Of a DNA stretch of 64,000 bases, positions 1-64,000 are shown in pieces. The DNA lies in NCBI RefSeq assembly GCF_030817835.1, contig NZ_JAUSZR010000001.1, positions 4,340,001 to 4,404,000 on the forward strand. Reading direction: 5' to 3'. Source of the stretch: Pseudarthrobacter sp. W1I19 (GTDB lineage Bacteria; Actinomycetota; Actinomycetes; Actinomycetales; Micrococcaceae). The notes beneath the pieces were generated by a model, which was not told the DNA's origin, ran no database searches, and worked only from the letters and a program-made list of their open reading frames with translations. The position numbers and the translations under genes are program-made. How positions within the stretch are numbered: the stretch's first letter is position 1; each line of letters starts with the position of its first letter.

Positions 1-1
1 C

Positions 2-112
2 GCCATGAGCAGGATCGTGGAGCAGTCCAGCGAAGAGATGAGCCAGATTTGGTCCAGCAGCCACGACGGCGGCGACACGCCACCTGCCGCTTCAGGCAAG
101 GCAGGAACCTAA
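2..112 (+). CDS. 3' end of an unidentified gene
   Basis: An open frame enters from the left edge and ends at TAA 110-112, giving a 36-residue hydrophilic tail rich in Ser, Gly and Glu. Codon third positions are mostly G/C, as in a real gene, and the gene would converge on the leftward hydrolase that ends at 166. The tail has no recognisable motif, so no function is proposed. It could also be a chance open stretch. Confidence 0.4.
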   Translation, partial: AMSRIVEQSSEEMSQIWSSSHDGGDTPPAASGKAGT

Positions 113-165
113 AACTCCAGACCCGCATCCCCCGGAGCGGGCGGAGCCGCGGCTGTCTGCGATTG

Positions 166-1110
166 TTACCGTACCTTCGCCGAGGCCAGCTCCTGGGCCA
201 GGAAGTCCAGGACAGGCTGTGCCTCCGGGCTGCCGGCCGCGTGGTTGAGGTGCCCGTGAATGGCGCCGCGGGCCAGGAAATAGGACACCGGAACGCCGGC
301 ATGGTCCAGGTTGGCTGCAAAGAGCTCCGAGGAGCCGCGGACGTCGTCGTACTCGCACGCGACGATGGCCGTCGGCGGCAGCCCTGACGGGTCGGCATAG
401 CCGGGCATGGCATACGAGGACGCCATACTCACCGGCCCGCCCACGTAGTTCTCGGCATTCCGCACGCAGTCCTCGAGGGTGAAGCGGAGGTGCCGGGGCA
501 GGGTTGCCATCACCTCCTCGTCCAGCCCGCCCGCGGGCGGCGGCAGTTCGGCGTGGAGGAAGGGATAGGCCAGCAGGAGCTTCGCGGGGAGCGGCTTGCC
601 GGCGTCGGTCAGGTAGAGCGCGGCGCCTACGGCGAGGTTCCCGCCGGCACCCGCTCCGCCCAGGCATAGAAGTTCCGGATCCAACCCAAGATCCGCAGCG
701 TTCCGGCGGATCCAGAACCAGGCGGCCAGTGCGTCCTCATGGGGAACCGGGAAGTGCACTCCGTCCCGGGCCAACCGGTAATCGACGGACAGCACCGGTA
801 TCCCCGAGGCGGCGAGTACGCGTCCCAGGTAGTCGGACTCGGGCATATCAAGACTGCCGCTGACAAAGCCGCCGCCATGCAGCCATACGAGCGCTGGTCC
901 GCTAGTGGAGGACGGCTCACCGTAGATCCGGATATCCACCGGTCCTCGCCGGCCCTCTGCGCTGACAGTGCGGATGGGCACGTCCGGGCCCATCTGGCTG
1001 GGCAGGGTTTCCGGGCCTTCGGGTGCCGCCATATACAAGGCGAAACCAGCGTCAGGCGCGAGCGTCCCGCCGTCGAACGGTACCGACGCCTCCCCCTGGC
1101 GGACTGTCAT
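166..1110 (-). CDS. alpha/beta hydrolase, HSL-type, catalytic Ser replaced by Gly
   Basis: A 314-residue cytoplasmic protein of the hormone-sensitive-lipase (type IV esterase) group. The oxyanion-hole motif HGGGF is near residue 80. The nucleophile elbow reads [10 protein letters not shown] where the family has GDSAGGNLA or GASAGG, so the serine position (residue 154, codon GGT at 649-651) is glycine. The acidic residue (CEYDDVRG) and the histidine (IHGHLNH) of the triad appear intact. The start overlaps the stop of the upstream hydrolase by ATGA, indicating translational coupling in the rhamnosidase operon. A normal member would deacylate small esters. This copy may be inactive or may have another role, such as ligand binding or non-hydrolytic chemistry. 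Confidence 0.85.
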
Positions 1111-2099
1111 GGCCGGCCCAGCTTTTCGGAGAAGAAGCCGACGGCGGCAGCAAGGATGGTGTCCAGCTGGTCCTCGGCCCCGAAGAAGCAGTGGTCGCCG
1201 CCCTTGATGGTGACCACTTCATGCTCGACGCCTGCTGCGGCGAGCGCCGCGGCCAGCAGGTCGGTCTGGGAGTGCGGCACCAGGCCGTCACTGTCGCCGT
1301 GGATCAGCAGGAACGGCGCCGCGTCGGCGGTGACATAGCTGACAGGGCTTGCCGCGGCCAGCAGCGCGGGATCGTCCGAGCCGCCCACCAGCATGTACTC
1401 GGGCTGCAGGGACATTCCGGCCGGAACAGCGGCGGTCAGTGCCGGCGGGAACAGTCCGTCCGGAGTGTTGATCGGCGGGATGTCCACCAGCGAGGAGACC
1501 CCGTAGAAGTCGACGACGGCGCTGACGCCGCTGGAGTGCCCCTGCGCTCCGAGCCCGCCGTGCAGGTCCTCCCGGCCACCGGTTAGTCCCAGCAGTGCCA
1601 CGAGGTGGCCGCCGGCGGATTCCCCCCAGGCGCCGAACCGTTCCGGGTCGACGCCGAGGTCCGCCGCATGTTCGCGCAGGTAGCGGACGGCCGCCTTCAG
1701 GTCGTGCAGCTGCGCCGGGAACGGCGCCTCCAGGCAATGCCGGTAGTCCACCGTCGCGCAGGCAATTCCGGCTTCATTGAGCAGCCGGAACACCGAGTCC
1801 GGCACAAAGGTGGGCGGCAGTTCGCGGCGGTCACCCAGCTGGAAGGCTCCGCCGTGGACCCACACCACCAGCGGCACGGGCGCAGTGGCCTGGCGCGGCA
1901 GCCAGATGTCCATTTTGAGCGGCCGGAACCCGATAGCCCGCGCATAGGTGACTTCGCGGTGCACGGCAGAGACGTCCGAAACGTTTTCGGGCACGCCCGG
2001 GGCGTCAAAGACCGGGAACGGGGGAACGTCCACACCTCCGGGGCGGGCAGTATCCAGGGGTGCAGTTTCGTAGACCTCGGTGGCTTCGTTGACACTCAT
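1107..2099 (-). CDS. alpha/beta hydrolase (carboxylesterase-like)
   Basis: A 330-residue esterase of the BD-FAE/carboxylesterase type. HGGAF forms the oxyanion hole, GESAGGH is an intact nucleophile elbow, and GDSDGLVP followed by GGDHCFFG supply the acid and histidine. No signal peptide is seen, so it should act inside the cell. It is the middle gene of a three-gene operon, overlapping the rhamnosidase stop by 4 nt upstream and the next hydrolase by 4 nt downstream. That context suggests removal of acyl groups from imported glycosides, for example acetylated or hydroxycinnamoylated rhamnosides. The substrate is inferred. Confidence 0.88.
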
Positions 2100-4849
2100 G
2101 GGGCGTTCCTTACAAGCTGGGGGTTTTCGGCAGGGTGGGGTGTTTCGTCAGTTCCGCCGCTGGCGGCGGCAAAGTGGTGCTTTCCGGGTCCGACGACGGC
2201 GGGAGGCCGGCCGGGCAGGCGGACTTCGGCGGTGGTCCCGGCCGGGACGGTGGCACACAGCTGCAAGCCGCCGTCGTCCGCTGTCCACTCCACCTCAATC
2301 AGGCCGTGAGGTCCCTGATGCGAAGTGGCCGCGGAGGTCAGGCCTGCGCCGGGGCGCGGCTCGATGATGATCCGTTCGTTGCCGGCGCTGCCCGGAGCCT
2401 GGCGCAGGCCGGCGGTGTAGCGGTGGAGGAAGGACGCCACGGCGCCCTTGCTGTAGTGGTTCAGGGACTGGTGCGGGGTGCCGGCGTCGTCGATGCCGTT
2501 CCAGAGCTCCCACATGGTGGTGGCGCCACGGTCCACCATCACCAGCCAGGAAGGCTCCGAGTCCTGCATCAATAGCTCGTAGGCGATCTCCAGCTCACCG
2601 TTGTCCGCAAGGACGGGCAGCAGGTAGGGAGTGGCGAGGAAGCCCGTCCCCACATGCGTGCCCGCCGCCCTGATCAGCGAGACCAGCTGGGACGTCACGG
2701 CGGCGCGCTGTTCCAGGCTGACCAGGTCAAAGGCGAGGGCACGGACGCAGTTGGCCTGGCTGGGCCGGGTGACGTGTCCGGCGGCGTCGAGGTATTCCGT
2801 TTCCCAGGCCTGCCGGACGTTTTCGGAGAGTTCTGCGAGCGCTTCGGCTTCCTCCCCGCGGCCCAGGACGGCGGCAACCTTCGCGAGCAGGGCCGTGGTG
2901 TTCCGGTAGTAGGCGGTGGCTACAATGCCGTGGTCGGCAGAGCGGGCGGCTAACAGGTCCGGTTCCGGACCGTCCGGTTCCATCCATTCTCCCCAGTGGA
3001 AGCCGGTATCCCAGAGGTACTTCTCGTGCGGCGCCGGTATTGTGCTGGCCGCCTGCCGGTCCTGGTGCCGGCAGAATTCTGCAGCGGTCCGGACGAACTC
3101 CACCCAGCGGTTCATCGCATCCCAGTTCTCGGCGAGGATTCCGGCATCGCCGGTGGCCAGGTACAACTCCCACGGCACCATCACCACGGCGTCGGCCCAG
3201 CCGGCCGAACCGTGGACAAAGGCCATGAAGTCAGCGGAGGTGATATCCGGGCGGGGCGACGGGGAGATGTTGGCAATAACGCCGTTCTCCCACTGGTCGG
3301 CGCGGACGTCGTTCAGCCACTTCCGCGAGAAGCCTGTGACGTCAAAAAGGTATGCAGCTGTGGGTATGAACAGCTGCCAGTCCCCTGTCCAGCCCGCCTT
3401 TTCGCGCTGCGGGCAGTCCGTGGGCACCTCGCAGGCGTTGTCCCGGAAGCTCCACTGCACAATCTCGTGGAGCTTGTTCAGCCGCTCATCGCTGCAAGTG
3501 AAGGTGCCAAGCGGTTCCAGATCGGTCTGCACCAGGCATGCGGTGATGTCCTCCGCCGCGAGGTCCTCGATAAGGCCTCGAACCGACGCATACTGGAAGC
3601 CGTGGGTAGTATGCCGCGGTTCGAATACTTCACCCGGAGCGCCAGACGCCGTCACCTCATCAACTTGCCCGGCGGACAGGAACTGGCCGGGGTGGCGGAA
3701 GTCGAGCGGCCGCAGATGGTCTTGGGTTACGTCACCGCCGGCGTGGAGCGCCTCGCCGTACACGAAGGTGACCTTCTCCTCCGGCGCGCCGAGCCTGGTG
3801 AGGCGCACCCAGCCGTGGAGGTTCTGGCCGAAGTCCACCACCTGGTGACCGTTGGCGAGACGGGTGATGGCTACCGGTGCGAGCTCTTCCACGATCCTGG
3901 TGGGCGGTGCCACCGGGCCGGTCAGGGTTTCGTAGTTTCCTTTGCGCACGACGGCGGCAGTCGCCTGGGACGCCTCGGTCCCGTTTACTGCCGGCACCCG
4001 GAAGTCCACCTGTTGCCCTGCCATCAGGTCCGCGCTGAGGATCTGCGTTCGCGAAACAAGCCAGGACTCATCGGTGCCGATGACCGTCCTGCTGTCCCCC
4101 GACTGCAGCTCCAGCTGCGCAAGGAAGGCGGTGTGCGTGCCGTACATGTCGGCGTCGCGCGTGAAGCCGAAGGTTCCGCGGTACCAGCCGTCCGTGAGGA
4201 CGGCGCGGAGGGCATTGGTGCCGGGACGCAGCAGTGCGGTGACGTCGTAGGTCTGGACCTGGAGGGTGGTGTTGTAGCTGGTGGAGCCGGGGGTGAGCTG
4301 CTGGTCGCCCCCGCGATGTCCGTTGAGGAACAGCTCATAGATGCCCTGCGCGGTGGCGTAGGCGCGGGCAGATTCCGCGGTGCTGGCCAGCGTGAAGGTC
4401 TTTTCGAAGGCGTAGCCGGGGCGTTCTCCGGGAGCCGGGACGTCCGGCTCCTCGGGGCCGATCCATCGCGCGGTCCAGTCGGAAGGCTGCAGGAGTCCCA
4501 GTTCCACCGGCATCGGTTCGGACCACGGGCTGAGCGTCTCAACGCCGTTGACATCCGTGGTCCACGTGCGCACGCGCCATTCGAACCGGCTTCGGGACCG
4601 CAGCTCCGGACCGGCGTAGGGCACCAGCAGGTGCTGCGCGGACTCCACCCGGCCGGTATCCCAGCCGTTGCTGGCTGTGATGTGGTATCCGGTTTGGGCT
4701 GCTGTTCCGTCCGGCAGCGTCCAACTGAGGCGCGGCCGGGTGGTGGTGACGCCCATTGCCTCGCGGAGGTGCTCCACGCGAAGCCGGGTGGGGGCGGGCG
4801 GAGCCATGATGGCTACGTCGACGCCGGCGCCGAGACTGAGGGAGGTCAT
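2096..4849 (-). CDS. alpha-L-rhamnosidase (GH78), first copy
   Basis: A 917-residue glycoside hydrolase family 78 protein that releases terminal alpha-L-rhamnose from glycosides. Beta-sandwich modules occupy roughly residues 1-390, followed by an (alpha/alpha)6 barrel. The barrel carries [14 protein letters not shown], whose Glu483 aligns with the proposed general acid of characterised GH78 enzymes, and TMWELWN, whose Glu781 aligns with the proposed base. No signal peptide is visible, so it is probably cytoplasmic. I chose ATG 4849 over an upstream start because AGGAG lies about 8 nt before it and the extra N-terminus of the longer frame is not protein-like. It is the first gene of the operon with two esterase-like genes and is divergent from an IclR regulator. 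Confidence 0.93.
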
Positions 4850-4924
4850 GCAGGAGACTCCTGAACGTGGGACAGCTGGAGTTCCAGCATCGGTTCCGGC
4901 AGGCAGCCTTCCACAGCCATCTTT

Positions 4925-4946
4925 CATTGGTTGGAATGATATTGTG
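4925..4946 (+). promoter_or_regulatory. shared 22-bp element, rhamnosidase operon 1
   Basis: A 22-bp stretch beginning CATTGGTTGGAA and ending TATTGTG lies 76 bp before the first rhamnosidase start. It matches 17 of 22 positions with 24262-24283, upstream of the second rhamnosidase operon, in the same orientation relative to transcription. It overlaps the IclR-type palindrome. It may be a shared regulator site or a shared core promoter element. Confidence 0.5.
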
Positions 4947-4951
4947 TTCCA
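4932..4951. promoter_or_regulatory. IclR-type operator candidate
   Basis: TGGAATGATATTGTGTTCCA is an inverted repeat (arms TGGAA and TTCCA) in the 150-bp gap between the divergent rhamnosidase and iclR starts. GGAA/TTCC palindromes are typical of IclR-family operators, so autoregulation plus control of the rhamnosidase operon is likely. Binding by the neighbouring regulator is inferred. Confidence 0.55.
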
Positions 4952-4999
4952 GCTCACGGACTCCTGTCCGAACCTCCAACCGCGCAAGGACCTTCGGCC

Positions 5000-5830
5000 A
5001 TGACTGTCACTCCGGACACCGACAGCACTCCCGCCCGCGGGAAGCGGCCCAAGCAGGGCGAACCGGTGATTGACCGGGCGCTGAGCCTTCTCGCGGTCTT
5101 TTCCGACCGCCGTCGCGCTTTAACCCTCTCGGAACTGGCCCGCCACGCCGGAATGCCCGCGCCCACCGCGCTGCGCCTCATCGCCCGGCTGGTGGCATGG
5201 GGCGCGCTGGAAAGGCTCGACGACGGCCGGTACGTTGTGGGGGTCCGCTTGTGGGAGGTGGCATCCCTGTCGCCGCGCGGCCACGGCGTGCGCGAGATCG
5301 CGCTGCCCTACCTGGAGGACCTGTTCGAGGTGACCCGGCACCACGTCCTGCTGGCCGTCCGGGATAACGAGGAAGCCGTCTTGATTGAGCGGCTGTCCTC
5401 GAAGGACGCCACGGAAGTGGCCTACCGGGTGGGCGGACGCGCGCCGCTGCGGAGCACCGCCGTCGGACTGGTTCTCCTGGCCGGCGCGGACCAGCAGTTC
5501 CAGGAGGCCACGCTGCGGAAGCCGCCCGAGATCGAACCCGGCGTGGAGCACATGCCCGAAGGCCAGCTGCGCCGGACCCTGTCTGATGTGCGGCGCACCG
5601 GGATCGCAATGATCCGCCGCTCCGCACCCTCGAAGACGGTGTCCGTAGCATCGCCGATCTTTGACGCGCAGGGGTCCGTGGTGGCCGCCCTGTCCATCGT
5701 GGTGCCGGACGGCTCAACCCCGCCCAACGTGCTGGCCCCGGCGGTCCGGGCCACGGCGCGTGCCGTGTCCAGGAATTTGGGCCACCTGGCCGAGGTCAGC
5801 CCGGACGTGCGGACGCACTCGGAGGGGTAG
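5000..5830 (+). CDS. IclR-family transcriptional regulator
   Basis: A 276-residue regulator. A winged-helix HTH at about residues 22-85 (VIDRALSLLAVF, LSELARHAGMPAPTALRLIARL) is followed by the IclR effector domain (HHVLLAVRDNEEAVLIERL, RAPLRSTAVGLVLLAG). An AAGGA sequence precedes the ATG. It is divergent from the rhamnosidase-esterase operon with an IclR-like palindrome between them, so it probably controls that operon in response to a sugar or an aromatic aglycone. A second element at 24262-24283 suggests it may also control the distant transporter operon. The effector is unknown. Confidence 0.92.
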   Translation: MTVTPDTDSTPARGKRPKQGEPVIDRALSLLAVFSDRRRALTLSELARHAGMPAPTALRLIARLVAWGALERLDDGRYVVGVRLWEVASLSPRGHGVREIALPYLEDLFEVTRHHVLLAVRDNEEAVLIERLSSKDATEVAYRVGGRAPLRSTAVGLVLLAGADQQFQEATLRKPPEIEPGVEHMPEGQLRRTLSDVRRTGIAMIRRSAPSKTVSVASPIFDAQGSVVAALSIVVPDGSTPPNVLAPAVRATARAVSRNLGHLAEVSPDVRTHSEG

Positions 5831-5866
5831 GCGGCAGAGATGTTGGCGGTTGGGCCGCGGGCCTGG

Positions 5867-6718
5867 TCAGTGGTGCAGCTGCATCCGCTGGAGCACCGTG
5901 GCGGAGATTTCCTCAACCGACATTGATGCGGAATTTACGTAGGGCACCTGGTTGACCCTGTACATGTCCTCGGCGTTGCGCAGCTCATAGGTGCACTGGC
6001 CCAGCGAGGCGTAGTCGCTGCCCGGCCTGCGTTCCTGGCGAATCTGGCTCAGCCTGACGGGCAGGGAGGTCAGCCCAAAGCATTTGTTCACAAAGGGCAG
6101 CAATGGTTTCGGCAGGGACAGGCTGGCGAAGTCTTCCTCCACCAGGGGAAAGTTGGCGGCGAGGATGCCGTGCTGCAGCGCCAGGTACATGGTGGTGGGG
6201 GTTTTTCCGCACCGCGAGGGAGCGATGAGGATCAGTTCGGCGCGCTCCAGCGCCCGCACCGACTGGCCGTCGTCGTGCTCGATGGCGTATTCAACGGCGG
6301 CCATGCGGGACTGGTAACGGACTGCGTCACCCACACCGTGGGCCTGGCCCGGCTGCCCGCTGGCGGGGACATGGAGTGCCTGTTCCAGTTGGCCGATGTG
6401 TGCGCCGAACAGGTCGAAGAAGTGCCCTTGGCTCCGGGAAAGGACTGCCCGAATGCCGTTGTCGACGGTGGTGGAGAAGATGATCGGCCGGGGCCCGGCC
6501 GCGGCGAGCCGGTCGATGACGCCCACCACCTCGTGGGCCTGCTCCACCGTGGTGATAAAGGGAATAGTCCGGCGTTCAAGGTGCCGGGTGGGAAATTGCG
6601 TGAGCAAGGTATTGCCCAGCGTTTCGGCGGTGATGCCGGTGCTGTCGGAAAGGAAGAACACCGTGGGGGCAGACGAGCTGCCCGCCCCCACGGTATCCAT
6701 CAGGTGTTCGTCCGCCAC
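5867..6718 (-). CDS. ppsR: PEP synthase regulatory protein (kinase/pyrophosphorylase)
   Basis: A 283-residue DUF299 family protein (bifunctional kinase/phosphorylase). In this family it inactivates PEP synthase by ADP-dependent phosphorylation and reactivates it by Pi-dependent dephosphorylation. The N-terminus has FFLSDSTGITAETLG, and a P-loop-like SRCGKTPTTMYLA lies near residue 155. It starts with GTG at 6718, one base from the ppsA stop, so the two are co-transcribed and probably co-translated. The C-terminal region IRQERRPGSDYASLGQC is typical of the family. Confidence 0.92.
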   Translation of the reverse strand: MADEHLMDTVGAGSSSAPTVFFLSDSTGITAETLGNTLLTQFPTRHLERRTIPFITTVEQAHEVVGVIDRLAAAGPRPIIFSTTVDNGIRAVLSRSQGHFFDLFGAHIGQLEQALHVPASGQPGQAHGVGDAVRYQSRMAAVEYAIEHDDGQSVRALERAELILIAPSRCGKTPTTMYLALQHGILAANFPLVEEDFASLSLPKPLLPFVNKCFGLTSLPVRLSQIRQERRPGSDYASLGQCTYELRNAEDMYRVNQVPYVNSASMSVEEISATVLQRMQLHH

Positions 6719-9121
6719 TTAGACCGCTGAGCGCGTTCCGGAACGGGCCAGGCGCAGCCAGGTGTCGGTCACGGCGTCAGGGTTCAGCGAGATGGAACTG
6801 ATGCCCTGTTCCAGGAGCCACTCGGCAAAGTCCGGGTGGTCGCTGGGGCCCTGGCCGCAAATGCCGACGTACTTGCCCTTGGCGCGGCAGGCAGCAATGG
6901 CCATTTCCAGCAGCCTGGTCACCGCCGGGTTGCGTTCGTCGAAGCCTTCGGCAACCAGTGCCGAATCGCGGTCAAGGCCCAGGGTCAGCTGGGTCAGGTC
7001 GTTGGAGCCGATGGAAAAGCCGTCGAAGTATTCCAGGAATTCATCGGCGAGCAGGGCGTTGGCGGGCAGTTCACACATCATCACGATCTCCAGCCCGTCC
7101 TCACCCCGGCGCAGCCCGTTGGCGGCGAGCAGCTCGGTCACTCCCCGGGCCTCGTCCAGGGTCCGCACGAACGGGACCATGATCTTGATGTTGGACAGGC
7201 CCATTTCGTTGCGGACGAACTTCAGGGCTTCGCACTCAAGCTCGAATGCCTGCCGGAACGAATCCGAGAGGTACCGGGACGCGCCCCGGTAGCCGATCAT
7301 CGGGTTCTCCTCGGTTGGTTCGAACGCGGGACCGCCCAGCAGGTTGGCGTACTCGTTGGACTTGAAGTCCGAGAGCCGGATGATGACGGGTTCGGGGGCA
7401 AACGCCGCGGCGATCGTGGAAATGCCCTCGGCCAGGCGCCGGACGTAGTAGTCCCGGGGCCCGTCGTAGGCAGCGGTCTTCTCGCGGATCTGGCGCACGG
7501 TGTAGTCCGAGAGACCAGCAGGGCGTTCGATTTCTCCCGCCACTGCCAGCAGGGCATTGGGGTGGATGCCGATCTGCCGGTTGATGATGAATTCGAGGCG
7601 GGCCAATCCAACGCCGTGGTGCGGAAGGCGGGCAAAGCTGAAGGCCTGCTCAGGGGTTCCCACGTTCATCATGATCTTGACCGGTGCCGGCGGCATGGTG
7701 TCCAGGCTGGTCTCGCTCAGCGTGTAGTCCAGCAGGCCCTCGTAGACCAGGCCTGCCTCGCCCTCGGCGCAGGAAACCGTGACCGGTGCACCGTCCGCCA
7801 GGACCCGGGAAGCATTGCCGGTACCGACGACGGCCGGGATGCCAAGCTCGCGGGCAATGATGGCTGCATGGCAGGTGCGCCCGCCACGGTCGGTGACGAT
7901 GGCGGCGGCCTTCTTCATGATCGGTTCCCAGTCCGGGTCCGTCATGTTGGCCACGAGGACGTCACCGGCCTGGAACGAGGCCATCTGGTCGATCGAGGTG
8001 AGGACCCGCACCTGGCCCGCACCGATGCGCTGGCCGATGGCCCGCCCCTCGACCAGGACGGTCGAGCGCTCGTTCAGGGTGTACCGGGAGATGGTGCCGG
8101 TGGCTTTGCGGGACTCAACGGTCTCAGGACGCGCCTGAAGGATGTAGAGCTCTCCGTCCACACCGTCCTTCCCCCACTCGATGTCCATGGGGCGGCCGTA
8201 GTGCGCCTCGATGGCCATCGCGTGGCGGGCGAGCTCCTCGACTTCTGCATCGGTGAGGCTGAAACGGCGGCGAAGGTCCTGCGGCACAGGAACGAAGTCC
8301 ACTGTCCGGCCCACCTCACGGGATTCCGTGTAGGTCATCTGGACTGCTTTTTCGCCGAGGCCGCGCTTGAGCACGGCCGGCCGGCCGGCTGCCAGGGCGG
8401 CCTTGTGGACGTAGAACTCGTCAGGGTTAACAGCGCCCTGGACCACAGCCTCGCCGAGGCCGTAGGAAGAGGTGATGAAGACGGCGTCGTTGAAGCCCGT
8501 TTCGGTGTCCATGGTGAACATCACCCCGGACGCGCCGACGTCGGAGCGGACCATGCGCTGGACGCCGGCCGAGAGTGCCACTTCTGAATGTGTGAAGCCG
8601 TGATGTACCCGGTAGGCGATGGCGCGGTCGTTGTAGAGCGAGGCGAAGACGTCCTTGATGGCGAGCAGGATGTTATCCACGCCCCGGATATTCAGGAAAG
8701 TCTCCTGCTGCCCGGCGAAGGAAGCATCTGGCAGGTCCTCGGCCGTGGCGCTGGAGCGCACTGCCCACGACACGTCACCGCCATGGTTGTCCGTCAAGCG
8801 GTGGTAGGCCGACCGGACCTGCTCCTCGAAACCGGCTGGAAAGGGGGTGCTGCGGATCAGGTCCCGGATCTGCTTCCCCGCCAGGGCCAGGGCCGTCACG
8901 TCGCCGCTGTCCAGATCCTTAAGGATCCCTTCGATCCGGGTGTCGAGGCCGGACCCGCTCAAGAAACGCCGGTAGGCGTCTGCTGTGGTGGCGAAACCGT
9001 CCGGGACCTTGACCCCGGCGGAGGCGAGGTTTCGGACCATTTCGCCGAGCGAGGCGTTCTTGCCGCCGACTTGATCGAGATCGGACAGGCCGAGGTCAGA
9101 AAACCAAAGAACGTCAGTCAT
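6719..9121 (-). CDS. ppsA: phosphoenolpyruvate synthase
   Basis: An 800-residue enzyme, close to the usual length of about 790, converting pyruvate, ATP and water to PEP, AMP and Pi in gluconeogenesis. The N-terminal ATP-grasp part contains [10 protein letters not shown] and [18 protein letters not shown]. The phosphohistidine domain has [13 protein letters not shown] with His418. The C-terminal PEP-binding barrel includes [19 protein letters not shown] 9121 is chosen because GAAGGAG lies just upstream and the protein begins at the conserved start of the domain. The longer frame adds an unlikely leader. It fits growth on organic acids and aromatics, which the 46-54 kb transport genes also suggest. 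Confidence 0.96.
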
Positions 9122-9213
9122 AGGTGGTGCTCCTTCGTTGGGCACGCTCTGACAAGCGCTGAAAAAAGATGTGATGCAAGGTTGGGCGGGAAAGTCGCCC
9201 AGAAGCAACCGCA

Positions 9214-9229
9214 TGTGACCTACGCGACA
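9214..9229. promoter_or_regulatory. CRP/GlxR-like site upstream of ppsA
   Basis: TGTGACCTACGCGACA matches 10 of 12 defined positions of the TGTGANNTANNTCACA consensus of actinobacterial CRP-family regulators. It lies about 95 bp before the ppsA start. A cAMP-type control of gluconeogenesis is plausible, but the right half-site is imperfect. Confidence 0.35.
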
Positions 9230-9290
9230 CTCCGGGGATGTAATGAAGAGTCACCAAAGAGGCGAATTCGTGCCTATTGTCACCTGGCGG

Positions 9291-9311
9291 CGCGCCGACA
9301 ATGTTGGCGCG
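9291..9311. promoter_or_regulatory. 21-bp inverted repeat upstream of ppsA
   Basis: Arms CGCGCC and GGCGCG flank a core containing the 7-base palindrome ACAATGT, with one mismatched pair. There is no following T-run, so an operator is more likely than a terminator. The cognate regulator is unknown. Confidence 0.4.
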
Positions 9312-9499
9312 CGTATGTGATGTCGGTGGAAGGCATCCAGACTGGCCAGGCCTTCGCGCGCTGGATTGAGCCGGCCCGGAACCGGGGCGGCTCAAATCCT
9401 GAGGCTCCATCCTAATCAAGTCCACATACGCGACGGCCAATGACGGACACTAGCGGAATGCGGCAGCGCCGAAACCGCGACAGCCGAAGCACCGTCTGC

Positions 9500-11254
9500 C
9501 TAGAACGGTGGTGGCTCTGGCTGTTGGAGTGGATACAGGACTTTTCCGTGGTCGGCTGCTTCGGTGGTGTAGTGCCGGCCCAGCGGTGAACGCCACTCAA
9601 GGTCCCCGGAAGGGGAAGAGTGTCTGTAACTCCACGCGCCGATGGACTTCAGCGCGTGGTGCCGGCGGCAGAGCATGGCCAGGTTTCCGGGATCGGTAGT
9701 CCCGCCGTCCTGCCACTCGATGGTGTGATCGGGCTCGCAGGCGCTGGCCCTATGGGTGCATCCCGGGAAACGGCAGGTCCCGTCGCGGCACTGCAGGTAC
9801 CGGCGCAGCGCCTTCGGTGGACGATATGCCCGGCGCCCCGCACCCAACGCCTGCCCGGTGGTACCGTCCGTGAACAGCAGGTACCAGGCAGGCGCCAGGG
9901 CAGCCAAACACCGGGCCGTAGCAGCATCAAGGGGGCCGTACCCCTCGAGTTCAGCCGTTCCGAAGTCACCAGCCGCAGGTCCGGCCGCGCCAACCCCAGC
10001 CGCCCCAGACTCAGCTCCTGGCAGCCCGGCCGCACCAAGTCCAGCCGCCGCGGAGGGCAATGTGGCTGGTTCAGCCGCTACGGCATCGCCGCCGGAACCC
10101 GGGCTGCCGCCCATAACCTGTCCCACCGGGATAGTCACCACGATCTCGGGGCGGAACACCCCGGATTCCGCCCCGTCAGGGCCACCAAAAAGCTTGTCGG
10201 ACGCGCCCGATTCAGGCCCACCCAAGAGGCGGTAGGCCAGCGACTCGGCGCGGAACTCCGACAGCGTAGGCGAATCCGCACCAGCGCCGGCCCCACGTGC
10301 AGTGCCGGATCCCGGCGCAGTGCCGGCCCCAGGTGCAGTGCCGGATCCCGGTGCAGTGCCGGGTTCAGCAGCAGCGCTGTGTCCAGAAGCCGAGCCGGGC
10401 CCGGGAAGGTCCCTGAGGTCCTTGAGCTCCGCGGCCCGTGCGCTGGCCAGCCGCGCATCACGATCGAGTCCGCTATAGATCGCCATTCCGACCTCCGCGG
10501 TGAGGAACGCCGTGAGCGTGCACATCCCGTCCGGCTCAGCCCTAAACCAGACACCGCGCTCACGCCGGGCCGCCTCTTTGCGGGCCGCGAGGCTTTCAGG
10601 GTGAAGCTGTTCACGCAACCGCCGCAGACAGGCACGCAATTCAGCCGGTGTGCGCCTGCGGCCATGCCGGGTCCTCGTGCGCCGCAGCGCAACCGATGCA
10701 AACCTTTCAGCCTGCCCGTCAGGGAGGGAACGGGCCTGATCAACAATGATCCGCGCATGCGCGTCCGAAATGTCGCCCGCCTCCAGCGCTTCAAGGACCT
10801 CCCAAAGCGGCCCCGTCAGCTCCGACGCATCATTGAGCAAGCGCGCAGCCGTGCCTTCCGAGAGGGCGCAGGCAGTTGAGACTTCGGTGACAGCAAGCGC
10901 ATGGGCCTCGTCCCCGCCAAACCGTACCGGCTGGTTCTCCTGCCGCCCACGAGATTCTTCCGCAACAGCTTCCTCCACCCGGGCAAGCCCGCCATGCTTC
11001 ATGCCCGTCGCCCAGGCGATCAGCCTGTCAGCCGACTGCACCATCCGGATGGCACCATCGGCGGTCAGGAAGGCAGGAACCGGAAAACTCACCGTCCCGG
11101 CCAACAGCGAATCCTCCCCGTCCGTGAACTCGACAACCGGAACCCACGCCTCGTCGTCGATGACGAACGGCCCAACCTCCACGCTGCACCCCCTCCACGG
11201 AACCAATGCCCCTCCTCCTCGGGACACTTTCAGACTACGAGCAGGGTCAGACAT
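9500..11254 (-). CDS. DUF222/13E12-family HNH endonuclease-like protein, copy 1
   Basis: A 584-residue protein. The long helical DUF222 (13E12 repeat) domain occupies roughly residues 1-270, followed by a Gly/Ala/Pro-rich linker and a C-terminal HNH nuclease fold with CRFPGCTHRA, CEPDHTIEW, NLAMLCRRHH (Cys4-zinc-like and His-Asn-His residues). The family is greatly expanded in actinobacteria, and mycobacterial REP13E12 copies serve as prophage integration sites. Its cellular role is unsettled. A nearly identical copy is at 54938-56560. This copy is longer by about 44 residues, all in the low-complexity linker, which contains 18-bp tandem repeats at DNA level. Confidence 0.9.
   Translation of the reverse strand: MSDPARSLKVSRGGGALVPWRGCSVEVGPFVIDDEAWVPVVEFTDGEDSLLAGTVSFPVPAFLTADGAIRMVQSADRLIAWATGMKHGGLARVEEAVAEESRGRQENQPVRFGGDEAHALAVTEVSTACALSEGTAARLLNDASELTGPLWEVLEALEAGDISDAHARIIVDQARSLPDGQAERFASVALRRTRTRHGRRRTPAELRACLRRLREQLHPESLAARKEAARRERGVWFRAEPDGMCTLTAFLTAEVGMAIYSGLDRDARLASARAAELKDLRDLPGPGSASGHSAAAEPGTAPGSGTAPGAGTAPGSGTARGAGAGADSPTLSEFRAESLAYRLLGGPESGASDKLFGGPDGAESGVFRPEIVVTIPVGQVMGGSPGSGGDAVAAEPATLPSAAAGLGAAGLPGAESGAAGVGAAGPAAGDFGTAELEGYGPLDAATARCLAALAPAWYLLFTDGTTGQALGAGRRAYRPPKALRRYLQCRDGTCRFPGCTHRASACEPDHTIEWQDGGTTDPGNLAMLCRRHHALKSIGAWSYRHSSPSGDLEWRSPLGRHYTTEAADHGKVLYPLQQPEPPPF
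10283..10369. repeat. 18-bp tandem repeat in the HNH linker, about 5 units
   Basis: Units such as AGTGCCGGATCCCGGTGC repeat with an 18-bp period (10283, 10301, 10319, 10337, partial 10355). They encode Thr-Ala-Pro-Gly-Ser/Ala-Gly units. The paralogous gene has only about three units at 55622-55672, so the array varies in copy number. Confidence 0.75.
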
Positions 11255-11340
11255 TCATGCCCCCAACCGATCCGCACAGGATTCATGCCGCCAAGTGTGC
11301 ATCCCGTTCCACAGGAGTCAGTGCGGGAAGGGGTTCCGGG

Positions 11341-11805
11341 TCAGTACTCGCCCTTGATCACAAAGTAGGAGCCGCGGATGACGCCGGCGAGCTTCGACTT
11401 CTGCCGCGCGAACTTGAAGCTGGACGCCAGTTCCTCGGGAACATCCATGCCGTCAGACAGCTTGAATCCGACTGCCCGTTTCCCGCCTTCCTCGAGGCCG
11501 TACATCACGTTGATGGCCAGGCCGGACTCATAAAACACGTACGCCATCCGCAGCCCGTCCACTTCGAAGGAAGACACCTCGAGTGGACGGGATGCGATGA
11601 CGAGGTTGCGCTCGGTGGAGAGGATGTTGTGCACGTACGCCACCGTCTCCGGCGCCTCGTCGGCGGGGGTGACGGTGAAATCGTGGTCGTACTTGTTTTT
11701 GTAGTACCGCGCCTCGTTGGCCCGCAGCCCGGCCAGCGCCTCAGCGACCGGCGATGATTCCAGGCCAACGGTGGACACGTTCTTGAAATCTACGGTGTAC
11801 GGCAT
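11341..11805 (-). CDS. conserved hypothetical protein, 154 aa
   Basis: A soluble 154-residue protein with alternating short beta strands and charged segments (ERNLVIASRPLEVSSFEVDG, KLAGVIRGSYFVIKGEY). It has no signal peptide or membrane span. A purine-rich AGGAGG sequence lies just before ATG 11805. It lies 27 bp downstream of ilvD on the same strand and may share its transcript. I do not recognise the family. Confidence 0.75.
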   Translation of the reverse strand: MPYTVDFKNVSTVGLESSPVAEALAGLRANEARYYKNKYDHDFTVTPADEAPETVAYVHNILSTERNLVIASRPLEVSSFEVDGLRMAYVFYESGLAINVMYGLEEGGKRAVGFKLSDGMDVPEELASSFKFARQKSKLAGVIRGSYFVIKGEY

Positions 11806-11832
11806 GCATCCTCCTGTAAGTTCCAGCGCAGC

Positions 11833-13698
11833 CTACACGAGGTTCTCCACCAGCGAGACGTCCCGCACCGCACCCTTGTCGGCAGACAGTGCCATTGCGG
11901 CGTAGGCGCGCAGGGCCGGGGAGACATAGCGGTCCCGGTTCTTGGCCTTGTACCCGCCATTGGCCTCCAGTTTTTCGCGGCGTTCGGCGAGGACCTCGTC
12001 GGGGACCTGCAGCTGTAGGGAGCGCTGCGTGATGTCGATGCTGATGATGTCGCCGTCCTCAACCAGGGCGATCGTGCCGCCGGAGGCAGCCTCCGGGGAG
12101 ATATGCCCGATCGACAGGCCCGAGGTGCCGCCGGAGAAGCGGCCGTCCGTGATGAGGGCGCACTTCTTGCCGAGCCCGCGGCCCTTGAGGAACGACGTCG
12201 GATAGAGCATTTCCTGCATGCCCGGACCACCGCGCGGGCCCTCGTAGCGGATGACCACCACGTCGCCTTCCTTGACGCCCTTGTTCAGGATCTTTTCCAC
12301 GGCTTCGTCCTGGGACTCGCACACCACTGCCGGACCTTCGAAGGTCCAGATGGACTCGTCCACGCCGGCGGTCTTCACCACGGCACCGTCCACGGCCACG
12401 TTGCCGCGGAGCACGGCCAGTCCGCCGTCCTTGGAGTAGGCGTGCTCCACCGAGCGGATGCAGCCTTCCGCGGCGTCGGTGTCCAGGGAGGTCCACTGGT
12501 TCGACTGGGAGAAGGCGGTGGAGGAGCGGACCCCGCCGGGAGCCGCATGCCAGAGGGCCTTCGCTTCTTCGGTGGCCTTGCCGCCGCGGATGTCCCAGTC
12601 ATCCAGCCAGCCGTCCAGGTCCGCGGAGTGCACGGAGTGGACGTTCTTGTGCAGGAGGCCGCCGCGGTTCAGTTCGCCCAGCAGTGCGGGGATGCCGCCG
12701 GCGCGGTGCACGTCCTCCATGTAATAGGTCTTGTCCTTGGCGACGTTCGGGGCCACCTTTGCCAGGCAGGGCACCTGGCGCGACTTGGCATCCATCTCGG
12801 CCAGTCCGTACTCCACGCCCGCTTCCTGGGCCGCGGCCAGCAGGTGCAGGATCGTGTTTGTGGAACCGCCCATCGAGATGTCCAGGGCCATGGCGTTGTC
12901 AAAGGCCTCGGCAGTGGCGATGGAGCGCGGCAGAACTGAGTCGTCGTCGCCGTCGTAATAGCGCTTGACGAGTTCGACGACGGTGGCGCCGGCCTTCTCG
13001 TACAGCGCCTTGCGCGCGGTGTGGGTCGCGAGCACGGAGCCGTTGCCCGGCAGGGCCAGTCCGATGGCCTCGGCGAGGCAGTTCATGGAGTTGGCGGTGA
13101 ACATGCCGGAGCAGGAACCGCAGGTGGGGCAGGCGTTCTCTTCAATGAGGTTGATGTCTTCATCGGAAATGGACTCGTCCACGGCGTCGGCAATCGCGTT
13201 CACGAGGTCCAGGGAGCGTACGGAGCCGTCGGTCAGGGTCACACGGCCAGCCTCCATGGGCCCGCCGGAGACGAACACTACGGGGATGTTCAGGCGCAGC
13301 GCGGCCATGAGCATGCCCGGCGTGATCTTGTCGCAGTTGGAGATGCACACCAGGGCGTCGGCGCAGTGTGCGTTGACCATGTACTCCACGGAGTCGGCGA
13401 TCAGGTCGCGGGAAGGCAGGGAGTAGAGCATGCCGGAGTGGCCCATGGCGATGCCGTCGTCCACGGCAATGGTGTTGAATTCCCGAGGCACGGCGCCGGC
13501 GGCAAGGATCGCGTCGGAGACAATCCGTCCCACGGGGGCGAGGTGGGTGTGCCCCGGGACAAACTCGGTGAAGGAGTTGGCGACGGCGATGATCGGCTTC
13601 CCGATGTCCGAGTTGGCGACGCCGGAGGCGCGCAGCAGTGCGCGGGCGCCGGCCATGTTGCGGCCATGGGTGACTGTTTTAGAGCGAAGTGCAGGCAT
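11833..13698 (-). CDS. ilvD: dihydroxy-acid dehydratase
   Basis: A 621-residue iron-sulfur dehydratase that converts 2,3-dihydroxy-isovalerate and its isoleucine-pathway homologue to 2-keto acids in branched-chain amino acid synthesis. Typical segments are [14 protein letters not shown] at the N-terminus, [15 protein letters not shown] and [20 protein letters not shown] with the cluster cysteines, and [20 protein letters not shown] near the C-terminus. Length is normal. ilvD and the edd/sugar-acid dehydratases share a family, but the short N-terminus and overall pattern fit IlvD better than an aldonate dehydratase. It is divergent from an XRE regulator with a palindrome in the gap. Confidence 0.94.
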
Positions 13699-13746
13699 GC
13701 TACCGATCCTGCCCGCCCGCGCGCGCGGACGGAAGACAGTGCTGAT

Positions 13747-13775
13747 ACTAGTAGTAGGAGTACCAGAGTACTAGT
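13747..13775. promoter_or_regulatory. palindrome between ilvD and the XRE regulator
   Basis: Perfect 7-bp arms ACTAGTA and TACTAGT are separated by 15 bp, and a GAGTACC/GAGTACT direct repeat lies inside. The element overlaps or abuts the start of the regulator gene, so it is probably the operator for autoregulation. It could also affect ilvD, which starts 49 bp away. Confidence 0.55.
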
Positions 13776-13785
13776 GTTGTCTCCC

Positions 13786-14625
13786 GTGAAAGAGGCCGGG
13801 GATAGACGCAAGGAGCTGGGCCTGTTCCTGCGGGCACGGCGGGACCAGGCGCTGCGGTCCGAGTATGGATTGCCGCCCGTCGCCCGCCGGCGTGAGCGGG
13901 GGCTGCGGCGGGAGGAAGTCGCCTTCCTTTCCGGCGTGAGCGTCACCTGGTACACGTGGCTGGAGCAGGGCCGGGACATCAGGCCCTCCCGCGAAGTCCT
14001 GGAAGCTGTGGCCTGCACCCTGCACCTCTCGGAGACGGGGCGTTCCTACGTCCTGTCCTTGGGCGGTTATTCGGCGCCCGTCACGGCCGGTCCGGTGGCT
14101 GCCGACGCTCCGGCCCACATCCAACGGCTCCTCGACGCCCTCGGCCCGAACCCCGCTTTCGCGTTGGCACCGGACTGGAGCGTCACCGGCTGGAACAGGG
14201 CCTATGCCGCGCTGTATCCCAACATCGCCAACGTTGCCGCCCCGGAGCGGAACCTGCTGTGGCTGGTCTTCACGGACCCGTACGTCCGCGAGCTGCTCCC
14301 CGACTGGGACGTCACCAGCAGGCGGTTCCTGGCCGAGTTCCGGGCAGAAGCAGGGCAGCGGCTCGGCGATCCGGACGTGGCCTACCAGGTGGAGCGGCTC
14401 AAGAAGACGAGTCCTGAGTTCAAGGAGGGCTGGGACCGGTACGACATCCTCGGTTTCGAATCCCGTGAACGGCTCTTCCACCACCCGTCGGTGGGCGTGC
14501 TCCGGCTGGAACACCACCAGGTGTCGCCCTCGGACCGCCCGGACCTGCACCTTGTGGTCTACACCCCGGCGCCGGACAGCGACGCCGCGGAGCAGATTCA
14601 GCGGCTGCTCTCAGCCGGCAGCTAG
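13786..14625 (+). CDS. XRE-type regulator with MmyB-like ligand domain
   Basis: A 279-residue protein. An N-terminal helix-turn-helix (ELGLFLRARR, GLRREEVAFLSGVSVTWYTWLEQGRDIRPSREVLEAVA) is followed by a C-terminal MmyB-like ligand-binding domain (FALAPDWSVTGWNRAYAALYP). In this family the C-terminal domain binds small hydrophobic ligands, and the targets are often neighbouring oxidoreductases. The start is uncertain: GTG 13786 is chosen by family length, but GTG 13774 and TTG 13777 are in frame, and none has an ideal ribosome site. A leaderless message is possible. The frame extends far upstream antisense to ilvD, and that part is not real. Confidence 0.85.
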   Translation: MKEAGDRRKELGLFLRARRDQALRSEYGLPPVARRRERGLRREEVAFLSGVSVTWYTWLEQGRDIRPSREVLEAVACTLHLSETGRSYVLSLGGYSAPVTAGPVAADAPAHIQRLLDALGPNPAFALAPDWSVTGWNRAYAALYPNIANVAAPERNLLWLVFTDPYVRELLPDWDVTSRRFLAEFRAEAGQRLGDPDVAYQVERLKKTSPEFKEGWDRYDILGFESRERLFHHPSVGVLRLEHHQVSPSDRPDLHLVVYTPAPDSDAAEQIQRLLSAGS

Positions 14626-14658
14626 CAGCTAGCCGTCCCCGCTGCCCTTCCGGTAAGC

Positions 14659-15237
14659 CTACGAGTCCGTGCGCCTGCCCTTCAGCTTGTCCAGGATCCG
14701 GTCCACTAGGCCTACGCCCGGTCCCAGGGTTTTGTGGAACAACTCGGAATGCGGCGCGCTCGGATGCGGCCTGGTGGGCGCCAGCTTCTTCGCTTTTTCC
14801 ACCTTTTCGCCCATGTCGACGAGTTTCTCCCGGGGGATGTGCAGGCGGAGCTTGGGAAATTGTTCGGTCTCCTCATCGTTGGCGTGATGGCTCAGCTGCG
14901 CCTCGAGCTCATTGACCAGCTCCATGAAAGCCGGTTCGGAAGCCTCCACCTTCTCCAGCCGCTTCATGAGCTTGACGATGTCGTCATGCTCCTTCTTGTC
15001 GTGTTCCACTTCGTCCTTGCCGTTCGGCACGTGGTCCTCAATCGCGGGGTACACATACATTTCCTCGGCAACGGCATGGCGCATGACCTCCGCGATCAAG
15101 GTGTCCGCCAGGCCCCTGCGCTGGCTGTCCTCGGACGCACTCCTGATCTGCCCGATCAGCGCAATCATGTCCTGGTGATCACTGGTCAGGATGTCCACGA
15201 CGTCCACGTTTGTTCCGGCGGAATTGGTATCACTCAT
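14659..15237 (-). CDS. hemerythrin HHE-domain protein
   Basis: A 192-residue cytoplasmic protein with an HHE cation-binding four-helix domain. The conserved histidines and acids are in LTSDHQDMIALI, MRHAVAEEMYVYPAIEDH, VEHDKKEHDDIVKLM and LSHHANDEETEQFPKL, the pattern of a di-iron hemerythrin-like site. The C-terminal 45 residues are basic and look disordered. Start ATG 15237 is set by a strong AGGAGGAGGG ribosome site, and a longer frame exists but lacks one. Family members bind oxygen or act in nitric-oxide and oxidative stress. The specific role here is unknown. Confidence 0.9.
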   Translation of the reverse strand: MSDTNSAGTNVDVVDILTSDHQDMIALIGQIRSASEDSQRRGLADTLIAEVMRHAVAEEMYVYPAIEDHVPNGKDEVEHDKKEHDDIVKLMKRLEKVEASEPAFMELVNELEAQLSHHANDEETEQFPKLRLHIPREKLVDMGEKVEKAKKLAPTRPHPSAPHSELFHKTLGPGVGLVDRILDKLKGRRTDS

Positions 15238-15292
15238 GAGCTTGCCCTCCTCCTGGATCGCTCCCTGTAAGCGACGTAAGAGGGTCAAAATA

Positions 15293-16156
15293 TCACGCAG
15301 CAACAGTGGGATCCATAGGCGGAAAGTGCCGCGGATCAGGCTCCCTAACGCGCCGCCCCAGCTGCTCAATCAGGTCGTTCCACAACCCGTCGCTGTCGAT
15401 CCTGTGGTGGATCACCGTTCCCGGATCAGCAGCGATGCCAGCCGTGCCGCGGCTTGGCACAAACGGCGCCAGGACACTGTCTCCGAGGGTCAGCGTGCTG
15501 CCGAGCTCAACGAAGGGCGGAACGTCGAGCAGCCGCTCCGCCAACCAGGAACCAACCCTTGACGCGGCAGCCAGCTCGTTCTTCACCGCATCCACCGCAA
15601 CGGCCATCCGCGTGTACTCCTCGTACGGGATCCGGACAAGGGGCATCCCCGACGCCAGCACCTCCACGGCCGAGGCGGCGTCAGTGTCCGCGTTGTATTC
15701 CCCGCGGTCCGCTTCCGCCAACGTGCCACCCACCCAGACCAGCGTTGCGCGATCGGCGAGCGCCGGGTCCAGCCGCAGCGCGGCAGCGATGTTGGTCAGC
15801 GGTCCTCCACACAGGACAGTGGTTTGCTCACAGCGCGCGGAGGTTTCCACGATTCCGCGTGCCCCAGCGCTGACCTGCCCTGCGCCGGTTCCGGGAGCCT
15901 CGGCACCGGTGATGACCAGGACATCATTAATCCCCATCAGCTCCAGGAGCTCCTCGGCCAGTTCCCTGCCCCGGCTGGCTGTCGTTGCAGGGTCGGCTCC
16001 TGCTGCTGCGGCAAGTCCCGGATCCAGCGGTGACGTGGTTACCAGGACCGTTACGTCCGGGCCGCATCGCAACAGGATGTGCGACAGGGCAACGAGCCCG
16101 TCCGGATCGCCGCCGAAGTCGTTATCCACGACCAGCAGCTCCGCCAAAGCCGCCAC
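15293..16156 (-). CDS. nucleoside hydrolase-like protein
   Basis: A 287-residue member of the inosine/uridine nucleoside hydrolase (IUNH) fold. The N-terminal calcium motif is VDNDFGGDPDGLVAL instead of the usual DTDPGxDDxxAL, so it belongs to a divergent branch. LCGGPLTNIAAALR is the conserved mid-protein motif. It starts at GTG 16156, 2 nt after the rhamnosidase stop. A TTG at 16147 with a better-spaced AGGAG is an alternative. It is the last gene of the importer-rhamnosidase operon, an odd place for nucleoside salvage, so it may hydrolyse another N- or O-glycosidic bond. That is inferred. Confidence 0.85.
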   Translation of the reverse strand: MAALAELLVVDNDFGGDPDGLVALSHILLRCGPDVTVLVTTSPLDPGLAAAAGADPATTASRGRELAEELLELMGINDVLVITGAEAPGTGAGQVSAGARGIVETSARCEQTTVLCGGPLTNIAAALRLDPALADRATLVWVGGTLAEADRGEYNADTDAASAVEVLASGMPLVRIPYEEYTRMAVAVDAVKNELAAASRVGSWLAERLLDVPPFVELGSTLTLGDSVLAPFVPSRGTAGIAADPGTVIHHRIDSDGLWNDLIEQLGRRVREPDPRHFPPMDPTVAA

Positions 16157-16158
16157 TC

Positions 16159-18444
16159 CTACGCCCCGGCCGTGAAGGCCAACGCGGCAGGCACGCTGAA
16201 GCTGTGAGTGCCGGCACCCACGGTGCGCTGCTCACCGCCCGGAAGTACGACGTCGGCCTCTACTCCCCCGGGTAGGGTCGCCTCGAGGTGGAATGCGCCG
16301 TCGTCGTGCTTCCACTCCACGCGGACGGTTCCGTGCGGCATCTTGAGGGAGGTCTTGGCCCAGTCGATGCCCTCGCCCGGCACCGGCGCAATCCGCACCT
16401 TGCCATAACCGGGTGCGAGCGGGCTGATGCCGCCCACAGTCTTGTGCAGCCAGTCCGCCACCGCACCCAGGGCATAGTGGTTGAAGCTGGTCATCTCGCC
16501 GGGGTTGATGGTGCCGTCGGGGAGCATGGAGTCCCACCGCTCCCACACGGTGGTGGCCCCCATGGTCACCGGGTAGAGCCAGGACGGGCAGCCCTCCTCC
16601 AGCAGCAGGCGGTAGGCCTCCTCGCTGTGGCCCGTGTCCGTGAGCGCGCCGGTGATGAACGGGGTGCCCGCGAAGCCGGTGGATACGCGGTAGTTGTTCT
16701 TCCGGACCAGCTCGGCGAGGCGCTCCCCCGCGAAGTCGGCGTGCTCCGCGCTGGGCAGGATCCCGAACGCGATGGCCAGCGCGTAGACGGTGGTGCAGTC
16801 GCTGCGGATGGTGCCGTCGGTGGCCACGTAGTGCTCCAGGTACGATGCCTGGACCCGTGCGGCCAACTGCTCGAAGTATTCGGCGTCGTCCTGGTGCCCC
16901 AGCAGCCGGGCCGTCTGGGCCGTGATGGTCGCCGTGCGGAACATACACGTAGTGGCAACAACCCCGGTGTCCGCCTTCGCGTCCCACGGCTTGTCCGGAT
17001 CGGCGTCGGGGTCCAGCCAGTCACCGAACTGGAAGCCCTGGTCCCAGAGTCCGGTGGGTGAGAGCAGGCCTTCCACCCGGCGGGTGTGTGAAGTCATGGA
17101 TTCGTACTGGTTCTGCAGCACGGTGAGGTCGCCGTAGGCCTCCCACAGCGCCCACGGCACCCAGACCGAGGCCTCGCTCCAGAGCGCCGACGATTCCGGC
17201 GCCGGGAACTCAGGCGGCTGCGGGCAGTACTTCAGCGCATCCGGCACGGTGATGGGCACCAGGCCGTCCGCTGCCTTCTGCTCCGCGGCGAGGTCCAGGA
17301 GCCAGTCCTGCAGGAAGCCCTTGACGTTGTAGAGGAACGCTGCGGTGGGAGCGAAGACGGCAATGTCGCCGGTCCAGCCCAGCCGCTCGTCGCGCTGCGG
17401 GCAGTCCGTCGGAAGGTCCAGGAAGTTGCCCCGCAGGCCCCAGACGATGTTGCGGTGCAGCTGGTTCACCAGCTCGTTGGAGCACTCGAAGGTGCCGGTG
17501 CGTTCCAGCTCGGAGTGCACCACCACCGCCTCGAGTGAGTCCTCGGTGAGCGTGCCCGGCCAGCCGGAGATCTCGGCGTAGCGGAAGCCATGGAATGTCT
17601 TGGTCGGTTCGAAGAAGTCCTCGCCGCCGGACAGGATGAACGTGTCCGTGGCCTTGGCGGACCGCAGCGGGCGGACTCCGAGCTCCCCGTCCTCCAGCAC
17701 TTCTGCGTGGCGCACGGTGATGGCCTGACCTGCCTCGCCCTTCACCGTGAAGCGCAGCCAGCCCACCAGGTTCTGGCCGAAGTCCACCAGCGTCTTGCCG
17801 CTGGGCGAGGTAAAGGTGTCCTGGGGTTTAACGACGGCGGTACGCACCACGGGCGGGCCCACCGGCTCAGCCAGCCGGCCGGCGTCGAACTCCAGCGTGC
17901 GCACCCCCGCCCAGGTGCCGGCGTCAAAGCCTGGCTCCGCCCAGCCCGGCTGGTTCCGGCGGGCGTCGATGGCCTGCCCGTCGTAAAGATCGTTGCAGGT
18001 GGTGGCGGAGGGGCCGGACTGCCAGGAGGAATCCGACGCGACGGTCTGGACGTGCCCGTCCTCGAATTCGATGTCCAGCTGCCCGAAGAAGCCCAGCTCC
18101 TCCCCATAGAGCTTGGACATGCCGTGCCAGGCGAGGCGCCCCCGGTACCAGCCGTTACCCAGCGAAACCCCGATGACGGTCGATGGCCCCACCAGGGACG
18201 TCACGTCGTAGGTCCGGTAGCGGAGCCGCCACTCGTACGAGCTCCATCCCGGGCTCAGCACGTCCTCACCCACGGGAACACCGTTGATCAGGGCCTCGTA
18301 AACCCCGAAAGCGGTGGCACGCAGCGTCGCCTTGGCCACCCCGCCTTGCCCTTCGGCCAGCCGGAATTCCTTCCGGAGCAGCGGGGCGCCGTCGAAGTCT
18401 TCGTCAGGGGTGATCATGGCGGCGTGCCAGGGAGTCGAAGTCAT
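16159..18444 (-). CDS. alpha-L-rhamnosidase (GH78), second copy
   Basis: A 761-residue GH78 enzyme, shorter than the first copy (917 aa) because it lacks part of the N-terminal modules. DCPQRDERLGWTGD near residue 353 holds the probable acid Glu353, and TTVWERWDSM holds the probable base Glu635. Asp residues of the rhamnose pocket are present in the same motif. There is no signal peptide. It sits after the importer ATPase gene and before the nucleoside-hydrolase-like gene, implying that rhamnosides are cleaved after import. The two GH78 enzymes are clearly different and may prefer different linkages, such as alpha-1,6 (rutinose) and alpha-1,2 (neohesperidose). Confidence 0.93.
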   Translation of the reverse strand: MTSTPWHAAMITPDEDFDGAPLLRKEFRLAEGQGGVAKATLRATAFGVYEALINGVPVGEDVLSPGWSSYEWRLRYRTYDVTSLVGPSTVIGVSLGNGWYRGRLAWHGMSKLYGEELGFFGQLDIEFEDGHVQTVASDSSWQSGPSATTCNDLYDGQAIDARRNQPGWAEPGFDAGTWAGVRTLEFDAGRLAEPVGPPVVRTAVVKPQDTFTSPSGKTLVDFGQNLVGWLRFTVKGEAGQAITVRHAEVLEDGELGVRPLRSAKATDTFILSGGEDFFEPTKTFHGFRYAEISGWPGTLTEDSLEAVVVHSELERTGTFECSNELVNQLHRNIVWGLRGNFLDLPTDCPQRDERLGWTGDIAVFAPTAAFLYNVKGFLQDWLLDLAAEQKAADGLVPITVPDALKYCPQPPEFPAPESSALWSEASVWVPWALWEAYGDLTVLQNQYESMTSHTRRVEGLLSPTGLWDQGFQFGDWLDPDADPDKPWDAKADTGVVATTCMFRTATITAQTARLLGHQDDAEYFEQLAARVQASYLEHYVATDGTIRSDCTTVYALAIAFGILPSAEHADFAGERLAELVRKNNYRVSTGFAGTPFITGALTDTGHSEEAYRLLLEEGCPSWLYPVTMGATTVWERWDSMLPDGTINPGEMTSFNHYALGAVADWLHKTVGGISPLAPGYGKVRIAPVPGEGIDWAKTSLKMPHGTVRVEWKHDDGAFHLEATLPGGVEADVVLPGGEQRTVGAGTHSFSVPAALAFTAGA

Positions 18445-18481
18445 GCGGGATGTTCCGTTCTGCAGTCAGTGAAAAAGGTAT

Positions 18482-19489
18482 CTAGGCGTAGTGGCAGGCG
18501 ACGTCGGAGCCGCCCACCGTGCGCAGGGCGGGGCGTTCGGCGGCGCAGAGTTCGGTGGCCAGCGGGCAGCGGAGCCGGAAGGGGCAGCCGCCGGGTCCGG
18601 GCACCGCGGCCGCTCCCGTCCGCACCCCCAGGGACTCGCGGGCCTCCCGGCGTGCCGCCTGCTCCGCGGGCCGCGGTACCGGGGACGCGGCAACAAGGGC
18701 CTGGGTGAACGGGTGCCCGGGGTTTTCGGTGACGGCGGCGGCAGGCCCGCTTTCCATCACCTGCCCGCGGTACAGGACCACCACGCGCTGGGCCAGGAAC
18801 TGGACCACGGCGATGTCGTGCGCGATGAACAGGTAGCCCAGGCCTCGCTCGTCCCGCAGGTCCGCCAGGAGGTTCAGCACCTGGGCCTGGGTGGAGAGGT
18901 CCAGGGCGCTCACGGCCTCGTCGCAGACCACCAGCTTGGGGTCGCAGATCAGGGCACGGGCCACGGAAATGCGCTGGCGCTGGCCGCCGGAGAACTGGCT
19001 GGGGTACCTGTCCACCGCCTCGCGTGGCAGGCCGACGCGTTCCAGCATGTCCTCGGCGCGCTGCCGTGCCTCCGCCGCACCTACCCCGCGGAGCCGGAGC
19101 GGTTCGGCCAGGGAGAAACCAATGGTGTTGCGCGGGTTCAGCGAGGAGTTGGGGTCCTGGAAGACGGCCCGCAGCTCACTTCCCAAAGCCCGGCGCTGGG
19201 ACGCCCCGGCGGAGGTAATGTCCTTGCCCTGGTAGGTGATGGACCCGCCGGACACCTTCTGCAGGCCCAGGATCGCCTTGCCGATGGTCGACTTGCCGGA
19301 GCCGGACTCCCCCACCAGCCCCACGGTCTCACCGGGGGCGATGCTGAAGCTGACATGGTCCACGGCGGCGGGAGCGGCGGCTGCCTTGCGCCCGCGTCCG
19401 TACCGGACCACCAGGTCCTTGACCTCCAGCAGAGGCTGGACGGCAGCGGGCAGCGGCGCTTCGGCGCGGACCGATGTTGCGGTGCTCAT
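18482..19489 (-). CDS. ABC importer ATPase, OppF/DppF type
   Basis: A 335-residue ATPase of an oligopeptide-type importer. Walker A GESGSGKST is near residue 60, the signature FSGGQRQRISVARAL near residue 165, and Walker B LVVCDEAVSALD follows. The C-terminal cysteine segment (GCPFRLRCPLATELC) is the OppF/DppF extension that binds an iron-sulfur cluster in some members. It overlaps the upstream permease-ATPase gene by 4 nt. It pairs with the ATPase half of that fusion to energise one importer. Confidence 0.93.
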   Translation of the reverse strand: MSTATSVRAEAPLPAAVQPLLEVKDLVVRYGRGRKAAAAPAAVDHVSFSIAPGETVGLVGESGSGKSTIGKAILGLQKVSGGSITYQGKDITSAGASQRRALGSELRAVFQDPNSSLNPRNTIGFSLAEPLRLRGVGAAEARQRAEDMLERVGLPREAVDRYPSQFSGGQRQRISVARALICDPKLVVCDEAVSALDLSTQAQVLNLLADLRDERGLGYLFIAHDIAVVQFLAQRVVVLYRGQVMESGPAAAVTENPGHPFTQALVAASPVPRPAEQAARREARESLGVRTGAAAVPGPGGCPFRLRCPLATELCAAERPALRTVGGSDVACHYA

Positions 19490-21576
19490 GCGGGATCCTT
19501 CTCAACAGTTCGGGTTGCAGCAGCCGGTGCCTCAACCAGGTTCAGGATGTGGTGGCTGGGGACGTCAGTGGCCACCCAGTCCAGACCTTCGACGGCGAGT
19601 TCGTCCGCTTTGACGCAGCGCACCACACCGTCGCCGGTTCCGGAGGGAAGCAGCGGGATGGGCACCATGCAGGCGGATCCTGCGAACTGGCAGCGGGCGG
19701 CGAAGCGGCAAGTGCTGGGCCAGTCCTTGGGCTGCGGCACCTGTCCGCTGATGGTAGCCAGGCGCTCGGGCATGTCCGCTGCGTGGTTGGCGTGCGGGTC
19801 CGCAGCGAGCAGGGCCAAGGTGTAGGGGTGGCGCGGGTTATCCAGGATGCTGTCCGTCCGGCCGTTCTCCACCACCTCGCCGGCGTACATCACCGCCACC
19901 TGGTCGCAGAGGTCGGCCACCACACCAAGATCGTGCGTCACCATCACCACTGACATCCCGGTGTCCTTCACCAGGCTGCGCAGCAGCGAGAGGATCTCGG
20001 CCTGGACGGTGACGTCAAGTGCGGTGGTCGGTTCATCGGCCACCAGGAGCCGGGGACGGCCGGCGAGTGCCAGGGCGATGGCGACTCGCTGGGCCATGCC
20101 GCCGCTGATCTGGTGCGGGTAGGTTTTCAGGATCCGTGCGGCGTCCACGATGCCTACCTTTTCCAGCAGGCCCAGGGCTTCGGCCTTCGCCTCGGCCCTG
20201 CCCATCCCGCGGAGCCGCCGGACCGTGGCCGTGAGCTGGTAACCCACCGTGAACATGGGGTCCAGGGCGCGCATGGGTTCCTGTGAGATCAGGGCGATGT
20301 CGCGTCCGCGGATGCCTTCCATGTCCTTCTCGGTGGCCGCGGCCAGGTTCTTGCCGTTCCAGAGGAGCTGGCCGCCGGTCACGGAGACCCCGGACGGCAG
20401 CAGGCCCAGGAGGGACAGCGCCGTCATGGTTTTGCCGCAGCCGGATTCACCCACCAGGCCAAGGACGGTGCCGGGTTCGACGTCGAAGGAGACGTCCGTG
20501 ACCAGGCGGACTCCCTTGCCCGCACCCGCAGAGTCCACTCCCACGGAGAGGTTGCGGACGCTGAGCGTGTTCTTCGCGGCGTCCTGCGAAGCCGGCGCAG
20601 CAGCAGCGATTGCGGCGACCGTTTTGGCGCGCTGGCGCCGTGCCGCGGCGGAGGGCAGGTGCGAGGCCGTGGCATTGGGCGCCTTGCCCAAGGCATTGCC
20701 GATCGCATTGGCGGCCAGGACGGTCAGGGCGAGCACGGCGCCGGTGGGGACCATCAGCCAGGGGGCGTCGTAGACGTGCTGCGAGGCGCCCTGGATCATG
20801 CCTCCCCAGCTGGGCTGCGGGATGGGCGGGCCGAAGCCGATGAAGGCCAGGCCGGCCTGGATGAGCATGCCGACGGCGAAGATCAGGGCAGCTTGGACCA
20901 CAATGGTGTTGGTCAGGCCGGGCAACACGTGGCGGAGGCTGATGCCGGCCGTGCTGACGCCGTCCACCTTGGCGGCGTCCACGTACAGCTGGGACTGCAG
21001 GGACTTGGCCTGGCCCAGCATCACGCGGTAAATGCCGGCCGAGATCAGCACGCCCAGGATGCCCATGATCAGCGGGATGTTGGTTCCCACGGCGCCGATG
21101 ACGGCCAGGATGATCACCGTGCCGGGCAGGGACATCATGATTTCGGTGACGCGGCTGATGACGTTTTCCACGCGTTCGCCGGCGGCTGCGGCAAGCATCG
21201 CCAGCAGGGTTCCGAGCCCGACGGCGACAATCACCGTGATCATGGACGTCCCCAGCGTGCCGGCCGCCGAAGCGAAGATGCGGCTCAGGAGGTCCCGGCC
21301 CAGTTCGTCGGTGCCGAGCCAGTGCCCGGCGGTGGGTCCGGAGAGGACGGCAGTGAAGTCCTGGTCTTCGGTCTTAAAGGGCATCCACAGCGGCGCGGTG
21401 AGGGAGGCGACCACCAGCGCGGCCAGCCAGATCACGCCGGCAATGCTCGCCGGTGAGGCGAACAGCTTGCTGCCGGAGAATTTCTTCGCCGCGCTTTGGC
21501 GCGGGGCCTTGGGAAGGACGGCAGCCGCCGTCGGCTCCGCTGGGTCTGCTGGTGCGGGGGCAACGTTGGGGATCAT
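19486..21576 (-). CDS. fused permease-ATPase (DppC-DppD type) of ABC importer
   Basis: A 696-residue single protein. An N-terminal permease (about residues 40-300, with [17 protein letters not shown] and membrane spans) is joined through an Ala/Arg-rich linker to a complete ATPase (about residues 335-690, Walker A GESGCGKT near 375, signature [16 protein letters not shown] near 489, and the Cys-containing tail). In most Opp/Dpp systems these are two genes, and fusions of this order occur in some actinobacteria and bacilli. The frame is continuous with no sign of an assembly error. It overlaps both neighbours by 4 nt. Confidence 0.93.
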
Positions 21577-22514
21577 GAGGCACGCAACTTCGGGTCGAGG
21601 AACTTGGTGGCGAGTTCCAGCACCAGGTTCACGGCGACCACCACCACGGTGGCGATCACTACGACGCCCTGGACGGACGGGGCGTCATGGGTGCTGACGG
21701 AGTTCTGGACGGCCTGGCCCAGGCCCGGCATTGCGAACAGCTGCTCGGCGATGACGGAACCGCCAAAGAGCTGGATGAACTGGAGCGCAATGCCGGCCAC
21801 GATGGGGAGGCTGGCGTAGCGCAGGGCGTGGATGTAGAGGATCTTCCACGTGGGGGTGGCCGTGGCGCGGAGGGTACGGATGTGTTCCTGCTGGAGCGCT
21901 TCGAGCATGGAGGCCCTGGTCTGGCGGGCGATGAACGCTCCGCCGCCCACGGCCAGGGTGATCACCGGCAGTGCCAGGGACAGCGCCCAGTCCTGCGGCG
22001 AGACCTCGAACGGGACGTAGCCCGTTGCCGGGAAGACGGAGGACTGGACGGCCAGGAGGTAGACGAAGATGATGCCGATCCAGAACGCCGGAAGGGCCAC
22101 GGCCATGCCGGCCACCCCGCCGATGATGCGGTCGACTGTTCCGCCGCGGACCGCTGCGGTGACGCCCAGGGCGATGCCCAGGACTGCGCTGAGGAGCGTG
22201 GCTCCGGCAGCCAGCGAGGCCGTGACGGGGAGCCTGCTGGCAAGGTCCGCGCTGACGGAACGGCCGTCGATGAGCGAGATACCGAGGTCACCCTGGACTG
22301 CGGCGCCGAGCCAGCTGACGAACTGGACCAGAAGCGGATCATTCCAGCCCAGGCGCTGGTTGACTTCGTCGATGGCTTCCTGGGAGGCGCCGGCGCCGAG
22401 GGACACGGCGCCCGGGCTGCCGGGCATTGCGTGGACCAGCAGGAAGGCCAGTACCGCAACCACCAGCACGGTGGCCAGCGCCATCAGCAGGCGCTTGGTG
22501 ATGAATAGTGCCAT
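21573..22514 (-). CDS. ABC importer permease, DppB type
   Basis: A 313-residue integral membrane permease with about six spans. The N-terminus MALFITKRLLMALATVLVVAVLAF carries the first span, and the cytoplasmic coupling region reads TLRATATPTWKILYIHALRYA. GGAGG five bases before ATG 22514 selects this start over one four codons upstream. Its 3' end overlaps the permease-ATPase start by 4 nt. Together these form the pore of the importer. Confidence 0.93.
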   Translation of the reverse strand: MALFITKRLLMALATVLVVAVLAFLLVHAMPGSPGAVSLGAGASQEAIDEVNQRLGWNDPLLVQFVSWLGAAVQGDLGISLIDGRSVSADLASRLPVTASLAAGATLLSAVLGIALGVTAAVRGGTVDRIIGGVAGMAVALPAFWIGIIFVYLLAVQSSVFPATGYVPFEVSPQDWALSLALPVITLAVGGGAFIARQTRASMLEALQQEHIRTLRATATPTWKILYIHALRYASLPIVAGIALQFIQLFGGSVIAEQLFAMPGLGQAVQNSVSTHDAPSVQGVVVIATVVVVAVNLVLELATKFLDPKLRAS

Positions 22515-22592
22515 GGTGACCTCCATCGGTCAGGCCTTGCCGGGTGGGCGCTCCTCCTTCGCTGGGGAGTGCCCGCCCGGCAGGTGCGGGTA

Positions 22593-24149
22593 TTAGCTGG
22601 CCGGCTTGTAGGACGAAAGGAGCGGGTAGGCGTTGGTTCCGGCGAACTCCACCGGCGCCACCTTCCTGGTGTTGTAGCCCTGGTTGGTGAGGGCCTCGTA
22701 CAGCGGGATCATCCAGCCGGATTCCACCAGGCGGGTGTTCAGCTTGGTAGCGGCGGCCTTGACGGCGGCGTCGTCCTTCGCGGCGGCGAGCTCGCCGGTG
22801 GCTGCGCTGAGCTGCTCATCGGTGGCCTTCTGGACGTTGGTGAAACCGTTCAGGATGGCGCCGTACATCACGCCCACGGGGTTGTCCCAGTTCAGCGGCG
22901 CGTAGCCCAGGGGCGTGGTGGCGACGGCGGCGAAGGCTTCGTCAGTGGAGGAGGCCATCTTCACGTTCATGGTGATTCCGACGGCGGCGAGGTCCTTCTG
23001 GACGGCCTGCAGGTCCGTCTGGGTCTGGGCGCTGGCGATGATGGTGAACTCGAAGCCGCTCGGGTAGCCGGCTTCCGCCAGCAGGCTCTTGGCCTTGTCC
23101 GGGTTGTAGGCGAACTTCGTTTCGATGTCCTTGCTGAAGCCGGCAGAGTCCTTGGGCAGGGCGTTCCAGGCCGGAATGTCACCCTTGTGCAGGGCGTCCA
23201 CCAGGGCCTGGCGGTTGATGGCGTACTGGATGGCCAGGCGGACCTTCTCCTCGGCGAATGCGGGGGCGGTCTTGCCGATCTTGTCGAAGGAAATCATGGT
23301 GTTGACGGTGCCGCCGATCTGGGACACACCCACGCCCTTGGACTTGGCGAAGTCAACGGTGGAGGAGGTCAGCATGGCCACGTCCGCCTGGCCGGACACC
23401 AGGGCGTTGGCGCGGGCCTGGGGGTCCTGGACCACGCTGAAGATCACCTTGTTGAAGGCGTACTTGGAAGCTTCCGGGCTCTTCGCGTTCTTCACCAGCA
23501 CGTACTTGTTGCCCTTCACCGTGGAGGCATCCAGGGTGTAGGGGCCGGAACCGTCAGGGGTGGCGGCGAGGCTTGCGGAGTCGGTGACACCGTTCTTGCC
23601 CACGATCATGCCCGTGGTGGACGCCAGGTTCTTCTCGAATCCCGGCTGCGGCGCGGCGAACGTGAGGGCCACCTGGGTGGGGCTGACCACGTCCACGGAC
23701 GTGATTTCCTGGGCGCCGCCCTTGGCGACGGCGGAGTAGGCGCTGAGCGCGGGGTCGGACCGGCGGTCCAGGTTGGCCTTGACCAGCTCGGCGTCGAGCT
23801 TTGAGCCGTCCGTGAAGGTCACGCCGTCCTTGAGGGTCAGCGTCAGGACCGTGTTGTCCGCGTTGTAGCTAAACTCCTTGGCCAAACCCGGGCCGGCCGA
23901 GCCGTCCGGCTGCAGCGTCATCAGGCTCTCGTAGAGGCCCTCGAAGAACTGCCGCTGGGCAGCTGAAACCCTCAACGGATCAAAGCCGAAGGAAGCCGAG
24001 TCACTGTCGATGGCGAGCGTCAGGGAGCTGGTGTCTGCCTTGGCGGTGGCCTGGCTGGAACCGCCGCCGCAGGCGGTCAGCGATCCCAGCAGGAGCGCTC
24101 CGGCCAGAACGGCGGAGCTCCCACGGGCGGTGGAGTTCAGGAGTTTCAT
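22593..24149 (-). CDS. substrate-binding lipoprotein, SBP family 5
   Basis: A 518-residue extracellular binding protein of the Opp/Dpp type. Its lipoprotein signal peptide ends in LLLGSLTACGGG, where the cysteine would be acylated. The mature part has the family 5 features DSASFGFDPLRVSAAQRQFFEGLYE and FAYNPDKAKSLLAEAGYPSGFEF. ATG 24149 is chosen because the signal peptide begins there and AAAGGCG lies upstream. It is first in the operon SBP, B, C-D fusion, F, rhamnosidase, IUNH-like. Family 5 proteins bind peptides but also oligosaccharides, and the operon argues for a rhamnoside. Confidence 0.93.
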   Translation of the reverse strand: MKLLNSTARGSSAVLAGALLLGSLTACGGGSSQATAKADTSSLTLAIDSDSASFGFDPLRVSAAQRQFFEGLYESLMTLQPDGSAGPGLAKEFSYNADNTVLTLTLKDGVTFTDGSKLDAELVKANLDRRSDPALSAYSAVAKGGAQEITSVDVVSPTQVALTFAAPQPGFEKNLASTTGMIVGKNGVTDSASLAATPDGSGPYTLDASTVKGNKYVLVKNAKSPEASKYAFNKVIFSVVQDPQARANALVSGQADVAMLTSSTVDFAKSKGVGVSQIGGTVNTMISFDKIGKTAPAFAEEKVRLAIQYAINRQALVDALHKGDIPAWNALPKDSAGFSKDIETKFAYNPDKAKSLLAEAGYPSGFEFTIIASAQTQTDLQAVQKDLAAVGITMNVKMASSTDEAFAAVATTPLGYAPLNWDNPVGVMYGAILNGFTNVQKATDEQLSAATGELAAAKDDAAVKAAATKLNTRLVESGWMIPLYEALTNQGYNTRKVAPVEFAGTNAYPLLSSYKPAS

Positions 24150-24370
24150 GTAGTGCGCCTTTGCATTCTGATGGGACAACGGAGGAAATGTCTTGGGGCT
24201 GGCTGCTGGCCGGCTCCTTCCAAGCATCAAGCGGTGGCTGCAGGCGCTCACATGAGAATGTCATTGATTGAAAAAGTATTGTGGCCCCGGTCACGCGGCC
24301 GGTCAGGATTGAAAGCCAGGGCAGAGAGGCCCCGTGCGCTGCAGTCCGGCGCTGAATCGAAAGGAACTAT
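24150..24370. promoter_or_regulatory. divergent control region, importer operon and beta-glucosidase
   Basis: This 221-bp gap separates two divergent starts and must hold both promoters. It contains the 22-bp shared element at 24262-24283 and a short palindrome CTCACATGAG near 24248. No gene is seen. Confidence 0.6.
24262..24283 (+). promoter_or_regulatory. shared 22-bp element, rhamnosidase operon 2
   Basis: This stretch begins CATTGATTGAAA and ends TATTGTG, 113 bp upstream of the binding-protein start. It is identical at 17 of 22 positions to 4925-4946 and lies in the same orientation relative to its operon. The right IclR-type half-site (TTCCA) is not conserved here. Confidence 0.5.
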
Positions 24371-25657
24371 ATGACCACCGCATCAGCATTCCCCCAGGAC
24401 TTCCTCTGGGGCGTCGCCAGCGCCGGGCACCAGGTGGAGGGGAGCAACCTCAACAGCGACACCTGGTTCCTCGAGCACCTGCCGGGCAGCATGTTCTCCG
24501 AGCCGTCCGGGGATGCGGTGGACCACTACCACCGCTACCGCCAGGACATCGCCCTGATCGCGGACCTCGGTTTCACCAGCTACCGCTTTTCCATCGAGTG
24601 GGCGCGCATTGAGCCGGAGGAGGGGCTGTTTTCCAGGGCCGAACTGGACCATTACCGCCGGATGCTGGAGGCCTGCCACGAGCACGGCCTCACCCCCGTG
24701 GTGACGTTCCACCACTTCACGTCCCCGCGCTGGCTCCTTGCCCTGGGCGGCTGGGAGGGCCCGCGCACGGCTGAACTCTTTGCCCGCTACTGCGACCGGG
24801 TCATGGCGCACATGGGTGACCTCATCGGCGTCGCCTGCACCTTGAATGAACCAAACCTGCCGTGGCTGCTGGAGTCTTTTGGCATTGGCGGCGTGGCCCC
24901 GGAAAACCGCGGTTCGGTACCGGTATGGGCCGCGGCAGCCGAACGCCTTGGCGTGGACGCCAGCACCGTAGCCCCGTTCCAGTTCTGCTCCACCGAGGCC
25001 GGCTTCGACGTGAAGCTGGCAGCGCACCGGGCCGGCACCGCGGCCATCAAGGCGCACCGGCCGGACCTGCTGGTGGGCTGGACGCTGGCCAACTCGGACA
25101 TCCAGTCCATTGACGGCGGCGAGGAACTCGCCGAAAGTGTTCGCCGCGGCGTGAACGAGCGCTTCCTCGAGGCGTCACGCGGGGACGACTTTGTGGGGAT
25201 CCAGACGTACGGCCGCACCGTCTACGGCCCGGACGGGCACGCGCCGGCGCCGGAAGGGGTGCCGACGAACCAGATCGGCGAGGAGATCTACCCGCAGGCC
25301 CTCGAGGCCACCATCCGGGAAGCCCACCGGATCGCTGGACTTCCCGTGATCGTCACGGAAAACGGCCTGGCCACCGAGGACGATACCCAGCGGGTGGACT
25401 ACCTGAAGGCTGCTGTGGAGTGCGTGGCGTCCTGCCTCGACGACGGCATCGACGTCCGCGGCTACATCGCCTGGACGGCCTTCGACAACTTCGAGTGGGT
25501 GTTCGGCTACGGGCCGAAGTTCGGCCTCATCGCCGTGGACCGCGAGACCCAGGAACGGACGCCCAAGGAGAGTGCCCACTGGCTGGGCCGGCAGGCGCAG
25601 GTGCGTACCTCTCAGGCAGAGGACGCCGAGGTCAGCAGGGCACCCCAGCCGGCCTGA
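24371..25657 (+). CDS. beta-glucosidase-like GH1 enzyme
   Basis: A 428-residue cytoplasmic glycoside hydrolase family 1 protein. FLWGVASAGHQVEGSN is the N-terminal signature, TLNEPN carries acid/base Glu160, and VTENG carries nucleophile Glu330, so the active site looks complete. AAAGGAAC precedes the ATG. It is divergent from the rhamnoside importer operon. Removal of rhamnose from a rutinoside leaves a beta-glucoside, which this enzyme could split to glucose and aglycone. The exact substrate is inferred. Its 3' end overlaps the convergent membrane-protein gene by 26 bp. Confidence 0.93.
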   Translation: MTTASAFPQDFLWGVASAGHQVEGSNLNSDTWFLEHLPGSMFSEPSGDAVDHYHRYRQDIALIADLGFTSYRFSIEWARIEPEEGLFSRAELDHYRRMLEACHEHGLTPVVTFHHFTSPRWLLALGGWEGPRTAELFARYCDRVMAHMGDLIGVACTLNEPNLPWLLESFGIGGVAPENRGSVPVWAAAAERLGVDASTVAPFQFCSTEAGFDVKLAAHRAGTAAIKAHRPDLLVGWTLANSDIQSIDGGEELAESVRRGVNERFLEASRGDDFVGIQTYGRTVYGPDGHAPAPEGVPTNQIGEEIYPQALEATIREAHRIAGLPVIVTENGLATEDDTQRVDYLKAAVECVASCLDDGIDVRGYIAWTAFDNFEWVFGYGPKFGLIAVDRETQERTPKESAHWLGRQAQVRTSQAEDAEVSRAPQPA

Positions 25658-26045
25658 CCGCCGTCGTGCATTCCACAGGCACCCGGTGCACGTCCGCCTC
25701 ACCGTGAACGGAACCGGTGAGGACCTCCACAACGGCAAGCTGGCCGGTGGTGTCCGGGACGCCGGGGAATTGAACCTGCGGCTCCTCAGCCGGCACCACC
25801 GGCTGGGGAGCCGCTGAGCGCATGCGGAAAAGGGCGATGGCGGAGATGAGGAACCAGGCCACGTTCGTCACCACGGAAGGCCAGGCCTCGTGGAGGGTGC
25901 CGTTGATGATGAAGGCGACGGCGCCGAACAGGTTTGCGGTCTGGAAGCCTTTGCCGGCCTTCAGCCAGCCCATGGAAACGGCGAGGTAGGCAGTGAGGAT
26001 CGCAACCGCGCCGGCCCAGCCGGCGATTTCCCACAGCAGTTCCAT
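25632..26045 (-). CDS. small membrane protein, CBU_0592-like
   Basis: A 137-residue protein. About residues 1-75 contain three hydrophobic helices (AGAVAILTAYLAVSMGWL, TANLFGAVAFIINGTLH, SVVTNVAWFLISAIALF), the pattern of the CBU_0592-like domain of unknown function. The last 60 residues are polar and lack conservation signs. That tail overlaps the GH1 gene end. It follows the aldose epimerase gene on the same strand, 250 bp away. Confidence 0.8.
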   Translation of the reverse strand: MELLWEIAGWAGAVAILTAYLAVSMGWLKAGKGFQTANLFGAVAFIINGTLHEAWPSVVTNVAWFLISAIALFRMRSAAPQPVVPAEEPQVQFPGVPDTTGQLAVVEVLTGSVHGEADVHRVPVECTTAVRPAGVPC

Positions 26046-26295
26046 GGTGTCCTTTCAGGGGCGCCTGCCAGCCGGAGCCGGGCAGGGGTAACGAGGGTTT
26101 TGAAGGTGGTGGTGCCGGACAAACCGTTGACTCGAGCCCGGGCCGGGCGAGGACCTCGTTCGTGGGTCGGCGGGATAATCATACGTCCCCGGACACCACT
26201 GCTGGTCCCCTCAAAGGGCCTCCGCGCCTTGGCGTGGTGAATCTAACACTGGAAGCACCATCACCCGGAACCGGGGCCCTTCATCTGCCCCCTGT

Positions 26296-27207
26296 TTAGC
26301 CCTCCACTGCGTGGATCGTGTAAGCCAGCGAGTGTGCCTGTCCCGGCTCCAGGACAACCAGGTCCTGGCCGGAATTGAAGGCATCGGGCGGGCAGGTCAT
26401 GGGCTCAACAGCGAGCCCTTTCCGGCCCCGGAGCTCCCCTGAGTAAAGCTGCAGCCAGGGCGCATCGGTTCCTGTTGATTCCACCACCGCCGAAAGCTGC
26501 AGGGCAGGGTGCCGCAGCCGGACGTCCCATGTCCCCTTGGGGAGCGCAGTGAAGGCGTGGTCGAGTTGCTGCGAGGCCAGGCTGCGGGACTGGGAAAAAT
26601 CGAACTCCGTGCCCGTAATATCCCGGAGCTCGGTGGGCTGGAGCTTTTCATCCGTCATCAGCACCTTGCCCGCACGGAAAGTCAGCTCACAGGTGGAGAT
26701 GTCCTCGCCGCCCAGGGTGATGTAGGGGTGGCTGCCGCAGCCATAGGGAGCGGCGGCGGTGCCATGGTTCCTGGCCCGGAGTTCGATGGACAGCCCGGTC
26801 TCGGCGTCGAGGGCGTAACGGGCCGTCACCGCGAGCTGGAAGGGGTAACCGGGTTCGCCGTGCAGCAGGTGCTTCAGCACCACCTGGGCGTCCGAGCGCC
26901 GTTCCACCTGCCAGGCATTCCACAGGGCCAGCCCATGCAGGGCACTGCCGGTGCCCGCCTCGTTCACCGGCAGTTCGAAGCGCTGCCCGCCAAAGCTGTA
27001 GGCGCCGCCGGCCACCCGGTTCGGCCAAGGCATCAGCACCTTTCCGGCGTAGGCCGGGGGCAGTTCGTCCGCCGGGAAGGGCAGGACAAGGTCCGTTCCG
27101 CGGAAGGACAGTCTGACCAGCCCCGCCCCCACGCTCGCGACCGTTGCCTCATAGTCCCCCGCCCGAAGGACGGTCAGCTCTCCGTTGGGGCAGGCGGTGG
27201 ATGACAT
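26296..27207 (-). CDS. aldose 1-epimerase family protein
   Basis: A 303-residue galactose-mutarotase-like protein that interconverts sugar anomers. Family features are LMPWPNRVAGGAYSFGG near residue 60, LHGLALWNAWQV with the first catalytic His, CGSHPYITLG with the second His, and the C-terminal region ELRGRKGLAVEPMTCPPDAFNSG with the base Glu. ATG 27207 is chosen for its AAAGGAAC site. It lies downstream of the IS element, which separates it from the FAH-family and dehydratase genes it probably once followed in one operon. Confidence 0.9.
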   Translation of the reverse strand: MSSTACPNGELTVLRAGDYEATVASVGAGLVRLSFRGTDLVLPFPADELPPAYAGKVLMPWPNRVAGGAYSFGGQRFELPVNEAGTGSALHGLALWNAWQVERRSDAQVVLKHLLHGEPGYPFQLAVTARYALDAETGLSIELRARNHGTAAAPYGCGSHPYITLGGEDISTCELTFRAGKVLMTDEKLQPTELRDITGTEFDFSQSRSLASQQLDHAFTALPKGTWDVRLRHPALQLSAVVESTGTDAPWLQLYSGELRGRKGLAVEPMTCPPDAFNSGQDLVVLEPGQAHSLAYTIHAVEG

Positions 27208-27302
27208 GGATGTTCCTTTCAGGAAGATGCCGGGGCGGGTTCCAGCAGGAGTCGGTAGAGCATTACTGGCCAACGACAGCGGGGGTTCCCTCGCAGGCTA
27301 GT

Positions 27303-27331
27303 TGTACTAACCCGGTTGGTTGGTGACACGG
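27303..27331 (+). repeat. left terminal inverted repeat of the IS
   Basis: It begins TGTACTAACCCGG and ends TGACACGG. It matches the complement of 28391-28419 at 23 of 29 positions. Confidence 0.85.
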
Positions 27332-28311
27332 CTGACCGGTGAGGCGCCTTTGAGTGCGGTGTGGGGCCTGTGGTGATTGTAGTACTCGATGAAGTCGGGG
27401 TAGCAGGCTTGGCGTTCAGTTTCTGAGGCATAGGCCTTGGCGTAGGCCCATTCCTCTTGGAGGATGCGGTTGAAGCGCTCGACTTTGCCGTTGGTTTGGG
27501 GTCGGTAGGGCCTGGTGCGTTTGTGCCTGATCCCGGCTACGTTAAGGACAGCGGCGAAGGTGCGGGAGCGGTAGCAGGAGCCGTTGTCCGTGAGCACCCG
27601 CTGGATTTTGACGCCCCTGGCGGCGAACGCGGCGATGGCGTTGCGCATGAACGCCGATGCAGTTTCCTTGGTTTCGTCGGGCAGGATCTCGGAGTAAACA
27701 AACCGGGAATGGTCATCCACTGCGTGATGCAGGAATGAGTAGCCCCGGACCTGGCCGCGGTATTTGGCCTGGCCTTCACGGAGGTTCCGTGCCCGGGAGT
27801 TCGCGTTGCCCTGCACCCGCCCGTGGACACGGTGTCCGCCGCCGTCGGGGATTCGGCCGAGTTTCTTGATGTCCACGTGGATCATTTCGCCTGGCCAGGC
27901 ATATTCGTACCGACGCGCCCGGTCCCGGCCGCGGACCCTGATCCCTGTGGCCGGGTCGGTGAAGCGCAGTGGAGGGCAGAGGTAGCGGGTCAGGATGCGG
28001 TGGACCGTGGAGATGTTCAGGTGCAGGTGGTAGGCGATCCGGGCCGGACCCCAGCGCCGGCTCACGCGCAGTCCCAGCACGCGCCGCTCAGTGCGCATCT
28101 CCGTTCGGTGGGGGCAGGTCAAGGGCCGGCTCCGGCGGTCCTCCAGACCAGCCTCACCCAGTTCCCGATAACGGGCGGACCAGCGCACCGCGGTCGGGAC
28201 GGAGACGTTGAATCTTTCAGCGGCACGTCGCAAAGGCCAGCCATCAACCACGATGCAGCGGGCCAGCTGCAGACGTCCCGAATGAGCCAGAAACGCGTTA
28301 CGGTGGGACAC
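27307..28311 (-). CDS. IS481-family transposase
   Basis: A 334-residue DDE transposase. An N-terminal helix-turn-helix (WPLRRAAERFNVSVPTAVRWSARYR) is followed by the rve-type catalytic core, with acidic residues in MIHVDIKKLG (about 146), LTDNGSCYRS (about 242) and TNGKVERFNRIL (about 278), and a C-terminal FIEYYNHHRPHTAL. It starts at GTG 28311 behind AGGAGG. The stop codon lies inside the left terminal repeat. The frame is unbroken, so the enzyme may be active. Confidence 0.94.
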   Translation of the reverse strand: MSHRNAFLAHSGRLQLARCIVVDGWPLRRAAERFNVSVPTAVRWSARYRELGEAGLEDRRSRPLTCPHRTEMRTERRVLGLRVSRRWGPARIAYHLHLNISTVHRILTRYLCPPLRFTDPATGIRVRGRDRARRYEYAWPGEMIHVDIKKLGRIPDGGGHRVHGRVQGNANSRARNLREGQAKYRGQVRGYSFLHHAVDDHSRFVYSEILPDETKETASAFMRNAIAAFAARGVKIQRVLTDNGSCYRSRTFAAVLNVAGIRHKRTRPYRPQTNGKVERFNRILQEEWAYAKAYASETERQACYPDFIEYYNHHRPHTALKGASPVSRVTNQPG

Positions 28312-28390
28312 GAGGACCTCCTGGTTTGTGTTTGCTCTCGACAAGCACCACACAACACCCGGAGGTCCTCTTATTGCAGCAAATCAATCC

Positions 28391-28419
28391 CCGTGTCATC
28401 AACCTGCCGGGACAATACA
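28391..28419 (-). repeat. right terminal inverted repeat of the IS
   Basis: Read on the minus strand it begins TGTATTGTCCCGG and ends TGACACGG, pairing with the left end. The adjacent GCTAGT is the target-site duplication. Confidence 0.85.
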
Positions 28420-28420
28420 G

Positions 28421-29635
28421 CTAGTGCGTTATTGGCGCCCGCGTGCTTGTGCCTGATGACGGCAACCCGCCATCGCTTGATGACGCCTGACGCGCCAGGT
28501 AACTGAACAACGCCCGAATCCCGAAGGTCCACGGCTCGATCTCCTCGGCCCTTCGCGTCCGGTTGACCAGTGCCCCCAGTTGGGGGCTGCTGATGGTGAC
28601 GACGTCCCCGGGCTTGTGGGTGAAGCCGAGCCCTTCGGCATCGCGGTCCTGCGTTGGAGCGAACAGCGTGCCGGTGAACAGGGCGAACCCATCAGGGTAT
28701 TGGTGGTGGCGGCCGTGGGCAGCACCGATGAGCTCCTCGAAGGGGCGGCTAATCCGGGCCAGGCTGTTGCGGCCTTCCAGCCGGTAACCGTCCGCGCCTT
28801 CCACGGTGAGGCTGAGTGCCTCCGACCGCAGCGAGTCCAGCGTGAAGTCCTGGTGGAAGAGCCGGACCAGGGGGCCGATGGCGCAGGACCCGTTGTTATC
28901 CTTGGCCATGCCCAGCAGCAGTGCGCTGCGGCCCTCGACGTCCCGGAGGTTGACGTCGTTCCCGAGCGTTGCGCCGCGGACCTTCCCGGCAGAGTCGGCA
29001 ATGAGCACCAGTTCCGGTTCGGGGTTGTTCCACGAGGAGAAGCCGGGAATGCCGACGTCGGAGCCGAAGCCCACGGAGGACAGCAGCGGGGCCTTGGTGA
29101 ACACTTCCGGATCGGGACCCAGGCCCACCTCAAGGTACTGCGACCACATCCCCTGGGCCGACAACACCTCCTTGACCTCCTGCGCCTGTTCCGACCCGGG
29201 CCGGACATCGCCCAGGTTCCCGCCCAGCGCTTCGGCAACCGTCCTGCGGACTTCTGCCGCCCGGTTGAAATCACCGCCACACCGCTCTTCGATGACCCGC
29301 TCCACCATGCTTTCCACAAACGTCACTCCGCACGCCTTGACCACCTGGAGGTCGATCGGGGACAGCAGATGCGGCCTGTTCCGGTCCCCGTCCAGCGAGG
29401 CAGCCGCCAGTTCGGCGAAGTCCCACCGCATGCCGCCTGCTTGCAGCACCAGCTCGGCGGGCTTCGGGTGGTCCATGAGCTCGGCAACTGTACGGACCTC
29501 GGGGGTGAGGTCAAAGACCTCGTTACCGCGGACGGTGATGACCCGCGGCCCTTGGGATACCGGATCCCAGGCGCGGCCGACGAGGACCGCATCTCCTGCG
29601 TCCATGGGGAGGATGTGCTGCACAGTGGTGGTCAT
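28421..29635 (-). CDS. fumarylacetoacetate hydrolase (FAH) family protein
   Basis: A 404-residue protein with the FAH fold in its C-terminal half (KAPLLSSVGFGSDVGIP, SWNNPEPELVLIADSAGKVRGATLGNDVNLRDVEGRSALLLG), including Glu/Asp residues of the metal site. Family members hydrolyse C-C bonds of diketo acids or dehydrate 2-keto-3-deoxy sugar acids. It overlaps the sugar-acid dehydratase by ATGA, so the likely substrate is the 2-keto-3-deoxy (or diketo) acid made by that enzyme. The last residues are Ser/Thr-rich, and the TAG stop lies in the target duplication of the IS. Confidence 0.88.
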   Translation of the reverse strand: MTTTVQHILPMDAGDAVLVGRAWDPVSQGPRVITVRGNEVFDLTPEVRTVAELMDHPKPAELVLQAGGMRWDFAELAAASLDGDRNRPHLLSPIDLQVVKACGVTFVESMVERVIEERCGGDFNRAAEVRRTVAEALGGNLGDVRPGSEQAQEVKEVLSAQGMWSQYLEVGLGPDPEVFTKAPLLSSVGFGSDVGIPGFSSWNNPEPELVLIADSAGKVRGATLGNDVNLRDVEGRSALLLGMAKDNNGSCAIGPLVRLFHQDFTLDSLRSEALSLTVEGADGYRLEGRNSLARISRPFEELIGAAHGRHHQYPDGFALFTGTLFAPTQDRDAEGLGFTHKPGDVVTISSPQLGALVNRTRRAEEIEPWTFGIRALFSYLARQASSSDGGLPSSGTSTRAPITH

Positions 29636-30834
29636 ATGCTGTCCGCACTTACGGGAACGCCTTCAAGGTTGAAGTACGAACAGGCATCTGGCGGCCGGAT
29701 ATCAGCGACCGCGTCATTGAAGATCCGCATCGGATGCGGCGTGTACGGGCGCTCTGCAATGGCGTCAAAGTTCAGTTCGATTCCCAGCCCCACCGCTTCC
29801 GGGATGAGGACGTCGCCGTCCTCCGTCAGCTGGAGGCGTTCATTGGAGATCTCGCTCCGCCACGGAACATCTGTGGCCATGATCTCCAGATACCGGAAAT
29901 TGGGCAGCGCAGCGCCCAGCTGCAGCGTCGCGGCGGTGCTCAACGGTCCGCTGGGATTATGCGGTGCGAACGGAACGTAATGTGCCGCCGCGAGAGTGGA
30001 GATGAACGACAGCTCCAGCAGGCCGCCGGCATGGGTGACGTCGGGCTGGATGTAGTCCACGGCGTTCCGGGCGAGTACGGGAACAAAGGTGTTCCGTCCG
30101 AACCACCGCTCCCCGGCAGCGATGGGTACGGGGGACTTGGAACGGACTTCGATCAGCGCGTCGATCCCATCCGGCGGGCACGGCTCCTCGAAGAAGACCG
30201 GCTGGAACTGCTCAAGTTCCCGGGCAGCGCGGATTGCGGTGGGAACGTCGAACCGGCCGTGGCCTTCAATGAAGAGCTCAACATCATCCCCCACCGCCTC
30301 CCGCACGGCGGCCACGGGTTCAAGCATGCGCCGGAGGTCCCTCGGATCAAGAGTGAGGTCCGCGGCTTCGAACGGGTCCCATTTGAGTCCGCGGAAACCT
30401 TGGGCGACGGTCCGGACGGCGGCTTCGGCGAAGTCGTCGGGAGATGTGGCTCCCGAAAACCAGCCATTGGCATATGCACGGACCCTGTCCCGCACCTGGC
30501 CGCCCAGCATGCGGTGGACCGGGACCCCGAGGACACGCGCCGAGACATCCCACATCGCCATTTCGAGGGCGCTGAGCGCCGTCATCGATACCGGTCCACC
30601 GCGCCAATAGGCATCACGGTTAAGTTCGTAGAGGGTGTGCGAGATCCGGGTTGGGTCCTTGCCCCGGACCGCGTCGGCGAGAACCGCGACCGCGCCGCGG
30701 ACGGCATGTTCTTGCCCTTCAAGCGTTGCCTCAGCCACGCCGGTGATGCCGGCGTCCGTGCTCAGCCGGACAAAGATGAGGTTTGTCCTGTAAAAATCAA
30801 CGACGACGGTCTCGAGGTTGGTGATCTTCATCAT
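29632..30834 (-). CDS. enolase-superfamily sugar-acid dehydratase
   Basis: A 400-residue mandelate racemase/muconate lactonizing enzyme family protein that resembles galactonate dehydratases. Metal ligands are in LFIEGHGRF, FFEEPCPPD and IAAGERWFG. A catalytic His is in FAPHNPSGPLST, and the N-terminal capping domain holds YWRGGPVSMTALSALEMAMWD. Such enzymes remove water from an aldonate to give a 2-keto-3-deoxy acid. It starts 7 nt after the lacI stop and is coupled to the FAH-family gene. The sugar acid (rhamnonate, galactonate, arabinonate or another) cannot be read from sequence. ATG 30831 is a possible alternative start. Confidence 0.9.
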   Translation of the reverse strand: MMKITNLETVVVDFYRTNLIFVRLSTDAGITGVAEATLEGQEHAVRGAVAVLADAVRGKDPTRISHTLYELNRDAYWRGGPVSMTALSALEMAMWDVSARVLGVPVHRMLGGQVRDRVRAYANGWFSGATSPDDFAEAAVRTVAQGFRGLKWDPFEAADLTLDPRDLRRMLEPVAAVREAVGDDVELFIEGHGRFDVPTAIRAARELEQFQPVFFEEPCPPDGIDALIEVRSKSPVPIAAGERWFGRNTFVPVLARNAVDYIQPDVTHAGGLLELSFISTLAAAHYVPFAPHNPSGPLSTAATLQLGAALPNFRYLEIMATDVPWRSEISNERLQLTEDGDVLIPEAVGLGIELNFDAIAERPYTPHPMRIFNDAVADIRPPDACSYFNLEGVPVSADSI

Positions 30835-30841
30835 TGAAACC

Positions 30842-31909
30842 TCATCCTTTTGATATTCTCGCGGGAGCCGCCGTCGAGCCCCTGACGATCAGCTGCGTGG
30901 CAAGTTCCACGCGATGGGAATCCAGGGTCTCCCCCCGCGCCTGGCGCAGAAGTGACCGCAACGCAGCCCGCCCCATTTCCTCCAGGGGCTGGGCAACGGA
31001 GCTGAGCGACGGGACGGACTCCTCGCCCTGCTTAGTTCCGTCAAAGCCAATCACGCTGATGTCCTCCGGGACCCGGATGCCATGCCGCCCGGCTTCGGCA
31101 AGAACACCCAGCGCAATCGTGTCGCTTGCGGCAAAAATTGCGGTGGGAAGCTGGTCCAGGCGCAGCAGGGCCTGAAGCCCGGCAACCCCGCTCTCCCTGC
31201 GGAACCTGCCGCCGGAAACAATGTATTCCGGGTCCACCGTGATGCCACGGGCCATCAGGGCGGCCATGTAGCCGTGCAGGCGCGCCTGGTTGCATTCGGC
31301 CCTCTCGATGCCGCCGATGTAGGCGATCCGCCGATGCCCCAAATCCAGCAGATGTTCGGTGGCCGCCTTGCCGCCGGCCCAGTTTGTCGCTCCCACGCTG
31401 ACTACATCGGCTGAGGGCGGATTGAGGGGGTCGATAACGACGACGGGAATCTTGCGGCGCCGGAATGCCTGCAGCTGTGCCTCGCTGAAAGCTGACGTCA
31501 CCACGATCATCCCTGCCCGCCCTTCGTCCAGCATGCGCTGTGCCCGGCGCTCCGGGCTGCGCAGGTTGGACAGCGCTGGACCTGTGACGCTGACCAGGAT
31601 CTCGACGTCGGCACCTGCGGCGAACTGCAGTATCCCGTTGAGGACCTCAATCATGTAGGCGGAGTCAAGAACGTCGATGACCACCTCCACGATGGTGCCC
31701 GTCTCCGCGGCGGAGCGCCGCTGCAGCGGGGACTGGTATCCGGCCTGTTCCAGTGCCTCCAGGACACGGGCCCGGGTCTCAGGGGAAACGTCCAGGCGGC
31801 CGTTAACCACCTTGGACACCGTGGGCGCCGACACCCCGGCCTGCTGCGCCACCATGGCCAGGGTGGGCTTGGCCACTGCCGGCTTGGGCTGCGAGGTTTT
31901 CGTTGCCAT
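30842..31909 (-). CDS. LacI-family transcriptional regulator
   Basis: A 355-residue repressor. The N-terminal helix-turn-helix is LAMVAQQAGVSAPTVSKVVNG, with the hinge around VLEALEQAGYQSP. A periplasmic-binding-like effector domain follows (HLLDLGHRRIAYIGG, AIFAASDTIALGVLAEAG, ISVIGFDG). ATG 31909 is preferred over the preceding TTG. A LacI-type palindrome at 31917-31932 touches its start region, and a perfect one lies at 32067-32084, so it probably represses itself, the dehydratase genes and the divergent importer operon. Confidence 0.93.
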   Translation of the reverse strand: MATKTSQPKPAVAKPTLAMVAQQAGVSAPTVSKVVNGRLDVSPETRARVLEALEQAGYQSPLQRRSAAETGTIVEVVIDVLDSAYMIEVLNGILQFAAGADVEILVSVTGPALSNLRSPERRAQRMLDEGRAGMIVVTSAFSEAQLQAFRRRKIPVVVIDPLNPPSADVVSVGATNWAGGKAATEHLLDLGHRRIAYIGGIERAECNQARLHGYMAALMARGITVDPEYIVSGGRFRRESGVAGLQALLRLDQLPTAIFAASDTIALGVLAEAGRHGIRVPEDISVIGFDGTKQGEESVPSLSSVAQPLEEMGRAALRSLLRQARGETLDSHRVELATQLIVRGSTAAPARISKG

Positions 31910-31916
31910 CAAAGTT

Positions 31917-31932
31917 TTCGCAATCTTTCGAA
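31917..31932. promoter_or_regulatory. LacI-type operator O2, at the lacI start
   Basis: TTCGCAATCTTTCGAA is a 16-bp palindrome with one mismatched pair and the same spacing as the perfect site at 32067-32084. It lies 8 bp before the lacI start, which fits autorepression. Confidence 0.6.
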
Positions 31933-32016
31933 GATGTCCGAGCCTTCATTCTGCGGAATACCACGACCCTTGGTCAAGAGCCGTGAAAGCGTCAAAAATA
32001 ATGGGACGTTTACCCC

Positions 32017-32045
32017 TTGACGACGCGGGATATGAGCTTTAGTTT
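32017..32045 (+). promoter_or_regulatory. possible sigma-70-type promoter P1, importer operon
   Basis: TTGACG and TAGTTT are spaced by 17 bp, about 100 bp upstream of the binding-protein start. The -35 is good and the -10 is moderate. A second arrangement with -10 at 32087-32092 fits the regulator sites better. Confidence 0.4.
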
Positions 32046-32049
32046 AGAC

Positions 32050-32065
32050 CGTGACCTAAATCACG
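32050..32065. promoter_or_regulatory. CRP/GlxR-like activator site
   Basis: CGTGACCTAAATCACG is a palindrome matching 10 of 12 defined bases of TGTGANNTANNTCACA, with only the outermost pair changed (still symmetric). Its centre is 41.5 bp before a start expected from the -10-like GATAGT at 32087-32092, which is the class II activator position. Confidence 0.6.
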
Positions 32066-32066
32066 C

Positions 32067-32084
32067 GTTCGAAATGTTTCGAAC
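32067..32084. promoter_or_regulatory. LacI-type operator O1
   Basis: GTTCGAAATGTTTCGAAC has perfect 8-bp arms around a TG centre. It directly follows the CRP-like site and lies just before the -10-like GATAGT at 32087-32092. Repressor binding here would block the core promoter of the importer operon. Confidence 0.75.
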
Positions 32085-32093
32085 AAGATAGTC

Positions 32094-32108
32094 GGAGCCA
32101 GAGGCTCC
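32094..32108. promoter_or_regulatory. short hairpin in the importer leader
   Basis: GGAGCCAGAGGCTCC has 6-bp perfect arms and a 3-base loop. It sits at or just after the predicted transcription start, about 40 bp before the start codon. A role in RNA stability or as a further operator is possible. Confidence 0.35.
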
Positions 32109-32147
32109 AACTTCACTTGCAAAGAAGCAAACTCAGATGGAGAAGCA

Positions 32148-33476
32148 ATGAAGCAGCCCCAGACCTCCCGCCGCTCTTTCCTCGCCCTTGCTGCCCTCAC
32201 CCCGTTCGCCGTTGCGGCGACCACCGCGTGCGGGACATCCGGACCGGGAAGCTCCAGCGGTGGCGGAGGCGCCAGCATGTGGTACCTGTCCGGCGAACCG
32301 AACCAGACCACCATGCAGAAGGCCGTAGACGCCTTCAATTCGGCGAACGGAGACAACAAGATCGCCGTGACCTACTTCCAGAACGACGCCTACAAAACCA
32401 AGATCAAGACCGCCATTGGCGCCGGCCAGGCCCCCACCATCATCTACGGCTGGGGCGGCGGCACCCTGAAGACCTACGCCGAGGCCAACCAGGTGGATGA
32501 CCTGACGGGATGGTTTGAGGAGAACCCGGACCTGAAGAAGAAATTCTTTCCCTCCTCTTTCGGTGCAGCCACGGTTAACGGCAAGATCTACGCCCTGCCC
32601 AACCAGTACGTCGCCCCGATCGTGCTGTTTTACAACAAGGAACTGTTCGAGAAGGCCGGCGTCCAGCCGCCGAAGACCTGGGACGACGTCATGTCGCTGG
32701 TCAAGACCTTCAATGACATGGGCGTGGCACCCTTCTCACTGGGCGGACAGTCCCGCTGGACCTCCATGATGTGGCTCGAATACCTGCTGGACCGCATCGG
32801 CGGCCCCGGCGTCTTCAACGCCATCTTCGAAGGCAAGCCCAATGCGTGGCTGGACCCTGCCGTAATTGAGACCGGCACAAAGATCCAGGAACTCGTCTCG
32901 GCCGAAGGGTTCATCAAGGGCTTCTCCTCCATCACCGCAGACTCCAACGCCGACCAGGCCCTCCTGTTCACGGGCAAGGCAGCCATGATGTTGCACGGCA
33001 CCTGGACCTTCGGCGGCATGAAGAAGAACGGCCAGAACTTCGTCCAGAACGGAAAACTGGGCTTCGTCCAGTTCCCCACCGTTCCCGGCGGCAAGGGCGA
33101 CCCCAAGAACGGCGTCGGAAACCCGGCCCAGTACATGTCGATTTCCTCGAAGGCCAGCGACAAGGAAAAGGAGTCTGCGAAGAAGTTCTTCAAGGACGGC
33201 ATCCTGACCGAAACGGTGATCGATACCTACATCAACTCCGGGTCGGTGCCCATCGTTAACGGCATCGAAGACAAGCTGGACACGTCTCCCGACAAGGACT
33301 TCCTGAACTTCGTCTACGACCTGGCCAAGAACGCCCCGAACTTCCAGCAGTCCTGGGACCAGGCCCTGAGCCCCACCGCAGCCGAGGCCCTGCTGAACAA
33401 CATCGACCAGCTCTTCCTGAAGTCGATCACGCCGCAGCAGTTCGCCGAGAACATGAACGCCACCCTCGGAAAATGA
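32148..33476 (+). CDS. sugar-binding lipoprotein (SBP family 1), Tat-type signal
   Basis: A 442-residue extracellular solute-binding protein. The N-terminus TSRRSFLALAALTPFAVAA then TAC combines a twin-arginine motif with a lipobox. A Ser/Gly-rich linker follows, then the sugar-binding fold (KTKIKTAIGAGQAPTIIYGWGGG, YALPNQYVAPIVLFYNKELFEKAG, GKAAMMLHGTWTFGGM). GGAGAAG precedes the ATG. It heads an operon of two permeases, two oxidoreductases, a TIM barrel and a ThuA-like protein. The ligand is likely a disaccharide or glycoside. Confidence 0.93.
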   Translation: MKQPQTSRRSFLALAALTPFAVAATTACGTSGPGSSSGGGGASMWYLSGEPNQTTMQKAVDAFNSANGDNKIAVTYFQNDAYKTKIKTAIGAGQAPTIIYGWGGGTLKTYAEANQVDDLTGWFEENPDLKKKFFPSSFGAATVNGKIYALPNQYVAPIVLFYNKELFEKAGVQPPKTWDDVMSLVKTFNDMGVAPFSLGGQSRWTSMMWLEYLLDRIGGPGVFNAIFEGKPNAWLDPAVIETGTKIQELVSAEGFIKGFSSITADSNADQALLFTGKAAMMLHGTWTFGGMKKNGQNFVQNGKLGFVQFPTVPGGKGDPKNGVGNPAQYMSISSKASDKEKESAKKFFKDGILTETVIDTYINSGSVPIVNGIEDKLDTSPDKDFLNFVYDLAKNAPNFQQSWDQALSPTAAEALLNNIDQLFLKSITPQQFAENMNATLGK

Positions 33477-34408
33477 GTAACGCCGTCTCCACCGCGCCCC
33501 GGGCCGCCACTGTTCGAACCGGCGCGGCTTCAACCGACAAGCGCAAGGCTGCCCTCGCGTGGCTGACGCTGCCCGCGCTGTTCTTCTTCCTGGTGTTCGC
33601 CGTGGTGCCGCTGGTGGGGGTGCTTATCCTGAGCTTCGCCAGCTGGGACGGCATCGGCGCCATCGGTGCCGCGGGCATGGGCAACTGGTTCTCGGTGCTG
33701 GCGGACCCGGGCCTATACAACGCGCTGGGGCTGACCTTCCTGATCATGATCGTCTCCTGGCTGGTCCAGACGCCCATCAGCCTCCTCCTGGGGGTCTTCA
33801 CGGCAGGCAGCCAGCGGTACAGGGCCGCCCTGGCGGTGTTGTACTTCCTGCCGCTGCTGCTCTCATCGGCTGCAGTGGCCATTGCCTTCAAAGCACTGCT
33901 GGATCCGAACTTTGGCCTGGCCACCGGGCTGGGCCTGCCATTCCTGGCACAGGACTGGCTGGGGGTCCCACACCTTGCCCTGGGCCTGGTGATTTTCGTG
34001 ATCGCCTGGCAGTTCGTCCCGTTCCACACGCTCATCTACCAGGGCGGCGTGCGGCAGATCCCTAAATCGCTCTACGAAGCAGCCCAGATCGATGGGGCGG
34101 GAATTATCAAGCAGTTCTTCCACATCACTCTGCCCCAGTTGAAGTACACCATCATCACCTCCTCCACCCTCATGGTGGTGGGCTCCCTGACGTACTTCGA
34201 CCTGATTTTCGTCCTCACCGGCGGCGGGCCGGGAAACTCCACCCGCATCCTGGCCCTGGACATGTACCTTCGGGGCTTCCGGGCCAACCTGATGGGTCCC
34301 GCAAGCGTTATCGCCGTCATTCTCGTAGTCATCGGCCTCGGTCTTGCCTTGTTCCTCCAGCGCCTCGGAGGCAAGGACAAGCAGGGCAGCCAATTGGAAG
34401 GTCTGTAG
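33473..34408 (+). CDS. sugar ABC permease, MalF/UgpA type
   Basis: A 311-residue membrane protein with about six spans (LPALFFFLVFAVVPLVGVLIL, ALAVLYFLPLLLSSAAVAIAF). The coupling motif is YEAAQIDGAGIIKQFFHITLPQLK. It overlaps the binding-protein stop by 4 nt. No ATPase gene is in the operon. Actinobacterial sugar importers often share a multitask ATPase of the MsiK type encoded elsewhere. Confidence 0.93.
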   Translation: MSNAVSTAPRAATVRTGAASTDKRKAALAWLTLPALFFFLVFAVVPLVGVLILSFASWDGIGAIGAAGMGNWFSVLADPGLYNALGLTFLIMIVSWLVQTPISLLLGVFTAGSQRYRAALAVLYFLPLLLSSAAVAIAFKALLDPNFGLATGLGLPFLAQDWLGVPHLALGLVIFVIAWQFVPFHTLIYQGGVRQIPKSLYEAAQIDGAGIIKQFFHITLPQLKYTIITSSTLMVVGSLTYFDLIFVLTGGGPGNSTRILALDMYLRGFRANLMGPASVIAVILVVIGLGLALFLQRLGGKDKQGSQLEGL

Positions 34409-34409
34409 G

Positions 34410-35315
34410 GTGAGCATCGTACTGAAACGCAGCCCGCAGGAGGCAGCAGCCGGCTCCCCCGCGGGCGCGGGAGACCATAAGGCCGGGCTGGCTTCCCGGC
34501 TGAGACGGCTGAACATTCCGGGTGGCCTGGGCGGGTGGATCTGGCTGGCCATCATCATTCTTCCGGTCTACTACGTGGTCATTACCAGCCTGAAGACCCA
34601 GGAGGGCTACTTCGGCCAGAACCCGCTGGCACTTCCTGCCTCACCTACGCTGGAAAACTACCAGTTGGTTCTTGAGGCGGACTTCGCAACATATTTCATG
34701 AACAGCGCCATCGTCACGCTGGGTTCCGTGGTTCCGACCGTGCTGATCTCCTTTATGGCCTCGTTCGCCATCGTCCGGGGCAGCGGCAGGTTCCTCAAGC
34801 TGGTCAACGGCATGTTCCTGATGGGCCTGGCCATCCCGCTTCAAGCAACGATCATCCCGATCTACCTGATGATCATCAGGCTCAATCTCTACGACAGCCT
34901 GCTCGCGCTGATGCTTCCGTCCATTGCTTTCGCCATCCCGTTGACGGTGCTGATCCTGTCCAACTTCATCCGCGACGTGCCGAACGAACTGTTCGAATCC
35001 ATGCGGCTGGACGGCTGCAGTGAGTGGCAGACCATGTGGCGGCTTGCCCTGCCCCTGACCCGTCCGGCGATCGTCACCGTGGCCATCTATAACGGACTGC
35101 ATGTCTGGAACGGCTTCCTGCTTCCGCTGGTCCTCACCCAGAGCCCCGGCCTGCGCGTCCTTCCCCTGGGCTTGTGGACCTTCCAGGGGGAGTTCAGCGT
35201 CAACATCCCGGCCGTGCTTGCCTCGGTGGTACTGAGCACGTTGCCGATCCTGGTGCTCTACGTCGTCGGCCGCCGCCAGCTGCTCGCCGGCCTCACCGCC
35301 GGCTTCAGCAAGTAG
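34410..35315 (+). CDS. sugar ABC permease, MalG/UgpE type
   Basis: A 301-residue membrane protein with about six spans and the coupling motif FESMRLDGCSEWQTMWRLALPLTRPA. It starts at GTG 34410, one base after the previous stop, with GGAAGG upstream. A longer frame reading through the previous gene is not needed. It forms the pore with the preceding permease. Confidence 0.92.
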   Translation: MSIVLKRSPQEAAAGSPAGAGDHKAGLASRLRRLNIPGGLGGWIWLAIIILPVYYVVITSLKTQEGYFGQNPLALPASPTLENYQLVLEADFATYFMNSAIVTLGSVVPTVLISFMASFAIVRGSGRFLKLVNGMFLMGLAIPLQATIIPIYLMIIRLNLYDSLLALMLPSIAFAIPLTVLILSNFIRDVPNELFESMRLDGCSEWQTMWRLALPLTRPAIVTVAIYNGLHVWNGFLLPLVLTQSPGLRVLPLGLWTFQGEFSVNIPAVLASVVLSTLPILVLYVVGRRQLLAGLTAGFSK

Positions 35316-35327
35316 AAAGGAACTTTC

Positions 35328-36536
35328 ATGACCGAATCCAAACCCCTGCGCGTCGGCATGGTGGGGTATGCCTTTATGGGTGCGGCGCACTCCCACGCCT
35401 GGCGCACCGCACCCCGGTTCTTTGATCTGCCGCTGCAGCCCCAGCTGACAGCGGTGTCCGGAAGGAATGCCGACGGCGTCCGGACCGCTGCGGACAAGCT
35501 CGGCTGGGAGTCGGTTGAGACAGACTGGCGGCGCCTGATCGAACGGGACGACATCGACCTGATCGATATCTGCACGCCGGGCGATACCCACGCCGGGATT
35601 GCCATTGCCGCCCTGGAGGCCGGTAAGCACGTGCTGTGCGAAAAGCCGCTGGCCAATTCCGTGGAGGAAGCAGAGAGGATGACCCTTGCGGCGGAAACCG
35701 CCGTCAAGCAGGGCGTGGCCTCGATGTGCGGCTTCAGCTACCGACGCACCCCCGCCCTGGCACTGGCTAAGCGGTTCGTGGAACAGGGCAGGCTCGGCGA
35801 GATCCGGCACGTCCGCGCGCAATATCTGCAGGACTGGCTCTCGGACGAGAATGCCCCCATGACGTGGCGGCTGGACAAGAGCAAGTCCGGGTCCGGCTCG
35901 CTGGGTGATATCGGAGCGCACAGCATCGACGCCGCCCAATGGGTCACCGGACTGAACATCACCGGCGTCTCGGCACTGCTCGAAACGTTCGTCCCGGAGC
36001 GGCCGCTCGCCGGGGACCTCGTGGGCCTGGGCGGGCACGGCGACCTCAGCAGCGACACTCCCCGCGGCAGCGTCACGGTGGACGATGCGGCCATCTTCAG
36101 TGCCCGCTTTGAAGACACCAAGTTCGCCGGCGGTGCTGCTTCCGCGGGAGCCGTGGGCGTCTTCGAAGCCACCCGCTACGCGCTGGGCCGCAAGAACGCC
36201 ATGCGCCTGGAAGTGAACGGAAGCAAGGGGTCCCTGGCCTTCGACTTCGAGGAAATGAACGTCCTGTCCTTCTACGACGCAGCCGAATCCCCCGACGCCG
36301 GCTTCCGCAGGATCTTCGTTACCGAACCCGAGCACCCGTACGCGGGGAACTGGTGGCCCACCGGCCACGGGCTCGGGTACGAACACGGCTTCACCCACCA
36401 GGTGGTGGACCTGGTCACGGCCATCGGCGAAGGCCGCCAGCCGGAACCCTCCTTCGCCGATGCCCTCCAGGTCCAGCGCGTCCTGGCAGCCGTGGAGTCC
36501 AGCGCCGCCAACTCCAGCCAGTGGCAGAAAGTCTAG
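35328..36536 (+). CDS. Gfo/Idh/MocA-family oxidoreductase 1
   Basis: A 402-residue NAD(P)-dependent oxidoreductase. The Rossmann motif [17 protein letters not shown] is at residues 9-25, the conserved CEKPLANS supplies the catalytic Lys, and [20 protein letters not shown] is typical of sugar dehydrogenases of this family. Members include glycoside 3-dehydrogenases such as ThuB and the DgpA/CarA enzymes. Together with the TIM-barrel and ThuA-like neighbours it is a candidate for oxidising a sugar at C3 before non-hydrolytic bond cleavage. AAAGGAAC precedes the ATG. Confidence 0.9.
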
Positions 36537-36541
36537 AAACG

Positions 36542-37546
36542 ATGACACGACCAATCACTCTTTTCACCGGCCAATGGGCCGACCTGCCGTTCGAGGAGGT
36601 GGCCCGGCTCGCCGGCGAGTGGGGCTTTGACGGGCTGGAAATCGCCTGCTGGGGAGACCACCTGGACCCGCGCCGGGCTGCGGAGGACGACAACTACCTC
36701 CAGGACCGGCTGGACATCCTGGAAAAGAACAACCTCCAGGTCTTCGCCATCGCCAACCACCTCACCGGCCAGGCAGTCTGCGACGATCCCATCGATGAAC
36801 GCCACCAGGGCATCCTGTCCGCCGAAATCTGGGGCAACGGCGAACCCGAGGGGGTCCGCCAGCGGGCTGCCGAGTCGATGAAGGACACGGCACGGGCCGC
36901 TGCCCGCCTCGGTGTGAAAACCGTCACCGGGTTCACCGGGTCCTCCATCTGGAAGGCCGTCGCCATGTTCCCGCCCGCCCCGGGGTCAATGATCGACGCC
37001 GGCTACCGGGACTTCGCGGACCGCTGGAACCCCATCCTGGACGTCTTCGAGGAAGAGGGGGTCCGGTTCGCGCTGGAGGTCCACCCCTCCGAAATCGCTT
37101 ACGACTACTGGACCACCAAACGCACCCTGGAGGCCATCGGGCACCGCCGGAGCTTCGGGCTGAACTTCGACCCGTCCCACTTCATCTGGCAGGACCTGGA
37201 CCCGGTGATGTTCCTGCAGGACTTCGCCGAACACATTTTCCACATCCACGTGAAGGAATCCGTCCGCCAGCTCGATGGCCGCAACGGACGGCTGGGGTCC
37301 CACCTTGCCTGGGCCGATCCCCGCCGCGGCTGGGATTTCGTCACCGCGGGCCACGGGGACGTGCAGTGGAACCGGATCTTCCGGACCCTGAACGCGATCG
37401 GCTATGACGGCCCCACCAGCATCGAATGGGAGGACGCCGGCATGGACCGCCTCATCGGAGCCCCGCAGGCGCTGGCCATGGTCCAGGAACTGGCCCGGAT
37501 CGCCCCGCCCGCAGCGGCCTTCGACGCCGCCTTCTCCAGCCGCTGA
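36542..37546 (+). CDS. xylose-isomerase-like TIM-barrel protein
   Basis: A 334-residue sugar phosphate isomerase/epimerase-type barrel. Metal-binding acids and histidines appear in [42 protein letters not shown] and [15 protein letters not shown] 36542 follows the upstream stop by 5 nt. The longer frame that runs back inside the oxidoreductase is not real. Family members isomerise or epimerise sugars, and related barrels act as 3-keto-glycoside lyases or C-glycoside deglycosidases. The second role would match the flanking dehydrogenases. Confidence 0.9.
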
Positions 37547-37597
37547 CCCGACCTGTGCCGGTAAAACAAACGCCGGCAGCCAACCAAAGGAAACCCA

Positions 37598-38296
37598 ATG
37601 ACAGAACCCAAGAATGCCCTGGTGGTCCGCGGCGGCTGGGACGGCCACCAGCCGTACGAGGCCACCGAGCTGTTCATCCCCTACCTCAAGGACAACGGCT
37701 ACGATGTCCGCGTGGAGGAATCCCCGAAGGTTTACGCCGACGCCGAGTACATGGCAGGCGTGGACCTGATCCTGCAGTGCATGACCATGACCACCATCGA
37801 AAAGGACGAGTTCGCCGGGCTGCGTACGGCGGTGGAAAACGGCACCGGCCTGGCCGGTTGGCACGGCGGGATTGCCGATTCCTACCGCAACAACTCCGAC
37901 TACCTGCACCTGGTCGGCGGCCAGTTCGCCTGCCACCCGGGCAAGCACCCGGACGAGTGCATCGGCGAGCAGTCGGACAACTACGTTCCCTACACCGTGA
38001 ACATGCTGCCCGCAGCCGCGGAGCACCCCATCACCCAGGGCATCAAGGACTTCGACCTGGTCACCGAACAGTACTGGGTCCTCTCCGACGACTACATCGA
38101 CGTCCTGGCCACCACCACCCAAAAAGTCCGGGAATGGGACCCCTGGAACCGCGAAGTCACCTCCCCCGCCGTCTGGACCCGCCAATGGGGCAAGGGCCGC
38201 ATCTTCGTCGCCACCCCCGGCCACCGCGTCGAAATCCTCCAGGACACCAACGTCCGCACCATCATCGAAAGGGGCCTGCTGTGGGCAAGCCGTTGA
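37598..38296 (+). CDS. ThuA-like protein
   Basis: A 232-residue class-I-glutamine-amidotransferase-like (ThuA) domain protein. Features are VVRGGWDGHQP at the N-terminus, GTGLAGWHGGIADSYRNNSDYLHLVGGQFACHPG in the middle and EQYWVLSDDY later. In Sinorhizobium, ThuA acts with the oxidoreductase ThuB in trehalose and related disaccharide catabolism through 3-keto sugars. AAAGGAAAC lies before the ATG. It overlaps the next oxidoreductase by 16 nt. The chemistry of ThuA proteins is still incompletely defined. Confidence 0.9.
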   Translation: MTEPKNALVVRGGWDGHQPYEATELFIPYLKDNGYDVRVEESPKVYADAEYMAGVDLILQCMTMTTIEKDEFAGLRTAVENGTGLAGWHGGIADSYRNNSDYLHLVGGQFACHPGKHPDECIGEQSDNYVPYTVNMLPAAAEHPITQGIKDFDLVTEQYWVLSDDYIDVLATTTQKVREWDPWNREVTSPAVWTRQWGKGRIFVATPGHRVEILQDTNVRTIIERGLLWASR

Positions 38297-39408
38297 AAGT
38301 AGGAATCGTTGGCTGCGGCGCCATCATCGCGCAGTACCTCACCAACTTCCGCAAGCTCCATGACCTCGAACTCGTAGCGGTGGCGGACCTTGATCCCGCA
38401 CGCGCGAAGGCTGTGGCGGAGCAGTACGACGGCGTCCGCGCCGTTTCCGTGGACGAACTCCTCGCGGCGGACGACGTCGAACTGGTCCTGAACCTCACCA
38501 TCCCCGCGGCGCACGCCGAGGTGGCACTGAAAGCCATCGCAGCAGGCAAAAGCGTGTACGGCGAGAAGCCCCTCGCCGCCACCACTGCGGAGGCACGCAC
38601 GGTTCTGGAGGCAGCGCGGGAGGCAGGCGTCGTCGTCGGCTGTGCTCCTGACACGGTACTGGGAACCGGCATCCAGACCGCCCGCAAGGCGATCGATGAC
38701 GGGCTGATCGGCGCGCCCATCTCCGCCTCCGCCACCATGGTGACCCCCGGCCATGAGCGCTGGCACCCGAACCCGGACTTCTACTACCAGCCCGGCGGCG
38801 GCCCGCTCCTGGACATGGGCCCCTACTACGTGACCGCCCTGGTGACACTGCTGGGCCCGGTGGTCTCGGTGACGGGCGCCGCGAGCCACACCCGCAACGA
38901 ACGGACCATCGGCTCCGGCCCACGGCAGGGCGAAAAGGTCCCCGTGGCCATCGACTCCCACGTCACCGGCGTCCTGACCCACGCCTCCGGCGCGCTCTCC
39001 ACCCTGTTCATGAGCTTCGACGCCGTGAAGTCCAAGTCCCCCAACATCGAGATCCACGGCGAACACGGATCTCTGGTGGTGCCGGACCCCAACCACTTCG
39101 ACGGCGAGGTTCAGCTGTTCTCCTTGGGCGCCGATGCGTGGGAGACCCTTCCCGTATCCGCAGGCTACGTTGACTCGGGGCGCGGCTTCGGCATCGCCGA
39201 CCTGGCTTCCACCCCGGAAGGCGCCGAGCCCCGCGCGGGCGGCACCTTGGCCTTCCATGTCCTTGAGGTCATGGAGTCAGTGCTCGAATCAGCCCACACC
39301 GGGTCCGCGGTACGCATCAGCAGCACGGCGGAGCGGCCCGCCGGCGTCGAGCTGACCGTCCTCACCGAGGACATCCAGGAGCTCCAGGCGCAGGAAGCCG
39401 CTTCCTAA
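38281..39408 (+). CDS. Gfo/Idh/MocA-family oxidoreductase 2
   Basis: A 375-residue NAD(P)-dependent oxidoreductase, clearly different from the first. It has Rossmann VGIVGCGAIIAQYL, the catalytic Lys in GEKPLAATT, and NPDFYYQPGGGPLLDMGPYYVTAL. Start GTG 38281 overlaps the ThuA-like gene by 16 nt and has AAAGGGG upstream. An in-frame TTG at 38293 is an alternative. It is the last gene of the operon and is followed by a strong hairpin. Two such dehydrogenases in one operon suggest an oxidation step and a later reduction step. Confidence 0.9.
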   Translation: MGKPLKVGIVGCGAIIAQYLTNFRKLHDLELVAVADLDPARAKAVAEQYDGVRAVSVDELLAADDVELVLNLTIPAAHAEVALKAIAAGKSVYGEKPLAATTAEARTVLEAAREAGVVVGCAPDTVLGTGIQTARKAIDDGLIGAPISASATMVTPGHERWHPNPDFYYQPGGGPLLDMGPYYVTALVTLLGPVVSVTGAASHTRNERTIGSGPRQGEKVPVAIDSHVTGVLTHASGALSTLFMSFDAVKSKSPNIEIHGEHGSLVVPDPNHFDGEVQLFSLGADAWETLPVSAGYVDSGRGFGIADLASTPEGAEPRAGGTLAFHVLEVMESVLESAHTGSAVRISSTAERPAGVELTVLTEDIQELQAQEAAS

Positions 39409-39427
39409 GCCAAAGCTCCAGCCCCTT

Positions 39428-39469
39428 CATGCCCGGCAGGGTCCGTGAAAGCGGTCCCTGCCCGGCATG
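39428..39469. terminator. long hairpin after the importer operon
   Basis: Arms of 14 bases starting CATGCCCGGCAGGG pair with one mismatch across a 14-base loop, 19 bp after the last stop codon. There is no clear T-run, so it may end transcription inefficiently or protect the RNA 3' end. Confidence 0.65.
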
Positions 39470-39537
39470 GTGCTGTGTCCGGCCCACAGGTTCCGGGGCT
39501 CTGGACAACTCCGCCGGGCCGTAGCACGATCTGAAGT

Positions 39538-39987
39538 GTGACCTCCAGCCCCCTTTCCGACGCCCGCCTCCGTGAGCTTACGGAACTTCGCCGCGTCAAG
39601 GACCGGATCGACCGGGAGTACGCGCAGCCGCTGGACGTCGAATCCCTGGCCCGCGGCGTCCACATGTCCGCCGGACACCTGAGCCGCCGCTTCAAAGCCG
39701 CGTACCAGGAATCGCCCTACAGCTACCTCATGACCCGGCGCATCGAGCGGGCCATGGCACTGCTCCGCCGCGGTGACCTTTCCGTCACGGAGGTGTGCTT
39801 CGCCGTCGGCTGTTCATCGTTGGGAACCTTCAGCACCCGCTTCACGGAGCTGGTGGGCATGCCGCCCAGCGTCTACAAACAGGAAGCGGAAATGTCGACG
39901 GCGGGCATCCCCGCCTGCGTGGCGAAACAGGTCACCAGACCGGTCAGGAATCGAGAAGCACCCGCACCGGAGCCGCAACTAGCATGA
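39538..39987 (+). CDS. small AraC-family regulator
   Basis: A 149-residue protein that is mostly the AraC DNA-binding domain: two helix-turn-helix units around LDVESLARGVHMSAGHLSRRFKAAY and LSVTEVCFAVGCSSLGTFSTRFTELVG, with no effector domain. It starts at GTG 39538. Its stop overlaps the next gene by ATGA, so it is coupled to a VOC-family protein. The short AraC plus glyoxalase arrangement is common in actinobacteria and suggests local control. Confidence 0.9.
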   Translation: MTSSPLSDARLRELTELRRVKDRIDREYAQPLDVESLARGVHMSAGHLSRRFKAAYQESPYSYLMTRRIERAMALLRRGDLSVTEVCFAVGCSSLGTFSTRFTELVGMPPSVYKQEAEMSTAGIPACVAKQVTRPVRNREAPAPEPQLA

Positions 39988-40406
39988 CTGCCATGAACAA
40001 GATCAGCATTTCCTCAACCTTCCTTCCGCATACCGATCCGGACGCATCCCTGGCGTTCTACCGCGACGCCCTGGGCTTCGAAGTCCGCAACGATGTTGGC
40101 CGCGGCACCATGCGCTGGATCACCGTAGGCCCTGCCGGGCAGCCGGACGTGTCCATCGTCCTGCACCCGCCGGCCGTGGACCCCGGCATCACCGACGACG
40201 AACGCCGCACCATCGCCGAAATGATGGCGAAGGGCACCTACGCCACGGTTATCCTGTCCGCCCCGGACGTGGACGCCGCGTTCGCCTCGGTGGAGGCCAC
40301 CGGGGCGGACGTGGTCCAGGAACCCGTCGACCAGCCCTACGGAATCCGCGACTGCGCCTTCCGCGACCCGGCCGGCAACACCGTCCGCATCAACCAGCAG
40401 CCCTGA
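39984..40406 (+). CDS. VOC (glyoxalase/bleomycin-resistance) family protein
   Basis: A 140-residue vicinal-oxygen-chelate protein with two beta-alpha-beta-beta-beta units (FLPHTDPDASLAFYRDALGFEVRND, YGIRDCAFRDPAGNTVRINQQ). Members sequester antibiotics such as bleomycin or catalyse metal-dependent chemistry. ATG 39984 overlaps the AraC stop, and ATG 39993 is also possible. Its position between AraC and UvrA2 genes suggests a drug-tolerance role. Confidence 0.88.
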   Translation: MTAMNKISISSTFLPHTDPDASLAFYRDALGFEVRNDVGRGTMRWITVGPAGQPDVSIVLHPPAVDPGITDDERRTIAEMMAKGTYATVILSAPDVDAAFASVEATGADVVQEPVDQPYGIRDCAFRDPAGNTVRINQQP

Positions 40407-40500
40407 GCTGGGAGGATAGGAACCAGCGGCACGAGGGGGAGGCTGCGGGCGCGGCCCTCCCCCTCCCAGGACATATCGCAGCCCCACAGATGGAGACCCG

Positions 40501-42906
<2,406 letters not shown>

Positions 42907-42911
42907 GGCAG

Positions 42912-42948
42912 ACCGCCCGGTGGTTGAGCCTGTCGAAACCCAGGGCGG
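42912..42948. repeat. actinobacterial intergenic repeat with flanking hairpin
   Basis: A 22-bp core starting GGTGGTTGAGCC and ending TCGAAACC (42919-42940) lies inside a hairpin whose arms are CCGCCC and GGGCGG. Related sequences are common between genes in Arthrobacter-type genomes. Here it lies between two convergent genes and may act as a bidirectional terminator. Confidence 0.6.
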
Positions 42949-42958
42949 GTTGTTACTG

Positions 42959-43354
42959 TCAGGAAATCGCGGGATCGAGAAGCCAGACCAGCGCCTCATC
43001 CCGGGACGTGAAGAAGCGTGTGGGACATGGCAAGGCCTGCCGTTCAATGGTGAAATTTGCAATGATGCGGTCCACCGGACTTGAGCCAAGCAAGGCAATC
43101 CGCGACGCTGCACAGGGGATCTGGAAGGCGGACTTGGCCTGGCGGGTCACTGCCTTGGTAACCCCCATGTCCACCAGCATCGGGTATTCGGACCCTCCGG
43201 AAATTTCATTGACCCTGTCCATCGCCGCGTGCACGTCATCGCTTTCCAGGACGATCCCGGGTTGCCAGACAAGGTGAATAATTCCGTCGGCGCTGAGTTT
43301 TACGGTGCCCTTGCCGCCGTCTACAGCGATTGGTTCCAACTTCTGCTCCCCCAT
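42959..43354 (-). CDS. STAS-like domain protein
   Basis: A 131-residue cytoplasmic protein of the STAS/SEC14-like type (DUF7793-like). It carries the alternating strand-helix pattern WQPGIVLESDDVHAAMDRV, PMLVDMGVTKAV and IANFTIERQALPCPTRFFTSRDEALVWL. It has no nearby kinase or sigma factor. It converges on the uvrA2-like gene. Function is unknown. Confidence 0.8.
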   Translation of the reverse strand: MGEQKLEPIAVDGGKGTVKLSADGIIHLVWQPGIVLESDDVHAAMDRVNEISGGSEYPMLVDMGVTKAVTRQAKSAFQIPCAASRIALLGSSPVDRIIANFTIERQALPCPTRFFTSRDEALVWLLDPAIS

Positions 43355-43401
43355 AGTTCCGATCAGCGATGTCTGCGCCTACATCAAACTACGCTGGCGG
43401 T

Positions 43402-43974
43402 ATGGCCGAACACTACCGGTACGACGTCGAAATCCTCCACCTGCTGGTGTCACCCGGGCATGCCTACTTCGGGCGGGCCAAGGACGGCCCTGCGGACGTG
43501 CCGACGCTCGACGCCGGCACCGCTGAGGTGGTGGCCGGCAAGGGCATCGTGGGTGACCGGTTTTTCGGCAAGGCCGCGCACATGGATGCTGCGGTGACCC
43601 TGTTCGCCGTCGAGGCCCTCGAAGCCATGGCAGCCGAGCTGGAAGCCGGACCGTTTGATCCGCTGGCGACGCGCCGGAACGTGATCCTGCGGGGTGCGCA
43701 CCTGGCTCCGCTGCTGGGGCAGGACTTCGCGCTGGAATCCGGCGGCTCCGTCGTGGAGTTCCATGGCGGGCGCGCGGCCCACCCGTGCGCCTGGATGAAC
43801 GAGGTGCTGGCGCCCGGGGCCCACGCCGCGATGCGGGGCAGGGGCGGCATCCGTTGCCGGGCACTATCCAGCGGAACCATGCACCGCGGCCCGGCGGTGC
43901 TGGTCAGCCCCGTCCCACTGGATCCTGGGCAGGCCGGGGTACCTTCGGTACTGCGGCCCAGCCGGCTGCCGTAG
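43402..43974 (+). CDS. MOSC-domain protein
   Basis: A 190-residue protein with the MOSC fold (molybdenum cofactor sulfurase C-terminal). Features are GIVGDRFFGKAAHMDAAVTLF, TRRNVILRGAHLAPLLGQDF and HPCAWMNEVLAPGAH, which holds the conserved cysteine. Family members bind sulfur or molybdopterin and reduce N-hydroxylated compounds. ATG 43402 is used; the ribosome site is weak. The gene ends in a 14-bp direct repeat next to the MFS gene. Confidence 0.87.
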   Translation: MAEHYRYDVEILHLLVSPGHAYFGRAKDGPADVPTLDAGTAEVVAGKGIVGDRFFGKAAHMDAAVTLFAVEALEAMAAELEAGPFDPLATRRNVILRGAHLAPLLGQDFALESGGSVVEFHGGRAAHPCAWMNEVLAPGAHAAMRGRGGIRCRALSSGTMHRGPAVLVSPVPLDPGQAGVPSVLRPSRLP

Positions 43975-44003
43975 CTAGTCCAACTGCACTAGCTAGTCCA
44001 ACT
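43972..44003. repeat. 14-bp direct repeat at convergent gene ends
   Basis: TAGCTAGTCCAACT occurs at 43972-43985 and 43990-44003, an 18-bp period. The two copies cover the stop codons of the MOSC and MFS genes. A small local duplication is the simplest explanation. Confidence 0.8.
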
Positions 44004-45168
44004 CCACGCCCCGGAGCAGCAGTAGCGTCCCGCCCACCACCGCGGCGGAAGCAAGGAAAACACCCCCTGCACCAAGTCCTGCCGCAACCACCCCGATGGC
44101 ACTCGGCAGTACCACCTGGCCCACCCGGTTCCCGGCGAGCCTCAGAGCCAACGCCCGTCCACGCTGCCCAGCTGGGGCCTGCGCCGAAAGCCAGGACATG
44201 GTCAGCGGCTGGCCGATGCCGAGCCCCAGCCCGAGAACGGCCATCACAATAAACAACAGCCAGGCCGGCATGGGAACCGCAGCCACGGCCAAGGCGACGG
44301 TGGACAGTGCGAGGCTCAACACCAGCAGCCTCATGCGGCCCAGCTTCCTGGACACCCGCCCCAGCAGGATCCGGGAAACCATGGAAAACACTGCCCTGAC
44401 AGTGAGCATGGCGCCCACCGTTGCCGAAGTGAGCCCGCGTTCGGATCCGAGTGCCGGGAGGTACACCATGGTCAGGTCCACCACGGCAAGCACGGTGGCG
44501 CTGGTGGCCAATGCGCGGGCGACGCCAGGGGTCCTGAGCAGCGAGAGTGCGTTGCCGGTGTTGCCGTCACCTGCAACTGCCTTCCTTTTCGCGCCGCTGA
44601 CATGTGCTGCCACACCAAACGTGGTCACGAAGAGTGCCAGGCTCATGCACGTCGACAGGAAGAAAATTGCCTGCGTGTCAGGGCGGATGGATGCCCCTCC
44701 CACGAGGGAAATCGCCAGGGGTCCGAGGGCCTGGCCCAGGGAGGCGGCGAAAGTCAGGTAACCGAAGGCTGCGTCCATGCGGGCCGGGGCAGCGTTGTTG
44801 GCCACCACGGCCTGCTGCCCTACAACGCATGCGAGTTGCCCGGCACCCAGCAGCGCGGTTCCGATAACCAGGGTGACGATTGACGAGCCCCACAGCAGCA
44901 GGAAAGCAGAACAGGCAAGAACGACGGCGGACCCGATGGCCATCAGCCGGCGCTCACCCAAGCGGTCCACCAGGCCGCCCGTCGGGACTGCGAGCAGCAA
45001 AGGAAAAACAGCATAGCTGGCTGCCAGCAGGCCCAGGGCAAACCCGGGAACGTCCAGTTCAAGCGCACGGTAGGTTGCCGCGGGCCGGACCAGGAAGGTC
45101 ACCGCCTGGATCAGCGCGGAATGGACCAGGAGGGAAGTTGTTGTGCGGCGTCCAAGTTCGCCGATCAC
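43993..45168 (-). CDS. MFS transporter
   Basis: A 391-residue major facilitator with about 12 spans. The loop motif GGLVDRLGERRLMAIGSAVVL fits the family pattern after span 2. It starts inside the stop of the upstream GntR gene (4-nt overlap), so the pair is coupled, and the regulator probably senses the transported compound. Substrate is unknown, and export of a toxic or aromatic compound is possible. Confidence 0.9.
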   Translation of the reverse strand: MIGELGRRTTTSLLVHSALIQAVTFLVRPAATYRALELDVPGFALGLLAASYAVFPLLLAVPTGGLVDRLGERRLMAIGSAVVLACSAFLLLWGSSIVTLVIGTALLGAGQLACVVGQQAVVANNAAPARMDAAFGYLTFAASLGQALGPLAISLVGGASIRPDTQAIFFLSTCMSLALFVTTFGVAAHVSGAKRKAVAGDGNTGNALSLLRTPGVARALATSATVLAVVDLTMVYLPALGSERGLTSATVGAMLTVRAVFSMVSRILLGRVSRKLGRMRLLVLSLALSTVALAVAAVPMPAWLLFIVMAVLGLGLGIGQPLTMSWLSAQAPAGQRGRALALRLAGNRVGQVVLPSAIGVVAAGLGAGGVFLASAAVVGGTLLLLRGVELD

Positions 45169-45830
45169 GAGATGCCCAGGCCGCTGCTCGAGATGGCACG
45201 CACCGCGGCATCCCGGGCCCCCATGACGTGCTCGAAAGCAATCTTCGCGGCGTTGTCCGGATCGCCCGCGGCCACGGCGTCCACCAGGGCGCGGTGCTGG
45301 GCCAGGGCCTGGTCACGCCGTTCCTGGGTGCTGTTGGTGAAATGCCGGTAGCGCTCCATGTGGTTGGATACCTGGCCATGGAAACGGCGGGCCCAGGAAT
45401 TTCCGGCCATCTCCGCGAGCCTGCTGTGCAGTGCCATGCCCTGGCGCATGGCGTCATCGGCGAATTCCACCACTGCGGCGTTACGGGCAAGGATGCCTCG
45501 GAGCGCTTCGATGTCGGAAGGCGTCGCCTTAATGCAGGCGTTCCGTGCCATCAGCGACTCCATTGCCGCCCGGACCTCGTACAACTCTGAAATCGCTGCC
45601 TCGTCCAGGCTTGGCACCAGGACACCCCCGGTGGGCTGCTGCTCCAGGAGGTTCTCTGAGATGAGCCGCCTGATGGCCTCGCGCAACGGCGTACGGCTCA
45701 CACTCAATGATGCCGCCATGGCAGGCTCAAAAATCCGCTCCCCCGGCTTCAGTTCAAGGCTGAGGATCTGCCGCTTCAGTTCCGCGTAAACAAAATGTGC
45801 GCCGGTGTTCCGTGCAGGTAAATCAGTCAT
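45165..45830 (-). CDS. GntR-family regulator (FadR/FCD type)
   Basis: A 221-residue regulator. The winged helix (HFVYAELKRQILSLELKPGERI, LSVSRTPLREAIRRLISENLLEQQPTGGVLV) is followed by an FCD effector domain whose metal-binding Asp/His residues are in FADDAMRQGMALHSRLAEMAGN and FHGQVSNHMERY. A perfect palindrome lies between it and the divergent SDR gene. It is co-transcribed with the MFS gene. Confidence 0.92.
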   Translation of the reverse strand: MTDLPARNTGAHFVYAELKRQILSLELKPGERIFEPAMAASLSVSRTPLREAIRRLISENLLEQQPTGGVLVPSLDEAAISELYEVRAAMESLMARNACIKATPSDIEALRGILARNAAVVEFADDAMRQGMALHSRLAEMAGNSWARRFHGQVSNHMERYRHFTNSTQERRDQALAQHRALVDAVAAGDPDNAAKIAFEHVMGARDAAVRAISSSGLGIS

Positions 45831-45848
45831 GTTCGACCTCCAGCACCC

Positions 45849-45880
45849 ATCATACTTGTATACATCTGTACAAGTATGAT
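45849..45880. promoter_or_regulatory. 32-bp perfect palindrome, GntR operator with divergent promoters
   Basis: Arms ATCATACTTGTA and TACAAGTATGAT are exact complements around an 8-bp spacer. Each outer end contains a TATGAT -10-like hexamer on its own strand, giving short leaders to the SDR gene (about 18 nt) and the GntR gene (about 12 nt). A single bound repressor could silence both directions. The inner TTGTATAC/TGTACAA resembles GntR-type half-sites. Confidence 0.75.
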
Positions 45881-45904
45881 TTCCCGAACCGATAAGGTGT
45901 AGGC

Positions 45905-46627
45905 ATGCGTGTTTTTGTCACCGGCTCTGCTGACGGTTTGGGACAAGCTACTGCGCGGACCCTTCTGGAGACCGGGCACGATGTTGTTGTCCATGCCCGG
46001 AGCACTGCCCGGCTGGATGCCGTCCAGGAGCTGGTGGACGGCGGGGCCGAAGCGGCAGTGGGCGACCTGGCGGACCTGGAACAGACGCGCGACGTCGCCA
46101 GGCAAGTCAACGCGATCGGTCGGATGGACGCCGTCATCCACAACGCGGGAGTCCTGCACAGCCCGGACATCTTCCAGGTGAATGTTGTGGCTCCGTACCT
46201 CCTCACCGCGCTCATCGAACGCCCGCACCGGCTGGTCTACCTCAGCAGCGGAATGCACCGCGGCGGCCACGCTGATCCCAGCAGGCTCGAAGCGGGCATG
46301 GAGAAGGTGACCTACTCGGACAGCAAGCTCTACCTCACAGCCCTGGCAGCCGCCGTCGCCCGTTTATGGCCGGACGTCCTCAGCAACGCCGTCGATCCCG
46401 GCTGGGTGCCCACCCGGATGGGCGGCGCGGGGGCACCCGATGACCTGCGCCTCGGCCACCTGACGCAGGAGTGGCTCGCCACGGGCGATGATCCGGCGGC
46501 GCTCACCAGCGGGGGCTACTGGTTCCACCAGAACCGGGAGAAGCCGCATCATGCAGCCCGCGACGAGCGGTTCCAGAACGCACTCCTGGATCACTTGGCC
46601 GATATCACCGGCCAGCGCCTTACCTGA
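45905..46627 (+). CDS. short-chain dehydrogenase/reductase
   Basis: A 240-residue SDR. The cofactor motif TGSADGLGQA is at residues 6-15. NAG is near 80, and LSSGMH carries the Ser, followed by YSDSK for Tyr and Lys, so the triad is complete. It is divergent from the GntR-MFS pair and shares their palindrome. It may act on the compound handled by the transporter. AAGG precedes the ATG. Confidence 0.9.
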   Translation: MRVFVTGSADGLGQATARTLLETGHDVVVHARSTARLDAVQELVDGGAEAAVGDLADLEQTRDVARQVNAIGRMDAVIHNAGVLHSPDIFQVNVVAPYLLTALIERPHRLVYLSSGMHRGGHADPSRLEAGMEKVTYSDSKLYLTALAAAVARLWPDVLSNAVDPGWVPTRMGGAGAPDDLRLGHLTQEWLATGDDPAALTSGGYWFHQNREKPHHAARDERFQNALLDHLADITGQRLT

Positions 46628-46636
46628 CGGGACTAC

Positions 46637-47620
46637 CTAGAGCAGCGCGGTGGCGTTTGCGGGTGAACCGGTCCCGCCGGTGATGTTCAGCGGTTTGACG
46701 GTGATGAAGGCGTCCCACTGGTTGATGCCACGCATATGGCGCGCGAGGGGCCCGAGCCGCCACAGTTCACCCAGCGGCATGCCCAGCTTAGCGAGGAGCT
46801 GCTGGTGCATCATGCCGTGATCGTTCGGGGCGGAGTCGCGGTAAGGGCTGGAAGCCAGTGCGGGCAGGCATTCGAAGGCGAAGTTGTCCGCCGCGAGGAG
46901 CGCCAGCCTGTTGTCCCATGCCCAGGCGACGAAGTCCTCGGACTGGGCAACGCCGGCGGCCCGCCTGCTCTCCCGCATCCGCTGTTTGTCCTCCGGGGCC
47001 AGGCCCAGGAACCACTCGCACCAGCCGGTGTGCAGCATCAGGATGTCGCCCTGCCGGAGGGTCACGGACTGGGCGTCCAGCACCGCCTGAATCAACTCCA
47101 GGCCCAGGGGCTCACCTGCCGCCTGGTCGATCGGAGCACCCTGCCCGGCGCGGTACCCGGCTAGGTCAACAAGCACTCCCCTGCCCACGATTGGGTTGTC
47201 CGCCCATTCCTGGATGCCAAGATCCGGCGTGCCCTCCCGGACAGCGTCGTCAGGCGTGCCGTTGTAGAAGCCGACGTCGTCTGCCCGGCGGTGCCGCAAT
47301 CCGTCGATCTGGCTGGATCCTTGCAGGTAGTACCCGTCCAGGAAGTCGTCGCGGTGGGCCGGGTGCGAGGAGTAGATGGTGTGCCGGGGAGCGCCGCGCT
47401 TGAGGGACATGCCGGGGTGGAACGCATCGGCCGGATAGTCCAGGCCAAAGGCCGTGCCGGTGCGGATGCAGCTTCGCGCCTCCATCACGGCCCGGGAATC
47501 AATGAACGACGGCGTCCCGCGGGTTGCGTCCGGAAAGAGGTCCCAGGAGGTTCCGGCGAAAGCGCCCTCCCGCTTCAGCAGCTCGGCGAACGTGGGGTAG
47601 GTTCCGTCCCCGGACCTCAC
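46637..47620 (-). CDS. cyclase-family hydrolase (PF04199 type)
   Basis: A 327-residue metal-dependent hydrolase of the cyclase/kynurenine-formamidase family. SSQIDGLRHRRADD replaces the classical HGTHxDxPxH motif but keeps Asp and His, and ILMLHTGWCEWFLG is conserved. Such enzymes hydrolyse amides, lactones or esters. It starts at GTG 47620 inside the stop of the small membrane gene (GTGA). It is the last gene of the eight-gene operon that begins with tctB. Confidence 0.85.
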   Translation of the reverse strand: MRSGDGTYPTFAELLKREGAFAGTSWDLFPDATRGTPSFIDSRAVMEARSCIRTGTAFGLDYPADAFHPGMSLKRGAPRHTIYSSHPAHRDDFLDGYYLQGSSQIDGLRHRRADDVGFYNGTPDDAVREGTPDLGIQEWADNPIVGRGVLVDLAGYRAGQGAPIDQAAGEPLGLELIQAVLDAQSVTLRQGDILMLHTGWCEWFLGLAPEDKQRMRESRRAAGVAQSEDFVAWAWDNRLALLAADNFAFECLPALASSPYRDSAPNDHGMMHQQLLAKLGMPLGELWRLGPLARHMRGINQWDAFITVKPLNITGGTGSPANATALL

Positions 47621-47871
47621 CGTGCCCCTGCTTCCTGCGGCTGCTCCTGGTTCTGGCGGCGTTTGTAGCTGAGCAGGAATCCGGCGATGGCGCAGAGGGA
47701 GGCAGCGATGCACATGGGCGCCTTGATGGACTCGTTGAGCAGTGTGAGCCAGTCGCCCCGGCCGGCCGCCAGGGCGATGGCCTGCCCGGCCACGAACAGA
47801 ACGCCGCCGGCCAGGAGCGCTGCGAGGGTCAGGACGAAGAGGACTTCGACGGCTCTTCGGATGGTGTGCAT
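47617..47871 (-). CDS. small two-span membrane protein
   Basis: An 84-residue protein with two hydrophobic spans (VLFVLTLAALLAGGVLFVAGQ and KAPMCIAASLCAIAGFLLSY) and a charged tail. It lies between the TRAP-like permease and the cyclase gene. It may substitute for the usual four-span small TRAP subunit, though it is only half that size. GGAAAG precedes ATG 47871. A longer frame reading antisense to its neighbour is rejected. Confidence 0.7.
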   Translation of the reverse strand: MHTIRRAVEVLFVLTLAALLAGGVLFVAGQAIALAAGRGDWLTLLNESIKAPMCIAASLCAIAGFLLSYKRRQNQEQPQEAGAR

Positions 47872-47882
47872 GGTGACTTTCC

Positions 47883-49220
47883 TTAGATGGGCAGGACGCC
47901 GAGGATGATCAGGACGCCAATGCCGAGCAGCGGCAGGGCGTAGTGGGTGAGCAGCCGGAGGAAGGTCTTGATCGGGTCCACATCCGCGATGCCGCACGCC
48001 ACATAGAGCGGGGCACCTCCGGGCGGAACCGCCGCCTCGCAGGAGGAGAAGACCAGGACGGCCACCGCTGCCGTGGTTGCCGGCACTCCGGCTGCCACCA
48101 GGGCCGCGACGCCGACCGTTCCCACAGCAGCCATGGTGGCAGTAGCGGACAGGGGCGCGGCGACAGCGATGACAATCAGCCCGACCAGGATGGCCAGGAT
48201 CCACACCGGCAGGTTCATCCCGTTGAGCAGCTCCGTCATTTGCTTCGGCAGCCCGGTGGCGGCCAGGGCGTTGGCTCCGGCGAAGGCGAACACCACCGTG
48301 ACGCCCACAATTCCGAAACGCGGCGCCGAGTTCTGCAGCAAAGCCCACCACGCCCGCCCGCTCGTGGGAAGTTTCTTCCGGCCCAGCAGGAAGCCCGTGA
48401 TGATCAGGACCACGGGGATCCAGACGATGACGCTGACGGACTTGGACACATCTCCCCCGGTCCAGTCCGAGAGACCCGCAGCGATAGCCCCGGACGTGAT
48501 CACCAGCGGAATGGCCACCACAACAAACAGCAGCAGGGTGGGCCAGCCACGGCCAAACGCGGTCCGGACCGGCAGCCGGTGGGCCGCATCAAGCGGAGCC
48601 ATCCCGCTCTTGCGGATCAGCAGCCAGGTGACGATCAACCGGTGCAGGAAGCACCACAGGCCCCCGAACAGCAAGGGCAGGACCAGCGCGTTGATGTCCA
48701 GCAGCGGACCCACAGTAGCCGACCCCACCAGCACGAACATCGATGCGCTGAACGGAAACGTGATTCCCATGCCCGCATTACCGGCCACCAGGGTGGCCGC
48801 CGAGGGCTTGTCCAGCCGCGACTTTTCCATCCAGGGAATGGTTACCGATCCCACGGTGGCGGCAATGGCCGCCTGGTTGTGCACCACCCCGCCCAGGCCG
48901 GCCGAGGCCACGGTGGACACCCACGCCGGCCCGCCCTTGACCCCGCCAATCAGGGAGTTGAGCAGGTCGATCAGCTTGTCCAGCACACCGGTCTTGTCCA
49001 GCAGGTAGCCCATAAAGACAAAGGCCATGGTGGCGTAGACGATCTCATCGGTGATGGCCGAGTAGAACGCGTCCCAGCCGATCTGCGCCGCCGCTGCTCC
49101 GGTGAACGGAAGCACGGCCAGGAAGCCCAGGATCATGGCCTCCCCCACACTGCGCTTGAGCACAGTGGTCCACAACAGGATGACGGCAAGGTAGGCGCCG
49201 AGTGCCCAGATGCCGATCAT
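47883..49220 (-). CDS. TRAP-transporter large-permease-like protein
   Basis: A 445-residue membrane protein with about 11-12 spans of the DctM/ion-transporter superfamily. Conserved parts are FVFMGYLLDKTGVLDKLIDLL, GGVVHNQAAIAATVGSVTIPWMEK and the C-terminal PPGGAPLYVACGIADVDPIK, which is a variant of the TRAP PPVGxN motif. No periplasmic DctP gene is nearby. It is part of an operon that also encodes a complete TctABC system, so it may work without a binding protein or as a second uptake route. Confidence 0.85.
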   Translation of the reverse strand: MIGIWALGAYLAVILLWTTVLKRSVGEAMILGFLAVLPFTGAAAAQIGWDAFYSAITDEIVYATMAFVFMGYLLDKTGVLDKLIDLLNSLIGGVKGGPAWVSTVASAGLGGVVHNQAAIAATVGSVTIPWMEKSRLDKPSAATLVAGNAGMGITFPFSASMFVLVGSATVGPLLDINALVLPLLFGGLWCFLHRLIVTWLLIRKSGMAPLDAAHRLPVRTAFGRGWPTLLLFVVVAIPLVITSGAIAAGLSDWTGGDVSKSVSVIVWIPVVLIITGFLLGRKKLPTSGRAWWALLQNSAPRFGIVGVTVVFAFAGANALAATGLPKQMTELLNGMNLPVWILAILVGLIVIAVAAPLSATATMAAVGTVGVAALVAAGVPATTAAVAVLVFSSCEAAVPPGGAPLYVACGIADVDPIKTFLRLLTHYALPLLGIGVLIILGVLPI

Positions 49221-49299
49221 GTTGCTGCTCCTGACGGCGGGACGCCGGTTAGGTGGTGAGTCACGTAATACCCGTTCTTGATTCTGCCGGACACAGCTG

Positions 49300-50079
49300 T
49301 CAGCGCAAGGCCGGCTCAGTTTCCAGGGCCATGCGGGACAGGGCGGCAGCGGACGCAGTGGTCATCTCGGCGGGAACTTTAAGATCGGCGAGGTAGCTGG
49401 CCGTGTCCTGCATTTCCTTGGAGCGCCGGACGGCGTGCTTGGCCGTGCCGGTAAGGAACCGGTCAATCACTGCCTGCCCGTCACCGGCGAGCTGGCTGGC
49501 GATCTGGGCCCGGATCCATTCTTCGAGTCCGGCTGCCCGGCCTGCGGTCACGGCTTCGACCACCACGGAGGCCAGGCCCTTCATCAGGACGCTGCGCAGG
49601 AGCTTATGGGCCATGGCCGCACCGGGTTCTCCAGCTGCAATCTCGACGTCGACCCCCAGCGGACCTAGCAGGTCAGCCACCGCCTGAGCTCCAGGGCCGC
49701 TGACCATCAGCGGGGTCTTCTCCCCCAGTGCCGAGACCGGTCCAAGGATAGCGACGTCGGCGAAGTCTGCCTTGCCGGGCAGCCGGCCCAGTTCGTCCAT
49801 CACTCCGGGCGAGGACGAGGTGAAGTCCGCGTAGCAACTGCCCGCTTCCAGGACCGGAAGGCACTCCCCGGCGACGCTGCGGGCAGCGGCGGCTCCTGTC
49901 ATGACGAGGACGATGTCCGCGCCTTCACAGGCTTGCGCAGCGGTTGCTGCGCGGGTGACACCGGCGGGGGTGGTGGGCGCAACCGGGTCAAACCCGGTGA
50001 CGTTGTGGCCGGCGGCGTGGAGCGCCGCGGCGTAGGTGGCGCCGGCTTCGCCGAGGCCAATGACGGTTACCGCTGTCAT
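49300..50079 (-). CDS. 6-phosphogluconate-dehydrogenase-like NAD-binding protein (DUF1932)
   Basis: A 259-residue dehydrogenase. The Rossmann motif VTVIGLGEAGATYAAAL is at the N-terminus, an acidic residue after strand two (GFDP) suggests NAD, and the C-terminal helical part (KLLRSVLMKGLASVVVEAV) is of DUF1932 type. It may oxidise a hydroxy acid. ATG 50079 is chosen because the nucleotide-binding strand begins there. It lies 22 bp downstream of the RraA-like gene in the same operon. Confidence 0.87.
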   Translation of the reverse strand: MTAVTVIGLGEAGATYAAALHAAGHNVTGFDPVAPTTPAGVTRAATAAQACEGADIVLVMTGAAAARSVAGECLPVLEAGSCYADFTSSSPGVMDELGRLPGKADFADVAILGPVSALGEKTPLMVSGPGAQAVADLLGPLGVDVEIAAGEPGAAMAHKLLRSVLMKGLASVVVEAVTAGRAAGLEEWIRAQIASQLAGDGQAVIDRFLTGTAKHAVRRSKEMQDTASYLADLKVPAEMTTASAAALSRMALETEPALR

Positions 50080-50101
50080 GGTTCTCTCTGTCTTTCTTGC
50101 T

Positions 50102-50731
50102 TCAGGCGCGGGCTGCCACGATGGCTTGCCGGCGGTTCGTTTCATCTGCGAAGACTGCTTCGGCGGCCTCGGCCACTGCGGCTGCCTGCTCGCGGGGCAC
50201 CACCACTACGCCGTCGGAGTCGCCGATGATCACATCGCCGGGCAGGACGGGGACGCCGCCGAAGGCGAGCGCTGTGCCCAGGCGGAAGGGACCGTTCTTG
50301 TAAGGGCCGGCGGGGGAAGTAGCCCGGGCGAAGACTGGCATGCCGATCTCACCCAGCGCTTCGGCGTCGCGCGCTGCTCCGTCCAGTGCGAAGCCAGCGA
50401 TGCCAAGGTTGATGGCGCGTTCGCCGATGAGCTCGCCAAGCAGGGCGCGGGAGGCGTCCCCGCCGCCGGCCACCACAATGACGTCCCCCGGCCGGGCCTG
50501 TTCCAAGGCCTTGTGGATGCCCTGGTTGTCCCCGGGCCGCGTCCACACCGTGAAGGCAGGGCCGGCGAGAAGGGCGCCGGGCCAGATGGCCTGGATGGCG
50601 GAGTCCGCCACGCCGAGCCGGTCCATGGCATCGCCGATGTTGGCCGCCGGCAGCTTGGCGAGGCGCTCCACGACGTCCCTGTCGGGGCGGGGGAAGTCGG
50701 AGTCGATGGTGTCTATTGCTGGGGTTGTCAT
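50102..50731 (-). CDS. RraA-family protein (HMG/CHA aldolase type)
   Basis: A 209-residue protein of the RraA/4-hydroxy-4-methyl-2-oxoglutarate aldolase fold. GFALDGAARDAEALGE holds the Arg-Asp pair that binds pyruvate or oxaloacetate and the metal. PGDVIVVAGGGDASRALLGELI is conserved. True RraA regulators inhibit RNase E, whereas the operon context with tricarboxylate uptake favours an aldolase splitting a tri- or dicarboxylic acid, as at the end of gallate or protocatechuate meta-cleavage. Confidence 0.88.
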   Translation of the reverse strand: MTTPAIDTIDSDFPRPDRDVVERLAKLPAANIGDAMDRLGVADSAIQAIWPGALLAGPAFTVWTRPGDNQGIHKALEQARPGDVIVVAGGGDASRALLGELIGERAINLGIAGFALDGAARDAEALGEIGMPVFARATSPAGPYKNGPFRLGTALAFGGVPVLPGDVIIGDSDGVVVVPREQAAAVAEAAEAVFADETNRRQAIVAARA

Positions 50732-50765
50732 GATGGCTTCTTCCGTCCGGTGGGTTTCGGCAGGG

Positions 50766-51770
50766 TCAGTTGGTCTTCTGTACCAGCGGCAGGACCTTCT
50801 TGAAGTCCTCTTCCTGGCCGGCCCAGAACTGCTTGTAGTCCTCGCCGGAGAGGTAGCTGGTCTGCAGGCCGAGTGCGCTCATCTTTTCCTTGACCGTGGG
50901 GTCTTCGATGGCCGTTTTGATGGCTGCTTCGAGCTTCTTGGCCACTTCGGCCGGCAGGCCGGCGGGAGCGGAGTAGCCGCGGACCGTTCCGGCCTCGAGG
51001 TCGTAGCCTGCTTCCTTGAACGTGGGAATGTCCGGCAGCGAGGGTGCGCGCTCTGACGTCATGACGCCCAGGACGCGGGCTTTGCCCTGCTTCGTCAGGT
51101 CGGTGACGTCGCTAACGTTGGCCACCAGCACGTCCACATGCTTGCCAAGGAAAGCGGTGGTGGCTTGGGAGGCACCTTCGGAGAAGTGGACGGGAGCGAA
51201 TTCGGAGCTCGTGCTCTCCTGGATCTGGGCCAGGGCAAAGTGTTCGCCGGTCTGGAGCCCGGTGGTGCTGGCGGTCAGGGACTTGGGGTTGGCCTTGGCT
51301 GCGTCCAGGAGTTCCTTCAGTGTCTTGTAGGGGCTGTCCGGCTGCACCGCGATGACGGTGGGGTCGATGACCTGGCGGCCCAGCGGCTGGAAGCTGTCGC
51401 GGGTGTACTTGGCGCCGCGGGCGGGATCAAGGGGTGACACGACCACGGACGGGGAACCGGTGGCGCCGATGGTGTAGCCATCTGGTGCGGCGCTGGTCAG
51501 CTGGGTGTAGCCGATCTGTCCGCCGGCCCCGGGCTTGTTGATGACCTCCACGTTGGTGCCCAGTTCCTTTTCCAGGATGGGCTGGATAAGCCGGGCAGCT
51601 GTGTCCACCGCACCTCCGGAGGAGAAAGCGACGACGAGGTCGATTGTTTTGCCCTTTTTGGGGAAATCGCCTGCCGAGGCGTTGGTGGCTCCGGCGTTGG
51701 CGCCGCAGCCGGTCAGGGCAATCAGGGATGCGGCGGCCAGGGCGGTGGCGATGCGTGAACGGGTTTTCAT
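50766..51770 (-). CDS. tctC: TctC-type tricarboxylate-binding lipoprotein
   Basis: A 334-residue binding protein of the Bug/TctC family. The signal peptide ends in LIALTGCGANAG with a lipobox cysteine. Mature-protein motifs are IDLVVAFSSGGAVDTAARLI, VINKPGAGGQIGYTQL and APDGYTIG. ATG 51770 is set by AGGAG and by the signal peptide. It captures tri- or dicarboxylates for the TctA/TctB carrier encoded just upstream. The order tctB-tctA-tctC is unusual compared with tctCBA. Confidence 0.92.
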   Translation of the reverse strand: MKTRSRIATALAAASLIALTGCGANAGATNASAGDFPKKGKTIDLVVAFSSGGAVDTAARLIQPILEKELGTNVEVINKPGAGGQIGYTQLTSAAPDGYTIGATGSPSVVVSPLDPARGAKYTRDSFQPLGRQVIDPTVIAVQPDSPYKTLKELLDAAKANPKSLTASTTGLQTGEHFALAQIQESTSSEFAPVHFSEGASQATTAFLGKHVDVLVANVSDVTDLTKQGKARVLGVMTSERAPSLPDIPTFKEAGYDLEAGTVRGYSAPAGLPAEVAKKLEAAIKTAIEDPTVKEKMSALGLQTSYLSGEDYKQFWAGQEEDFKKVLPLVQKTN

Positions 51771-51840
51771 GGTTCTTCTCCTTTGAAGGTGTGCTTCGGG
51801 GTAGTGCTTGAAGGGATGCTGGGGGTGTACGGGTTTGGGT

Positions 51841-53343
51841 CTAGGTTTCGGGGTCTTCGTTGAGTGCCTTCGGCTTGCGGAGCTTGAGCAGCGGGCTGAA
51901 GACAATCAGCAGGCCCAGCCCGATCAGGACTGCGGAGATGGGGCGGCTGGTGAAGATGCTGAAGTCGCCCTGGGAAATTTCGAGGGATTCGCGCAGGGAG
52001 CGTTCCATGAGCGGGCCGAGAACCAGGGTCAGCACCATGGGTGCCAGCGGGATGTCCAGGTGCCGGAGGGCGAGGCCCAGCAGGCCGAAACCGATCATCA
52101 CGAAGACATCGAAGACGCTGAAGTTGATGGTGTAAGCGCCGATCACCATAAACAGCAGGATCAGTGCGGTAAGGATCGACGACGGGACGCGGAGGATGGA
52201 GGTCCACAGGCCTACCAGCGGAACGTTCAGCAGCAGCAGGAGCAGGTTTCCGATGAATAGGCTGGCAATGATGGCCCAGGCGATCTCGGAGTGTTCGGTG
52301 AAGAGGGTGGGACCCGGGGTGAGGCCCTGCTGGAGGAAGGCGCCCATCAGCACCGCGATGGTGGGTGATGCGGGGATGCCGAGGGTGAACAGCGGGATCA
52401 GGGCGGCGTTGGCGTGGGAGTTGTTGGCTGTTTCCGGGCCGGCGACACCTTCAATGGCGCCCTTGCCCAGCTCGTGGCGGTGGCGGGAGAACTTCTTTTC
52501 CGCACCGTAGGCCAGCAAGGAGGACACGGAGCCGGTCATGCCGGGAATCAGTCCCAGGCCGAAGCCGATACCGGTGCCGCGTGCCATGGCCGGGGCGCTC
52601 CGGCGCCATTCCCCGCGGGTGGGAAGCAGGGACCGCAGGTTCGGTGCGTGCACCGTGGGGGTGGCGGTGTCCTTGCGGTAGGAAAGGAGTTCCGAGAGGC
52701 CAAAGACACCCACGATTACGGCAACAAAGCTCACGCCGTCCAGGAGCCGGTCCATGCCGAAGGTGAAGCGCGGGGCCCCGGCAACGGGGTCGATACCCAC
52801 CATGGCGATCAGCAGGCCCAGTGCCCCGGAGATGACGGCCTTGACCATGGATTTCCCGGCGAGCGCGACGAGCAGGGAGATGCCCACCACCATCAGTGCA
52901 AAGAATTCCGGCGGCCCTACCAGCAGACCCAGTTCTCCGAGGGGCTTTGCGGCCGCCACCAGGCCGATGGTGGCTACGGTTCCGCCCACAAAGGACCCGA
53001 CGGCGGCAATGGTCAAGGCGGCGCCGGCCTTGCCGATCTTGGTCATGGCGTAGCCGTCGATGGTGGTGATCGCGGAGGCAGCTTCGCCAGGGGTGTTCAG
53101 CAGGACGCTGGTGATGGTTCCCCCGTAGGCGGTGCCGTAGAAGATGGCGCAGAGCATGATGATCGCGCCGGTCGCGTCCAGGTTCAGGGTGAGGGGAATG
53201 AGCAGCGCGACGCCGGCTACGGGGCCGATGCCGGGCAGCACGCCGATGATGGTGCCGAGCAGGCAGCCCAGGAAGGCAAAAAGCAGGTTTTGCCAGGTCA
53301 TGGCGGCCGCGAAGCCGTTCAAGAGTTCGTTGAGGGTATCCAC
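51841..53343 (-). CDS. tctA: TctA-type large membrane subunit
   Basis: A 500-residue membrane protein with about 12 spans. FLGCLLGTIIGVLPGIGPVAGVALLIP is the first half of the conserved TctA motif, AIFYGTAYGGTITSVLLNTPGEAAS follows, and GLIPGMTGSVSSLLAYGAEKKFSRH is the repeat in the second half. It moves tricarboxylates using an ion gradient. The start lies 2 nt after the tctB stop. Confidence 0.94.
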   Translation of the reverse strand: MDTLNELLNGFAAAMTWQNLLFAFLGCLLGTIIGVLPGIGPVAGVALLIPLTLNLDATGAIIMLCAIFYGTAYGGTITSVLLNTPGEAASAITTIDGYAMTKIGKAGAALTIAAVGSFVGGTVATIGLVAAAKPLGELGLLVGPPEFFALMVVGISLLVALAGKSMVKAVISGALGLLIAMVGIDPVAGAPRFTFGMDRLLDGVSFVAVIVGVFGLSELLSYRKDTATPTVHAPNLRSLLPTRGEWRRSAPAMARGTGIGFGLGLIPGMTGSVSSLLAYGAEKKFSRHRHELGKGAIEGVAGPETANNSHANAALIPLFTLGIPASPTIAVLMGAFLQQGLTPGPTLFTEHSEIAWAIIASLFIGNLLLLLLNVPLVGLWTSILRVPSSILTALILLFMVIGAYTINFSVFDVFVMIGFGLLGLALRHLDIPLAPMVLTLVLGPLMERSLRESLEISQGDFSIFTSRPISAVLIGLGLLIVFSPLLKLRKPKALNEDPET

Positions 53344-53345
53344 GT

Positions 53346-53849
53346 TCAGAGTCCGATCGTGTTCAGCAGGGGGAAAGCCGAGACGGGCAGGGACACGTTC
53401 AGTCCGTAGTTGAAGGCGTAGAACGCGCCGAAGCTGCCGGCGAGGGCTGTGATCACCGAGGACGGCCAGCCCCGGCGGCCGCGCAGCTTCAGGTGGTACA
53501 TCAGGAACAGGAACATGCCCAGCTGGAAGCCGATCAGGTCCATCACGGCCGCAAGGATTACCAGGCTGAGGACGACGGCGATGACCAGTCCGAGGTCAAC
53601 GCCTTCTGCCGTTTCGCTGGGCCGGCGGAGTTCCTGAAGCAGCCACACAACGGCCATCGCCACCAGGACGGCGCCCATTGCGAAGGGGAAGAGACCGGGG
53701 CCGGGCCCCAGGGAAGTCCAGAGGCCGAGGTCGATCGAAGTGACCAGGACGTAGGCGCCCACAGCAGCAAAGGCGCCGATGCCCGCCAACACTGACGGTG
53801 CCACTCGGACAGTGCTCTTGGGGGCGGTTGTGACTGACTTCGTTGTCAT
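53346..53849 (-). CDS. tctB: TctB-type small membrane subunit
   Basis: A 167-residue protein with four spans (GIGAFAAVGAYVLVTS, LFPFAMGAVLVAMAVVWLL, IAVVLSLVILAAVMDLIGFQLGMFLFLMY and a C-terminal one) and the GPGPGLFPFAMG motif of TctB proteins. ATG 53849 follows AAGGA. It is the first gene of the operon and is divergent from an IclR regulator. Confidence 0.9.
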   Translation of the reverse strand: MTTKSVTTAPKSTVRVAPSVLAGIGAFAAVGAYVLVTSIDLGLWTSLGPGPGLFPFAMGAVLVAMAVVWLLQELRRPSETAEGVDLGLVIAVVLSLVILAAVMDLIGFQLGMFLFLMYHLKLRGRRGWPSSVITALAGSFGAFYAFNYGLNVSLPVSAFPLLNTIGL

Positions 53850-53890
53850 GGGTTCCTTCTCCGTGCGTTGTTCCAGTCTGTGTTGCTTCA

Positions 53891-53905
53891 TTTCACAGAA
53901 TGAAA
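53891..53905. promoter_or_regulatory. IclR-type operator candidate between tctB and iclR
   Basis: TTTCACAGAATGAAA is a palindrome with 5-bp arms TTTCA and TGAAA in the 132-bp divergent gap. It lies 42 bp from the tctB start. IclR regulators commonly bind such repeats. Confidence 0.5.
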
Positions 53906-53981
53906 CTATATTGCGTACAGAGAAATAGTGACAGCCGACACATGAGCTGTCAAGCGCAAGGAACTTACATAGAATGGAAGA

Positions 53982-54785
53982 ATGACGACGACGACATCCA
54001 GCGCCCAAGGTGCGCCCGCAGAGGAAGGCCCTAAAGCCTCAAACATGCGCTCCCTCTCACGGGCCATGGAGGTCTTCGCCGAGCTGCAGCGCGCGGAGCG
54101 GCCGCAGCGGCTCAGCGACCTGGCCAGGAATTGCGGCATGAGCCTGCCCACCACCTTGCGGATCCTGCGGGTGCTGCAGGACTTTGGCATGGTGAGCCAG
54201 ACCGACAAGTCCTACCGGATAGGGCCGGCGGTCCTGCCTGCCGCCCGGAGTTTCCTTGAGAACGATCCGCTCGTGGTCGCAGCCCGGCCCATCCTTCAGC
54301 AGGTCGCATCACAGACCGGACTGACGGCGTCGCTGTATACGCGGCTGGGGTTTGAACGCATCCTCGTGGCGCGCGTGGACGGTGAGGCGCCCCTGCGCTA
54401 CGACCTTCCGCTGGGTAAGCGCCTGCCCCTCACGCTGGGTGCCGCCGGCAAGATCCTGCTCGCTTCAGCGTCCGACGACGAGCTCGAGCAGGTTGTGAGA
54501 GCGGCCGTTGCAGCGGGTCAGGATGGGGACCTGACGGCGGCGGAGTTGCGTTCCAGGCTGCCCGAACCCGACGCCGAGTATGCGTACTCTGCGGATGAGC
54601 GGGCCACGGGAGTTCTCTCCGTGGCCGTGGCTGTGCCGAACAGGACGGGGCGCCGCCCGAGCGAATCGATTTCCCTCACTAGCCCAGTGGAGGCAGCCAG
54701 CGAAGCCACGCTCAAGGCAGGCGTCCCCGAACTGCGGCGTGCGGCCAGCAGGCTTTCCGAGCTGCTCGAGGGCTCCGTCTACTAA
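53982..54785 (+). CDS. IclR-family transcriptional regulator 2
   Basis: A 267-residue regulator. The winged helix (SLSRAMEVFAELQ, LSDLARNCGMSLPTTLRILRVLQDFGMV) is followed by the IclR effector domain (VASQTGLTASLYTRLGFERILVARVDG, LTLGAAGKILLAS). It is divergent from the tctB operon and probably regulates it in response to the imported acid or a related aromatic metabolite. ATG 53982 has the sequence AGAATGGAAGA upstream. Confidence 0.92.
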   Translation: MTTTTSSAQGAPAEEGPKASNMRSLSRAMEVFAELQRAERPQRLSDLARNCGMSLPTTLRILRVLQDFGMVSQTDKSYRIGPAVLPAARSFLENDPLVVAARPILQQVASQTGLTASLYTRLGFERILVARVDGEAPLRYDLPLGKRLPLTLGAAGKILLASASDDELEQVVRAAVAAGQDGDLTAAELRSRLPEPDAEYAYSADERATGVLSVAVAVPNRTGRRPSESISLTSPVEAASEATLKAGVPELRRAASRLSELLEGSVY

Positions 54786-54861
54786 AAGCACCCGCTTAGC
54801 AGTCCTGGACGTCTTGGACGGGCTCCATGATTCGTCGACCGAAACGATCGTCTGCCGCCGC

Positions 54862-54880
54862 GAGGGCGGCAACCACCTCT
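54862..54880 (+). terminator. short hairpin after iclR 2
   Basis: TGCCGCC and GGCGGCA form a 7-bp stem with a 5-base loop about 75 bp after the iclR stop. There is no T-run. It lies between two convergent genes and could end either transcript. Confidence 0.4.
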
Positions 54881-54937
54881 GACTAGAGCCGCCCGGAACG
54901 GGAAAGGCGCAAGTCCGAGTCCTGGGTACCGTCCCCC

Positions 54938-56560
54938 CTAGAACGGCGGTGGCTCTGGCTGTTGGAGCGGAAATGGGACTTGTCTGAGGTCGGCTGCTTC
55001 GGTGGTGTAGTGCCGGCCCAGCGGTGAACGCCACTCAAGGTCCCCGGAAGGGGAAGAGTGTCTGTAACTCCACGCGCCGATGGACTTCAGCGCATGATGC
55101 CTGCGGCAAAGCATTGCCAAGTTGCCGGGGTCAGTAGTCCCGCCCTCCTGCCACTCGATGGTGTGATCGGGCTCGCAAACGGCGGCCCTACGGGTGCATC
55201 CCGGGAACCGGCAGGTCCCGTCACGGCACTGCAGATACCGGCGCAGCACCTTCGGTGGACGATATGCCCGGCGCCCCACCCCCAACGCCTGCCCGGTGGT
55301 ACCGTCCGTGAACAGCAGGTACCAAGTAGGCGCCAGGGCAGCCAAACGCCGGGCCGTAGCAGCATCAAGGGGCCCATACCCTTCCAGTTCAGCCGTTCCA
55401 AACCCAGGTTCAACCGGTACGGCATCGCCGCGGGAACCCGGGCTGCCGCCCATAACCTGTCCCACCGGGATAGTCACCACGATCTCGGGGCGGAACACCC
55501 CGGATTCCGCCCCGTCAGGGCCACCAAAAAGCTTGTCGGACGCGCCCGATTCAGGTCCACCGAAGAGGCGGTAGGCCAGCGACTCGGCGCGCAACTCCGA
55601 CAGCGTCGGCGAATCCGCAGCAGTGCCGGTCCCAGGTGCAGTGCCGGATCCCGGTGCAGTGCCGGGTTCAGCAGCAGCGCTGTGTCCAGAAGCCGAGCCG
55701 GGCCCGGGAAGGTCCCTGAGGTCCTTGAGCTCCGCGGCCCGTGCGCTGGCCAGCCGCGCATCACGATCGAGTCCGCTGTAGATCGCCATTCCGACCTCCG
55801 CGGTCAGGAACGCCGAGAGCGTGCACATCCCGTCCGGCTCAGCCCTGAACCACACACCACGCTCACGCCGGGCCGCCTCCCTGCGGGCCGCGAGGCTTTC
55901 AGGGTGAAGCTGTTCACGCAACCGCCGCAAACAGGCACGCAATTCAGCCGGTGTGCGCCTGCGGCCATGCCGCGTCCTCGTGCGCCGCAGCGCAACCGAC
56001 GCGAACCTTTCAGCCTGCCCGGCTGGGAGGGAGCGGGCCTGATCAACAATGATCCGCGCATGCGCGTCCGAAATGTCGCCCGCCTCCAGCGCTTCAAGGA
56101 CCTCCCAAAGCGGCCCCGTCAGCTCCGACGCATCACTAAGCAAGCCCGCAGCTGTGCCTTCCGAGAGGGCACAGGCAGTTGAGACTTCGGTGACAGCGAG
56201 CGCATGGGCCTCGTCCCCGCCAAAGCGTACCGGCTGGTTCTCCTGTCGCCTGGGAGCTTCTTCCGCAACAGCCTCCTCCATCCGGGCAAGCGCGCCCTGC
56301 TTCATCCCCGTAACCCAGGCGATAAGCCTGTCAGCCGACTGGACCATGCGGATGGCACCATCGGCGGTCAGGAAGGCAGGAGCCGGGAAGCTCACCGTCC
56401 CGGCCAACAGCGAATCCTCCCCGTCCGTGAACTCGACAGCCGGAACCCACGCCTCCTCGTCGTCATCGACGAACGGCCCAACCTCCACGCTGCACCCCCT
56501 CCACGGAACCAATGCCCCTCCTCCTCGGGACACTTTCAGACTACGAGTAGGGTCTGACAT
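54938..56560 (-). CDS. DUF222/13E12-family HNH endonuclease-like protein, copy 2
   Basis: A 540-residue paralogue of the protein at 9500-11254, nearly identical outside the linker. The DUF222 part is followed by CRFPGCTRRA, CEPDHTIEW and NLAMLCRRHH of the HNH fold, with all expected His/Asn/Cys residues. The linker is about 44 residues shorter, having fewer 18-bp repeats and lacking an Ala/Gly-rich segment before FGTAELEGYG. Its high identity with copy 1 implies recent duplication or gene conversion. Confidence 0.9.
   Translation of the reverse strand: MSDPTRSLKVSRGGGALVPWRGCSVEVGPFVDDDEEAWVPAVEFTDGEDSLLAGTVSFPAPAFLTADGAIRMVQSADRLIAWVTGMKQGALARMEEAVAEEAPRRQENQPVRFGGDEAHALAVTEVSTACALSEGTAAGLLSDASELTGPLWEVLEALEAGDISDAHARIIVDQARSLPAGQAERFASVALRRTRTRHGRRRTPAELRACLRRLREQLHPESLAARREAARRERGVWFRAEPDGMCTLSAFLTAEVGMAIYSGLDRDARLASARAAELKDLRDLPGPGSASGHSAAAEPGTAPGSGTAPGTGTAADSPTLSELRAESLAYRLFGGPESGASDKLFGGPDGAESGVFRPEIVVTIPVGQVMGGSPGSRGDAVPVEPGFGTAELEGYGPLDAATARRLAALAPTWYLLFTDGTTGQALGVGRRAYRPPKVLRRYLQCRDGTCRFPGCTRRAAVCEPDHTIEWQEGGTTDPGNLAMLCRRHHALKSIGAWSYRHSSPSGDLEWRSPLGRHYTTEAADLRQVPFPLQQPEPPPF
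55622..55672. repeat. 18-bp tandem repeat in the HNH linker, about 3 units
   Basis: Two full 18-bp units starting AGTGCCGG and one partial unit occur, against about five units in the paralogous gene at 10283-10369. Confidence 0.7.
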
Positions 56561-56622
56561 TTGTGTGCCCCAACCGATCCGCGCAGCATCACCGACAGGG
56601 AGTCGATCCTCACCGCACGCCG

Positions 56623-57060
56623 TCAGGAACCTGCGGCCTCCACTGGAATGATCTGAACTGCGGGCGCCTTCTCGGTCAGCGCATAGTGGAAGACCCGTCT
56701 GTCCAGGGTTTCCAGGCGGCCGCGCGCTTCAACCCTGAACCAATCATGGTCGGCTACCGCTTGCGCCCACGCGTCCGCTTCCTCCCAGTACACCTCGCCC
56801 GGCCGGCGGTCCGGGTGGAGGTGCATGGCGACCGAAATCATAAAGGGGGCTTCCTCAAGGGCGGCGCGTTGGGCGAAGCAGACAACGTCCACGCTGACCC
56901 CGTGGTTCACGCACGAAGGTTTGCGGGCCATCGCCGTGGCAGCGCCCTCCACCCCGCCTTCGCGGATCTCCTGCCAGGCCAGGGAGTACATCTGGCGCCG
57001 GAGCCGGGACAGCTCATCGGCGCAGGTCGCCTGGATCCTGCGGGTGAGTGTGCCGATCAT
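56623..57060 (-). CDS. hypothetical protein, 145 aa
   Basis: A soluble 145-residue protein with a helical N-terminus (LTRRIQATCADELSRLRRQMYSLAWQEI) and a strand-rich C-terminal half (DWFRVEARGRLETLDRRVFHYALTEKAPAVQIIPVEA). It follows the 96-aa gene by 4 nt on the same strand, so it is probably part of the flavin reductase operon. I do not recognise the family. Confidence 0.65.
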   Translation of the reverse strand: MIGTLTRRIQATCADELSRLRRQMYSLAWQEIREGGVEGAATAMARKPSCVNHGVSVDVVCFAQRAALEEAPFMISVAMHLHPDRRPGEVYWEEADAWAQAVADHDWFRVEARGRLETLDRRVFHYALTEKAPAVQIIPVEAAGS

Positions 57061-57064
57061 GCCG

Positions 57065-57355
57065 TCAGGCTCCTGCCGGGTCCAGGCTGATGCCGTCGCG
57101 GTTGCTGTGCATCTGACGGCCGCTTCCGTCCAGGCTGACTACCCAGACAATGGCCGAGTCCGGGGTCTTCGCGTCAACGCGCCCCCGGTACGCCGGTACC
57201 GCCGGCAGGATGACCTCAACGGCGGATCCGACAGCGATGCCCGACCAGTCCTGGGCAGGGTAGTCCTCCTGCGCCTCGTCTGGCCGGAGTCCGACGGCGG
57301 CCGGCTGCGCAGGGCGTCGGACCCGTCCCCGCGATCGGGCCCTGGCCCCCGTCAT
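57065..57355 (-). CDS. hypothetical protein, 96 aa
   Basis: A 96-residue protein with a basic N-terminus (residues 1-15, Arg-rich) and a small beta-rich domain (VGSAVEVILPAVPAYRGRVD, IVWVVSLDGSGRQM). It overlaps the flavin reductase stop by ATGA, so it is translationally coupled. Two alternative frames in this stretch are shadows. The function is unknown, and it may be an accessory to the reductase. Confidence 0.65.
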   Translation of the reverse strand: MTGARARSRGRVRRPAQPAAVGLRPDEAQEDYPAQDWSGIAVGSAVEVILPAVPAYRGRVDAKTPDSAIVWVVSLDGSGRQMHSNRDGISLDPAGA

Positions 57356-57870
57356 GCAACCTGCTCCAGCTGGCGGGCGCGCGCTTCCACTCCTTCGAAG
57401 TAGCTGCCTTTGAAGAAGAGGAGCGGCTCTGCGCCGTCCCGTGCTCCCAAGGCGCGGACAGCACCCACCACGATGGTGTGATCGCCGCCGTCGTACTCCT
57501 GATGCAGTTCGCAATCCACCCAGGCGAGTGCCTGGTCCAGCACGGGGTTGCCCAGGGGTGACTCCGAGTAGTCGACGCCGGCAAATTTGTCGGTGCCGGA
57601 CCGGGCGAACTGGGCTGCCAGGTGCTGGTGCTCCGCGGGCAGGATGTTCACGGTAAACCGGCCAGCGTTGCGCAGCTGGGGCCAGGTGCTGGAGCTGCGG
57701 GCGGGGCTGAAGGTGACCAGTGCGGGGTCCAGCGAAAGGGAAGAGAAGGACTGGCACGTGAAGCCCGCCGGACCCTTGTCCGTGGCCGCGGTGATGACGG
57801 TCAGTCCGGAGGCAAAGTGGCCCAGGACGTGGCGCAGGCGTTGCGGGGTGAGATCAAAGTGTTCCGTCAT
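57352..57870 (-). CDS. flavin reductase family protein
   Basis: A 172-residue flavin reductase with FMN/FAD binding fold: LRHVLGHFASGLTVITA, GPAGFTCQSFSSLSLDPALVTFSPARSSSTWPQL and DHTIVVGAVRAL. Such enzymes supply reduced flavin to a partner monooxygenase. The start ATG 57870 follows AAAGGAAAG. The FAD monooxygenase at 60007-61503 is of a single-component class that does not need it, so the true partner is not obvious in the window. Confidence 0.9.
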   Translation of the reverse strand: MTEHFDLTPQRLRHVLGHFASGLTVITAATDKGPAGFTCQSFSSLSLDPALVTFSPARSSSTWPQLRNAGRFTVNILPAEHQHLAAQFARSGTDKFAGVDYSESPLGNPVLDQALAWVDCELHQEYDGGDHTIVVGAVRALGARDGAEPLLFFKGSYFEGVEARARQLEQVA

Positions 57871-58114
57871 GTTCTTTCCTTTCAAGGCCGGTTGTTCCAA
57901 CCAACCACCCGCCGGCGCGCTGTTCAATCCCGGCCGAAACGCACTGACGCTGTAGGCAACATGCGGTCATGGCCCGAAGCATGGAGTAACGAAAAGGGGC
58001 CTGTGACCAGCACTGATGGCGGGAGTCCGGGCGTTGGAGAACACAAAGCGCAACCTCATGAAACGAGGCTCAACTGCTTTGGGCTGCTGATTTTTGGGGC
58101 CGTAGGGTGGGCCA

Positions 58115-58702
58115 ATGACTTTTATTGTGCGCCGGGCACGCCCCGCCGAATACGGGGACATCGGGCAACTGACGCTGGCTGGATTCGGCCACCTCGAACC
58201 GGGCGCCTTCCTGCCGGACGGGGAACGCCTCGCCCTGCTGCTGGATGCCGAGGGCCGGGACCAGCAGGGCGTATTGCTGGTGGCCGAGGGAACCGACGGC
58301 CAACTCCTGGGCACCGCCAGCATCTTCCCGCACGGTGTCCCCTACGCGCGCCAGGCCGGTGCGGGAGAAGCAGAACTGAGGCTTCTCGCCGTACTTTCCG
58401 CTGCCCGGAAACAAGGGCTTGGCTACGCACTCCTGGCGGAAGGGGCGAATGTGGCCACAAAGTGGGGTGCTGAACGCCTGGTCCTGGATACCGCGCAGCA
58501 CAACCTGCGTTCGCAGCGGCTTTATCTTCGTTTCGGTTTCAAACACCGGCCTCAGCGGGACGTCCACCGGGCACCACCCAAGGTCCCGCTGGCTGTTTTC
58601 ACCCTTGACCTGCCGTACCGGCCGCCTGCCGCCCCGGCCTCCCTGCGGGCTGCCGCCACTCCAGACGCAGGCGCTGGAAGCCGGGACAGCGCCGTCGTCT
58701 AA
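58115..58702 (+). CDS. GNAT-family N-acetyltransferase
   Basis: A 195-residue acetyltransferase. The N-terminus FIVRRARPAEYGDIGQLTLAGFG is typical, the acetyl-CoA segment is ELRLLAVLSAARKQGLGYALLAEG, and LDTAQHNLRSQRLYLRFGF is motif B. The C-terminal 40 residues are Ala/Pro-rich and likely disordered. Substrate is unknown. Confidence 0.87.
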   Translation: MTFIVRRARPAEYGDIGQLTLAGFGHLEPGAFLPDGERLALLLDAEGRDQQGVLLVAEGTDGQLLGTASIFPHGVPYARQAGAGEAELRLLAVLSAARKQGLGYALLAEGANVATKWGAERLVLDTAQHNLRSQRLYLRFGFKHRPQRDVHRAPPKVPLAVFTLDLPYRPPAAPASLRAAATPDAGAGSRDSAVV

Positions 58703-58742
58703 AAGACACTCCGGGAAGGGCCACGCAGGATACTGTGGGCCA

Positions 58743-59132
58743 ATGGAGATGCGCCTTGAGGTTGTGCAGGTACCCGTGTCCGATGTGGACCGGGCAAAGT
58801 CCTTCTATACGGAGCAACTGGGCTTCGTGCTCGACCACGACGTGGAGCACGTTCCGGGGATGCGGGTGGTGCAGCTGACGCCCCCGGGTTCGCCCACGTC
58901 GATCGTTATCGGAACCGGAATGACTGCCATGGCGCCGGGCAGCCTGGAGGGACTGCAGCTGGTGGTGCCGGACATGGGTGCAACTCGCGACGAACTGGTT
59001 CGCCGCGGCGCGGACATCAGCGAGGTCCAGGACATGGGTGGCGTGCTGTTTGCCCAGTTCGCCGATCCGGACGGCAACCGCTGGGTCCTCCAGGGCGCCA
59101 CGCCACCGGACATCAGGGATGCGCACTTGTAA
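58743..59132 (+). CDS. VOC (glyoxalase-like) family protein
   Basis: A 129-residue vicinal-oxygen-chelate protein: VVQVPVSDVDRAKSFYTEQLGFVLDHD at the N-terminus and FAQFADPDGNRWVLQ at the C-terminus. It starts at ATG 58743, 40 bp after the acetyltransferase. It is a different branch from the VOC protein at 39984. Its substrate is unknown. Confidence 0.87.
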   Translation: MEMRLEVVQVPVSDVDRAKSFYTEQLGFVLDHDVEHVPGMRVVQLTPPGSPTSIVIGTGMTAMAPGSLEGLQLVVPDMGATRDELVRRGADISEVQDMGGVLFAQFADPDGNRWVLQGATPPDIRDAHL

Positions 59133-59168
59133 AGGATCCTGACCAGGTGACCGGCCAATCCTGGACCC

Positions 59169-60002
59169 TCAGCTGCGCGGCAGTCCGATGGCCCGACTGA
59201 TCACAGCGTCGAACTGGTGGTCGCCGAGCAATCCTCGCGCGGTGATCAGCGGTTTGGCGCCGAAGCCCATCGCGTAGCGGGTCTTCGGCTTCGCGGCGGT
59301 CACGGCCTTCCCGATTGCGTCGGCCACTACCGACGGCGGTGAGTTCCGGCTTCCGGCCGATTCCGCCCGCAAGGTCCTGGCCACAGCTTCGGCCTGCGCC
59401 GCATACGGTCCATGCCCGGAGGTAGCCTCAAGATTGTCCGCCGCGATGCCGCCCCACTCGGTGGCGATGCTGCCGGGCTCAATAACCACCACATTGATGC
59501 CGAACGGTTTGACCTCCAGGCGGAGGCAGTCGCTGAGCGCCTCCAGGGCAAACTTGGTTCCGTGATACCAGCCGCCCAGCGGCGTGTAGATCTTCCCGCC
59601 CATCGAGGTGACGTTCAGGATGGTGCCCGAACGTTGCCCGCGCATGTGCGGCAGGACCAGCTGCGCCAGCCGGATGGCCCCGATGACGTTGACTTCGAAC
59701 TGCCGGCGGCCCTCATCAATGGGGACATCCTCGAGCGCTCCGTAGGAGCCATATCCGGCGTTGTTGACCAGGACGTCGATGCGGCCGGTATCGGCAATGA
59801 TCTGCGTAATGCCGGCGCTCATCGACGCATCGTCGGTCACGTCCATGGCAAGCGGGCGGATGCCGTCGGCCGCCAGTCCCTGCAGCCGGTCCGTGCGCCG
59901 CGCCGCCCCGTACACGGTGTAGCCGAGGCCCTGCAGCTTCCGGACAGTGGCCTCCCCGATTCCTGAGGATGCTCCAGTGACAAGTGCCGTCTTAGTGGTC
60001 AT
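59169..60002 (-). CDS. short-chain dehydrogenase/reductase 2
   Basis: A 277-residue SDR. TGASSGIGEAT is at residues 9-19, NNAGYGSYGALED near 88, NVTSMGGKIYTPLGG has the Ser, and YHGTK has the Tyr and Lys. It lies 4 nt downstream of the FAD monooxygenase gene on the same strand, so the two are likely co-transcribed, and the pair may act on one hydroxylated product. Confidence 0.92.
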   Translation of the reverse strand: MTTKTALVTGASSGIGEATVRKLQGLGYTVYGAARRTDRLQGLAADGIRPLAMDVTDDASMSAGITQIIADTGRIDVLVNNAGYGSYGALEDVPIDEGRRQFEVNVIGAIRLAQLVLPHMRGQRSGTILNVTSMGGKIYTPLGGWYHGTKFALEALSDCLRLEVKPFGINVVVIEPGSIATEWGGIAADNLEATSGHGPYAAQAEAVARTLRAESAGSRNSPPSVVADAIGKAVTAAKPKTRYAMGFGAKPLITARGLLGDHQFDAVISRAIGLPRS

Positions 60003-60006
60003 GCCC

Positions 60007-61503
60007 CTAAACTAGGGCGGATCCGCACCAGGTGGCCAGAGCCTCAGCAAGCCCCGCATCCGTTCCCTCGCCCACCCATGCGACGTATCCGTCCGGCCTG
60101 ACGAGGACCGCGGCGGGAGCAGGAACCTCGCCCACCACCGGCAGCTCCCACGGCCCGCCGTATCGGGCATCGACCAGCTTCACCCTTTCGGGCCGCTGCA
60201 CGTTGTCGAAGACGCCCGGGACACCAAAATTCAGCAGCAGCGGCCGCGCCTCATGCAGCAGGGAAAAAGCCGTCAGCGCGCCATCCTCAGTGGCAAGGTC
60301 GACGTCGGGCACCCGGCGTCCCAGCAGCGGGTGGCCCTCGCCGAGGTCGTAATGGACGTCCAGGCCGGACTGCATCCCGGCGAACTTCCGACGCGGCTCC
60401 TCCATGCCAAGGAGCTCGGCAACAACCTCCCCGGCGGCCTTGATCCGAGGATCCGCGCGGCGCAGGGCAGTCTGCGCCATGGTGTTGCGCAGCACCCGCG
60501 CCGCCACCGGGTGGCGCTCCGCATGGTAGGTATCCAGGAGGGTTTCCTGGGCTGTTCCGTTGACCACCTGCCCCAGCTTCCAGCCCAGGTTTACCGCGTC
60601 CTGCACCCCGATGTTCAGGCCCTGCCCGCCGTCCGGGGAATGCACGTGCGCCGCATCGCCGGCAAGCAGGATCCGCCCTGAACGGTAGGTTGCCGCCTGC
60701 CGGGTCATGTCCGTAAACCGGGAAACCCAAGTGGGACTGTGGGCCCCGTAATCGGTGCCACAGACCGCAATCAGCGCCGCACTGAGATCCGCCAGGGTGG
60801 GCTCGGCGGAAGGCCCCACGTGCTCCTCGGTCACCATGACCCCCACCGGTCCGCTGTCCGCATAGACCACTTTGCCGTCCACGATCTTGTACTCCCGCCG
60901 CCCAAAGGAATGGATGCCGAAAGCATTCTGGTGCACGCCGAACTCGGGCTGGCCGGTCATCTCCACCTCCGCGATCAGGGCGCTGGTGGTTGGATCCCAG
61001 CCGGGAAATTCAATGCCCGCCGCTTTGCGCACCAGGCTTCTGCCGCCGTCGCACCCCACAACATAGTCCGCGCGCAGGGTGCGGCCGTCCTTGAGCTGGA
61101 GGTCGACGCCGGCTCCGTCCTGCGCGAGGCCCGTCACCTCTTGGCCGCGGTAGAACGTCACGGCCAACTCGTCCACCCACCCCGCCAGGATGCGTTCGAT
61201 GTGGGTCTGCCACAGCCCCAGCCCATAGGGATGGCGGGTGGGAAAGTCACTGATATCCAGGCGGGTCATCGCGAACCCCGCCACCTGCGCCGGTTGTCCC
61301 TCCGAGATGAACCGCCCGGCGATGCCGCGCTGGTCCAGGACTTCAAGGGTCCGTGAGTGCAGGCCGCCTGCCCGCGCACCTGCCAGCTCCTGGCTGGGGC
61401 GCCGCTCCACAATGGCTGCATCAACTCCCGCGAGCGCCAACTCCCCTGCCAGCATCAACCCCGTGGGGCCACCGCCCACGATCAGTACCGCGTGCTCCGT
61501 CAT
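60007..61503 (-). CDS. FAD-dependent aromatic monooxygenase
   Basis: A 498-residue class A flavoprotein monooxygenase. The N-terminal FAD motif is LIVGGGPTGLMLAGELALAG, the middle DG motif is ADYVVGCDGGRSLVRKAAG, and the third FAD motif is RILLAGDAAHVHSPDGGQGLNIGVQDAVNLGWKL. The overall pattern resembles rifampicin monooxygenase and phenol-type hydroxylases. ATG 61503 is selected by GGGAG and by the FAD motif at residue 7. It probably hydroxylates an aromatic ring; drug inactivation is an alternative. Confidence 0.92.
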   Translation of the reverse strand: MTEHAVLIVGGGPTGLMLAGELALAGVDAAIVERRPSQELAGARAGGLHSRTLEVLDQRGIAGRFISEGQPAQVAGFAMTRLDISDFPTRHPYGLGLWQTHIERILAGWVDELAVTFYRGQEVTGLAQDGAGVDLQLKDGRTLRADYVVGCDGGRSLVRKAAGIEFPGWDPTTSALIAEVEMTGQPEFGVHQNAFGIHSFGRREYKIVDGKVVYADSGPVGVMVTEEHVGPSAEPTLADLSAALIAVCGTDYGAHSPTWVSRFTDMTRQAATYRSGRILLAGDAAHVHSPDGGQGLNIGVQDAVNLGWKLGQVVNGTAQETLLDTYHAERHPVAARVLRNTMAQTALRRADPRIKAAGEVVAELLGMEEPRRKFAGMQSGLDVHYDLGEGHPLLGRRVPDVDLATEDGALTAFSLLHEARPLLLNFGVPGVFDNVQRPERVKLVDARYGGPWELPVVGEVPAPAAVLVRPDGYVAWVGEGTDAGLAEALATWCGSALV

Positions 61504-61695
61504 CGCATTTGCTCCCGTTCTCCCGGTTGAGGCCTCTGCGATTATCCGGCCCCCATGGGCCCTTGCGGCAAGCCCCACCTTGGGCGATACATTGGAAATG
61601 GAAGGAGTGCGAGCACCTGTCGCCACGTAGGTGCAATGCGCAGAAGGCGCAAGGGCAGGTTCACTCTGTCAGTCCCGGTGCCTAGACTTTTGGGC

Positions 61696-61956
61696 ATGAG
61701 CGAAAACCAGGAAACCATCGGAAGCTCCACCCCCGAGCCGGATACAGGCTTGAACCGGGACCCTGAGGATTGGGTCACAGGAGATGAGCCCATGACAGCG
61801 GCCCAGCGCAGCTACCTCGATACTCTGGCGCGCGAGGCAGGGGAAGAACTGCCGGCTGATCTCAGCAAGGCGGAAGCGTCAAAGCACATTGACCGGCTGC
61901 AGCAGCGCAGCGGGCGAGTGTCAGGCAACGATTCCGGCAACGCCGGAGAGAAGTAA
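61696..61956 (+). CDS. DUF3072 protein
   Basis: An 86-residue acidic protein with the DUF3072 core WVTGDEPMTAAQRSYLDTLAREAGEELPADLSKAEASKHID, two predicted helices, and flexible ends. ATG 61696 is used. A longer frame is possible but has a poor N-terminus. A strong terminator follows directly. Function is unknown; the length is normal for this family. Confidence 0.85.
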   Translation: MSENQETIGSSTPEPDTGLNRDPEDWVTGDEPMTAAQRSYLDTLAREAGEELPADLSKAEASKHIDRLQQRSGRVSGNDSGNAGEK

Positions 61957-61957
61957 C

Positions 61958-61985
61958 GGCGCCTTCCTCAGGGAAGGCGCCTTTA
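61958..61985. terminator. strong hairpin terminator after the DUF3072 gene
   Basis: GGCGCCTTCC and GGAAGGCGCC form a perfect 10-bp stem with a 4-base loop, followed by TTTA on the plus strand. It begins 2 bp after the stop codon and lies between convergent genes. Confidence 0.85.
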
Positions 61986-61988
61986 GGC

Positions 61989-62192
61989 TTACCAGGCCTG
62001 GTGTTCGCGGGTCAGGCCGAAAGGAACGGCCTCGCTGAGCGCCACGGTGAACTTGTCCACGCCGTGCCGGGTGACCAGGATGCCGTGCCGCTTCTCGGCC
62101 AGCGCGTGGGCTTTGGCAGCCGTGACGGCGGCGTCAAGCTCGCTGTCCATGCTCTGGCGGTCGGCAACGGTGAGGGTCAGTGGGAAGTTCAT
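61989..62192 (-). CDS. hypothetical protein, 67 aa
   Basis: A 67-residue protein (MNFPLTLTVADRQSMD at the start and TREHQAW at the end) with a central helical stretch and a short strand pair. ATG 62192 has AAGG upstream. It is small but has codon use like its neighbours. No family is recognised. Confidence 0.65.
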   Translation of the reverse strand: MNFPLTLTVADRQSMDSELDAAVTAAKAHALAEKRHGILVTRHGVDKFTVALSEAVPFGLTREHQAW

Positions 62193-62315
62193 GGGTCTAG
62201 CCTTAGTGTGTTGGGGGTAGGGGGTCATATCTAACACCTGCGCTCCCCAAGGCTGCAGACGAAGTTGGGCACCTTTGTGCCCAGTTCATGATGCCCGACT
62301 AATGGATCACCAGCA

Positions 62316-62331
62316 ACTTGAAAAATCAAGT
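62316..62331. promoter_or_regulatory. palindrome ACTTGAAAAATCAAGT
   Basis: It has 6-bp perfect arms and a 4-base spacer. It resembles operators of helix-turn-helix regulators; FNR-type spacing does not fit. The regulator is unknown. Confidence 0.4.
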
Positions 62332-62380
62332 AATAAGTCGTCGCAGGTCAAGAGCATGACGAGTCGTGCATGGTCGAGCA

Positions 62381-62408
62381 AATTCACGGCGCCAAAGCAC
62401 CGTGAATT
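62381..62408. promoter_or_regulatory. inverted repeat AATTCACGG/CCGTGAATT
   Basis: It has perfect 9-bp arms and a 10-base spacer, about 95 bp upstream of the chosen GTG start. It could be an operator or a leader hairpin. Confidence 0.4.
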
Positions 62409-62502
62409 AGAGTTGGACTGGAGTGGAAGCTGTTTCCGGACGGCTCCGATGCCCCTGAACCAGCCATGCGGCAGAACCCAAGCCCAGCACAACACCATAC
62501 GT

Positions 62503-63837
62503 GTGCCACGACCTGACAAGGATCCCGCCATTTCCACGGACGCTTTCTTCGGCAATCTCACCCGGATCCGCAACGTCATCCTTCCCACACCCGCCCGGAA
62601 CCGGCTGAACACCGGCCGCGGACTGCTGGGCGGCTTCATCGTGGTGCACCTGGTCTTCCTGATCTTTGCCGCCTCCCTGTCGCTGCGCGGGGAGGCCTTC
62701 AGCGATACGTTCATCTACCGCGACTGGGCCATGGCAGGCTTCGACGACGCCAACCTCACCGGCGGCCCCAGCCCCTGGGTCTACCCCATCCTCGCGCTGA
62801 TCCCCATGGCCATTGCCGGCATTGCGGGCCCCGGACCGTTCTTCTTCCTCTGGGTCCTGATGACCACCCTGCTCAACGGCTGGGCGCTGCTGAAGCTGAC
62901 CGACCGCGGCCGCGAGCACAACGCCATCCCCGCCGGCTGGTGGTGGCTCGCGTTCACGTTCCTCATGGGCTGGCTCGGCTTCGCCCGCGTGGACGGCCTC
63001 ACGGCACCGCTGGTCCTGGTGGCCCTCGCCTACGGTGTGGGCCGGCCATTCATCGCCTCCATCCTGCTGGCCATCGGCACCTGGGTGAAGGTCTGGCCTG
63101 CGGCCATCATGCTGGCCCTGTTCGCCGTGGTGCGGAACCGGATCCTGGTGGTGCTTGCCGGAATCACGACGACGGCGGGCGTCGTTGCGCTGGCAGCGGC
63201 CGTTGGCAGCGTTCCCAAGCTGTTGAATTTCCTCACCCAGCAGGGCGACCGCGGCATGCAGCTCGAGGCCACCTTCACCACGCCCTGGCTCTGGCTGTCC
63301 GTCCTGAACGTGGGCGGCTCGCGGATGTACATGAACACGGACATCAACTCCATGCAGGTGGACGGTCCCGGCACTGCGCTGATGTCCGTGCTGATGCAGC
63401 CCCTCCTTGTCCTTGCCGCGCTGCTGGTGGCCGGCCTGACGTTCTGGGCGCTGCACAACGGAAAAGCTAGCGGCGGTGTGGACCGCACCGAACTGCTCCT
63501 GGCCGGCGCACTGACGCTCGCCACCGCGTTTGTGGTCTTCAACAAGGTGGGGTCCCCGCAGTTCATGGTGTGGCTGGCCCCTGCAGTCGCCGTAGGGCTG
63601 GCCCACAGCTGGCGGGAATGGCGGGTGCCGGCCGCCATGCTGATTGTCATCGCCGTGGCCACGTACTTCATCTACCCGCTGTTCTACGACGCCCTCAGCC
63701 ACAACAACCCATGGATGGCGCTGGTGTTGACCATCCGCAACATCCTGCTGGTGGTGCTGTTCCTCTGGAGCGTCCGGCGCCTCTACCTGCTGGGCAAGAA
63801 GACCCCCGCAGCCGCTCCCGTGCTGAAGGAGTCCTAA
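62503..63837 (+). CDS. polytopic membrane protein, possible GT87/DUF2029-like mannosyltransferase
   Basis: A 444-residue protein with about 10-11 membrane spans. GFIVVHLVFLIFAASLSLRGEAFSDTFIYRDWA near the N-terminus (an Asp after span 1) matches polyprenol-phosphate-sugar-dependent glycosyltransferases of the GT-C fold. GSPQFMVWLAPAVAVGL and a Pro-rich tail are near the end. GTG 62503 is chosen, but no ribosome site is seen and ATG 62452 is an alternative. It appears to be paralogous to the next gene. Actinobacterial cell-envelope glycan synthesis is a plausible role. Confidence 0.75.
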   Translation: MPRPDKDPAISTDAFFGNLTRIRNVILPTPARNRLNTGRGLLGGFIVVHLVFLIFAASLSLRGEAFSDTFIYRDWAMAGFDDANLTGGPSPWVYPILALIPMAIAGIAGPGPFFFLWVLMTTLLNGWALLKLTDRGREHNAIPAGWWWLAFTFLMGWLGFARVDGLTAPLVLVALAYGVGRPFIASILLAIGTWVKVWPAAIMLALFAVVRNRILVVLAGITTTAGVVALAAAVGSVPKLLNFLTQQGDRGMQLEATFTTPWLWLSVLNVGGSRMYMNTDINSMQVDGPGTALMSVLMQPLLVLAALLVAGLTFWALHNGKASGGVDRTELLLAGALTLATAFVVFNKVGSPQFMVWLAPAVAVGLAHSWREWRVPAAMLIVIAVATYFIYPLFYDALSHNNPWMALVLTIRNILLVVLFLWSVRRLYLLGKKTPAAAPVLKES

Positions 63838-63838
63838 G

Positions 63839-64000
63839 ATTTCCGCGAAGTTCTTTGACCGCCTGGTGACGCTCCGCACCAAAGTCCTCCCCGCCAAGGT
63901 GGTGGACTGGTTCGCCCGCCCGTCCAGCGTGTGGTGGGGCTTCGCCGTCGTCCATCTCTACTTCCTGGGCTGGATGGCGTCCTTTTTCCTCAACGGCGAT
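63839..64000 (+). CDS. second membrane protein of the same family (partial, cut by window end)
   Basis: The frame runs off the right edge. The visible protein (ISAKFFDRLVTLRTKVLP, then WWGFAVVHLYFLGWMASFFLNGD) aligns with the N-terminus of the preceding protein (ISTDAFFGNLTRIRNVILP, GFIVVHLVFLIFAASLSLRGE). A perfectly spaced AAGGAG lies before an ATT codon at 63839, and the first standard in-frame start (GTG 63866) would omit the conserved part and has no ribosome site. An ATT start is therefore likely. Confidence 0.7.
   Translation, partial: MSAKFFDRLVTLRTKVLPAKVVDWFARPSSVWWGFAVVHLYFLGWMASFFLNGD

Follow-up and report, generated by a model that had tools for sequence, protein, structure and literature searches.

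How does an operon that joins a sugar importer to two dehydrogenases, a TIM barrel and a ThuA-family protein deal with its substrate, when Pfam detects no glycosidase among its proteins? The locus lies in a 64,000-nucleotide stretch of the Pseudarthrobacter sp. W1I19 genome (the window). The answer preferred here, with a probability of about 0.5, is that the operon, under the control of LacI, takes up a glycoside and breaks it apart in four steps that involve no hydrolysis and are redox-neutral overall. The second dehydrogenase (G2) would oxidise the sugar at C3 with NAD+; the ThuA-family protein would then cut the resulting 3-keto-glycoside at C1, with beta-elimination as the likeliest mechanism, to leave aglycone and 2-hydroxy-3-keto-glycal; the TIM barrel would add water to the glycal, giving a 3-keto-sugar; and the first dehydrogenase (G1) would reduce this to the free sugar, using the NADH of the first step. 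We infer all four reactions, the cleaving role of ThuA and the division of labour between G1 and G2 from the comparisons below.

The operon and its regulator

The seven genes (Table 1) occupy nucleotides 32148–39408, all on the plus strand and all in frame, with overlaps of 4 bp (SBP/permease 1) and 16 bp (ThuA/G2). Their products score above the Pfam cut-offs for SBP_bac_1, BPD_transp_1 (twice), GFO_IDH_MocA (twice), AP_endonuc_2 and ThuA. A sequence-only reading had described this gene set, had noted GH78 and GH1 genes beside a glycosidase-free operon, and had called the two dehydrogenases unrelated; all of this is borne out, G1 and G2 aligning at 30% over 154 aa. Among the operon proteins Pfam reveals no ATPase, and the importer is presumably served by a shared one encoded elsewhere.

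Table 1. Coordinates of the operon and neighbouring features in the window.
Feature	Position	Strand	Basis or remark
GH78-type rhamnosidase	2096-4648		nearby
GH78-type rhamnosidase	16159-18417		nearby
GH1	24371-25657		nearby
FAH-family protein, 2-keto-3-deoxy-pentonate-dehydratase-like	28421..29635	-	accessory; PDB 9kkt E 7.5e-116; 2q18
Enolase-superfamily sugar-acid dehydratase	29632..30834	-	accessory; downstream of lacI; galactonate dehydratase model 299.9 bits, below cut-off 311
LacI-family regulator	30842..31912	-	divergent; LacI/Peripla_BP_3
Second operator-like site, before lacI	31916..31933		3 mismatches to long form, 1 to core
Operator-like palindrome GTTCGAAA-TG-TTTCGAAC, before SBP gene	32067..32084		perfect 8-bp arms
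SBP, carbohydrate ABC importer	32148..33476	+	SBP_bac_1 above cut-off; kept in 17/80 loci (best 80 of 588)
ABC permease 1	33473..34408	+	BPD_transp_1
ABC permease 2	34410..35315	+	BPD_transp_1
G1, Gfo/Idh/MocA dehydrogenase, levoglucosan-dehydrogenase branch; proposed 3-keto-sugar reductase	35328..36536	+	4h3v, LGDH 6a3f and LevoglcsnDh scores; likeness to L228 Gfo
TIM barrel, proposed 2-hydroxy-3-keto-glycal hydratase	36542..37546	+	ATG start; 2zds, 8ro4, conserved residue set
ThuA-family protein, proposed 3-keto-glycoside cleaving enzyme	37598..38296	+	PF06283; AtOGE-type slot beside G2; model
G2, second Gfo/Idh/MocA dehydrogenase, proposed NAD-dependent glycoside 3-dehydrogenase	38281..39408	+	GTG start; distant DgpA; ThuA/AtOGE-like partner in 82/93 loci

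Related loci were taken as the best 80 of 588 candidates from a search with the barrel. The order LacI-SBP-P1-P2-G1-TIM-ThuA-G2 is intact in 17 of these best 80; LacI stands next to the operon in these 17 complete eight-gene loci and additionally in locus L027. Allowing at most one mismatch, the 14-base core of the operator-like palindrome has just two occurrences in the 4.8-Mb genome, and both lie between LacI and SBP. Palindromes of the CGAAA/TTTCG type are among the top palindromes in 13 of 17 relatives examined, the other four being L026, L029, L034 and L044. LacI probably controls the operon. The divergent dehydratase-FAH pair, proposed earlier to process a resulting sugar acid, shares the operator gap, but by the score thresholds used the dehydratase was detected in one and the FAH gene in none of the 80 loci (best 80 of 588).

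The TIM barrel and dehydrogenase G1

Against the PDB, the barrel gave 533 bits with 2zds and an E-value of 8e-43 with 8ro4, a '2-hydroxy-3-keto-glucal hydratase' which we take to be AtHYD and which is its nearest named solved relative. Residues E179, H181, D210, H213, K238, E295 and E297 are identical in all 88 aligned rows, 8ro4 among them. Judged by sequence, the barrel is a homologue of 2-hydroxy-3-keto-glycal hydratases. It is not of the DgpC/CarC cleaving-subunit type that had been suggested as its comparator: it is hydratase-type (8ro4-like), and neither of the two CGD-alpha-like barrels of L105, a C-glycoside cluster of the same genome, was matched by it in BLASTP at E 1e-3.

The closest solved relatives of G1 are 4h3v (571 bits) and the levoglucosan dehydrogenase LGDH 6a3f (293 bits), well ahead of DgpA (87), the comparator named earlier. 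The sole Gfo protein of the AtOGE-type operon L228 (HYD, Gfo, GMC, OGE), which resembles the published operon by type only, scores 157 bits to G1 (32% over 415 columns) and 26.6 bits to G2, and that of Xanthomonas L229 is likewise G1-like (139 against 38.5). The single Gfo of such operons being G1-like and not G2-like, G1 is the candidate reductase. Paralogues of the G1-barrel pair recur beside enzymes of this chemistry: in L105 with a GMC oxidase and two CGDB subunits, a gene content matching that given for the P. siccitolerans G3Ox cluster in the available part of its description (PMC10646112); and in L106 of the same genome, ordered OGE-G2-G1-HYD, beside an AtOGE-type eliminase. A Novosphingobium GMC/DUF6379 cluster also has a G1-like Gfo (31%) and such a barrel (62%). 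The core of the sequence-only reading, non-hydrolytic 3-keto-glycoside catabolism, gains from both the hydratase match and the LGDH-branch placement.

The same placement raises the question of a levoglucosan or other anhydrosugar pathway of the lgd type. G1 scores 353.7 bits with the LevoglcsnDh model (NCBIfam NF052479), and levoglucosan is used by related Paenarthrobacter, whose lgd loci carry longer barrels (LgdB3/LgdB4), known here from the description in the part of the source available (PMC10066097). Yet the model's cut-off of 650 is reached neither by G1 nor by any other protein of the genome, so that a levoglucosan pathway proper was rejected, and the operon has a single barrel of 334 aa and hence no short one of LgdB1 type; such a pathway is very improbable. 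The Bacillus smithii pathway (lgdA-lgdB1-lgdB2-lgdC), as far as the excerpted account goes (PMC7676230), also has two Gfo proteins, a PF01261 barrel, LacI and an ABC importer; the window operon differs from it in the sub-threshold G1, the missing short barrel and the presence of ThuA, LgdB2 and LgdC being compared by description.

Catabolism of inositol or related cyclitols would account for the union of Gfo/Idh with PF01261, which is the iol combination, and scyllo-inositol dehydrogenase 5ya8 matches G1 with 179 bits. The sequence-only reading had named grouping with inositol enzymes as the outcome that would speak against it; the comparison was run, and the scores fall far below the NCBIfam cut-offs (IolE, 40 bits against 290; IolG, 112 and 69 against 355). 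An inositol pathway was rejected on these values, and as G1-barrel pairs accompany C-glycoside and OGE-type genes, a cyclitol substrate is scarcely credible.

ThuA and the partners of G2

The ThuA protein reaches the PF06283 gathering score (159 bits), and its predicted model (pLDDT 92.9) has the ThuA fold. The fold search was needed because the sequence gave nothing against the PDB at E 0.001, and at E 10 only matches of E 0.44 or worse. One search returned more than 5,000 PF06283 relatives, named 'type 1 glutamine amidotransferase' or 'ThuA domain-containing' in the source databases; among the literature matches listed, covered by titles and the starts of abstracts, no reaction was found assigned to the family.

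The rhizobial thuEFGKAB genes serve the use of trehalose, maltitol and sucrose isomers. They too comprise an ABC importer, a ThuA-family protein, a Gfo dehydrogenase and an adjoining LacI (S. meliloti L133), whereas the window operon adds the TIM barrel and a second dehydrogenase. Neither rhizobial comparator proved close: the window ThuA is 21.4% identical to S. meliloti ThuA, and G1 and G2 align with ThuB at 28% over 338 aa and 36% over 97 aa, so that thuAB orthology was rejected. Another ThuA of the same genome, at about 191 kb, is 55.6% identical to the S. meliloti protein.

G2 is distantly related to DgpA (E 5e-18). In 93 G2-family loci, the same-strand partner is an AtOGE-like barrel in 42 (including L202, where one reading frame holds both domains), a window-type ThuA in 40, both in none and neither in 11. 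By ORF midpoints the partner lies upstream of G2 in 39/41 separate OGE cases and 39/40 ThuA cases. All 41 OGE-like partners keep AtOGE residues H132, H134, D163, H189 and E233. L177 and L178 read G1-HYD-OGE-G2, against G1-HYD-ThuA-G2 in the window. Among the matches listed for plasmids, ThuA and G2 lie within 300 bp of each other in 35 of the 36 records common to both listings (95 had a ThuA match) and 3.4 kb apart in the remaining one; in three further G2 records an OGE match adjoins G2. A tblastn search (E 1e-4) of the 12 loci partnerless in a first tally, L202 included, found no ThuA; its OGE matches in L169, L179, L187 and L225 are put down to query frames running into neighbouring genes, as those of L185 and L226 do. 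Some cases tell against the pattern: a rhizobial-type ThuA also lies nearby in L182 and L226, both OGE loci, and in the ThuA locus L136, and the haloarchaeal locus L122 has its relatives of ThuA and G2 on opposite strands.

ThuA-linked and OGE-linked G2 proteins form largely two clades. A thinned tree of 63 needs three label changes, yet the hypothesis of one clade for OGE is not rejected (p-AU 0.084). A larger tree of 104 rows, with the 'neither' rows counted, requires nine changes for ThuA and seven for OGE; the fragmented G2 of L223 was omitted from both. At the score limits used, no G1 or hydratase lies within about 3 kb of 36/40 ThuA-G2 and 34/42 OGE-G2 pairs, and most pairs may therefore work without such a back end.

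None of the operon proteins is a recognised beta-eliminase (OGE, LgdB1 or CGD), and ThuA sits in the OGE slot. Since the two differ in Pfam family and fold, the case for a common reaction rests mainly on this shared position, and one position may be filled by enzymes of different steps. Our proposal, tentative and rated a little under even odds, is that this ThuA subfamily is a new class of 3-keto-glycoside lyase with a glutamine-amidotransferase-like fold, carrying H89 at the position of the amidotransferase cysteine, which takes over from the Mn-dependent TIM-barrel eliminase next to dehydrogenases of G2 type (in Actinobacteria, Proteobacteria, Firmicutes, Deinococcus and perhaps haloarchaea) and here serves a pentoside-degrading route. 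If so, 3-keto-glycoside cleavage would gain one more unrelated fold, and many ThuA-dehydrogenase gene pairs would be explained; the alternation of ThuA with OGE offers a specific and cheap handle on ThuA chemistry.

Two other divisions of labour keep the 3-keto chemistry. In one, the barrel performs both elimination and hydration like LgdB2, leaving ThuA to some other step, for example the handling of the aglycone or the anomer, still within a 3-keto-glycoside pathway. An LgdB2-type barrel can itself eliminate, with low affinity, in the part of the report available (PMC7676230), and loci with G1 but without ThuA are common (G1 in 61/80, ThuA in 23/80; best 80 of 588). Against this, AtHYD is described as inactive on 3-keto-phlorizin in the accessible portion of its report (PMC10628242), and an OGE-like eliminase or ThuA adjoins G2 in 82/93 loci, so that G2 seems to need a dedicated partner; we regard a dual-function barrel as possible at lower odds. 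In the other, ThuA hydrolyses the 3-keto-glycoside directly, with no glycal, and the barrel is an epimerase or isomerase acting on the released 3-keto-sugar. Direct hydrolysis of this kind is proposed for DUF1080 proteins in the consulted part of PMC9007349, but the barrel's affinity to a glycal hydratase, with its residues kept, makes this unlikely here.

Known glycoside pathways and the glycone

Among the nearest known systems is the glucoside pathway of Agrobacterium tumefaciens, given in the available part of its report as GlycDH-AtOGE-AtHYD-Gfo, with AtOGE as 8BVK (PMC10628242). Common to both are the hydratase-type barrel, a G1-like Gfo in such operons on plasmids, and the proposed order of oxidation, elimination, hydration and reduction; the window operon differs in having neither OGE nor GMC oxidase, ThuA in the OGE slot, and an extra Gfo (G2). 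With the CarA/CarBC, DgpABC and PsG3Ox C-glycoside clusters it shares G1-barrel paralogues, found in the L105 cluster, while itself lacking the CGDB beta subunit, a CarC-type alpha subunit and a GMC oxidase.

A pentose (xylose-like) glycone is hinted at from two sides. The divergent FAH protein matches 2q18, a '2-keto-3-deoxy-D-arabinonate dehydratase' (E 3.9e-19), and is KdaD-like, and an xylA cluster is found in 18/80 loci (best 80 of 588), from eight named genera and one unverified Bacillus record. As the genome's own xylA is far from the operon, the glycone is kept as a hint only. One XylA representative scores 659 bits against TIGR02631 (cut-off 447), and in two Rhodobacterales the genes run GH43-UgpC-G2-ThuA-xylA.

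Operon architecture and putative regulator

The sequence-only reading had proposed a seven-gene operon at this position, and all seven genes were borne out as co-directional and tightly packed (Table). Divergent from them lie the gene for LacI, then a sugar-acid dehydratase gene and then an FAH-family gene. Among the relatives, the best 80 of 588 loci recovered when the genome collection was searched with the barrel, the order LacI-SBP-P1-P2-G1-TIM-ThuA-G2 (P1 and P2 being the permeases, G1 and G2 the two dehydrogenases) was kept in 17, and four Curtobacterium loci have the order G1-ThuA-G2-TIM. We place the probability that this is a real, conserved operon of the 3-keto-glycoside type at about 0.85.

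The LacI-SBP gap of the window contains a perfect palindrome, and a CGAAA/TTTCG-type palindrome was present in the same gap in 13 of the 17 relatives. Since the palindrome core TTCGAAANNTTTCGAA, with no more than one mismatch, is restricted to two sites in the 4.81-Mb genome, both in the LacI-SBP gap, LacI is read as a dedicated local regulator of the operon and the palindrome as its putative operator.

In NamB4 (L021) genes related to 11833 and 13786 of the window adjoin the dehydratase, and 14.6–29.6 kb has therefore been rearranged or inserted. L036 and L098, filed under the titles Vibrio cholerae 35D and Bacillus sp. AZ43, look actinobacterial; these assemblies are probably mislabelled or contaminated.

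Coordinates of the operon and of other features discussed
Feature	Location	Content
Operon	window 32148–39408 (+)	SBP, two permeases, G1 (Gfo/Idh/MocA), PF01261 TIM barrel, PF06283 ThuA, G2 (Gfo/Idh/MocA)
Transposase	window 27307–28353	IS481-type; between GH1/aldose-epimerase genes and FAH gene
Downstream genes	window 39538–42906	directly downstream of operon; AraC-type regulator, small gene taken as glyoxalase-like, UvrA-like ABC ATPase (801 aa)
L106, own genome	3816000–3835500	second paralogous operon; ROK-like regulator, OGE-like eliminase, G2, G1, hydratase
L105, own genome	4270000–4289500	own C-glycoside cluster; also importer genes
L108, own genome	L108:8937–10822	ThuA of rhizobial type, 55.6% identical to that of S. 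meliloti; Gfo and LacI adjoin
Kribbella protein	L070:4397–9778	1793 residues, between xylA and barrel; ThuA, GSDH, PKD, DUF1349, GH43_C2 and CBM6 domains
G2 match	G008:C11:1008913–1010022	one in-frame stop
G2 match	G243:C1:206192–207286	one in-frame stop
G2 match	G423:C12:16140–17255	one in-frame stop

Partners of G2

Genomes from the class (394) and the phylum (149) were searched with G2 (E 1e-60), and 93 matches outside its own genome were taken with approximately 3 kb on each side. Stop-to-stop frames were screened with profiles for window-type ThuA, rhizobial-type ThuA, OGE (an AtOGE-like TIM-barrel beta-eliminase), HYD (the hydratase-type barrel), G1, G2, XylA and CGDB (the C-glycoside deglycosidase beta subunit), a partner being a gene co-oriented with G2 and no more than about 2 kb away from it. 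An OGE-like barrel was the partner in 42 of the 93 loci (in L202 sharing one reading frame with G2), window-type ThuA in 40 and neither in 11; none had both, which is valid for the window subfamily of ThuA only, since a rhizobial-type ThuA also lies near OGE in L182 and L226. By frame midpoints, the partner is upstream of G2 for 39/41 separate OGE and 39/40 ThuA genes.

The OGE-like barrels match AtOGE (8BVK) with E-values of 9e-23 (L106) and 1e-38 (Paracoccus L121), and AtOGE residues H132, H134, D163, H189 and E233 are retained in all 41 separate partners; by sequence these are AtOGE relatives. ThuA thus occupies a slot held elsewhere by an eliminase of characterised type. The sharpest comparison is that of L177 and L178, arranged G1-HYD-OGE-G2, with the window, G1-HYD-ThuA-G2; in L106 the order is OGE-G2-G1-HYD. 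On plasmids (hosts Rhizobium, Sinorhizobium, Paracoccus, Deinococcus, Paenibacillus, Niallia and haloarchaea), ThuA and G2 matches are at most 300 bp apart in 35 of 36 records among the matches listed for both, and three further G2 records (CP044012, CP119410 and CP131057) have an AtOGE match directly adjoining G2.

When the G2 tree was thinned to 63 proteins, three partner changes were required, two of them forced by well-supported branches. Because a single clade of OGE-linked G2 was not rejected (p-AU 0.084), the choice of partner may in part reflect two ancient G2 lineages. At the score limits used, neither G1 nor a hydratase was found within about 3 kb in 36 of the 40 ThuA-G2 and 34 of the 42 OGE-G2 pairs, and in haloarchaeal L122 the ThuA and G2 relatives are on opposite strands. 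Three G2 matches in other genomes have one in-frame stop each, which may reflect decay of the gene in some strains.

The barrel, G1 and a proposed route

By homology, the TIM barrel is of hydratase type. Its best solved relative, 2zds (533 bits), was deposited as a putative DNA-binding protein; 8ro4, which bears the name 2-hydroxy-3-keto-glucal hydratase, scored 150 bits (E 8e-43) and the next solved match E 6e-5. Residues E179, H181, E184, D188, D210, H213, K238, E295 and E297 are invariant in all 88 aligned barrel rows, including 8ro4. The barrel was rejected as IolE (40 bits against a model cut-off of 290). In six loci (L062, L068, L077, L087, L096 and L100) a barrel of the 2zds family, lacking an adjacent G1, adjoins a conserved cluster of 6–7 genes which we take to be ebo-like. 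From its name and length we read 8ro4 as the AtHYD of PMC10628242; in the available portion of that paper AtHYD is provisionally assigned as a hydratase and is reported inactive on 3-keto-phlorizin.

G1 is placed by its matches in the levoglucosan-dehydrogenase branch, its solved relatives being 4h3v (571 bits) and LGDH 6a3f (293 bits); the LevoglcsnDh model gave 353.7 bits, below a cut-off of 650 that no protein of the genome reached. G1-barrel pairs were found again beside differing front ends. In L105 the pair follows a GMC oxidase, two CGDB subunits and further PF01261 barrels, the content that the accessible part of PMC10646112 reports for the glycoside 3-oxidase cluster of P. siccitolerans; gene clusters BLAST-matched to L105 (c24-c29) occur in 7 of the best 80 of 588 loci. 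Novosphingobium L116 has GMC, DUF6379, isomerase, Gfo and barrel, and the Ketogulonicigenium L228 operon reads LacI-HYD-Gfo-GMC-subunit-OGE. The sole Gfo of L228 is G1-like (157 bits vs 26.6 for G2), as is that of Xanthomonas L229 (139 vs 38.5). Because a GMC oxidase can do the oxidation there, a reductase is the most plausible reading of this Gfo and, by extension, of G1.

In the proposed route an imported glycoside would be oxidised by G2 with NAD+ to the 3-keto-glycoside, from which ThuA would release the aglycone and a 2-hydroxy-3-keto-glycal; the TIM barrel would hydrate the glycal and G1, with NADH, would yield the free sugar. The net effect would be hydrolysis without a hydrolase, redox-neutral. 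That ThuA is the cleaving enzyme has, in our estimate, an even chance. The argument for ThuA as eliminase is limited by its presence in only 23 of the best 80 of 588 barrel loci, many barrel loci being without it, and by LgdB2, a protein capable of elimination with low affinity according to the available text of PMC7676230. Among the papers listed (titles and abstract starts, mostly of non-subscription literature), none was found to assign ThuA a reaction. The authors of PMC4765114, who cite the JB 2013 paper on thuEFGKAB, infer that a thuAB-like operon forms 3-keto-maltose.

Nature of the sugar

A pentoside is a possible but doubtful substrate. Hints of pentose are the xylA clusters that accompany 18 of the best 80 of 588 loci, in Kribbella in some cases between G1 and barrel; the order GH43-UgpC-G2-ThuA-xylA in Palleronia and Paracoccus; xylA beside G2 in L185 and L187; and the similarity of the divergent FAH protein, which also matches 9kkt (E 8e-116), to 2-keto-3-deoxy-D-arabinonate dehydratase (E 4e-19). 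Against pentose, however, the xylA of this genome is at 1.71 Mb, far from the operon, and the dehydratase/FAH pair is lineage-specific.
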